The notes under the pieces were generated by a model. The model was given only the letters and a program-made list of their open reading frames with translations. It was not told the origin of the DNA and did not search any database. The translations under genes and the position numbers were made by a program. Positions 1-34,829 of a DNA stretch of 34,829 nucleotides are shown here, one piece after another; position 1 is the stretch's first letter; the number at the start of each line of letters is the position of its first letter. Origin of the DNA: an uncultured Lentisphaerota bacterium (GTDB lineage Bacteria > Verrucomicrobiota > Kiritimatiellia > RFP12 > UBA1067); the NCBI GenBank assembly GCA_900320225.1, contig ONRL01000058.1:1-34829 (forward strand). Reading direction: 5' to 3'.

Positions 1-249
1 GGCCGTCTGGTTGAAGCCGTAGAGTTTCGGGTCCTCGAACTGGTAGCCGCCCGTGTAGGCCCACTCGCCGGTACCGGACGCGGGGCCGGGCTGGACGAGT
101 CCGAACGGAGTCGTCGCATTGGGATAGCAGTGCGTGGTGCCCTTCGTGCCGATGAACGGATCGACGTGGCGCGCGAGGTCCTCGCCGGCTGAAAGCGCGC
201 ATACGCCGAGAGCGCACGCGGCCAGTGTGACAACGTGTTTCGTCTTCAT
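1..249 (-). CDS. GH92 family glycosidase (alpha-mannosidase-like), N-terminal fragment
   Basis: Partial gene: 83 codons from the ATG at 249 run off the left edge. Residues 1-21 form a typical Sec signal peptide (basic MKTKH, hydrophobic core, then ALSAGE). After it come HVDPFIGT, CYPNATTPFGLVQPGP, TGGYQF and LYGFNQT, which match the conserved start of GH92 enzymes (usually VDPFIGT, PGATVPFGMVQ, SGY, GFSHT). Family members are exported calcium-dependent exo-alpha-mannosidases that trim glycans; the catalytic residues lie beyond the window. An AGAGGA Shine-Dalgarno-like stretch sits a few bases before the ATG, which supports the start. It is separated from the toxin-antitoxin pair by a repeat-bearing intergenic region and has no visible operon partner here. 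The family call is confident; the exact substrate cannot be told. Confidence 0.85.
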   Translation of the reverse strand, partial: MKTKHVVTLAACALGVCALSAGEDLARHVDPFIGTKGTTHCYPNATTPFGLVQPGPASGTGEWAYTGGYQFEDPKLYGFNQTA

Positions 250-384
250 TGGTATCCTCTGTCTGGGTTGAACGACGCAGACAGTTTACCAAATCCCGCC
301 CCACCCGACAACGAGGCAATCTCTTGGCGAGGCGCGCCCCGCGCCCACCCCTCGCGCGCAATCTCCCCACGCCCCCGCGGGAGC

Positions 385-513
385 GGCCGCACTTGTCGCG
401 GCCGTATGGAGAGCCGCCATCTTGGCGGCGCATTTGCCCCGCAACTGCCGCCTACGGCATCTCTACCTTCACCTTGAAGAACCGATGGGCGGCGTTCGTG
501 GGGTACCCCCACG
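385..513. repeat. ~130-bp dispersed repeat, copy 1, with REP-like hairpin
   Basis: This stretch is nearly identical to 1257-1382. Shared blocks include CGTATGGAGAGCCGCCATC and CCGATGGGCGGCGTTCGTGG. Inside is a perfect hairpin, GCCGCCA-TCT-TGGCGGC, at 413-429. No run of T follows it on either strand, so it is not a clear terminator. The two copies are direct repeats about 870 bp apart and bracket the higBA pair. The rest of 250-384 is GC-rich and shows no gene. Confidence 0.8.
452..511 (-). pseudogene. Remnant of a gene 3' end (HRFFKVKVEMP tail), copy 1
   Basis: Reading the minus strand towards a TAG at 452-454 gives about 19 codons ending in PTNAAHRFFKVKVEMP. The same tail, with the same stop, is encoded in the second repeat copy at 1321-1451. 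The tail resembles the C-terminus of large secreted repeat proteins seen in this bacterial group (from memory, not searched). Nothing upstream extends the frame into a full gene, because the higB promoter begins at 517. It is best read as a gene-end fossil carried within the repeat. Confidence 0.5.
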
Positions 514-516
514 TTT

Positions 517-562
517 TTGACAATTGTTAGCACTTGACGTATAACGCTGAACGTAATATACT
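517..562 (+). promoter_or_regulatory. Two overlapping promoters for higBA
   Basis: Two sigma70-like promoters overlap. The first is TTGACA (517-522), 17 bp, TATAAC (540-545). The second is TTGACG (534-539), 17 bp, TATACT (557-562). Both have the ideal spacer. The second would start transcription almost at the higB ATG at 570, giving a leaderless message; the first leaves a leader of about 18 nt. ACGTATAACG and ACGTAATATA form an imperfect direct repeat here that could be a HigA operator, which is inference. Confidence 0.6.
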
Positions 563-569
563 TTGCGAC

Positions 570-848
570 ATGATTTCCTCTTTCAAGGACAAGGACACGC
601 GCGAATTATACGAAACCGGCAGTAACCGTCGGTTTACGGCGGTTGCGCGAATTGCGCTGCGGAAGCTAGACATGCTTGCCGCCGCAACGCAAGTTGAGAC
701 CTTGAGGGTTCCGCCCGGCAACCATTTGGAGGCATTGAGCGGCGACCGGAAAGGACAATGGAGCATTCGCATAAACGGTCAGTGGCGAATTTGCTTTAAA
801 TGGAACGGCAGCAATGCCGAAGAGGTTGAGATCGTGGATTATCATTGA
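570..848 (+). CDS. higB: HigB-type toxin (RelE/ParE superfamily)
   Basis: A 92-aa protein matching the HigB/plasmid maintenance killer family. These are RelE-fold toxins that cut mRNA, usually on the ribosome. Visible family marks are the N-terminal ISSFKDKDTRELYE, a central ALRKLDMLAAAT helix, the LRVPPGNHLEAL stretch, GQWSIRINGQWRICF and the C-terminal VEIVDYH. Length is typical. The ATG at 570 is preferred because a TTG further upstream lies inside the promoter. No Shine-Dalgarno sequence precedes the ATG, so the message may be leaderless or nearly so. The antitoxin gene follows after 12 nt, in the toxin-first order typical of higBA. Confidence 0.88.
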   Translation: MISSFKDKDTRELYETGSNRRFTAVARIALRKLDMLAAATQVETLRVPPGNHLEALSGDRKGQWSIRINGQWRICFKWNGSNAEEVEIVDYH

Positions 849-860
849 GGAGACGAAACC

Positions 861-1175
861 ATGCGCACGAAAAACTTGATTCATCCCGGGGAGATTCTGA
901 AAGAGGAATTTCTGGAGCCGCTTGGCATCAGCCAGAACCAACTGGCGATCGACATACGCGTCCCTGCGCCGCGCATCAGCGCCATCGTGCATGGGCGGCG
1001 GGCCATTACCGCAGATACGGCGTTGCGACTCGGCGCCTACTTTAAGATGGAGCCGCAGTTCTGGCTCAACCTCCAGAGCAATTACGACATCGGTGTTGCA
1101 GCGTCGGGGGCGTGGGCGCGAATCAAGAAGTTGATTCCGGAGTTTGTTCCAAGGAACGTCGCCGCCGCCTTGTGA
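861..1175 (+). CDS. higA: HigA-type antitoxin, XRE-family DNA-binding protein
   Basis: A 104-aa protein of the HigA family (addiction module antidote). It opens with IHPGEILKEEFLEPLGISQ, a family signature. A helix-turn-helix follows at about residues 23-60 (SQNQLAIDIRV, PRISAIVHGRRAIT, ADTALRLGAYF). FWLNLQSNYD is also typical. HigA binds and silences HigB and represses the shared promoter. GAGGAGACGAAACC lies just before the ATG and gives a good ribosome binding site, stronger than that of higB, which fits the need for excess antitoxin. The pair lies between two copies of a 130-bp repeat at the edge of a lower-GC gene block. Confidence 0.9.
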   Translation: MRTKNLIHPGEILKEEFLEPLGISQNQLAIDIRVPAPRISAIVHGRRAITADTALRLGAYFKMEPQFWLNLQSNYDIGVAASGAWARIKKLIPEFVPRNVAAAL

Positions 1176-1256
1176 CACCTAGCCATTGTACGCTGGTTGC
1201 TCTCCCCCACCTTGAATCGCCGCCGTGGCGCGTACCCCGCGCGCCCGTGCGGGGGT

Positions 1257-1382
1257 GGCCGCGCTTGTCGCGACCGTATGGAGAGCCGCCATCCTGGCGG
1301 CGGCTCATCGCACGCGCCGCCTACGGCATCTCCACCTTCACCTTGAAGAACCGATGGGCGGCGTTCGTGGGGCACACCCACG
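1257..1382. repeat. ~130-bp dispersed repeat, copy 2, with REP-like hairpin
   Basis: Direct repeat of 385-513, with a few substitutions. The hairpin is GCCGCCA-TCC-TGGCGGC at 1285-1301; the stem is conserved and only the loop differs from copy 1. Together the copies flank higBA. The hairpin is also downstream of the Sel1 gene on the minus strand and could slow transcription leaving the nine-gene operon, but no U-tract follows. Confidence 0.8.
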
Positions 1383-1451
1383 CCGCATCCGTCAGGTTCG
1401 TCTTGCCCATCACCGTACACACGCGCACTTCGCCATTGATGTTGAATGCCC
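1321..1451 (-). pseudogene. Decayed 3' end of a secreted-protein gene, copy 2
   Basis: On the minus strand one frame reads AFNINGEVRV and then jumps to the frame reading CTVMGKTNLTDAAW and on to NAAHRFFKVKVEMP before a TAG at 1321-1323. The jump is explained by loss of 2 nt in a GTGTGT run near 1418. The fragment begins 8 nt beyond the stop codon of the Sel1 gene and has no start of its own. It is longer than copy 1 and shows what the original tail looked like. Family identity is uncertain. Confidence 0.5.
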
Positions 1452-1458
1452 AAACAAG

Positions 1459-2697
1459 TTATCTCTCAACCTGCGAAGTATCCTTCTCGAATTGCTCCAT
1501 AAAGTTTCTTGCCGGTTCACAGCCCATGTCGGCGGCTTGCTTTATGATGTCTAGAAACTCACCAGCCTGTCTCCTGATTTCTCGTTCTTCCTGTAGCCTC
1601 TTTCTATGTGTTGAATAGTCGATCGCTCCTTTGGATACTCGCGCCGCCTTCTCAAAGAGATCTTTCTTCTGACCATACTCGTCAAGGCACTTGAACCACC
1701 CTGACAGACCGTAAAAATACATCTTCAATTTATTTGCCTTGTCACGCTTGTAAAAATCTGAGAAGATCTGAAACGCCTTGAGCGAATCCGAGCATTTCTT
1801 GTCCTTCGAGAAAAGATACAACCTTCCCAGGTCCCATTTGGCAGACACATAGCCGGGATCTTGCCTTAAAGTATTCTTAAAGGCCTCCATAGCTTTGTAA
1901 TCAGATTTCATGTATTCTGGCATTCCCCATTGTGTCTCATCGCTACATGTCCAATAAAGAAGTCCAAGATAGTACCATGCCTTGGGCAAACCAGCACGAC
2001 CTGCTGCCAAATAATGATCTGCAGCTACCATATAGTTCTTCTTGTACAGTTCGGCGTTTCCAACTATCAACCCCGCCTTTTTCCACCCAGCGGCGAAGGC
2101 TTCTCTAAACCACGGGACGATAAGTTCCCATTCCTCTTCAGTCAATACAGAAAGTGCGTTGTCAAGATCACCTTTCTGCCAACGTTTCACGAAGACCGCT
2201 TTCGCAATCGGTTTCTCTTTCGCCGCATCGTACAAGATCCTGATGCCGATCTTTGGGTCCTTGCGTTTACCGTTGCGGCCAAGAATCCAATCCAAGGCGA
2301 CTTCAATCTCGTCAATGCGCTCTTCCGCCGTACTTGTTACTTTATCGGATTCCACCGTAGCAGACTCAGCATTCTCGCCACTCGCCAATGCTCGGTACTT
2401 CGCTGCGAGCATGGCATCCTTCTTCACGAATTCACCGCGAGAATACAGTTCGGACAATCTCGCACACGCCTTCCGGTGCTTCTGCTCGGCAGCCTTCTTA
2501 TACTGAATCACGGCACGGATGACACTCTTGCCCACACCACGCCCTTCCTCGTACCGTTGCCCGAGTTGCCATTGCGCCTCAGCATCCCCTGTCGCCACCT
2601 TCTCGCGACATTCGTCCAGCGACATTTCCGACGCCATCAGTGAACTGACAGCGCAGACAATCGCGTAAACGAATTTGACTTTATTGAATACGGCCAT
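1459..2697 (-). CDS. Exported Sel1/TPR-repeat protein, last gene of the nine-gene operon
   Basis: About 412 residues. The start at 2697 is chosen from two adjacent ATGs because GGAGGG ends 5 nt before it; the in-frame codons upstream lie inside the previous gene. Residues 1-25 look like a signal peptide (NKVKFVYAIVCAVSSLMAS). Sel1-type repeats follow: GDAEAQWQLGQRYEEGRGV, AVIQYKKAAEQKHRKACARL and LSELYSRGEFVKKD, with further ones around AADHYLAAGRAGLPKAWYYL and KWDLGRLYLFSKD. Such alpha-helical repeats act as scaffolds for protein complexes. The gene overlaps the preceding ExbD-like gene by 17 nt, so it is probably translated with it. A periplasmic adaptor role for the channel complex is inference. 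Confidence 0.8.
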   Translation of the reverse strand: MAVFNKVKFVYAIVCAVSSLMASEMSLDECREKVATGDAEAQWQLGQRYEEGRGVGKSVIRAVIQYKKAAEQKHRKACARLSELYSRGEFVKKDAMLAAKYRALASGENAESATVESDKVTSTAEERIDEIEVALDWILGRNGKRKDPKIGIRILYDAAKEKPIAKAVFVKRWQKGDLDNALSVLTEEEWELIVPWFREAFAAGWKKAGLIVGNAELYKKNYMVAADHYLAAGRAGLPKAWYYLGLLYWTCSDETQWGMPEYMKSDYKAMEAFKNTLRQDPGYVSAKWDLGRLYLFSKDKKCSDSLKAFQIFSDFYKRDKANKLKMYFYGLSGWFKCLDEYGQKKDLFEKAARVSKGAIDYSTHRKRLQEEREIRRQAGEFLDIIKQAADMGCEPARNFMEQFEKDTSQVER

Positions 2698-3550
2698 CAT
2701 AACCCTCCACGAACGAAAGTGCATCCGTCTCATGTACATGCCAGTTGTATTGCTTATGGTAATAAATCAATGCATCGCGTAGCTCGCACAACTGCGGGAA
2801 GGACTCCCTGTCAGAGTATATGCGAATGAAGCCCTGCGTCCCGAGACCTTCTTTGATCCCCTGCCAATCCAGACCACGGAAAAAGGACTCGTCCACTCGA
2901 TATCCGCTACCGGGAATGATCGTATAGGTCCAATGTGCCTTCCCGCCCTCACTACGTGGCTCGGTCTTGCATTTGCATTGTGCAGCATTCTTCAACAGGT
3001 ACAATCTTCCGCGCCGCAACCAGAAATCTTCGCATTTCAACCCGCTAATTTCACGTTCTGTCGGTGTGCGTACAGACCGTTGTTTCCCAACAGATTTCCC
3101 GAGTTTCTCCTCCAACTCCTTCAGGAGACGCTCCAAACGAGCCGCCTCTCGCTTGCTATAGACCGTATCGGTCTTAATCTTTGCCAACTCATCCTCAAAC
3201 TCAACCTTCTGGGCCTTCAGTCGGGCAACAGCCGTTGAATTGGACGCAATGTCCTGTACAAGCGAGGCAGCACTGACCACCTTCCCCTCTTCGTTCGTGG
3301 CAAGGAACGACCGCTGAATCTCGAGAGCCGATTTCAATTCATCTCTCTGCCGCGATAGTTGTGCCATCTCCCGATCAAAAAGCATCCGAACCTCATCTTC
3401 TCCGTCAACTGAATCATCGATTCCCTTGGGATGCATCGCCGAGAGAATCGCCACCATGAGCGCAATGAAGCACACGCCACCAAATGTGTTGCACATCGTG
3501 TCGAGAAGCATGTCAACACTTCCCGTGACCGTACGACCCGCTCGACTCAT
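2681..3550 (-). CDS. ExbD/MotB-like membrane protein with coiled coil (second of two)
   Basis: A 289-aa protein with one N-terminal membrane helix at about residues 12-37 (DMLLDTMCNTFGGVCFIALM), then a long coiled coil (about 55-165, rich in E, K, L and R) and a C-terminal domain of about 120 residues. An acidic residue, D17, lies near the start of the helix where ExbD, TolR and MotB carry their proton-binding Asp. The topology is N-terminus in the cytoplasm and the bulk in the periplasm. Its start overlaps the stop of the preceding partner gene by 4 nt (ATGA). It lies just after a TolQ-like gene, the normal stator context. There is no obvious OmpA-like peptidoglycan-binding motif in the C-terminal domain. 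The role as a stator subunit is inferred from topology and context. Confidence 0.7.
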   Translation of the reverse strand: MSRAGRTVTGSVDMLLDTMCNTFGGVCFIALMVAILSAMHPKGIDDSVDGEDEVRMLFDREMAQLSRQRDELKSALEIQRSFLATNEEGKVVSAASLVQDIASNSTAVARLKAQKVEFEDELAKIKTDTVYSKREAARLERLLKELEEKLGKSVGKQRSVRTPTEREISGLKCEDFWLRRGRLYLLKNAAQCKCKTEPRSEGGKAHWTYTIIPGSGYRVDESFFRGLDWQGIKEGLGTQGFIRIYSDRESFPQLCELRDALIYYHKQYNWHVHETDALSFVEGYDGRIQ

Positions 3551-4350
3551 GTGCCACCTCCCGCCGTTCCGATCGAGACCTCAACATCCTCTTCCAGTGG
3601 ATCGCGTCCGCATGAGAACCCAAGTGCCTTCACGAGTCCCGTCAACTCGTTCATCATCTCGATTCCGGAAGGCCTAACAAGAAGCACAACCGTATGCGTC
3701 GTGTGGTCAAGGTTCTCAAGTTCCCGCGTCACGCCATCTCGCAACACCCCTCTTTCAATCCATTTCCCTTTCGAGTCCTTCTTGAGTGGGCGAATAATCT
3801 CAACACCTCCTCGACCGCAAATGATATACACCGGCATTTTGAACGTCCCTCGTTCAGGAATGAGCGTAATGCCCTTCTTGTTCCGCATCGCGGCAATTTT
3901 TCCTTCCAGGATGCGCCGCGTCTCCTCCATTTCTCGCACCTTCTTCTTGTTTCTGGCGTCCGCATCCTTTGCCGCCGCAACACGTGTCCGCAAATCAGCC
4001 ACCTGCGAAACGAGCGCCGCCAATTCGCGTTCCTTGTCGTTTAACTCGGCGGTAAGTTTCGCCGCGACTTCCGGAGCTGCGGCCTCCTTGGAAGACACAA
4101 TGGCAGTACGTGCCTCCTCCCGCGCCTTTGCCAAGTCCTTTTCCAACTGCAAGATCTCCTGTCGCAACGATTCCAAGTTTACATTGGCATCTTCTTCCGT
4201 TAACGGCGGCACCGCCGCCCTGCCTTCTGGCGTCATGACGAAATCGACAAGCATGATCATCACGAACAGGATCAGTACGCCACACAATCCCGTGATGATG
4301 TCCTGGAACGCGAAAAGCGAGAACCGGACTCTCTGCCGCCGCCTTGCCAT
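3547..4350 (-). CDS. ExbD/MotB-like membrane protein with coiled coil (first of two)
   Basis: A 267-aa protein. It has a basic N-terminus (MARRRQRVRF), one membrane helix at about residues 13-37 (FQDIITGLCGVLILFVMIML), a coiled coil (about 55-155) and a C-terminal alpha/beta-looking domain containing YIICGRGGVEIIRPL and VVLLVRPSGIEMM. D17 sits at the same position as D17 of its neighbour, which suggests that both supply the proton-carrying acid of an ExbD/MotB-type subunit. The gene starts 1 nt after the channel gene stop and overlaps the next gene by 4 nt. Having two different ExbD-like partners behind one channel gene is unusual. The family is deduced from layout rather than from a strong motif. 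Confidence 0.7.
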   Translation of the reverse strand: MARRRQRVRFSLFAFQDIITGLCGVLILFVMIMLVDFVMTPEGRAAVPPLTEEDANVNLESLRQEILQLEKDLAKAREEARTAIVSSKEAAAPEVAAKLTAELNDKERELAALVSQVADLRTRVAAAKDADARNKKKVREMEETRRILEGKIAAMRNKKGITLIPERGTFKMPVYIICGRGGVEIIRPLKKDSKGKWIERGVLRDGVTRELENLDHTTHTVVLLVRPSGIEMMNELTGLVKALGFSCGRDPLEEDVEVSIGTAGGGT

Positions 4351-4351
4351 G

Positions 4352-5206
4352 TTACTCGTTTTTCATAAAACGCAGACGCGAGATGATGTTGCCGTGCGCG
4401 TAGTCCCGGCACGCATCGAGGAACTGATCCTCCTTGCGGCGCAGGAACGTCATCGCCATCTGCACCACCATCGCAAGGACAAGCGCAAGGAACGTCGTGT
4501 CGAACGCGACGCTCAGGCTTCCCGTCACGGGAATCAGGCTCTCCCTCAGTGACGCCGCTGTGGCCTCGGCGTTAAGGACGGCACCAAAGCCGCCGATCGC
4601 CCCAGAAAGCCCCATGACGGTGCCGATAAAGCCAAGTATGGGGATTACCCAGACCAAACCCGACAAAAGACCGTAGCTTGAATCGACATGGTTCTCATCG
4701 TTCTCGGCGGACGCGCGCAACATCTCCGAGACATCCGACACATTACCGACATTCTTCAAATTGAGAAGTGCACGTTCAATGCGATTGAACAGAACAAACC
4801 GTTTCGGCTCATCCACGGAGTTATTCAAGGTTTTCAACACGTCGAGTGCCGTTTCCTGCGTAAGGGCAAATGACGCACCAACAGGAATCAACTCCACCTT
4901 GAACGCCCGCCGCTGGAACGACAACTTGCGCCACTTTACGAAGAGCATAACAATGGCCAGAACAAACAGAGATACCATGGCGTAGGGTGTCCATCCGCGC
5001 GCGAGAATGATTGCCATGGCTGGGTGGTTGCGAATGGCAGACGGGACATGGCATATCCCGATGAAGAACGCGCCCGTGAGTAGCGCAGTCACGAGAAACG
5101 CGAACCACAAGTTTACGTCCGTGTATTTTCCGCCCTTGAACCCACATCGCTGTTCGATGTCGCCCAAGTGCCAGTCCAACTCTTTCCTTTCAGTTCTCAT
5201 CGTCAT
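4352..5206 (-). CDS. MotA/TolQ/ExbB-type proton channel subunit
   Basis: About 284 residues. Four membrane helices are visible at roughly 32-54, 74-91, 180-202 and 230-254. The third carries the family signature VIPILGFIGTVMGLSGAIGG and the fourth SLSVAFDTTFLALVLAM, as in TolQ, ExbB and MotA. These proteins form a pentameric ring around two ExbD/MotB subunits and use the proton gradient to do mechanical work. The start at 5206 is chosen because AAGGAG lies 6 nt before it; a TTG at 5224 and ATGs at 5209 and 5200 are alternatives. The reading frame overlaps the end of the protease gene. A long loop between helices 2 and 3 faces the cytoplasm, where the operon GTPase could act on it; that link is inference. 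Confidence 0.88.
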   Translation of the reverse strand: MTMRTERKELDWHLGDIEQRCGFKGGKYTDVNLWFAFLVTALLTGAFFIGICHVPSAIRNHPAMAIILARGWTPYAMVSLFVLAIVMLFVKWRKLSFQRRAFKVELIPVGASFALTQETALDVLKTLNNSVDEPKRFVLFNRIERALLNLKNVGNVSDVSEMLRASAENDENHVDSSYGLLSGLVWVIPILGFIGTVMGLSGAIGGFGAVLNAEATAASLRESLIPVTGSLSVAFDTTFLALVLAMVVQMAMTFLRRKEDQFLDACRDYAHGNIISRLRFMKNE

Positions 5207-6821
5207 CATCGTCTCCTTGCTCAAATTCCTTGAGGTCCTTGTTGAGATCCTTGAGCTTTTGATTCATGAGTTCCATGCAGTATCTACACCCATCACGAAA
5301 CCACCCGATACTCTCACGCGGATTATCGTCATACCCGTTCGCAACTTGTGGTGCGTCCCATGAATGGTTATTCAAAAATGACTGCGCATGGCTCAATGCC
5401 TCCTTGCGTACAAGGATCATCGCCCTCAGTGCTTCTTTCATCTTTTCGTACGACTGTATTGTCTTATCGTCATATTCTTTTAACGTTTTCTCAGCGGACT
5501 TCTTCGACAATTCCTGTGCGTCGATGGCAACATTCAGACGTTGAACGAGCTCCTTACGGGCCTTTGTGCGCTCAGTCCACCGCAGAATCATCTTACCTCG
5601 TTTTTCATAAGCTTTTGCAACGGCCTTCAACATTTCGTCGAAGCCCGCATCCTGCAAATTGAATGCCTTGCCATCCATATCATTGTAGATGAGTTTTGAT
5701 TCGTTTACCTTGCGTGAGTCAAACAGCAAGAATGGTACGAGGTATTCCCAGTATGTCTCGAATTCTGCCAAGGCACGAATCTGCGCTTCGTATTCTCTGC
5801 GTTTCACCGTTTTCCAGTCTACGTCTGACAACCGAACGGCAAAACGGCGCACATTTCCGTCATAGCGCGTATTGGCATTGCTCCAATCCTCCCTTCCGGA
5901 ATCGGTCAGTTCCATGAACGCAGCCACACCAACAACCTCTCCTTTCGTATCTATGATTGGGCTTCCACTGTTCCCTTTGACGATCTCGACATTCGTTTCA
6001 AGACGTTTTGGCCCGACCCCTTGAACAAATCCCTTACTCTCCGTGGCAACCCCACCACCGAGGCTATTGCCGTACATCGTCACCTGTTCGTTCATGTTGG
6101 GCATCGCCGTACGTAAAGCAAGAGGTTTGTTCGGGTTACCTAACACTTCAAACCTTGCCAAGTCACGTCCGTCTGACGCCACGGAGAACTCCCCCAGCTG
6201 AAGGACGGTTCCATCTATCAGTCTCGCCTCGACATCACCGCTACTCCTCACTACATGCTCATTTGAAACGAGATACGTTTTTCCGTCCATTCCAAGCAAG
6301 AATCCCGTTCCACTTCCTTCCTTGCATTTGATAAGCGCAATCTTGTCCTTGACCTCAGTAAATCCACTATCTGCATCAGATTGGGCTTTCTCGGCCACAG
6401 ACGCCCTGCCGACAATCCTATGTGCCATCACAACGCCACCGCAAATCAAGACGACGAGCAATACGGCCAAACCACCCACGAGGCCCCAAATGAGTGCTCG
6501 ATTCTTACCATGTGGGGAGACCTCTTGACGAGGCATCTGTAAACGCTCAGGGATGGGCGTCCGTACAGGTCCCGCGATCACCGACGGCGAAGGATGGATC
6601 CCCGAAGGCGCTTCGATTGATTCAATGGAAGAGAACGGGGACGAAACCGTTCTGGGCACAGCTGGACGCCAGAGTTCCGAATCCTTCAAATACTTCCATG
6701 TGTTTCCATCCCCGGAAACACGGTCAAGCGATCCGAGTAGATTCAGCCTGATACGCTTGCGAATCTCCTCTTCAGAAAGCGGCCCTTCCATGCGGCCAGT
6801 ACGCTTAATCCACCATTTCAT
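5190..6821 (-). CDS. Membrane-anchored trypsin-like serine protease with N-terminal GYF-like domain
   Basis: A 543-aa protein. Residues 1-52 resemble a GYF_2 domain (WWIKRTGRMEGPLSEEEI, then DGNTWKYL). A proline-rich linker and a membrane helix at about 109-132 (LIWGLVGGLAVLLVVLICGG) follow. Residues 160-305 form a trypsin-like (S1C/HtrA-type) domain with the full triad: H189 in VSNEHVV, D220 in DGRDLARF and S285 in VKGNSGSPI. No PDZ domain is seen; the C-terminal ~230 residues are helical and end in an acidic run, DDDDDEN. Basic residues before the helix put the protease in the periplasm, in DegS-like topology. The start overlaps the previous stop as ATGA. The catalytic residues are intact, so activity is expected. 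Confidence 0.88.
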   Translation of the reverse strand: MKWWIKRTGRMEGPLSEEEIRKRIRLNLLGSLDRVSGDGNTWKYLKDSELWRPAVPRTVSSPFSSIESIEAPSGIHPSPSVIAGPVRTPIPERLQMPRQEVSPHGKNRALIWGLVGGLAVLLVVLICGGVVMAHRIVGRASVAEKAQSDADSGFTEVKDKIALIKCKEGSGTGFLLGMDGKTYLVSNEHVVRSSGDVEARLIDGTVLQLGEFSVASDGRDLARFEVLGNPNKPLALRTAMPNMNEQVTMYGNSLGGGVATESKGFVQGVGPKRLETNVEIVKGNSGSPIIDTKGEVVGVAAFMELTDSGREDWSNANTRYDGNVRRFAVRLSDVDWKTVKRREYEAQIRALAEFETYWEYLVPFLLFDSRKVNESKLIYNDMDGKAFNLQDAGFDEMLKAVAKAYEKRGKMILRWTERTKARKELVQRLNVAIDAQELSKKSAEKTLKEYDDKTIQSYEKMKEALRAMILVRKEALSHAQSFLNNHSWDAPQVANGYDDNPRESIGWFRDGCRYCMELMNQKLKDLNKDLKEFEQGDDDDDEN

Positions 6822-9800
6822 TTCCCCACCTCCACTTCAAAGAACGGGATTTTTGATGCAAACGACCGCACGACTCGTGCCGGGAAGCTCTTGGATATCT
6901 CCGTGATTTCCTCGAGAGCATCTATCGGTTTTCCGTCCCTGCACACGTGATACAACGGCTCGCCGGGCATCAGGGACGTCGAAGCGACTCGCGCCCATTT
7001 GCCATTCTGCGGCACGAGCGCCTTCTGCATCTTCAATTGCCCGTCAGATGCCTTGCGTAGAACATACAGCGGATGGTCAACCGTGACAGATTGTGGGATA
7101 TTGGGGATGATTGCATTCGGGTCCTTTTTCTGGAAGGAATTACGCGGATCAAAGAGGAGTTGTCCCGCCGTCTCAACCTTCCATCCGGCGATGTCACGCA
7201 TGGCCTTCCGCGCTGCATGCCATTCCCGATACCGTTTCACCCAGTCCGATGGCATTTTTTCAAGCAGATCAACACAGTCCGAATTTCTTTGCCGAACACG
7301 CAAGTCCCACAAGCAAACCCATGAAAGATCGTCCGGAACACCGTCAACATGAACCGGTTGGGCCAGGTCTTCCGCTTTTTTTGTCCACATTGTGAGCGAA
7401 TCGTCCTGTGGCATCAGCTGTAGCTCATCGTTAAGCCAGCGGAAGTAAATGTCGAGCATCTGTACCCTGCGGTAAGCCGTATACCGTCTTATCGTGAGAG
7501 TATTCCAACTCTCAAACTTTCGCTCATCAACCAAGTAGGCTTTCTTTCCGCTCTGCAATTTGTTCACCGCCTGTAGATGTCCGTCCATCAACTTCAGGAT
7601 TTCATTCTCGAACTGGCCGATTGTCAAGTTCGGCCGCGCGGCTAGATCTACGCATGTCCGTACTTCGTTTATGGAATCCAAGACATATCCCTTCACGTCG
7701 TTTGCCTTCTTTTCAATCTTGTCCGTCATCTTTCCATTGACTAAATCCAGCAATTCGCCGCTAATTTGTATTACCTGCGCATAGCTCGGGCGATTGAATT
7801 CCGGCCGTCCTTTTGAGACCGCAATAAATTTACCCATGCGGTCTCCAGTGTCCATCAACCCGTAAAGCGAATAGAACGAAGGGATCTCTTTCAGACTTAC
7901 GACGTTCTCCTCCAGAAACACCTTGAACTTGTCCGGGGCAATGCCTACCTTCACAGTAGATGCAAATCCCCTTTGAGCGGCGGTCGTACCAGTGAGGACT
8001 TCGCGTGCGGTAGCCACGTCAACGGGATTCGGCGCAAGCCGCTTGATTGCCGAGAAACTGGAATAAAATTCAAGCAACGCCTGCCTTGCCTCGAGAATCT
8101 CAGGTGCCGTCTGCGCGTTTTTCAATTTAACAAGTGCCTCTCGCACGTTCTTCTGCTTCTGCTCTGCATCGGCAAGCTCTTTTTCAACTTCTGTCAACCG
8201 TCCGTCTTGTTCAGGGAGGAGACGTCCGTAATCCGCCCGCCAATCTGCGAGGTCTGCCTTGCAGACGGCAACCACCTTGTCTTGGGATTCCTCGGTGACA
8301 TTATCCACTAGTTGCGTTGCGAGGTTCCGCATCCGTGCCATCAACGGTTCAAACCGTACCATTCCCTTGTCGCGGCGGGCCGCCTCGCCAGTTGCCAGAT
8401 AATCGCTATACGACGCCTTGAGTTTAAGCAACCGTGTCCGATAGTCCGCGTCATCAGCTGTCAAAAGCGATTCGGCTCGTGCGAGTTGCTGCGTCACGGA
8501 GTCATTGACATTTGTCCATTGCGCATCTTGGAAAGCCCCAAGCGAGACGAGGATGTCCGTCAACTCATTCGTCCGCGCCAGGTTCTCCGCGATCATCGTC
8601 TTGAGCTTACCCTCGTACACGTTCACGCGCGGGTCGGCGTGAACCTCGGGCTCGTCTGTTTCCAATCTCCGCAACGCCTCGCCAATCCGGTCTATGGCAT
8701 GCGCCCCATCTGCCAGCTCGGCCAATTTTGCCGCCTCGCCCTCGCACCGCATGCTGAACAGTTTCTGCCTCAGCCACCAGCCGGAGAGCGAAAGCACGGC
8801 AACAAGTGCCAGCAGCGAGCAAACCGCAATCCGCATCATCTTCCGACGCCGTTCCGCTTCCTCGTGCTGGATCACGCATTGCGCATCACGCAGCAAGTCT
8901 TCGGAGGGCTCATGGTCAAGAAACTCAGGCGCCGCCAGCGCCTCACGTATCGCCGCAGTATCCTCACGCTGAATGGCACTGTGCAGCGCCTCGCAACACG
9001 CTTTCCAACGATGTTCCCTTTCTTCCGCCTCCATCTCATCCGCAACACGCCGGCGGCACTCGTCCACCAGTTCCTGCTCATTCTCCGGAACCTGCCAACC
9101 GTTCTCCGTCAGCACGTCAATCGCACGGATCATTGAGAATGCAAGACCTCTGTTCCAGTTCTCGTCACGGCATCTCTGAAGGAGGGTCAAGTTCTCGCGC
9201 CCTTCGGCCTCACGACGACGAGACTCCTTCCCCTCCCAATAATCTTTAATGTCGGCAATCGCGCCCCCAGTCGGCTTCTTACGCCAGTTTGTCTCAAACA
9301 TCTCTCGGGCAATACGATCTTTGGCGTCCTCATCGCCCGTATCTTGCGCGGCTTTGAATTGTTCAGCCAATTCCCTCTGAATCGTGGCTTCGACTTGAAC
9401 CAGATTCGCCTCCCAGTTCTGCGAATGGTCAACCTCCACGAGTCTCCGCAACGCCCGGGCCGCAAGTAAATTGTTGTTCGTCAACGTCGCCTTGCGGTAC
9501 ATCTTCAGAAAAGGTTCAGATACAGCCTTGCTCTCGCTGAGCATCAAGACCTTCTCAAGTAACGAACTGTCAAATGGCGTCGGCTTCTGCCAACCATTTC
9601 TTTCACATAGCGCGTCCCAGTCGGGGAGCCGATTGAAGTCCAGTACGTTTATCTCATCCAAAAGGCGCGGAGGATCCTCCATGAGGCGTACGGCTTCACT
9701 CACTTGCTGGGAGGCCTCGGCATCGTGAACGGCCTCTAGCCGAGCATTGACGGCCTTCACCGCTTCGGAGAATGCATCCGCCAGCCCCGCGCCGTCGCCA

Positions 9801-9859
9801 ATCTGGCCATCGGTCTCGATGACGCGCATGATGCGCGCGATAAGGATTGAAGACTTCAT
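6818..9859 (-). CDS. Unrecognised 1013-aa single-pass membrane protein, helical
   Basis: I do not recognise this protein. It is 1013 residues with one membrane helix at about 343-364 (RIAVCSLLALVAVLSLSGWW), preceded by the basic stretch ERRRKMMR, so residues 1-340 should be cytoplasmic and 365-1013 periplasmic. Both halves look largely alpha-helical and charged; the cytoplasmic half has regular helix pairs (LLAARALRRLVEV, TLLQRCRDENWNRG) that suggest a helical repeat or adaptor. The C-terminal ~120 residues look more beta-rich (PLYVLRKASDG, EPLYHVCRDGKPID). Its start shares one nucleotide with the preceding GAP1 stop and its stop overlaps the protease start as ATGA. It is probably a structural backbone of the complex, by context only. 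Confidence 0.8.
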   Translation of the reverse strand: MKSSILIARIMRVIETDGQIGDGAGLADAFSEAVKAVNARLEAVHDAEASQQVSEAVRLMEDPPRLLDEINVLDFNRLPDWDALCERNGWQKPTPFDSSLLEKVLMLSESKAVSEPFLKMYRKATLTNNNLLAARALRRLVEVDHSQNWEANLVQVEATIQRELAEQFKAAQDTGDEDAKDRIAREMFETNWRKKPTGGAIADIKDYWEGKESRRREAEGRENLTLLQRCRDENWNRGLAFSMIRAIDVLTENGWQVPENEQELVDECRRRVADEMEAEEREHRWKACCEALHSAIQREDTAAIREALAAPEFLDHEPSEDLLRDAQCVIQHEEAERRRKMMRIAVCSLLALVAVLSLSGWWLRQKLFSMRCEGEAAKLAELADGAHAIDRIGEALRRLETDEPEVHADPRVNVYEGKLKTMIAENLARTNELTDILVSLGAFQDAQWTNVNDSVTQQLARAESLLTADDADYRTRLLKLKASYSDYLATGEAARRDKGMVRFEPLMARMRNLATQLVDNVTEESQDKVVAVCKADLADWRADYGRLLPEQDGRLTEVEKELADAEQKQKNVREALVKLKNAQTAPEILEARQALLEFYSSFSAIKRLAPNPVDVATAREVLTGTTAAQRGFASTVKVGIAPDKFKVFLEENVVSLKEIPSFYSLYGLMDTGDRMGKFIAVSKGRPEFNRPSYAQVIQISGELLDLVNGKMTDKIEKKANDVKGYVLDSINEVRTCVDLAARPNLTIGQFENEILKLMDGHLQAVNKLQSGKKAYLVDERKFESWNTLTIRRYTAYRRVQMLDIYFRWLNDELQLMPQDDSLTMWTKKAEDLAQPVHVDGVPDDLSWVCLWDLRVRQRNSDCVDLLEKMPSDWVKRYREWHAARKAMRDIAGWKVETAGQLLFDPRNSFQKKDPNAIIPNIPQSVTVDHPLYVLRKASDGQLKMQKALVPQNGKWARVASTSLMPGEPLYHVCRDGKPIDALEEITEISKSFPARVVRSFASKIPFFEVEVGK

Positions 9860-12159
9860 TATTTGATTCCCTCTACCTTGTTGATGCGGAATATCCTCTT
9901 TTGCAAGTCTACGCGAACATTCTCTTTACTCACGTTACTATCCTCTTTCGGCTTCTGCTCTTGAGATAGTTTCTCAATTATCTCGGTATACTTTTGCAAC
10001 AATTCATCCCAACCCTCGATCTTGTGGTTATTATATTTCAATGAAACCGCAAAAAACGATTTGTACTCCTTTGCCTCTTCCCACAACTTATCTATGGCAT
10101 CCTCTACATCACTCCGCACTTTCCTCTTAGTCTTCAGTTCTTCTTTGTACTTTTCGCTTTCTTTCGCAGACATACCGCCTATCTCGCGGATCCGGTTATC
10201 AGCTTTCCTTCGGTCTTTATCTAGTTGCTCATACTTTTTCTTCCCTTCTTCCGCCTTTTTCTTTTGCTCAGAATACTCGTTACAATGATTCTTAGGCGCA
10301 TTTACAAGTTTCTTCTCCTTACTCCTAGCTTTCTCGTAATAATAGTTCACCAATCTGTCCAACATCAATACATTTCCTTCCACCACCTGAGTCACATCTA
10401 AGTCTCCGTCCGCATTGATCACAAATCGTGGCTTGCCCTTCTTCTTTTCCCAAGTCCCATAAACTAGAGGGTCTTTTCCAAAACATAACTCCGCCAAATC
10501 AATCTTGTTCGTCTTGGCGAACCATGCCTCCGCTTTTCTATAGAGTGGGGTCCAGTCCCAGTATGCCACATTCTCACGAACATCCAACCAAATAATGAGA
10601 TTACCCGACGTGTCTTGAATCCCAGAGGGCGATTGAAAGTTCCATTGTTCTGCCTTAACAGTTGGATTTCTGAAAAGCTTAAATTCCGCCGGTGCATTCG
10701 TCAGTACACCATTCTTGGCATACCAATATGCACGTATAGAGCCATTTGTCATTATCTTTTCTTTCCCCAGAAACTTTGCCTTAATCAAATCCCCGTCGTT
10801 AAGAACCTCAATTCTCTTTACCTTGGTAAATACAACCTCCTTGTCTCGTTCTTCTTTCTCACGTTGATCCTTAGCGCCTGCTTCCTGTTCCTTCAAGGTC
10901 TTTTCTCTCTTATGATCTTTTTCCTCTTGACGACTCTTTCCCTTAGTCCCTTGCGCAGGCTTTCTCGCAGCTTCCTGGCTATCTTTCTTTGCAGCATCAT
11001 CCGCAGTTTGCCTCTTTCGCTTCTCTTCGGTTTTTTGCTTGGCTTCTTGATTTCTCCTCTCCTCGGCTTCCCTTTCTGCTTTAACATGCAGAGCATCAGC
11101 GGCACCACTCTCACGCATCTTTCGCGCCTGCTCAAAATACAGCCATGTGCCAACCCCTATTGCGCCGGCAACCAACACCAAAGCGGCGATCAAGATTCCG
11201 ATAAAGAGGTTTTTTGTTTCATCTTTCTTTGGTGGAATCCAAATTGGTTCCTGGCGTGGTGTTATTTCAACACCATAATCTTGCCTAGGAGAAAGAGGTT
11301 TTGCCAACGTGGTTTGCTTCATCTCCGCTTTCACCCGGTTCACTTCTTCAGCCGGTAACAACGAAGCGTTGTGGACGAAACCCTTCTCGCAATCCACCCA
11401 TGGCTGAGTCGCGGCCGCCGCATCAAAAATTCGGTCACGGTCATAGACGCCGCGTAGATGGCAAACCGTTCCTTGCGGCAGGGCAACGGGATAGGTCGAG
11501 AACGTCACCTTCTGCCTATCGGTAAAGGGAAGCAAGTCAATCAGGTCGGTGAAGAGCGCAAGAATCTTCGTACCGTCAACATCATGCGCCGTTGAGGTCT
11601 TGAAGTAGATCGTGCGCCCGCCACTTGACATGTTCTTCGCCAACTGCCGCGCAAAACCTTTTGCAAGGTTCAGGCCATTCCCCTCGCCGAACATCGCGCG
11701 CCATGCTGGGGCGTCTGCGTGTTTGGATGGCATCTCAAGCCGAAGCCGCCCCGGTGTCAGTTTGTCGGATTCCAGCCACCGCGCCACGCCCGACCATGGC
11801 GCGACAAAACGATTATATTCTTTTTGCAAAACGGACGCACCGCCAATAGCCGGCATCTCTCCTTTGGAGAACACGAGGAGATGCGCAAGGCGATTTGTAC
11901 GTCCGGTGTAGTCGAAGTCGACTGGGGCGACACGTCCCACGACATGTTCGCCCTGCGGCAGGATCACATGAAACCAATTGACGGGGTTCTCCTTGAAGTA
12001 CGTCGCGTCGTGCACACCCGTCCGGTGTTTGTAGGCACAAAACGACTCGAACCGCATTCGCAGGGTATCCGGCGTTCCCTTTGTCAGTGCAACGGTGGCG
12101 AAACCATGGGTTCCAGGAATGAGTCCGTTAGGAAGCGAAGTGTTGACGAGTTCGTACAT
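9859..12159 (-). CDS. GTPase-associated protein 1 (GAP1-N1-type) with membrane helix and coiled coil
   Basis: A 766-aa protein starting at 12159, with GGAGA 6 nt upstream. Residues 1-300 resemble the GAP1 N-terminal domain (type N1) found beside bacterial GTPases: YELVNTSLPNGLIPGTHGFA, TVALTKGTP, NPVNWFHVIL and DYTGRTNRLAHLLVF. A membrane helix lies at about 318-341 (LFIGILIAALVLVAGAIGVG). After it comes a strongly charged coiled coil (about 343-460), a globular stretch including AYWYAKNGVLTNAPAEF, and another K/E-rich helical region. The GTPase gene ends 24 nt upstream, the expected pairing for this family. It probably links the cytoplasmic GTPase to periplasmic parts of the complex. The family call comes from memory of motifs, not a search; base composition is notably AT-richer than the flanking genes. 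Confidence 0.75.
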   Translation of the reverse strand: MYELVNTSLPNGLIPGTHGFATVALTKGTPDTLRMRFESFCAYKHRTGVHDATYFKENPVNWFHVILPQGEHVVGRVAPVDFDYTGRTNRLAHLLVFSKGEMPAIGGASVLQKEYNRFVAPWSGVARWLESDKLTPGRLRLEMPSKHADAPAWRAMFGEGNGLNLAKGFARQLAKNMSSGGRTIYFKTSTAHDVDGTKILALFTDLIDLLPFTDRQKVTFSTYPVALPQGTVCHLRGVYDRDRIFDAAAATQPWVDCEKGFVHNASLLPAEEVNRVKAEMKQTTLAKPLSPRQDYGVEITPRQEPIWIPPKKDETKNLFIGILIAALVLVAGAIGVGTWLYFEQARKMRESGAADALHVKAEREAEERRNQEAKQKTEEKRKRQTADDAAKKDSQEAARKPAQGTKGKSRQEEKDHKREKTLKEQEAGAKDQREKEERDKEVVFTKVKRIEVLNDGDLIKAKFLGKEKIMTNGSIRAYWYAKNGVLTNAPAEFKLFRNPTVKAEQWNFQSPSGIQDTSGNLIIWLDVRENVAYWDWTPLYRKAEAWFAKTNKIDLAELCFGKDPLVYGTWEKKKGKPRFVINADGDLDVTQVVEGNVLMLDRLVNYYYEKARSKEKKLVNAPKNHCNEYSEQKKKAEEGKKKYEQLDKDRRKADNRIREIGGMSAKESEKYKEELKTKRKVRSDVEDAIDKLWEEAKEYKSFFAVSLKYNNHKIEGWDELLQKYTEIIEKLSQEQKPKEDSNVSKENVRVDLQKRIFRINKVEGIK

Positions 12160-12182
12160 AAAGTGTCTCCGTATCAAGCTTG

Positions 12183-13940
12183 TTAGAGCGTTCCGTTGAC
12201 AACTGGGACCAACCCCTTCTTCGCAAGCGTGAAGACGACTGGCAGTTCCGTCCAAATCGGCTTGATGTCACAGGGGCGCACACCCTCGCGCATCGGGTTG
12301 TGTCCGAGCGCGCTGACCGGCACGAACCAGACATCCGAGGCGATGTCGTGCGCCGTTGCCGTCACTTCGGGCACAACCTCGGCAAGCAACGCCTCGGTCT
12401 GACGCGACACCTCGCGCAGGGCTCCGACGTCAAGCGCGTATTTCTGCGGTGTGTCCCCTTTGTAGATGTGCGCGTCAACTGGCAGACGCGCACGGAGCAG
12501 ATCGGCTTTGGACACGCCGAAGATGAGCGGTTTTGAAAGCCGAGTCTCGCTACGGTTGCCGAGGTGCCGCCGAATGCGTGCGGACATTTCAGCCAACAGG
12601 ATGTCCTGTCGTTGCGCGTAGTTGTGCGCCGTGCCCGATCCGCGATCAAGCATTGAGCGGAAACGCGGATCGGCGGAAGGATCGAACATGAAGAAGAGCG
12701 TATCGCTGTTCAGCATGTTCAGCGTGACTGCGGAACCTTGGGTGTCGGCACCGGCCCGGAAGTGTTCGCCGGCGCTATCGTAGACGACGAGGCTCTGCGG
12801 CTGGGAACTACCCGCCATGCGGAGCTGGAAGAAACTGGGCAACGGCAGGAGAACGCTATCGCCATCCAGCATGACGCTCCGACTCACATTCGTCGCCTGG
12901 AGGTCGGTCTTCTCGATCTGCTGGAGAGTCGTATCGTCCTCTTGGAAGAACAACTTCTCCTCGTAAGCATTGATCCAGCGGTTCGCCACGGGATCGAGAT
13001 CCATGAAACTTACGCCGAACAGGCGTCTCAGCGTCTGACGACACTGCCACATGGAGCTTGCAAGGAACACGGACTTGCCCGCGCCTGCTGCCCCGACGAC
13101 TGACATCACCATCTGGGGCGTGTCCAGAAGCGTGCGTGGCAGGGACATGTGACACCGCGGACAGGCGATTTCCGTACACACCCCGCCTTCCGAGTCAATG
13201 GCAAGGCCATTGCCCGTGAACTGAGATGGCAAAAACCGGACCTGCTCCCCCTCTCCCAAAACCGGATCGCCCAGCAACCCCGGGGAGACGGACACCGACA
13301 ATACATCCTCAAGGGCAGATACGGTGCGACAGTACGGGCACATGAAACTTTCGCCAAGTTCGGCCTGAACCTCTTCCGCCGTCTCGGCACGCGCCTGCAC
13401 GGGCGTTTCACCCGGTACACTTACGACCTCACTCCCCTCGTCTTCAAAATCCACGATGTTTTCCATGTTCATCAATTGCTGGGGATTCTGTAATGTACGA
13501 ACCATCGTCTCGCGCCTGAAATAGCCCTTCTCACACCCTTCCACCAACTGTTCTGCCGTCAGGGGTCCGATCTCGTTCCCGTTTACCGTCACCATGTAAA
13601 GTTCAGCCGAATATGTGAGTGCGGCATGAGCCACCTTCTCGGGATCCATCCCCATCACAACAACGATATCATCCATCTTGACTACGTGGATTTGGGAGGG
13701 ATCGAGCCTCTTATCCCTTTGGACAACCTCCCCGTCAAGTTCCGCCGCATTCTCCGCACTGCGGTTCACATAGTAAATGCCCCTCAAGCGTTTCTCAAGC
13801 GCGAACTGCTGGCGTGAAACCGTTGGATCGTCAATGACCACACAGTTAGCCGTTGGCCCCGGAAGGCGCCCGACATAAAACGGGAACTCATCAACCGTTT
13901 CGTTGATGTTCGGCATCAAACATACAATATGCCATGACAT
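12183..13940 (-). CDS. FHA + GYF-like + zinc-ribbon + P-loop GTPase
   Basis: A 585-aa cytoplasmic protein with no membrane helix. Residues 15-98 resemble an FHA phosphothreonine-binding domain (YVGRLPG, DDPTVSRQQF, MDDIVVVMG). Residues 113-160 resemble GYF_2 (YMVTVNGNEIGPLTAEQL). A split zinc ribbon uses C201, C204, C260 and C263. The GTPase domain has Walker A GAAGAGKS at 283-290, DSAG at 388-391 as the switch II motif and SKAD at 476-479 in place of NKxD. This layout fits the bacterial double-GTPase (DO-GTPase2) group that pairs with GAP1. An AGAGGAT Shine-Dalgarno lies upstream of the ATG. FHA suggests that phosphorylation controls the system, though no kinase gene is in the window. It is likely the operon's switch. 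Confidence 0.85.
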   Translation of the reverse strand: MSWHIVCLMPNINETVDEFPFYVGRLPGPTANCVVIDDPTVSRQQFALEKRLRGIYYVNRSAENAAELDGEVVQRDKRLDPSQIHVVKMDDIVVVMGMDPEKVAHAALTYSAELYMVTVNGNEIGPLTAEQLVEGCEKGYFRRETMVRTLQNPQQLMNMENIVDFEDEGSEVVSVPGETPVQARAETAEEVQAELGESFMCPYCRTVSALEDVLSVSVSPGLLGDPVLGEGEQVRFLPSQFTGNGLAIDSEGGVCTEIACPRCHMSLPRTLLDTPQMVMSVVGAAGAGKSVFLASSMWQCRQTLRRLFGVSFMDLDPVANRWINAYEEKLFFQEDDTTLQQIEKTDLQATNVSRSVMLDGDSVLLPLPSFFQLRMAGSSQPQSLVVYDSAGEHFRAGADTQGSAVTLNMLNSDTLFFMFDPSADPRFRSMLDRGSGTAHNYAQRQDILLAEMSARIRRHLGNRSETRLSKPLIFGVSKADLLRARLPVDAHIYKGDTPQKYALDVGALREVSRQTEALLAEVVPEVTATAHDIASDVWFVPVSALGHNPMREGVRPCDIKPIWTELPVVFTLAKKGLVPVVNGTL

Positions 13941-14002
13941 TGTACAATATCCTCTTCTTATTGAGTTTGCGCTTAGCTAGCACCGACAGGCAAAGGATAT
14001 TT

Positions 14003-14992
14003 TTATTGTCCTGGGTAACAGCAAAGACGAAAGCCAAAAAAGTTAAAAAGCCACTGAGATGGATAACAAGAGAACCTTTTAGCAGAACGACAGTCTTGGG
14101 CTTTACTATACCAATCACCGCCACGGAGCACACGACACGGCCCTGAAGAAGCCCCAACAGGATCAAACTCCTTATCTATCGCATAATCCTCATACCAATC
14201 ACGACACCACTCCCATGCGTTTCCATGCATGTCGTAAAGTCCCCATGCATTCGGTTGAAATGAACCGACCTTCGTACTTGCAGAGACATACCCACCGTTA
14301 TCCTCTTTTCTATTTTGGAGATAGCGCCCGAGTTCGGCCAGGCCAGCATCATTAACCAAGTCCTCCAAGTCCTTGCCGTTGTTTAAGGCCGTTGTAGTAC
14401 CTGCGCGGCACGCATATTCCCATTGCGCCTCCGTGGGCAGATCGAGGTTAAGATTCGTGCGCGCACGGATCTTCCCCAAGAAAGAATATGCATCTACCTG
14501 CTCTGAGGAAGGCCAATTCGACCCCGTATCCGCCCCACGGATGTCATTATACGTTATATACTCAACTGGTCTAGTGTCACCTCGATTGTACGAGGGATTC
14601 TCACCCATTACAAGTTTCCACTGCTTCTGAGTGACCTCAAAAACACCCATGTAAAATGATTTAGAAATCGTAACACGATGTAATGTCTCGTCCGCAGCAT
14701 GTCCCGACTCCGACTCTGGACTTCCCATTGTGAACGTCCCCTGAGGAATCAAGCGAAGCCAAAGTTCGGTTGTACGACATGAATCTTTTGAAAGGTCCGG
14801 TCCTTCCCCTGAATAACGAACAGGATAAGTCGTTGCACTAGGCCCCCCAGATAAATCTATTACAAGAAATTGCTCTTTGCCTTCAGTGGAAACTTCTTTC
14901 CTCAATCCCGTCGCATCACCTCGGCACAGGTGTACGCCCATAAGCAACGCAATGGATATCCATTTGATTGCATCCCTCACCCAATTATTCAT
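14003..14992 (-). CDS. Secreted SUMF1/FGE-fold (formylglycine-generating-enzyme-like) protein
   Basis: About 329 residues from the ATG at 14992, with AAGGAAG 8 nt upstream; a GTG at 15001 is the other option. A signal peptide covers about residues 1-25 (DAIKWISIALLMGVHLC). The rest is an FGE-sulfatase/SUMF1 domain: GTFTMGSPESE, FYMGVFEVTQKQW, PVEYITYND, LPTEAQWEYACRAGT, AWGLYDMHGNAWEWCRDWY, RVLRGGDWYS and FFGFRLCC. In true FGE two Cys act in the last third; here the first position appears to be Ser and only the second is Cys, so sulfatase activation is doubtful and ligand binding by this C-type-lectin-like fold is possible. It ends 62 nt before the GTPase gene with no terminator between, so it is probably the first gene of the operon. 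Confidence 0.85.
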   Translation of the reverse strand: MNNWVRDAIKWISIALLMGVHLCRGDATGLRKEVSTEGKEQFLVIDLSGGPSATTYPVRYSGEGPDLSKDSCRTTELWLRLIPQGTFTMGSPESESGHAADETLHRVTISKSFYMGVFEVTQKQWKLVMGENPSYNRGDTRPVEYITYNDIRGADTGSNWPSSEQVDAYSFLGKIRARTNLNLDLPTEAQWEYACRAGTTTALNNGKDLEDLVNDAGLAELGRYLQNRKEDNGGYVSASTKVGSFQPNAWGLYDMHGNAWEWCRDWYEDYAIDKEFDPVGASSGPCRVLRGGDWYSKAQDCRSAKRFSCYPSQWLFNFFGFRLCCYPGQ

Positions 14993-15083
14993 TCTGCACA
15001 CTTCCTTTCATGCCTCCATCGTTATTGAAGAGATACGCTCCATTCGGAGGCGAAATAGAACGGCGCACTCTCGAGATTCCATC

Positions 15084-15201
15084 TTCTCCGAGGCGCCGCT
15101 AAGAGCCTTTGTAGAAACAGAATCGGAAAGTGCGCCGCGTGTTGACACGCGACGCACCACCGTATTTCGCTTCTACTTTAGATTAGCGGTCTTTCGGAGA
15201 A
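15084..15201. repeat. 118-bp imperfect palindrome upstream of the nine-gene operon
   Basis: Nested inverted repeats share one centre near 15143. The innermost arms are GTGCGCCGCGTGT (15130-15142) and ACACGCGACGCAC (15145-15157), 13 bp with one mismatch that pairs as G-U in RNA. Next come GTAGAA (15111-15116) and TTCTAC (15171-15176), then CCGCTAA (15096-15102) and TTAGCGG (15183-15189), and outermost TTCTCCGA (15084-15091) and TCGGAGAA (15194-15201). It could be a folded RNA, a MITE-like element or a recombination site. It lies between the SUMF1 start and the repeat cluster. Confidence 0.7.
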
Positions 15202-15229
15202 AGCTACTTTACGCTGGTTGCGTAACGTC

Positions 15230-15264
15230 TGCCGTTGGCGCACACCCGTGCGCACGGCAGTTTT
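15230..15264. repeat. Strong hairpin with short T run
   Basis: TGCCGT-TG-GCGCAC-ACCC-GTGCGC-ACGGCA at 15230-15259 forms a 12-bp stem with a 2-nt bulge. TTTT at 15261-15264 follows on the plus strand. It looks like an intrinsic terminator for plus-strand transcription, but no plus-strand gene precedes it. Confidence 0.5.
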
Positions 15265-15379
15265 GTGTCGCGCTCCTTCGGCGGCGCGCTCGGCGAGCAC
15301 GCCCAAAGTGGCGACCGGTCCGGCGGTGAATGCCGCCGGTATGTCAAAGATCAGGAGTTTCTCGCAGGGTGGAAGGTGC

Positions 15380-15675
15380 CGTGGATGAAGCGGCGGGAGC
15401 GCCGCTTCCCCGAAAGGGCATGATCCCCCGAGTGGAAAACGTGAAAATGATACCATATCTCGCCTTTGAGCGCAAGGGGGCGGGCGGAGCGGAGGTTCGC
15501 TTCGGGAATGCGGGCTACGGGATGGACCGCGTCGCAAGACGCGGAACATCCCGCAGACTAAGGGGCCCGAAGTGAAGCCTCCAGACGCCCGCCCCGGCGG
15601 CGCGCTCGGCGAGCGCGCCCTACCAGGCGGGCGCAACAAGTTGCGCCCCTCCCGCAACGGGCAAGATGCCCGTTG
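15380..15675. repeat. Cluster of REP-like hairpins between the two operons
   Basis: Several compact inverted repeats lie in this gene-free stretch. GAAGCGGCG/CGCCGCTTC is near 15388-15410. GGGATG-GA-CCGCGTC-GCAA-GACGCGG-AA-CATCCC is at 15519-15552, with a GNRA-type loop. GGCGCGCTCG/CGAGCGCGCC is at 15599-15619; a related block, GGCGGCGCGCTCGGCGAGCA, is near 15280. GGGCGCAAC-AA-GTTGCGCCC is at 15629-15648. CAACGGGCA-AGA-TGCCCGTTG is at 15655-15675 and reads TGILPV on the minus strand. No conserved gene is seen in 15202-15686. The hairpins sit immediately downstream of the pilB-like stop and may protect the mRNA 3' end. Confidence 0.7.
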
Positions 15676-15686
15676 TCCCAGTGCGG

Positions 15687-17362
15687 TTAGGTGTAGCGGA
15701 GGACTTCGTCGACCGTGGTGTAGCCGTCGAGAATGGAGCGGACGCCGTCCTCGCGCATGGTGCGCATGCCGAGTTCGCGGGCCTTCTCGCGGATGATGAG
15801 CGTCGGCGAGCGCGCGTTGATGAGCTCGCGGCGAAGATCGCCTTGCGGCCCTTGTAGCCGGTGCCGTTGCAGGTCTTGCAGCCCTTGCCGAAGTAGAACG
15901 GGCGGCCGCCGATCTCGTCGCGCGTGAGGTTGATGCGGTCAAGCGTCTCGTCGTCCGGCTCGTAAGCAGTCTTGCACTCGCGGCAGCAGGTACGCAGAAG
16001 TCGCTGGCCGAGCACGGCCTCGAGCGTGGAGGCCACCATGTACGGGGCCACGTTCATGTCCACGAAACGCATCACGGCGCCGGCGGCGTCGTTCGTGTGG
16101 AGGGTGGAGAACACGAGGTGGCCGGTGAGGGCGGCCTGGATGGCCACTTCGGCCGTCTCGAGGTCGCGGATCTCGCCGATCAGCATGATGTCGGGGTCCT
16201 GACGCAGGAAGGCGCGCAGCACCTTCGGGAAGGTGTTGCCCACTTCGTGGTTGATCGGCACCTGTACGATGCCGTCCACGTCGTATTCGACAGGTTCCTC
16301 GGCGGTGAGCAGTTTCGACTCGATGGAGTTGATGCGCTTGAGAACGGAATAGAGCGTCGTGGTCTTGCCGGAGCCCGTCGGGCCGGTCACCACGATGATG
16401 CCGTTCGGCTTCTCGATGTCGATCGTGAGCTGCTCGTAGACGTCTTCGGCGAGGCCCACGTTCTCGAGGTCGAGGGACGTGGCGCTCTGGTCGAGAATAC
16501 GCATGACCACCGACTCGCCGTGCGTCGTGGGCAGGCACGAGACGCGGAGGTCGACGGGGCGGCCGGCGACGGTGATCGCGATGCGGCCGTCCTGCGGGAT
16601 GCGGCGCTCGGCGATGTTGAGGTTCGCCATGATCTTGACGCGCGAGATGATGGCGGGGGCCATGGAGACGTCCGGGGCCTTCACCTCGTAGAGCGCGCCG
16701 TCCACGCGGTAGCGGATCTTGAAGTCCTTCTCGAACGGCTCGATGTGGATGTCGGCCGCGCGGTCCACGACGCCCTGGTAGAGGATCATGTTCACGAACT
16801 TGACGACGGCGTTGGAGTTCGCGGCGGCGTCGAGGGCGGCGACGTCGTTGGGGTCGCTCTTCAGGGACTCGTCGGCGTCCATGCCCTCGCCGAGGGACTT
16901 GAGCATGTCGGCGACGGAGTCGGAGGAGTCGCCGTAGTGCTGCGCGATGCGGTCGTTGAGGTCCTTCTCGCGCGCCATGACGAAGCGCACCTCCTTGGAG
17001 AGGGCGAACGTCACCTCGTCGGAGACGCGGGGGTCGACGAGGTTCGAGGTGGCGAGGGTGACGGACGAGTCGTCCACGCCCACGCACAGCACGTTGTACA
17101 TGCGGGCGATGGAGGCGGGGATGGCGTTCACCACGTCGTCGGTCAGCTCCATGTTCGCGAGGTCGATGACCTCGCAGCCCTGGTAGGCGGCCATCATGCC
17201 GAGGAGGCTGTCCTCGTCGATGTAGCCGCCGTCCACGACGATTTCGCGGACGGTCTTGCCGGCGGCGTTGCGCTGTTCCTCGCGAATCGTCTCGACGGCG
17301 TCCTGGTCCAGGACACCGTTCTTGACGAGGAGGTCGAGAAGTGGATCGAATGACTCTGACAT
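15687..17362 (-). CDS. pilB: PilB/GspE-type pilus assembly ATPase, 3' end frameshifted
   Basis: A T4P/T2SS assembly ATPase. Residues 1-150 are an MshEN-like N-terminal domain ([16 protein letters not shown]). The core has [18 protein letters not shown], Walker [10 protein letters not shown], Asp box [12 protein letters not shown], the His box FSTLHTNDA and zinc ligands CRECKTAY and [13 protein letters not shown]. After GYKGRKAIF the frame breaks near 15835. The conserved end ([30 protein letters not shown]) continues in another frame to a TAA at 15687. Compared with the paralogue at 18472-20142, about 8-9 codons plus one nucleotide (near 25 nt) are missing there. As written, the protein would instead run to 15620 with an arginine/serine-rich false tail ending in repeat-encoded TGILPV. 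The start directly follows the pilT stop. Confidence 0.85.
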
Positions 17363-18457
17363 TTAACGGCGCCCCATTTCTTCCTTAAGTTTGGAGACCA
17401 CGGAGTCGGGGTCTTGGCTCTTGGTGATAAGCTCGTCGTAGGAGATGAGCCCTTTTCTGTAGTGATCCATGAGGCAGGCATCGAGCGTAACCATGCCGAA
17501 CTTCGCGCCGGTCTGGATGTCGGAGCGGATCTGGAAGGTCTTGTTGTCGCGGATGCGGCTGCGGATGGAAGGCGTGGCCAGCATGATCTCGAATGCGGCG
17601 ATACGGCCGTGGACCTCGCCGTTCGCGTTGAGCTTCGGCAGGAGAATCTGGGAGATCACGGCCTGCAGGCCCACGGAGAGCTGCGTGCGCACCTGTTCCT
17701 GCTGGTCGGTGGGGAATGCGTCGACGATGCGGTCGATCGTCTCGGCCGCGCCAGTCGTGTGGAGCGTGCCGAACACGAGGTGGCCCGTTTCGGCGGCGGT
17801 GATGGCCGCGCCGATCGTCTCGAGGTCGCGCATTTCGCCCACGAGGATCACGTCGGGGTCCTGGCGGAGCGCACGGCGGATGGCTTCGGCGAAGCTCGGC
17901 ACGTCCGATCCGACTTCGCGCTGGGTGACGAGCGACTTGCGGGACGTGTGGTAGAACTCGATCGGGTCCTCGATCGTGATGATGTGCACGCCGCGTTCGC
18001 GGTTGATGACGTCGATCATCGAGGCGAGCGTGGTGGACTTGCCGGAGCCCGTCGGGCCCGTCACGAGGATGAGGCCGCGCGGCTTGAAGAGGAGTTCCTT
18101 CACCGTTTGGGGAAGACCGATCTGCTCAAGCGTGAGCAGGGAGGAGGGGATCATGCGGAGCACGCTGCCCCAGCGCTTGCGCTCCTTGAACACGGAGACG
18201 CGGAAGCGGGTGCCGTCCTCGTGCGCGAGCGCGAAGTCGGCGCCGCCGTTCTTCTCGACCTCGGCGATCTGCTCGGGAGTCATCATTTCGTGGCAGAGCT
18301 TGCACGTGTCCTCCTCCGAGAACGCCTCGTCGGCGATGGCCACGAGCTCGCCGTGGACGCGGAGTTCGGGGGGCATGAACGCGCGCACGTGCAGGTCGCT
18401 CGCGCCTTCGTCGATCGTCGCCTGCAGCAGTTCCTTCATCGTGATGTCGGTTGCCAT
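17363..18457 (-). CDS. pilT: PilT twitching-motility retraction ATPase
   Basis: A 364-aa protein of normal PilT length. It has the N-terminal PAS-like part (GASDLHVRAFMPPELRVHG), Walker A GPTGSGKSTTLASM, Asp box TIEDPIEF, Walker B DPDVILVGEMRDLETI, the His box GTLHTTGAAETIDRIVDAFP and the C-terminal AFEIMLATPSIRSRIRD, the AIRNLIRE-like motif of PilT. PilT disassembles type IV pili from the inner-membrane base. AAGGAG lies 5 nt before the ATG. It sits between two pilB-like ATPase genes, 14 nt after one and directly abutting the other, so all three are probably cotranscribed. All key residues are present. Confidence 0.95.
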   Translation of the reverse strand: MATDITMKELLQATIDEGASDLHVRAFMPPELRVHGELVAIADEAFSEEDTCKLCHEMMTPEQIAEVEKNGGADFALAHEDGTRFRVSVFKERKRWGSVLRMIPSSLLTLEQIGLPQTVKELLFKPRGLILVTGPTGSGKSTTLASMIDVINRERGVHIITIEDPIEFYHTSRKSLVTQREVGSDVPSFAEAIRRALRQDPDVILVGEMRDLETIGAAITAAETGHLVFGTLHTTGAAETIDRIVDAFPTDQQEQVRTQLSVGLQAVISQILLPKLNANGEVHGRIAAFEIMLATPSIRSRIRDNKTFQIRSDIQTGAKFGMVTLDACLMDHYRKGLISYDELITKSQDPDSVVSKLKEEMGRR

Positions 18458-18471
18458 GTCTTCTCCTTAGC

Positions 18472-20142
18472 CTAGTCCGCGTCGCCCATGGTGGCCTGGA
18501 GGACCTCCTTCAAGGAGGTCATGCCGGAGGCGACCTTGAGCATGCCGTCTTCGCGCAGCGTGCGCATGCCCATCTCTCTCGCGCGCTCGCGCAATACGGA
18601 AGAAGGCGCATGGTCGAAGATCAACCGCTGGATGGTGTCGTCGATCTCGAAGATCTCGAAGATGCCCTTGCGGCCCTTGTAGCCGCCGTTGCACTTGGAG
18701 CAGCCGCGGCCGATGTACATGCGCTCGGGCGCGGTCTTCGCGATCGCGCCGAGCATTTTGAGGTCGCGCTCGGTGGGCACGTACGACTCCTTGCAGTTCG
18801 TGCAGATGGCGCGCACGAGGCGCTGGGCCATCGCGGCGCGCACGGCGGAGGCGACGAGGAAGGGCTTCACGCCCATATCCGTCAGACGCGTCACGGCGCT
18901 CGGCGCGTCGTTGGTGTGCAGGGTGGAGAACACGAGGTGGCCGGTGAGAGCTGCCTCCATCGCGATGTCGGCGGTCTCGTCGTCGCGGATTTCGCCGATC
19001 ATCACGATGTTCGGCGCCTGACGCAGGATGGAGCGCAGGGCGGCGGAGAAGTCGAGGCCCACGTCGCGGTTCACCTGCACCTGGTTGATGCCGCTCATCT
19101 GGTATTCGACCGGGTCCTCGACGGTGATGATCTTCTTGTCGGGCGTGTTGATCTGCCCGAGGCAGGCGTACAGCGTCGTCGTCTTGCCGGAACCGGTCGG
19201 CCCGGTCACGAGCACCACGCCGTCCGAGAGGTGGATGAGGCGCTCGAACTTGTTCTGGTCGTCGGAGAGGAAGCCGAGCTGCGGCAGGCCGAGAGCGAGG
19301 TTCGACTTGTCGAGAATACGCATGACGATCGACTCGCCGTGGTTCGTGGGCACCGTCGAGACGCGGAGGTCGAGGTCGCGCCCGCCCACGTTGATCTGGA
19401 TGCGGCCGTCCTGCGGGATGCGCTTCTCCGAGATCTTGATCTTCGACATGATCTTGAAACGCGAGATCATCGCGCCCTGCAGGCGCTTCGGCGGCGAGTC
19501 CATCTTTCGGAGCGCGCCGTCGATGCGGTAGCGCACGCGGAACTCCTTCTCCATCGGCTCAAGGTGGATATCGGACGCCTTCATCTTGATCGCGTTGGAG
19601 AGGATGAGCGAGCAGAGGCGAATCACGGGCGTGTCGTCGCCGTCGCCGTCGCCGTCCTCGGCGCTGCCGTACTCGTCGCCGTCACGCGTCATGATCTGGT
19701 CGCCGCCCGTGGGGTAGAGCTTCTCCATCACGGCCTTGACTTCCTCGGCCGGCGCGAGGACTGCCTGCACGTCCTTGCCCTGCAGGACGTACCGCAGCGA
19801 GTCGATGGCGTCGTATCCCATCGGATCCGAGAGGACCACGGTCACGGAGTCGGCGTCCTTCATCACGGGCGCCACGCCGTACTTATGAGCGATCTCCGGC
19901 GAGATTTCCTTCGCCACCTCGGCGTCAATCGCGGCGGGGTCGATGCTCACGTACTTGATGCCGAACTGGTCGGCGATCGTGCCGAGCACGTCGTCCTCCG
20001 TCACGGCGCCCGAGGCGACGAGCACGTCAAGCGTGGTCTCGTTGCCCTCGCGCATCGCCGTGGAGGCGGCTTCGAGCTGTTCGGCCGTCACATACCCCGC
20101 TTCGCGCAGGAGCTGCAACACGTATTCGTCATTCGATGTCAT
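18472..20142 (-). CDS. pilB: PilB/GspE-type assembly ATPase (intact paralogue)
   Basis: A 556-aa protein. It has an N-terminal MshEN-like domain (VLQLLREAGYVTAEQLEAA, IADQFGIKYVSID), then SDIHLEPMEKEFRVRYRIDG, Walker [16 protein letters not shown], Asp box TVEDPVEYQM, Walker B IVMIGEIRDDETADIAM, His box [12 protein letters not shown], zinc ligands CTNC and GCSKCNGGYKGRKGIFE, and the full C-terminus GMRTLREDGMLKVASGMTSL. It drives pilus polymerisation or type II secretion. An acidic insert (SAEDGDGDGDDTP) follows the N-domain. It is the first gene of the pilB-pilT-pilB operon. No clear Shine-Dalgarno precedes the ATG, in keeping with a very short leader. Which ATPase serves pili and which serves secretion cannot be told. 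Confidence 0.93.
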   Translation of the reverse strand: MTSNDEYVLQLLREAGYVTAEQLEAASTAMREGNETTLDVLVASGAVTEDDVLGTIADQFGIKYVSIDPAAIDAEVAKEISPEIAHKYGVAPVMKDADSVTVVLSDPMGYDAIDSLRYVLQGKDVQAVLAPAEEVKAVMEKLYPTGGDQIMTRDGDEYGSAEDGDGDGDDTPVIRLCSLILSNAIKMKASDIHLEPMEKEFRVRYRIDGALRKMDSPPKRLQGAMISRFKIMSKIKISEKRIPQDGRIQINVGGRDLDLRVSTVPTNHGESIVMRILDKSNLALGLPQLGFLSDDQNKFERLIHLSDGVVLVTGPTGSGKTTTLYACLGQINTPDKKIITVEDPVEYQMSGINQVQVNRDVGLDFSAALRSILRQAPNIVMIGEIRDDETADIAMEAALTGHLVFSTLHTNDAPSAVTRLTDMGVKPFLVASAVRAAMAQRLVRAICTNCKESYVPTERDLKMLGAIAKTAPERMYIGRGCSKCNGGYKGRKGIFEIFEIDDTIQRLIFDHAPSSVLRERAREMGMRTLREDGMLKVASGMTSLKEVLQATMGDAD

Positions 20143-20156
20143 GGCTGTTGGCGAGT

Positions 20157-20185
20157 ATTGTAGCGAAACATTTGCGTGCGCGCAA
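20157..20185 (-). promoter_or_regulatory. Promoter of the pilB-pilT-pilB operon
   Basis: On the minus strand TTGCGC (20180-20185), a 17-bp spacer and TACAAT (20157-20162) form a good sigma70-like promoter. Transcription would start only about 8 nt before the ATG at 20142. A near-palindrome with ACATTT and AAATGT arms around GCGCGC overlaps the -35 region and could bind a regulator. Confidence 0.55.
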
Positions 20186-20204
20186 GCGAAATGTCACCGG
20201 AACG

Positions 20205-22001
20205 TTACCTGCGATTTTCGGCTCCCGCGCGGGCGACGCGCGCGACAATCCGCGACGCGCCGAGGTTTTTGAGCCCGAGCGCGCAGAAAATGCGGCCCAG
20301 GAAGTGGTTGGACTCGGCCCGGATCTCGCGGATCACGAGCCCGCTCTTCGCGCAGAGCGCGCGGAAGTCCTTGAGCGTCACGATGTGGATGTTGGGCGTG
20401 TCGTACCACTCGAAGGGCAACTGCGGGTTGACGGGCAGGTGGCCGCGGAAGAGGAGCAGCAGGCGGATGCGGTAGGACGCGAAGTTGGGGAACGACACCA
20501 CCGCCTCGCCCGCCTTGTTGAGGAGACGCGTGAGAAGTTCGCGCGGGTACTTGACGGTCTGGAGCGTCTCGGAGAGGACGGCGACGTCGTACGCGCCGTC
20601 GGGGATGAGGTCGAGCCCGGTGTCGGCGTCGTCGAACAGCACGTCGAGTCCGTCCGCGACGCCGGCGGCGATCTTGTCGCCGTCGATCTCGATGCCCGTG
20701 CCGCGCACGCGCTTCTCGTCGCGGAGCAAGTGGAGGAGCGAACCCGAACCGCAACCGACGTCAAGCACGCGCGCGCCGTCGGGGACGAGCGCCATCACGG
20801 ACGCGAGCGCCGCGCGCTTCTCGGGGAAGATCTCGCGCGACGCGTCGCCGAAGAAGCCGCCCATCAGTTTGCCGAGTTCCTTCGTGTGCGTGAGGAAGCC
20901 GTCGTGCCCGACCTTGATGTCGAGGTGGGCGTAGGCGACGGACTTCCCCTGACGCAGCATCCCCGAGGCGATCACACGGCTCTGTTCCTCCGAGAAGAGC
21001 CAGTCGCCGGAGATGGAGACGAGCAGGAGGCGCGACGTGATCCGGCGGCACACCTCGTCCAGCGAGCCGTACTTCGCGGCCGCGTCGTAGCGGTCCATCG
21101 CGTGCGTGATCTGAAGATAGGAATTCGCGTCGAAGCGCGCGAGGAACTTGCGGGCCTGGTACTCGAGGTAGCTCTCGATCGCGAACGTGGTGCCGAAGCG
21201 CGCAGCGTGCGCCTCCAGCCACTCCTTGCCGCGCTTGAGCCAGTCCTCCTGCTGCTTGCGCCCGAAGCGGCGGTTGAGGAGGTCAAGAGAGAGATAGGTG
21301 ATGTGCGCGACCTGGCGTGCCTGCGCGAGGCCCATGCGCGGGCCGGGGCCGTCGCCGTAGTAGTCGCCGCCCTTCCAGCCGGGGTCGAGCGTGATCGCGT
21401 AGCGTCCCACGATGTCGAACGCAAGCGCCTGCGCGTTGAGCGCCGCGCCGGAGGCGATCATCACCGCCTTGTCCACCTCGCCCGGATGCGCGGTGATCCA
21501 CTCAAGCACCTGTATGCCGCCGAAGCTGCCGCCCACGAGCCCCGCGAGATGCGTGACGCCGATCTCGCGCAGAAACGCGCGGTAGACCTCCACCGTGTCG
21601 CCGATCGTGAAACGCGGGAACGAAGACCCGTAGGGACGGCCGGTGGCGGGGTTGACGGAGGACGGGCCGGTGGTCCCCTTGCAGCCGCCGAGCACGTTCG
21701 CGCAGACCACGCGGTAGCGGTTCGTGTCGATGGCCTTGCCGGGGCCGACGATGGAATCCCACCAGCCGCTCGCGGACTCCTCGCCGGGGCGGTGTCCCGC
21801 GACGTGCGCGTCGCCCGTGAGCGCATGGCAGATGAAGACGACGTTGTCGTTCGCGGGCGTTTCGCGCCCGCACGCCTCCCACGCCACGTCGATCCGCGCG
21901 AGCGCGCCGCCGTCTTCGAGGCGGAAGCCCCCGGACGGCAGCGTCAGCGTCGTCACATGGGGTTCAACGACCCCGACGGTCTGGTGCTCGACGGGATCCA
22001 C
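20205..22001 (-). CDS. metX: MetX-MetW fusion: homoserine O-acyltransferase plus MetW methyltransferase-like domain
   Basis: A 598-aa fusion. Residues 1-395 are MetX, an alpha/beta hydrolase that acylates homoserine with acetyl- or succinyl-CoA at the first step of methionine synthesis. It shows FICHALTGDAHVAG, GPSSVNPATGRPYG, the nucleophile S159 in GGSFGG (usually GGSMGG), D333 in SGDWLF and H366 in VGHDGFL. Residues 396-598 are MetW, with the SAM-binding-like motif VLDVGCGSGSL at 412-422 and SFPNFASYRIRLLLLFRGHL, PFEWYDTPNIH and VTLKDFRALC. MetX and MetW are separate neighbouring genes in most bacteria. Start is GTG at 22001, 7 nt after the secDF stop, so it is probably cotranscribed with secDF. 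Acyl-donor preference cannot be read safely. Confidence 0.93.
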   Translation of the reverse strand: MDPVEHQTVGVVEPHVTTLTLPSGGFRLEDGGALARIDVAWEACGRETPANDNVVFICHALTGDAHVAGHRPGEESASGWWDSIVGPGKAIDTNRYRVVCANVLGGCKGTTGPSSVNPATGRPYGSSFPRFTIGDTVEVYRAFLREIGVTHLAGLVGGSFGGIQVLEWITAHPGEVDKAVMIASGAALNAQALAFDIVGRYAITLDPGWKGGDYYGDGPGPRMGLAQARQVAHITYLSLDLLNRRFGRKQQEDWLKRGKEWLEAHAARFGTTFAIESYLEYQARKFLARFDANSYLQITHAMDRYDAAAKYGSLDEVCRRITSRLLLVSISGDWLFSEEQSRVIASGMLRQGKSVAYAHLDIKVGHDGFLTHTKELGKLMGGFFGDASREIFPEKRAALASVMALVPDGARVLDVGCGSGSLLHLLRDEKRVRGTGIEIDGDKIAAGVADGLDVLFDDADTGLDLIPDGAYDVAVLSETLQTVKYPRELLTRLLNKAGEAVVSFPNFASYRIRLLLLFRGHLPVNPQLPFEWYDTPNIHIVTLKDFRALCAKSGLVIREIRAESNHFLGRIFCALGLKNLGASRIVARVARAGAENRR

Positions 22002-22008
22002 ATCCGCA

Positions 22009-24549
22009 TCACTTCGAGGTACCTTCGGCCGTGAACTTCGGGCGACGGCCCTTGTAGAACCACATCATGATGGGCGTCGCGATGAACACCGACGAGTAGG
22101 TGCCCGCGATGACGCCGATGAGCATCGTCAGCGCGAAGTCGAAGATCGAACCGTCGCCGAACGCGAAGAGCGCGAGCACCGCGAAGAACGTGGTGATCGA
22201 GGTGATCACCGTGCGGCTCAGGCACTCGTTGAGGGCGCGGTTGCAGAGCTCCTTGAACCCGCTCTTCTGGTCGCGGCGCAGGTCTTCGCGGATGCGGTCG
22301 AACACGACGATCGTGTCGTTCACCGAATAGCCGATGATCGTGAGGAGCGCGGTGATCACGAGCAGCGAGACCTGCCGTCCGCAGAGCGAGTACAGGCCGA
22401 GCGAGATGAGCGCGTCGTGCGCGAGCGCCACGAGCGCGCCGAGGCCGAAGCCGAACTCGAAGCGGAAGGCGACGTAGATCAGGATCGCGCAGAGCGAGAG
22501 AACCACGGCCCACGTGCCGGACTTCTTGAGGTCGGCGCCCACGACGGAACCGATCTCGCTCGCGTCGCGGCGCTCGATGCCGGCGTCCGGGAACGCGTCC
22601 TTCAGCAACTTGGTCACATGCCCGGCGACGTCCGTGACGCCCTTGTCATTCGCGTTGTCGGACGTGTAGCCCGTCTTGACGAGGAGCTTGTCGGATCCCT
22701 GGGTCTGGATGACGGTGGCGTTGTCAAACGGATTGAGCGTCTTGCGCACGTCCGCGACGGACGGCATCTTGCCCTCCTGGACGTCGAACACGATCGAGGT
22801 GCCGCCCGTGAGGTCCACGGCGAGGACGGACGCGGGCTTCACGACCGCGCGGATGGCGAAAATGGCGATGGTGAGCGCCACGACGGCGGCAGACGCGATC
22901 GTCATGTACTTGCCGAGCTTGACGAAGTCGACGCTCGGGACCTTCTTGAAGATGTTGAGCATCTTGAAGGGCTTCATCGAGTCGGGGTTCGAGGTCTTCT
23001 CGAAGACGAGGCGCGTGACGACCACGGCCGTGAACATCGAGATGACCACGCCGGCCGTGAGGGTGATGGCGAAACCGCGCACCGGACCCGTGCCGACGAC
23101 GAAGAGGATGACGCCCGTGACGATCGTCGTGATGTTCGAGTCGAGAATCGCGGTAAAGGCGCGGCCGTAGCCGTTCTTGATCGCTGTGGCGACCGAGGCC
23201 TTGTTGGCGAACTCCTCGCGGATGCGCTCGAAGATGATCACGTTCGCGTCCACGGCCATGCCGAGGGTGAGGACGATGCCCGCGATGCCGGGCATCGTCA
23301 GGACGGGAAGCTGGAGCGAGCCGGTCGCGCCCATCGAAGCGTCCTTCGCGAACACGCCGAGGACGTTCGCCACGATTACGAGCGCGGCGGGAAGCAGGAC
23401 GATGTCAAGCAGGAGCGCGATGTTCGCGATCACGCCGGCGTACCAGTAGTAGATGAACATGAAGAGCGCGACGAGCGCGAAGCCGAGCAGGGCGGCGATG
23501 AGGCCGGCCTGCTTCGCGTCTTCGCCCACGGTCGGCGAGACGGACTCCTCGGCGAGCAGCTTGAGCGGCACGGGCAACGCGCCCGCGTTGAGGTCGTTTG
23601 CGAGGCGCTGCGCCTCCGCCACCGAGAAGCTGCCGGAAATCTGGCCCTGCGTCTCAATCTCGCTCTGCAGGACGGGGGCGGACACGAGCGTGCCGTCCAG
23701 GATGATCGCCAGTTCGCGGCCGCGGTCGGTCGAGTTCTTCGCGCCGTGGGCGATGTAGTTGCGCGTGAGCTTGCGCATGAGGTTGCCGCCCTTGCTGTTG
23801 AGCTTGAAGCCGACCACGGGGCGCCCCACCTGGTCGCGTTCGACGCGCGCCGAGACGAGGTACTCGCCCGTCAGCTCCGTCTTGCGGCTCACGTAGTTCG
23901 GGTGGTACGAGTTGTCCTTGGACTTCTCCAGCATGAACTGGTAGCCCTGCGGCGGCCTGCCGAAGGAGCTCAGGCGCGTCTTGTAGCCCGGCTTCTTCGC
24001 GATCGCCACGTAGTTCGTCGCGCGGGCGAAGCCCTCGCCCGTCGAGCTGAGCACGTACCCCTCGGGGATCTTGCCCGACGACATCAGCTTGCTGGCGAGC
24101 TCCTGGTTGCGCGGGTGCGTGAGGCGGAACTCCAGGTAGGAGGCACTCTGGAGCGAGCGCTTCGCCTCGGCGCGCGTGGCGTCGTCGATGCCCGGCAGCT
24201 GCACGAGCAGGCGATGGCCCTTCATGCCCTGGATCACGGGCTCGTTCATGCCCATGCCGTCCACGCGGCGGCGCACCACCTCGACGACACGGTCGTCGCA
24301 GCCGACCAGCGCCTCGTCAACCCGGGCCTGGATGGCCGCCGTGTCGTTCGTGTCCGCGACCTGGGCCATCACGGACTCGCGGAGAGCGTCCTCGTCCACG
24401 CCCAAGGTGAAGGACGTGCCGCCCTTCAAGTCAAGCCCCAGACGAATCTTCTCGCCCAAGGGCGTCGTGACGGCAACAGAAAAGATGGCAACGGCCAGCA
24501 AAACCAGCCATTTCCACAGATTGGCACGAATCGATGTGTCGAAATTCAT
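22009..24549 (-). CDS. secDF: Fused protein translocase subunit SecDF
   Basis: An 846-aa fusion of SecD (about residues 1-500) and SecF (about 540-846), inner-membrane RND-fold proteins that use proton flow to pull proteins through SecYEG. SecD marks are the first membrane helix (LWKWLVLLAVAIFSV), GLDLKGGTSFTL, a periplasmic P1 domain and LTLGMAVDANVIIFERIREE at 428-446. SecF marks are AVDLTGGTSIVFDV, SVVGADLKKSG and IGYSVNDTIVVFDRIRED. Twelve membrane helices are expected. A TGAGG Shine-Dalgarno lies 8 nt before the ATG. A five-codon open frame (MRFKE) at 24546-24563 overlaps the start by 4 nt. The gene has its own promoter and is followed by metXW after 7 nt. Confidence 0.96.
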   Translation of the reverse strand: MNFDTSIRANLWKWLVLLAVAIFSVAVTTPLGEKIRLGLDLKGGTSFTLGVDEDALRESVMAQVADTNDTAAIQARVDEALVGCDDRVVEVVRRRVDGMGMNEPVIQGMKGHRLLVQLPGIDDATRAEAKRSLQSASYLEFRLTHPRNQELASKLMSSGKIPEGYVLSSTGEGFARATNYVAIAKKPGYKTRLSSFGRPPQGYQFMLEKSKDNSYHPNYVSRKTELTGEYLVSARVERDQVGRPVVGFKLNSKGGNLMRKLTRNYIAHGAKNSTDRGRELAIILDGTLVSAPVLQSEIETQGQISGSFSVAEAQRLANDLNAGALPVPLKLLAEESVSPTVGEDAKQAGLIAALLGFALVALFMFIYYWYAGVIANIALLLDIVLLPAALVIVANVLGVFAKDASMGATGSLQLPVLTMPGIAGIVLTLGMAVDANVIIFERIREEFANKASVATAIKNGYGRAFTAILDSNITTIVTGVILFVVGTGPVRGFAITLTAGVVISMFTAVVVTRLVFEKTSNPDSMKPFKMLNIFKKVPSVDFVKLGKYMTIASAAVVALTIAIFAIRAVVKPASVLAVDLTGGTSIVFDVQEGKMPSVADVRKTLNPFDNATVIQTQGSDKLLVKTGYTSDNANDKGVTDVAGHVTKLLKDAFPDAGIERRDASEIGSVVGADLKKSGTWAVVLSLCAILIYVAFRFEFGFGLGALVALAHDALISLGLYSLCGRQVSLLVITALLTIIGYSVNDTIVVFDRIREDLRRDQKSGFKELCNRALNECLSRTVITSITTFFAVLALFAFGDGSIFDFALTMLIGVIAGTYSSVFIATPIMMWFYKGRRPKFTAEGTSK

Positions 24550-24587
24550 TCTTTGAACCTCATTTCTCCTTGTAAAACGGAACGGAT

Positions 24588-24616
24588 ATTATAATATATC
24601 GGCGGCGGGTTGGCAA
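24588..24616 (-). promoter_or_regulatory. Promoter of secDF-metXW
   Basis: On the minus strand TTGCCA (24611-24616), exactly 17 bp, TATAAT (24588-24593). This is a near-consensus sigma70 promoter with its expected start near 24580, leaving a leader of about 30 nt before the secDF ATG at 24549. Confidence 0.75.
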
Positions 24617-24628
24617 GGGGGGAGGGCG

Positions 24629-24651
24629 CAATTGTTGAAAAATAACAATTG
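24629..24651. repeat. AT-rich inverted repeat upstream of the secDF promoter
   Basis: CAATTGTT-GAAAAAT-AACAATTG is a perfect 8-bp inverted repeat just upstream of the secDF -35 box and downstream of the 82-aa membrane protein gene. It could be an operator for secDF or a weak terminator for the upstream cluster; the stem is AT-rich and no clear T run follows. Confidence 0.45.
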
Positions 24652-24673
24652 CCTGCTATTGACACAAATGGGG

Positions 24674-24922
24674 CTACGCTTTCATGCGCCGACGGCGGAA
24701 CCAGCGGAAAGAGCAGATGGCGGCGTAGTAGAGCGCCACGGCGGCGAGGTAGCGGGCCCAGATGGCCGGCATCTCGGAATAGCCAACTTGGTTGGCCGCC
24801 GCGGCATCAATGCCAAAGGACAGGCCGAAGAGTCCAAGCGCGGCAATCAAGGACCACACGGTGCGCCGCCCGTAACGCGGCGGCGTACGCAGGGTAAAAG
24901 GCGTCTTGGCCGCACCGTTCAT
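24674..24922 (-). CDS. Small two-helix membrane protein, function unknown
   Basis: An 82-aa protein starting at the ATG at 24922, which overlaps the rluA-like stop as ATGA; an upstream ATG at 24937 is possible but less likely. Two membrane helices are visible (VWSLIAALGLFGLSFGID and IWARYLAAVALYYAAICSF), separated by AAAANQVGYSEMPA. The C-terminus is basic (RWFRRRRMKA), so both ends should face the cytoplasm. I do not recognise the family. It is the last gene of the overlapping cluster that begins at 27043. Its reality rests on the start-stop overlap and clear helices. Confidence 0.65.
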   Translation of the reverse strand: MNGAAKTPFTLRTPPRYGRRTVWSLIAALGLFGLSFGIDAAAANQVGYSEMPAIWARYLAAVALYYAAICSFRWFRRRRMKA

Positions 24923-25848
24923 GGCACCTGTCCCCAATCCGGATACGGCGTGCGGATTTCCATCTCGTCACCCGAGACGGGATGTCGGAAAGACGCCGCA
25001 AGGGCGTGAAGGCAGTGCCCCTCCTGTCCCTCCACGGCGAACGCGCCGTAAAGCCGGTCGTTGACGATGTGCAGGCCGGCGAAGGCAAGTTGGGCGCGGA
25101 TCTGGTGCGTGACGCCCGTATAGATCGTCACTTCGAGGAGCGTGCGCTCCTCGTTGCCGCAGGAAGTCCGGCCAATCGGCGTGAAATGGGTGACGGCGTG
25201 GAGCGGCGCGGCCCTCACGCGGGCGCGCGCGCGGCTGACGTCGATCATGCGGCAGAACGGTAGCGTGGGATCGTGGACGAGGTCGTTCTCAAGGGTCCCG
25301 CCCACAGCCACGGCCCCCTCGACGAGCGCGAGATAGGTTTTCTTCACCGTCTGCGCGGCGAACTGCGCGCGGAGGGCGTCGAAGGCGGAGGGCGTGCGCG
25401 CGACGAGGACGAGTCCGGACGTATCTGCGTCGATCCGGTGCAGTGCGCCGGCCATGAGCGGCTGGTCGCCGACGTCGCGCACGTCGGGCCAGCGGGCCAC
25501 GACACCGTTCATCAGCGTGCCCGTCTCGCGATAGGTCAATGGCTGGACCGGTTGCGCCGGGGGCTTGTCGAACGCGAGCAGTGCCTCATCCTCAAACAGA
25601 CAGCGCACCTGCACGGCGGGGTTGGGTGCCACGCGGTTGTCGGACGCCTCGGCGAGACGGCGCACGACGACGCGCTCGCCTCCGCGCAGTTTCTGTCCCT
25701 TGATGGCCGGCCGCCCGTCCACGGAAACCGCCCCTTCCGCGCAGGCGGCGCGGCAGAAGGCTCGCGTGGAGGAGGGGTAATGGGACAACAAGGCGGCATC
25801 CAACCGGATGCCGCCCTTTTCCGCGATAAAGGATGTGTCCTCAATCAT
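24919..25848 (-). CDS. RluA-family RNA pseudouridine synthase
   Basis: A 309-aa protein. An N-terminal S4-like RNA-binding domain (about residues 14-65: RLDAALLSHYPSSTRAFCRA, VSVDGRPAIKGQKL, GGERVVV) precedes the catalytic domain. The RluA signature HRIDADTSGLVLVA carries the catalytic Asp at residue 140. Other family marks are LLAFDKPPAQPV, VKKTYLALVEG, TGVTHQIRAQLA and GHCLHALAASFRHPV. The enzyme turns uridine into pseudouridine in rRNA or tRNA; which site (RluC, RluD or TruC type) cannot be decided. The start overlaps the end of the lipoprotein gene by 8 nt and the stop overlaps the next start by 4 nt. Confidence 0.9.
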   Translation of the reverse strand: MIEDTSFIAEKGGIRLDAALLSHYPSSTRAFCRAACAEGAVSVDGRPAIKGQKLRGGERVVVRRLAEASDNRVAPNPAVQVRCLFEDEALLAFDKPPAQPVQPLTYRETGTLMNGVVARWPDVRDVGDQPLMAGALHRIDADTSGLVLVARTPSAFDALRAQFAAQTVKKTYLALVEGAVAVGGTLENDLVHDPTLPFCRMIDVSRARARVRAAPLHAVTHFTPIGRTSCGNEERTLLEVTIYTGVTHQIRAQLAFAGLHIVNDRLYGAFAVEGQEGHCLHALAASFRHPVSGDEMEIRTPYPDWGQVP

Positions 25849-26014
25849 AACGGTCGATCATCTGCGAAGGCAAGGGGCCGAGACTCTCCCAGGAGTGGTT
25901 CGTGGCCCACGGCAGGTCGGAGTCGGCCGCCGTATCCGCGATACACCCCGTCAAGCCAAGCAGAACGAGGAGGACGAACGTCGCCAGCAACCACTTACTC
26001 GGGGAAGACGACAT
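25841..26014 (-). CDS. Small lipoprotein, 57 aa, function unknown
   Basis: A 57-codon gene. The N-terminus MSSSPSKWLL begins a hydrophobic stretch, followed by a clear lipobox LTGC with Cys at residue 24, so the mature protein would be a lipid-anchored peptide of 34 residues (IADTAADSDLPWATNHSWES and beyond). It starts inside the last codons of the upstream coiled-coil gene (20-nt overlap) and its stop lies 8 nt inside the start of the rluA-like gene, so the frames form a chain. The combination of signal sequence, lipobox and overlapping ends supports a real gene. The ending (GPLPSQMIDRYD) gives no family hint. Confidence 0.7.
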   Translation of the reverse strand: MSSSPSKWLLATFVLLVLLGLTGCIADTAADSDLPWATNHSWESLGPLPSQMIDRYD

Positions 26015-27043
26015 CTTTGCCCTGAATCGGTTCCTGCTGCCAGTCGGCCAAGATGTCGGCCGTCACGAGATTCGTCTTCGGCGTCCACTGACGCAGACGG
26101 ATCTTGCCAACGATCTTCCGGGATTCCTTGCCGTCCGCGCCCTTGGTCACTTCTCATTGTTGGCGCTTGCAATCGTGCCCTTGTCGCTGTTCGTCAACTG
26201 GTTGCTGCCTCCCGCCGCGGGACCGGCGGCACGCGGCGCGGCCGCCTGCGTCTTCAGCATGTTCGTCAGACGTGCGACCGTCTCCTTCGCCTTGTTGAGA
26301 TCCTCCTTCACGGCCTCCGTCTCGTCCTTGGCACTGGCAACCTCGTCCTTGAGCGACGTGACCTCGGCCTTGAGGTCGTCAACCTCCGTCTTCGTCTTCT
26401 GCAACTGGTCTTCGACGGCGGCTTTCTCGGTCGTCAGCGTCTCAATCTCCTTGACCTTCTTCTCGATCTCGATCTTGTTCAGGCGGATCTCCTTCGGCAA
26501 CTCGTTGTAATCAGCCACGAGCTTCTGAAGCTTCGTGCGGACGTTCGCGAGCTCCTGGCGCGTCTGGCCGAGCTTTCCGTACTGCTTGCTCGCGCGGCCG
26601 GTGATGAGGTCGATCAGCTCCTGGGCCGTGCCCGGTCCCTTGACGATGAACTTGCCGGGGTTCGCCTCGTCGGGGATCTTGTTCTTCTCGGAGTCCAAGG
26701 CATACAGGCGGCGCAGCTGGCCGGACTCCTTGTCGCCCCACTTCATGAGCGAGAGACCCGTCTTCTCGAACTCGGGATGATAGTCCTCAAGGAGATTCTC
26801 CGTGTCCGGATCATCCACCTCGCGCGCCTCGCGGGCGGACACGTCCTTCTTCGCCTCAAGACCCGCCGCCGGAGGCGCGTCCTCGGCCTCGATGAAGGAC
26901 GACAACGCCACGATGCAGTTCCTCAACTGCTCGTTGCTATCCTTCAGCAGCTCTTTCTTCTCAAAGAGTTTCATCTCGAAATACAGCGCGACGCCGGCGA
27001 CAGCCAGAATCACGTAGACGAGCGCGTGTACAGCCTTGTTCAT
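25995..27043 (-). CDS. Membrane-anchored coiled-coil protein, frameshifted near its C-terminus
   Basis: One N-terminal membrane helix (about residues 5-22, VHALVYVILAVAGVALYF), a domain with ALDSEKNKIPDEANPGKF, a long coiled coil (about 160-260) and an Ala/Pro-rich linker. The first frame ends at a TGA at 26147 just after GTIASANNEK. The next frame continues without a start as VTKGADGKESRKIVGKIRLR, QWTPKTNLVTADILADWQQ and GKDVVFPE to a TAA at 25995. This matches my memory of a family in related bacteria that ends in a GTVASV...GKVRVR...ADILPGWQ...GDVVF domain, in which more residues separate the two pieces. So a deletion of perhaps tens of nt, net minus one, is likely. The function is unknown, perhaps cell-envelope structural. 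It is the first gene of the cluster. Confidence 0.7.
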
Positions 27044-27108
27044 ATTGTTTCTACCTTCTTTTCGGACAGATTGGGTGACGGCGCGAACCTAGTCCGCGCA
27101 ATCACGGT

Positions 27109-27136
27109 ATAATAGGATAATAGAAATCCGCGCCAA
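27109..27136 (-). promoter_or_regulatory. Likely promoter of the 25-27 kb gene cluster
   Basis: On the minus strand TTGGCG (27131-27136), 16 bp, TATTAT (27109-27114), about 65 nt before the ATG at 27043. GAAGG lies 10 nt before that ATG. The rest of 27044-27178 shows no gene. Confidence 0.5.
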
Positions 27137-27178
27137 TGGCAACAGTAAAATCTAAAAACTTTTCATCGGGGGGGACGG

Positions 27179-28684
27179 TCAGTCCAGCGCGATTCCACCT
27201 CCAAGCGCCTTGTAAAGGGCGATCAGATCAGTCGTGATCTTGCCGCGGCTGATGGTGAGGGCCTCCTCGAGCGTGAGCAGCGAACGCTGGGCATCCAGCA
27301 CGTTGTTGAAGTCCGCGAGACCGTTCTTGTAGAGGTCCTGCGAGATGTTGACCGCGTCCTGCGCGGCCTTCACGGCGCCTTGGAGGGACTGGTAACGATG
27401 GTATTCCTGGGTGTAGGAGCTGTAGGCGTTGCGCATTTCGCCGTAGGCGGTCTGCACGGCGAGTTCATACTTCAGCGCGGCCTCGGACATCTTCGACTCC
27501 GCGGCCTTCATGGCCGCCACGAGGTTGCCGCCCTGGAAGAGCGGCCAGCGGAACGACGGGCCGATCGACCCCATGAAGGCCTCGCGCCGGAAGAACTTGT
27601 TGGCATCGATGCTGTCGAGCCCGATGGAGCCGTTGATGTAGAACTTGGGGAAGAGCTGCGCCTCGGCCACGCCGACGGAGGCGACCTGCGCGGCAAGGGC
27701 GCGCTCGGCCGCGCGCACGTCCGGCCGGTGGCGCATCGCGTCAAGCGGAATGGCGGCGACGCGCTGCGGGGCGACCAGCCAGTCGCGCGCGGGCAGCGGG
27801 CGGAGCAAGTCGTGGAGACAGCCCGGCATCGTGCCGGCGAGGATGGCGATCGCGTTCATGAGCTGCTCCTCGCTCGCGAGGAGGTTCGGGATCGACGCGC
27901 GCGTCTGCTCCACGTTGTACTTCGCCTGGTTGACGGCGAGCTCGTCGCCGATGCCGCTGTCGAGGCGCGACTTGAGGATGTCGTACGTCTCGCTCTGCAG
28001 CTTCAAGTTCGCGCGCGCCACGGTGAGGCGCTCCTGTACGGTGCGGAGCTGCACGTAGGAACTCGCGATCTCGGCCGTGAGCGAGACCCATGCGTCCGCG
28101 AGCGTGTAGGCGGAGGCGTCAAGCTGCGCTTCCGCGGCCTCGTAGGCGCGGCGTGTGCCGCCGAAGATGTCGATCTCCCACGAAGCGTCGAAGCCGCTGT
28201 TCCAGTGATCGCCGTGGTAGGCCTTCCCGTTGCCGCCGCGCGAACTCGTGAAGCCGTGCGCGCCCGAGCGCGTGTAGGTGCCGTCCATCGTGATGCTCGG
28301 CAGGAACGCGGCGGCCGCCCCCACGAGCGACCAGCGCGCCTGCACGAGACGCTCCTGCGCCATGAGGAAGGAGAGATTGTTGGAGACCGCCGCCTCGACG
28401 AGGTTCGTCAACACGCCGTCGTTGAACTGCGTCCACCAGGCGCGGATCGACTCGGCGGAGATCTCGGCGCGCGGATCCTCGTTCGTCGCCGCCGGCTTGA
28501 ACTCGCCGGTCTCCGTCTTGTTCGTCGTCGGATAGCCCGCGTCCGGCAACGGCACGTCGGCGGCCTGGATTTCGGGCTCCTTGTAGTCCGGCCCCACGGC
28601 CCACCAGCCCTTGCATCCGGCCACGGCAAGCGCAAGCGCACAACCCGCAAGCGAGAGCAGTCTCGCAGATTTCAGCATCTTCAT
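27179..28684 (-). CDS. Outer-membrane efflux channel lipoprotein (NodT/OprM family)
   Basis: A 501-aa protein. It has a lipoprotein signal with lipobox AVAGC and Cys at residue 24, then VGPDYKEPEI, the classic start of mature OprM/NodT channels. Two outer-membrane-efflux repeats follow (ISAESIRAWWTQFNDGVLTN; WEIDIFGGTRRAYEAAEAQ; then RPDVRAAERALAAQVASVGV; LFPKFYINGSIGLDS; FQGGNLVAAMKAAESK). It forms the trimeric outer-membrane duct of a tripartite RND pump. GGAAGGAAG precedes the ATG. It has its own promoter and is separated from the RND gene by a GH16-type gene. No periplasmic adaptor gene is present nearby. Length and motifs are complete. Confidence 0.93.
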   Translation of the reverse strand: MKMLKSARLLSLAGCALALAVAGCKGWWAVGPDYKEPEIQAADVPLPDAGYPTTNKTETGEFKPAATNEDPRAEISAESIRAWWTQFNDGVLTNLVEAAVSNNLSFLMAQERLVQARWSLVGAAAAFLPSITMDGTYTRSGAHGFTSSRGGNGKAYHGDHWNSGFDASWEIDIFGGTRRAYEAAEAQLDASAYTLADAWVSLTAEIASSYVQLRTVQERLTVARANLKLQSETYDILKSRLDSGIGDELAVNQAKYNVEQTRASIPNLLASEEQLMNAIAILAGTMPGCLHDLLRPLPARDWLVAPQRVAAIPLDAMRHRPDVRAAERALAAQVASVGVAEAQLFPKFYINGSIGLDSIDANKFFRREAFMGSIGPSFRWPLFQGGNLVAAMKAAESKMSEAALKYELAVQTAYGEMRNAYSSYTQEYHRYQSLQGAVKAAQDAVNISQDLYKNGLADFNNVLDAQRSLLTLEEALTISRGKITTDLIALYKALGGGIALD

Positions 28685-28713
28685 GGATTTTCTTCCTTCC
28701 GTTCGGAGTTGCT

Positions 28714-28722
28714 ATTATAACA
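28714..28722 (-). promoter_or_regulatory. Extended -10 promoter of the efflux channel gene
   Basis: On the minus strand TGTTATAAT (28714-28722) is a perfect extended -10 element, about 30 nt before the ATG at 28684 and just after the GH16 stop. No convincing -35 box is seen, which is normal for extended -10 promoters. It suggests that the channel gene can be transcribed separately from the upstream genes. Confidence 0.5.
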
Positions 28723-28742
28723 TATTTTCGTTCGTCTCACGG

Positions 28743-30811
28743 TCATTCTCCCTGCCGCTCAATCTCCAGCCACCGCATCCGGCTCCGCCAGTACGCGGCG
28801 AAGAGATGGACGGCGCGGCACGCGCCGACCTTGTCCACCGGAGTGTGGACGATCGCGTTCGCGAGGATCGCCTCCTGGAAGTCGCTCCGCTCGAACGCGT
28901 CGATCGGCACCATCAGCTGCGCGAGGTGCACCTCCGCGCACCCGCAAAGCCACCGCGAGTCGCTTCCCCTGATGCTCGTGGCGCGTTCGCGCGCGATGCG
29001 CGCGCACGTGACCATCGCGCTGATGATCTTCGCGCGAAACTTCACGCTCTTCTCGATGCCGAGCAGGACCTCCAACGACGCGTTCATCTGGTGGAGCGTG
29101 TAGCTCGGCATCCACCGGGCGACGTCCTTGTCCGCCAGGTTGCCCAGACGGCAGGAGCCGTCGAGCGCCTCCTCGCGTACGGAACGATAGAGTTTCGTCC
29201 ACTTCGCGTCGCCGGTGATCTCACCCGCCGCCGCGTACACCATCGCGAGGCGCGCCGCCTCGTGCGGCATCGTCTCGCGCATCTTGCAGATGCCGCGCGG
29301 GTCGGGCGTGCCGTCGGCCTGCTCGGCTCCTTCAGCTCTTCGGGCACGAGGCCCGACCGCCAGTAGCGCCACAGGCCGTGGACCCAGTGCGTCACCTGGT
29401 CGCGCGACGAGAGCCGGCAGATGGACTTCCCGTCCTCCACGCACAGCCCGCGCGCCACGAACCCCTTGTACGGATGGGCGTTGACGAGGTTGAGAAGCCC
29501 CTTCGCGATCTTCGCCGCGTCTGCGGCGTAGGCGGGCCCCTTCGTCATCGCGTAGGCGTCCACGAGGCCGGAGAGCGCCGTGCCGCCGTTGATCGCGCAG
29601 TCCTCGATTCCCTTCCCGTAGCCGAGTTCCGGCTTGAGCAGGCCGCCGGGGAAGTCGCGCGCCGGCTGCACGTCCTTCGGCGCGCAGACGTAGATGCCGC
29701 CCGTCTTCGGCGAGTAGAACTCCTTCATCACGCGCTTCCAGGCGGTCTCGACCCACGCCTCCACGTCCGGCACGTCGGGATGTTTGAGCTCGTACTCCTG
29801 CATTTCCACGGCGTCGTACACGCGCACGTAGTCGACCTCGAAGAAGTCGGGCAGCTGGGCCTTGAAGAGGCGTTCGTCGGGCTTGCCCCATGTCCGGCGC
29901 CCCGCCGAAAGGCCACCGTCGCTGCCGGCCTTGCGGTAGCCGCCCGGCTCGGTGGAGACGAGCAGGAACTGCTCGACGTGCGAGACGGGATAGTTCTGCT
30001 CGCCCACCTTCTTGCCGTCGCAGTAGAAGGTGTAGCCCTCGGGCGTCCAGTCGCAGCCGTAGTTGTGCCAGCCGTCCGCGGTCTCCTCGTGCTTCCACGC
30101 GAAGTGGTCGAACCAGCAGGAGTTCTTCCCGTAGCCGTTCCAGCCGTTGCCGCCCACGACGATGCCGTCGGAGACCAGACGGTAGGTTTCCATGATGTCC
30201 GTCTCCACGCCGGAGACCGCAGGGTCGGGCGTGGCGCCGACGCCCGGCGCCTGCAACCAGAACGCGGCGTGCCAGCCGGAGTTCTTCGGCAGACGGCAGC
30301 GGATCTCGAAGTAGCCGTAGCACTTCATGAAGAGCGGCTTACGGTACGTGCCGAACGGCCAGAAGCCGGAGGAGTCCTTCGGGATGTCGTAGGTGAGAGA
30401 GCCGGTCTGGAGATGCGGCGAGCAGAAGTCGTCGCCCTTGCGGAGGAGATGGAGCTTCACGGTCTCGCCCGTCATCTCCACGCCCTCGAAGTTATGTGCG
30501 AACGCGGGGAAGTCCTGTCCCCAGAAGCTTTCGCGGCACATCCACTTCGTCTTGTCGATCTCCCTCGCGTCGAACTCGTCGTGCCAGACGAGCTTCCACG
30601 TCTTGCCGCGCGGAAGAAGGGAGGCGGCCTTCCCCGGCACGGACGCCTGCTTCACCTGCACGACCGGCGCCTTCTCGATCTCGGGATCGACGAACCGCGC
30701 CTCGGCCGTCAGCGCTGCCATCGCGACAAGCAGTGGAGTGCAGTATCGCGATATCGTTTTATCACGCAGAGGCGCAGAGAACACAGAGAAGAATGAGTGT
30801 GAATAAAACAT
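28743..30811 (-). CDS. GH16-type secreted glycoside hydrolase with extra C-terminal helical domain, frameshifted
   Basis: The N-terminal part is a GH16 concanavalin-fold domain: WKLVWHDEFDAREIDKTKW, YGYFEIRCRLPKNSGWHAAF, the catalytic motif GVETDIMET (E203, D205, E208), WHNYGCDWTPEGYTFYCDGK and FFEVDYVRVYD. GH16 enzymes cut beta-1,3/1,4-glucans or galactans. About 350 further residues (KRVMKEFYSPKTGGIYVCAP and so on) look like an (alpha/alpha)-barrel-type domain. Near 29325-29338 the frame breaks after LVPEELKE and continues as EQADGTPDPRGICKMRE through SCRLGNLADKDVARWMPSY to a TGA at 28743. The first ~17 residues (SFFSVFSAPLRD) come from a dispersed repeat; the signal-peptide-like CTPLLVAMAALTAEA follows. 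The true start is unsure: ATG 30811, or ATG 30721 without a full signal. Confidence 0.78.
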
Positions 30812-30846
30812 CTCTGTGCTCTCAGCCTCTCTGCACCTCTGCGTGA
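30762..30846. repeat. Dispersed inverted-repeat element across the RND stop and GH16 start
   Basis: The left arm, TCACGCAGAGGCGCAGAG then ACACAGAGA (30762-30789), is matched inverted by the right arm, TCTCTGTGCTC and CTCTGCACCTCTGCGTGA (30811-30846), with about 9 extra bases in the right arm. A 21-nt loop separates them. The CTCTGCGCCTCTGCGTGA pattern is a known type of dispersed repeat in many environmental bacterial genomes. It encodes the last residues of the RND pump (SHAEVQRG) and the first residues of the GH16 reading frame. Confidence 0.75.
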
Positions 30847-33800
30847 GATTGATCGGATTCTCTCGCCTTCAGTTCGCGGCGCCGGCGCGCGCGCGCCGAC
30901 AGGTAGGCGAAGAACCGCTTGATGCGCTCGCGCCACGTCTGGAAGAGCGCGTAGAGTCCGGGGACGAGCAGGATGCCGAACAGCACCGAGGCGAGCATGC
31001 CGAAGAACTCGGTGGTGCCGAGGTGGTTGCGGCTCGCGGCGCCCGCGCCGGTGGCGAGCATCATCGGGAGCGTGCCGAGGAGCGTGGTAAGGGCCGTCAT
31101 CAGGAGGGCGCGCAGGCGCTCGCCCGCCGCCGCGCCGGCGGCGTCCACGATGGAGAACCCCTCGTTCTCGTGCTTGTCCTTCGCGAACTCCACGAGCAGG
31201 ATGGCGTTCTTCGAAGCGAGTCCCACGAGGAGCACGAGGCCAAGCTGCGCGTAGATCGAGAGCGCGAACGGCTTGCCCGTCGCGAAAATGCCCCAGTACT
31301 TGAGGCCCAGGAGCGCGCCGAACACGGCCACGAAGATGGAGAGCATCACGGGGAGCGGGATTGTCCAGCTCTCGTACTGCGCCACGAGGAAGAGGTAGCC
31401 GAAGAGCACCGCGAGGAGGATGAGCGGCGCGGCCGTGCCCTCGTTGCGCGCCTCCTGGAAGGAAAGTGCCGCCCAATCGTAGCCGTAGCCGTCCGGCAGT
31501 TCCTCCTTGAGCAGGTCGCGGATCTCGTTCATCACGAGACCGGACGGCACGCCCGGCAGCGGCAGGATGTTGAGTCCCGCCGTCACGTACTTGTCGCGCG
31601 TGTAGATCGTGCGCGGGCCCAGCTCGCGCGAGATCGTGCCGAGCGAACCGACGGGAACCATCGACCCGGTGTCCGACCGCACGTAGAGGCGCTCCACCGC
31701 CTCGGGCGTGGCGCGGGCGGACGACTCGGCCGCCACGGTCACGCGGTTCACCTGCGTGCCGAGGTTCACGTCGTTCACGTAGCGCGAGCCGAGGTAGTTC
31801 TGGAGCGTTGCGTAGATCGTCGCCACCGGCACGTGGAACATCTCGGCCTTCGTGCGGTCGAGGTTGAACTTGAGGTGGGGCGTCTCCGCGTTGTAGCCGG
31901 CGAAGGCCATGAGGATGTGCGGGTTCTGGTTCAGCTTCGCGAGGATCTTCTTCTTGACCTCGTCCATTTTCATCGGGTCGGCGTCGGCCTTGTCCTGGAT
32001 GTGCACGGAGATGCCGTTCGACATGCCGAGGCCGGGGATCGCCGGCGGCATGAACACCTGCCACTTCGGCTCCGGGATGGCCGAGAGCATGGCCTGTATC
32101 TTGCCGACCAGCATGGCGGCGTGCTGCTCCGGCAACGGACGCTTGTCCCACCCCTTCAGGTCGATGATCAGCGTCGTCTGGTTCTCGCCGCGCCCGCCGA
32201 TCATGCCCCAGCCCGTGATGGAGAGGACGCTCTCCACCTCTGGCAGCGTGCGCAGGATCTCCACGGCGCGCAGGGCCGTGTCGCGGCTGCGGTCGCGCGC
32301 CGTGCCCTCCGGCATCTCCATCGACGCGAACACCACGCGCTGGTCCTCGTCGGGCAGGAAGGCGGTCTGCGTCTTCGTGAAGAGCGAGACCGTGAGCAGG
32401 ACCATCAGTATCAGCAACACGCCCGCGAGGAAGATGCGGCTCGCCAGCCACTTCGCCGCCGTCACGAACAGACCCTTGAACCTCTCCACGCACCAGTTGA
32501 ACCAGGCGAGCGGCCCGTGTTTGTACGGACGCGCCTCGCGCAGGATGAGCGAGCAGAGCGCCGGCGCGAGCGTGAGCGCGCAAAGCGTGGAGAAGCACAC
32601 CGCCGCCGAAAGCGTCACGGAGAACTGCTGGTAGATGCGGCCCGTGATGCCGCTCATGAAGCCGACGGGCACGAAGATGCCGAGCAGCACGAGCGTGGTC
32701 GCGATGACGGCGCTCGTCACGTCGCTCATCGCCTGGATGGTCGCCTCCTTCGCGTTGAGGCCGCGCGTCTCGATGAGGAACTGGACGCGCTCCACCACCA
32801 CGATGCAGTCGTCCACCACCACGCCGATCGCGAGCACCAGGCCGAACAGGGTGAGGATGTTGATCGTGTAGCCGAGGATCGCCATCAGGATGAAGGTGGA
32901 GCAGAGCGAGACGGGGATCGTGAGGCACGGGATGAGCGTGGCGCGCCAGTCCTGCAGGAAGAGGTAGCACACGAGCACCACGAGGCCGAACGTGATGCCG
33001 AGCGTCACCACGATCTCCTTCACGCACATGCGCACGTAGTCCGTGGCGTCGTACGGCGTGATCCACTCGAGGTCGTCCGGGAACGACTGGGCGAGGCGCT
33101 CCATCTCCTTCTGGATCATGTCCATCGTGGCGATCGCGTTCGCGCCGGGCTTCTGCTGGAGGGCGATCGAGACGGCGTTGCCGCCGTTGAACTGGCCGGT
33201 GAACATGTAGTTCTCCTCGCCCACCTCCGTGCGCGCGATGTCCTTGAGCTTCACGAGGCCGCCGTTCGCGTCGCGCCGGATGACGATCTCGTTGAATTCC
33301 TTCGGCGTCATGAGGCGGCCCTTCGCCGTGAGCGTGTACACCTTCGCGCCGTGCGCGGGGATGGGCGAGGCGCCCACGGAGCCGACGCTCGCCTGGACGT
33401 TCTGCTTCGTGACGGCGGCGATCACCTCCTCGGAGTTGAGCCCCTGCGCCGCCATGCGGTCGGGGTCCATCCACACGCGCATGGAGAGCTTCGGGCCGTA
33501 CACCGTGGCCTCGCCCACGCCGGGAATGCGGAGCAGCACCGGCTGGATGTTGCCGTAGATGTAGTCGGAGATCTGCAGGCGAGACATCGTGCCCCGCGGC
33601 GACCGGAGGCAGATCACGCCGAGCATGTCCTCGGCCTGCGCGCGGATGCGGCCGCCGAGCTGCTTCACCTCGGTGGGCAGCTTCGCCTCGGCCTGCGCCA
33701 CGCGGTTCTGGATCTTCACCATGTCCATGTCGCGGTCCGACTCCACCTCGAACGAGACCTGGAGCTGGTAGTTGCCCGTGTCGGAGCACGAACCGACCAT

Positions 33801-34073
33801 GTACAGCATGTCGTCCACGCCGTTCACCTCGTCCTCGATCGGCATGGCGACCGTGTTGAGGATCTCCTTCGCGTTCGCGCCGGGATAGTTGTACATCACC
33901 GAGATGGTCGGCGGCGTCAGGCGCGGGTATTGCGAGATCGGCAGCCAGGTAATTGACATCACGCCGGCAATCGTCAGCACGATGGCAATCACCATCGCGA
34001 AGCGCGGACGTTCCACGAATATCCGCGAGAACGTCTTGATCTTGTCGATCGACTCTCTGATTCCAAGTTTCAT
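30822..34073 (-). CDS. RND efflux transporter, HAE-1 (AcrB/MexB) family
   Basis: A 1083-aa inner-membrane pump of normal family size. It opens with a helix (FAMVIAIVLTIAGVMSITWL), then SQYPRLTPPTISVMYNYPGA, the hallmark of HAE-1 proteins (AcrB reads AQYPTIAPPAVTISA). Proton-relay residues are present: two Asp in LAIGVVVDDCIVVVERV (helix 4) and Lys in GLASKNAILLVEFAKD (helix 10). Porter-domain and docking-domain stretches are continuous. Substrates are probably drugs, dyes or bile-like compounds but cannot be specified. AGAGGA lies upstream of the ATG. The last residues (DQSHAEVQRG) are read from a dispersed repeat. No membrane-fusion (AcrA-like) gene is adjacent: a superoxide dismutase gene ends 42 nt upstream. 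Confidence 0.95.
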   Translation of the reverse strand: MKLGIRESIDKIKTFSRIFVERPRFAMVIAIVLTIAGVMSITWLPISQYPRLTPPTISVMYNYPGANAKEILNTVAMPIEDEVNGVDDMLYMVGSCSDTGNYQLQVSFEVESDRDMDMVKIQNRVAQAEAKLPTEVKQLGGRIRAQAEDMLGVICLRSPRGTMSRLQISDYIYGNIQPVLLRIPGVGEATVYGPKLSMRVWMDPDRMAAQGLNSEEVIAAVTKQNVQASVGSVGASPIPAHGAKVYTLTAKGRLMTPKEFNEIVIRRDANGGLVKLKDIARTEVGEENYMFTGQFNGGNAVSIALQQKPGANAIATMDMIQKEMERLAQSFPDDLEWITPYDATDYVRMCVKEIVVTLGITFGLVVLVCYLFLQDWRATLIPCLTIPVSLCSTFILMAILGYTINILTLFGLVLAIGVVVDDCIVVVERVQFLIETRGLNAKEATIQAMSDVTSAVIATTLVLLGIFVPVGFMSGITGRIYQQFSVTLSAAVCFSTLCALTLAPALCSLILREARPYKHGPLAWFNWCVERFKGLFVTAAKWLASRIFLAGVLLILMVLLTVSLFTKTQTAFLPDEDQRVVFASMEMPEGTARDRSRDTALRAVEILRTLPEVESVLSITGWGMIGGRGENQTTLIIDLKGWDKRPLPEQHAAMLVGKIQAMLSAIPEPKWQVFMPPAIPGLGMSNGISVHIQDKADADPMKMDEVKKKILAKLNQNPHILMAFAGYNAETPHLKFNLDRTKAEMFHVPVATIYATLQNYLGSRYVNDVNLGTQVNRVTVAAESSARATPEAVERLYVRSDTGSMVPVGSLGTISRELGPRTIYTRDKYVTAGLNILPLPGVPSGLVMNEIRDLLKEELPDGYGYDWAALSFQEARNEGTAAPLILLAVLFGYLFLVAQYESWTIPLPVMLSIFVAVFGALLGLKYWGIFATGKPFALSIYAQLGLVLLVGLASKNAILLVEFAKDKHENEGFSIVDAAGAAAGERLRALLMTALTTLLGTLPMMLATGAGAASRNHLGTTEFFGMLASVLFGILLVPGLYALFQTWRERIKRFFAYLSARARRRRELKARESDQSHAEVQRG

Positions 34074-34115
34074 TTACGGTTCCTCTGCTTTCGGTTGCCG
34101 ACCCGTCGCCGCCCG

Positions 34116-34820
34116 CTAGGCAAACCGGCGGGAAGCGGCGTTCCAGTCAAGAAGTCCGCCCACAACCGCCTTCACGTAGTCGGCGCGGAGGTTCTGCCAG
34201 TCAAGGTAGTAGGCGTGCTCCCACACGTCCACGACAAGCAACGGCTTCACGTCGGGGCGCGTGATTGGCGACTCGGCGTTCGGCGTGCTTTCCACCTTCA
34301 CCTTCCCGTTCTCCACGACGAGCCACGCCCAGCCGCTACCGAAGCGCTTGATCGCTGCATCCGCGAGCGCGGCCTTGCAGGCGTCCAGCGAACCGAACGC
34401 CGATTCGATCGCCGCCAGCAGCACGTCGGACGGCGCGCCACCCTTCCCGGACGGGGCGAGCGAATTCCAGTAGAACGTGTGGTTCCACGTCTGCGCCGCG
34501 TTGTTGAAAATCGCCGTGTCGCCGCGTTCGGCGGCGGTACGGACAATCTCCTCAAGCGAAAGGCCCTCGTAAGACGTTCCGGCAATGAGCCCGTTCAGCG
34601 TCTTGACGTAGCCCGCATGGTGCTTTCCGTAGTGGAACGAGATCGTCTTCGCCGAAATAGCAGGCGCCAGCGCATCCTCCGCGTAGGGCAGCGCCTCAAG
34701 TTTGATTTCCTTCATCTTCGTTTCTCCTTTCGCCGACAGCACGATCTCCGTCGCGGCGGCAGCCGCCACCGAACCGAGGAATCGACGCCTTGTCACGTTG
34801 CTTTGCCGTGTGATTTTCAT
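34116..34820 (-). CDS. sodB: Iron superoxide dismutase with twin-arginine leader
   Basis: A 234-aa frame from the ATG at 34820. The SOD body has HYGKHHAGYVKTLNGLI, NNAAQTWNHTFYWNSLAP, GSGWAWLVV and VVDVWEHAYYLDWQN, including the four metal ligands (two His, Asp, His). AAQTWNHTFYW and the GSGWAW context point to the Fe form. The first 35 residues contain a Tat-like signal (NVTRRRFLGSVAAAAATEIV), so the long form would be exported. AAAGGAG lies 8 nt before an internal ATG at 34715 that would give a 199-aa cytoplasmic SOD starting MKEIKLEALPY. Both forms may be made. Only 9 nt upstream of the long start are visible, so its ribosome binding site cannot be judged. The RND gene follows 42 nt downstream. 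Confidence 0.9.
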   Translation of the reverse strand: MKITRQSNVTRRRFLGSVAAAAATEIVLSAKGETKMKEIKLEALPYAEDALAPAISAKTISFHYGKHHAGYVKTLNGLIAGTSYEGLSLEEIVRTAAERGDTAIFNNAAQTWNHTFYWNSLAPSGKGGAPSDVLLAAIESAFGSLDACKAALADAAIKRFGSGWAWLVVENGKVKVESTPNAESPITRPDVKPLLVVDVWEHAYYLDWQNLRADYVKAVVGGLLDWNAASRRFA

Positions 34821-34829
34821 ACGAGTTGG

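Follow-up and report, generated by a model that had tools for sequence, protein, structure and literature searches.

The stretch of DNA analysed here (the window: 34,829 nucleotides from an uncultured Lentisphaerota bacterium) carries a run of nine open reading frames on the minus strand, and an ORF check confirmed the positions and tight spacing that an earlier note, made from the letters alone, had given for them. In the order in which they are read, and followed by the island on which they lie, they are:

14003..14992, minus strand: secreted protein with a SUMF1 fold (FGE-sulfatase, PF03781, 145.8 bits); accessory, only in the window and in G049
12183..13940, minus strand: DO-GTPase2 with N-terminal FHA-like and GYF_2-like domains and a four-Cys zinc ribbon; core
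9859..12165, minus strand: GAP1 protein (GAP1-N2 plus a weak GAP1-M by Pfam) with one TM helix; core
6818..9859, minus strand: P1013, a single-pass protein of 1013 aa with no Pfam family; core
5190..6821, minus strand: protease with a GYF-like N-terminus, a TM helix (~107) and a trypsin-like domain (PF13365, 63 bits); variable slot
4352..5224, minus strand: MOTA, the MotA/TolQ/ExbB channel subunit (PF01618), with four TM helices; core
3547..4350, minus strand: EXB1, ExbD/TolR-like, with a TM helix bearing Asp17, a coiled coil and a predicted TolR/ExbD-like C-domain; core
2681..3550, minus strand: EXB2, a second ExbD/TolR-like protein and paralogue of EXB1; core
1459..2739, minus strand: Sel1/TPR-repeat protein with an N-terminal hydrophobic segment; accessory, in close relatives only
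294..15688, no strand: island absent from G058, a genome of the same genus in which both flanks abut

At most junctions the genes overlap or stand a few bases apart, the widest gap being the 62 nt that separate the SUMF1 and GTPase genes. When the conserved start codons are used, the GAP1 and P1013 genes overlap by 1 nt, and the P1013/protease and EXB1/EXB2 junctions by 4 nt each; the true start of MOTA is probably the ATG near 5197. Beyond the window the same core recurs in the order GTPase, GAP1-N2, a single-pass protein of ~1,000 aa, a variable membrane protein, MotA, EXB1 and EXB2, with median spacings between core genes of -4 to about 10 nt. All six core genes are present in 29 loci, nearly always in identical order, and this order is found in independent loci, some of them on multi-megabase contigs, and again in Planctomycetota; the deviating loci are one without EXB2 (L054) and three with a rearranged order (L061, L054 and L039). 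Because 29 loci hold the six core genes and the arrangement recurs in a second phylum, it lies far beyond chance, and the operon is real. The SUMF1 and Sel1 genes were rejected as core members, as they are confined to close relatives (G049 has the two of them, G063 only Sel1).

How firmly is the motor tied to the GTPase/GAP1 pair? The MotA profile of this operon and GAP1-N2 were used to survey 388 genomes of Verrucomicrobiota and, by the same test, 392 of Planctomycetota, a GAP1-N2 gene within 12 kb of MotA counting as association. In Verrucomicrobiota 29/36 strong MotA matches lay near GAP1-N2 vs 0/74 of the weaker (other) MotA genes (Fisher p = 2.7e-20), and in Planctomycetota 14/20 vs 0/23 (p = 5e-7), p-values that are indicative, as kinship among the carriers was not corrected for. 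The seven verrucomicrobial exceptions all sit at contig ends, where the sequence stops short of GAP1, and in five of these P1013 is still found beside the motor. Two of the six planctomycete exceptions, L142 and L143, come from very large contigs and are truly without GAP1 and GTPase; the rest are on contigs that are short or close to the start of one. Dispersal of the homologues, named beforehand in the earlier note as the finding that would speak against it, is thus not what the two surveys returned: the homologues occur together, and the genes of the GTPase/GAP1 pair and of the motor make up a single close-packed unit that is conserved.

For the SUMF1, GTPase, trypsin-like and TolQ/MotA proteins, the identities first read from the sequence were all supported by Pfam. 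The window GTPase matches DO-GTPase2 (PF19993) at 33.3 bits against a cut-off of 27; the domain is found in 25 of the 29 family members, and the P-loop GAAGAGKS (GxxxxGKS), the DxxGE and KxD motifs and four Cys are invariant in 29/29, so that the zinc ribbon and the Walker B glutamate required of the DO-GTPase class are both present (four Cys and DxxGE). The FHA and Sel1 assignments fared less well, both falling below the Pfam cut-offs in the window, as does GYF_2; FHA is nevertheless found in 6/29 members of the GTPase family, and GYF_2 in 16/29. The adjoining gene, taken earlier for a GAP1-N1-like protein, turned out otherwise: Pfam returns GAP1-N2 (PF20013) at 62.4 bits, which rules out GAP1-N1, together with a weak GAP1-M match of 21.1 bits, below the cut-off of 24. 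Across the family GAP1-N2 is found in 30/30 members and GAP1-M in 22/30 at E<=0.01. The TM helix of the window protein lies near residue 316, with the C-terminal half beyond it. No FN3 domain was matched in the nine proteins by Pfam at E<=1, a component that is described as rapidly evolving, so that a miss is possible. By its GTPase/GAP1 pair the operon is a DO-GTPase system of the GAP1-N2 branch.

On the motor side, the window MOTA matches MotA_ExbB (PF01618) at 43.4 bits against a cut-off of 22.9, and has four TM helices, the last beginning at residue 233 of a protein that ends at residue 290; its pore threonines T202, T243 and T244 are invariant in 39/39. EXB1 and EXB2 share one build, a single TM helix followed by a coiled coil and a C-domain, and Asp17 lies in that helix in 38/38 EXB1 and 36/37 EXB2 proteins. 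Both elements of a TolQ/TolR-type motor, a channel subunit with pore Thr and a single-TM B subunit with an ion-binding Asp, are accordingly found. A profile comparison shows the C-domains of EXB1 and EXB2 to be related (96% probability). Neither window protein matched the ExbD (PF02472) or MotB models of Pfam, their hhalign scores against a local ExbD alignment did not rise above shuffled controls, and sequence searches of the PDB gave mostly coiled-coil or weak matches for the EXB1, EXB2 and P1013 profiles and no motor match for the MotA profile. ExbD membership by sequence was rejected at the profile level, and the ExbD type draws its support from the predicted fold; according to a study of MotAB evolution, ExbD and TolR typically lie below sequence detection (PMC12505986).

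The EXB1 C-domain is predicted to run beta-beta-beta-alpha-beta-alpha-beta, in a model of moderate confidence overall (pLDDT 67.8) that reaches 74-88 across most of this domain. Its best VIA match is TolR 5by4 (Z 9.0), and ExbD 8vgd follows at Z 8.0 (rmsd 1.6 over 66 residues); unrelated RNase-H-like folds score only slightly lower and reach Z 8. The model supports, short of proof, a TolR/ExbD-type periplasmic domain in EXB1. For the two ExbD/MotB-like proteins of the earlier description, which match neither Pfam model, the identification rests on gene position, topology, the invariant or nearly invariant TM-proximal Asp and the predicted fold of EXB1.

Between the two halves of the unit lies P1013, present in 36/38 loci, with helical residues 1-340, a TM helix at ~340, a further helical part and a small C-terminal beta region. 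Its AF2 model is helical and poor (pLDDT 59.6), Foldseek returned nothing at E<=0.001 and alpha-repeat matches only, and neither P1013 nor the two small coiled-coil proteins gave an informative family match. P1013-like genes accompany GTPase-GAP1 with no motor nearby in three loci (L062, L063 and L065) and, as weak matches, the motor alone in two (L142 and L143). Two positions in the operon vary. GYF_2 proteins occupy the slot between P1013 and MotA in 17/30 loci, with trypsin in four, PrsW in three and RDD, DUF805 or TM2 parts; in the window this slot is filled by the protease, whose Trypsin_2 domain (63 bits) has its His, Asp and Ser (GNSGSP) intact. Downstream of EXB2, about half of 23 loci have vWA proteins and two have ankyrin repeats, and Sel1 takes this place in the close relatives of the window; the vWA TM helices of the GAP1-locus relatives did not match the SHLS/histidine motif. 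A fixed core with changing partners is the very argument advanced for conflict systems in the accessible text of Kaur et al. 2020 (PMC7159879).

In G058 the sequences that flank positions 294-15688 of the window are contiguous, and the 15.4-kb stretch between them, which also bears a HigB/HigA-like pair, is therefore an insertion in the window genome or a loss in G058. Another genome of the genus, G063, has the operon elsewhere, with different flanks. The distribution is patchy and island-borne, and in the MotA tree host families are interleaved, one Planctomycetota sequence joining a Verrucomicrobiota family (f9). PADLOC hits were few among the genes flanking the operons (8 of 110) and not in excess of those in control flanks, of which one carries CRISPR-associated genes.

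How could these parts work together? Given that the GTPase/GAP1 pair and the motor are kept as one packed unit, the idea already put forward in the earlier note, that a GTPase switch acts on a proton-driven machine, is soundly drawn. Starting from this observed and conserved unit, with its intact catalytic and ion-path residues, we infer the following working steps. The FHA/GYF/zinc-ribbon head of the GTPase would read a cytoplasmic or membrane cue, and GTPase and GAP1-N2 would together set the on/off state at the cytoplasmic face of the inner membrane. P1013 may link this complex to the motor, a role that fits the occurrence of P1013-like genes with either half alone (the motor-only cases being weak matches). 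A pentamer of MotA, enclosing an EXB1-EXB2 pair, would then use proton flow, which would move or open the coiled-coil and TolR-like periplasmic parts of the pair, and the motor would drive a variable periplasmic module, GYF-trypsin here and PrsW, RDD or vWA proteins elsewhere. That a DO-GTPase/GAP1-N2 switch is coupled in this way to a TolQ/TolR-type proton motor, probably in a horizontally spreading response to conflict or stress at the envelope, seems to us about evenly balanced between right and wrong. In its favour count the co-localisation, the constant order and short spacings, the conserved motifs, the predicted EXB1 fold, the variable slots, the island and the interleaved MotA tree; the negative ExbD profile comparison, the moderate EXB1 model with RNase-H-like folds scoring close behind, the poor P1013 model and the few defence genes in the flanks count against it.

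What else might such a unit do? By analogy with the Myxococcus AglRQS/MglA system, in which one TolQ and two different TolR proteins of similar layout stand under a GTPase (PMC9389320, PMC9120999, PMC12288465), the GTPase could control a TolQ plus two-TolR motor that pulls envelope proteins in surface motility, adhesion or secretion. Downstream vWA proteins, which fill roughly half of the slots, agree with this, as do the vWA-motor modules of PVC bacteria, for which gliding is proposed in the accessible text of PMC12204202. The GTPase here, however, is a DO-GTPase2, none of the nine proteins shows a Ras-like (MglA) or Roadblock (MglB) domain by Pfam, the histidine motif known from published vWA transducers is missing from the vWA TM helices, and the patchy, island-borne distribution also argues against such a machine, which we consider rather unlikely. 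The operon could also be an abortive anti-phage system, whose GTPase would trigger an ion leak through the motor or free the protease, so that the infected cell dies. This would sit well with horizontal spread, the variable effector slot, the intact protease triad, the HigB/HigA-like pair on the same island and the proposal, in the accessible text of PMC7159879, that GAP1-N2/DO-GTPase systems serve in conflict. Yet the flanks show no enrichment in defence genes, the operon encodes neither a nuclease nor a classical toxin by Pfam, and none of the PADLOC models gives a convincing match to the core; we judge this reading unlikely.

Finally, the motor might be independent of the GTPase/GAP1/P1013 system and simply share an operon with it, with no physical coupling. 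GTPase-GAP1-P1013 does occur alone in L062, L063 and L065, and motors occur without the GTPase in L068-L077 and L142-L143; set against this, the present MotA subfamily is seldom found away from GAP1-N2, other MotA genes are never near it, and both phyla preserve the gene order and the overlaps, which makes mere cohabitation very improbable. Reading the switch and the motor as coupled, one may tentatively go further and see a separate, horizontally spread class of GTPase-gated, proton-driven trans-envelope machines in Planctomycetota and Verrucomicrobiota, in which the GTPase/GAP1 switch of a conflict system would turn a TolQ/TolR-TolR' motor on or off and so deploy interchangeable periplasmic effectors, a generalisation that is possible rather than probable.

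The pairing of a GTPase switch with a proton motor, kept across two phyla, is found in no published description that could be searched. The link offers each half a testable partner: the TolQ/TolR-pair motors of PVC bacteria, as motors of 5:2 type, would receive a defined GTPase switch, and the GAP1 system a defined candidate output; to our knowledge, no energy-using motor output has been proposed for GAP1-N2/DO-GTPase conflict systems.

Individual parts of the unit are nonetheless on record, and the earlier statement that no system with this set had been described was too strong, since GAP1-N2/FGS/GYF-trypsin (PMC7159879) and tolQ with two tolR and vWA (PMC12204202) both appear in the accessible texts of these papers. 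Kaur et al. 2020 (PMC7159879) predicted that DO-GTPase/GAP1-N2 systems serve in conflict, and the accessible text of that paper already reports FGS (SUMF1-like), GYF-trypsin or GYF-TM partners in planctomycetes. These systems share with the operon a DO-GTPase with zinc ribbons and Walker B glutamate, an adjacent TM-bearing GAP1-N2 protein, FGS and GYF-trypsin partners, and planctomycete and verrucomicrobial hosts; the operon adds the motor and P1013 genes, and FNIII was not detected in it. The terms MotA, TolQ, ExbD and proton have zero occurrences in the text of PMC7159879, as distinct from its supplementary tables and figure, and the literature on these family names yielded no further paper treating the systems, bar one passing mention. 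Because the partners appear in that text and the motor terms do not, what is new here is the motor, whereas the themes of the switch half, the protease and SUMF1 were already known.

The modules of PVC bacteria in PMC12204202 likewise have one tolQ-like gene, two different tolR-like genes, a helical/TPR protein nearby and often a downstream vWA protein, proposed as force transducer. As described in the accessible text, they are set apart from the operon by having no GTPase or GAP1; the window also has Sel1 where they have vWA, and the vWA proteins of its relatives are without the TM SHLS/His motif. With Zorya the operon shares a MotA-like channel and a MotB-like partner with ion-path Thr/Asp, and to that extent the likeness drawn earlier stands; unlike Zorya, it has two B subunits and is linked to a GTPase. 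Membership was rejected on the absence of the long cytoplasmic ZorA tail, of an OmpA-type domain (no Pfam match in EXB1 or EXB2, the EXB1 C-domain model being TolR-like) and of the effectors, ZorC, ZorD and ZorE being found by neither Pfam nor PADLOC among the nine proteins; the ZorA models of PADLOC matched at E 0.0044 or worse. Assignment to any named defence system was rejected as well, PADLOC giving coiled-coil noise, the weak ZorA matches and a generic trypsin match only.

The best functional parallel known to us is the AglR/Q/S motor of Myxococcus, which has two MotB-like subunits and is activated by the GTPase MglA (PMC9389320, PMC9120999, PMC12288465). Both would combine one MotA-like and two MotB-like proteins with GTPase control, inferred in the present case; the operon GTPase, unlike MglA, is of a different family, and the likeness is one of layout, with no relationship shown. 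If the coupling proposed here is true, the operon would provide a further bacterial GTPase steering a proton motor after MglA/AglRQS, from another GTPase family.

Beyond the operon, the window carries the following features:

534-1175, + strand: HigB/HigA-like toxin-antitoxin pair
15053-15350: dispersed repeat of ~235 bp
15620-17362: type II/IV secretion ATPase gene
27179-34073: RND efflux gene set of ordinary type

The dispersed repeat has two more good copies elsewhere in the genome, and it is also present 5' of the operon of the same-genus genome G063 and in genome G056. The last ~50 codons of the secretion ATPase gene are unlike its same-genus orthologues, most of which have a 566-aa frame, and the matches end at residue 529; this frame difference lies near the island boundary at 15688. 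The HigB/HigA-like pair lies within the same 15.4-kb island as the operon and has direct repeats on either side, in two sets: 440-513/1309-1382 and 356-430/1228-1302. In the RND set, a glycoside hydrolase family 16 match is found between the outer-membrane efflux protein and the AcrB-type pump.

Among the compared loci, two operons from Planctomycetota (L146 and L147) are canonical apart from a second GAP1-N2 gene, so that the GTPase gene is flanked by one on each side. The L054 operon is rearranged and lacks EXB2, with a RecQ-like helicase gene immediately 3' of EXB1. Stand-alone modules of MotA with EXB1/EXB2-like proteins, devoid of the GTPase (L068-L073), are frequent in the phylum; their MotA proteins are ~400-510 aa long, several with an N-terminal zinc ribbon. 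Different GAP1-N2 systems, which lack the motor, are present in G062 of the same genus (L019) and in G054 of the same family (L021); judging from sequence, L021 has HSP70-like proteins among its members, a theme already published.
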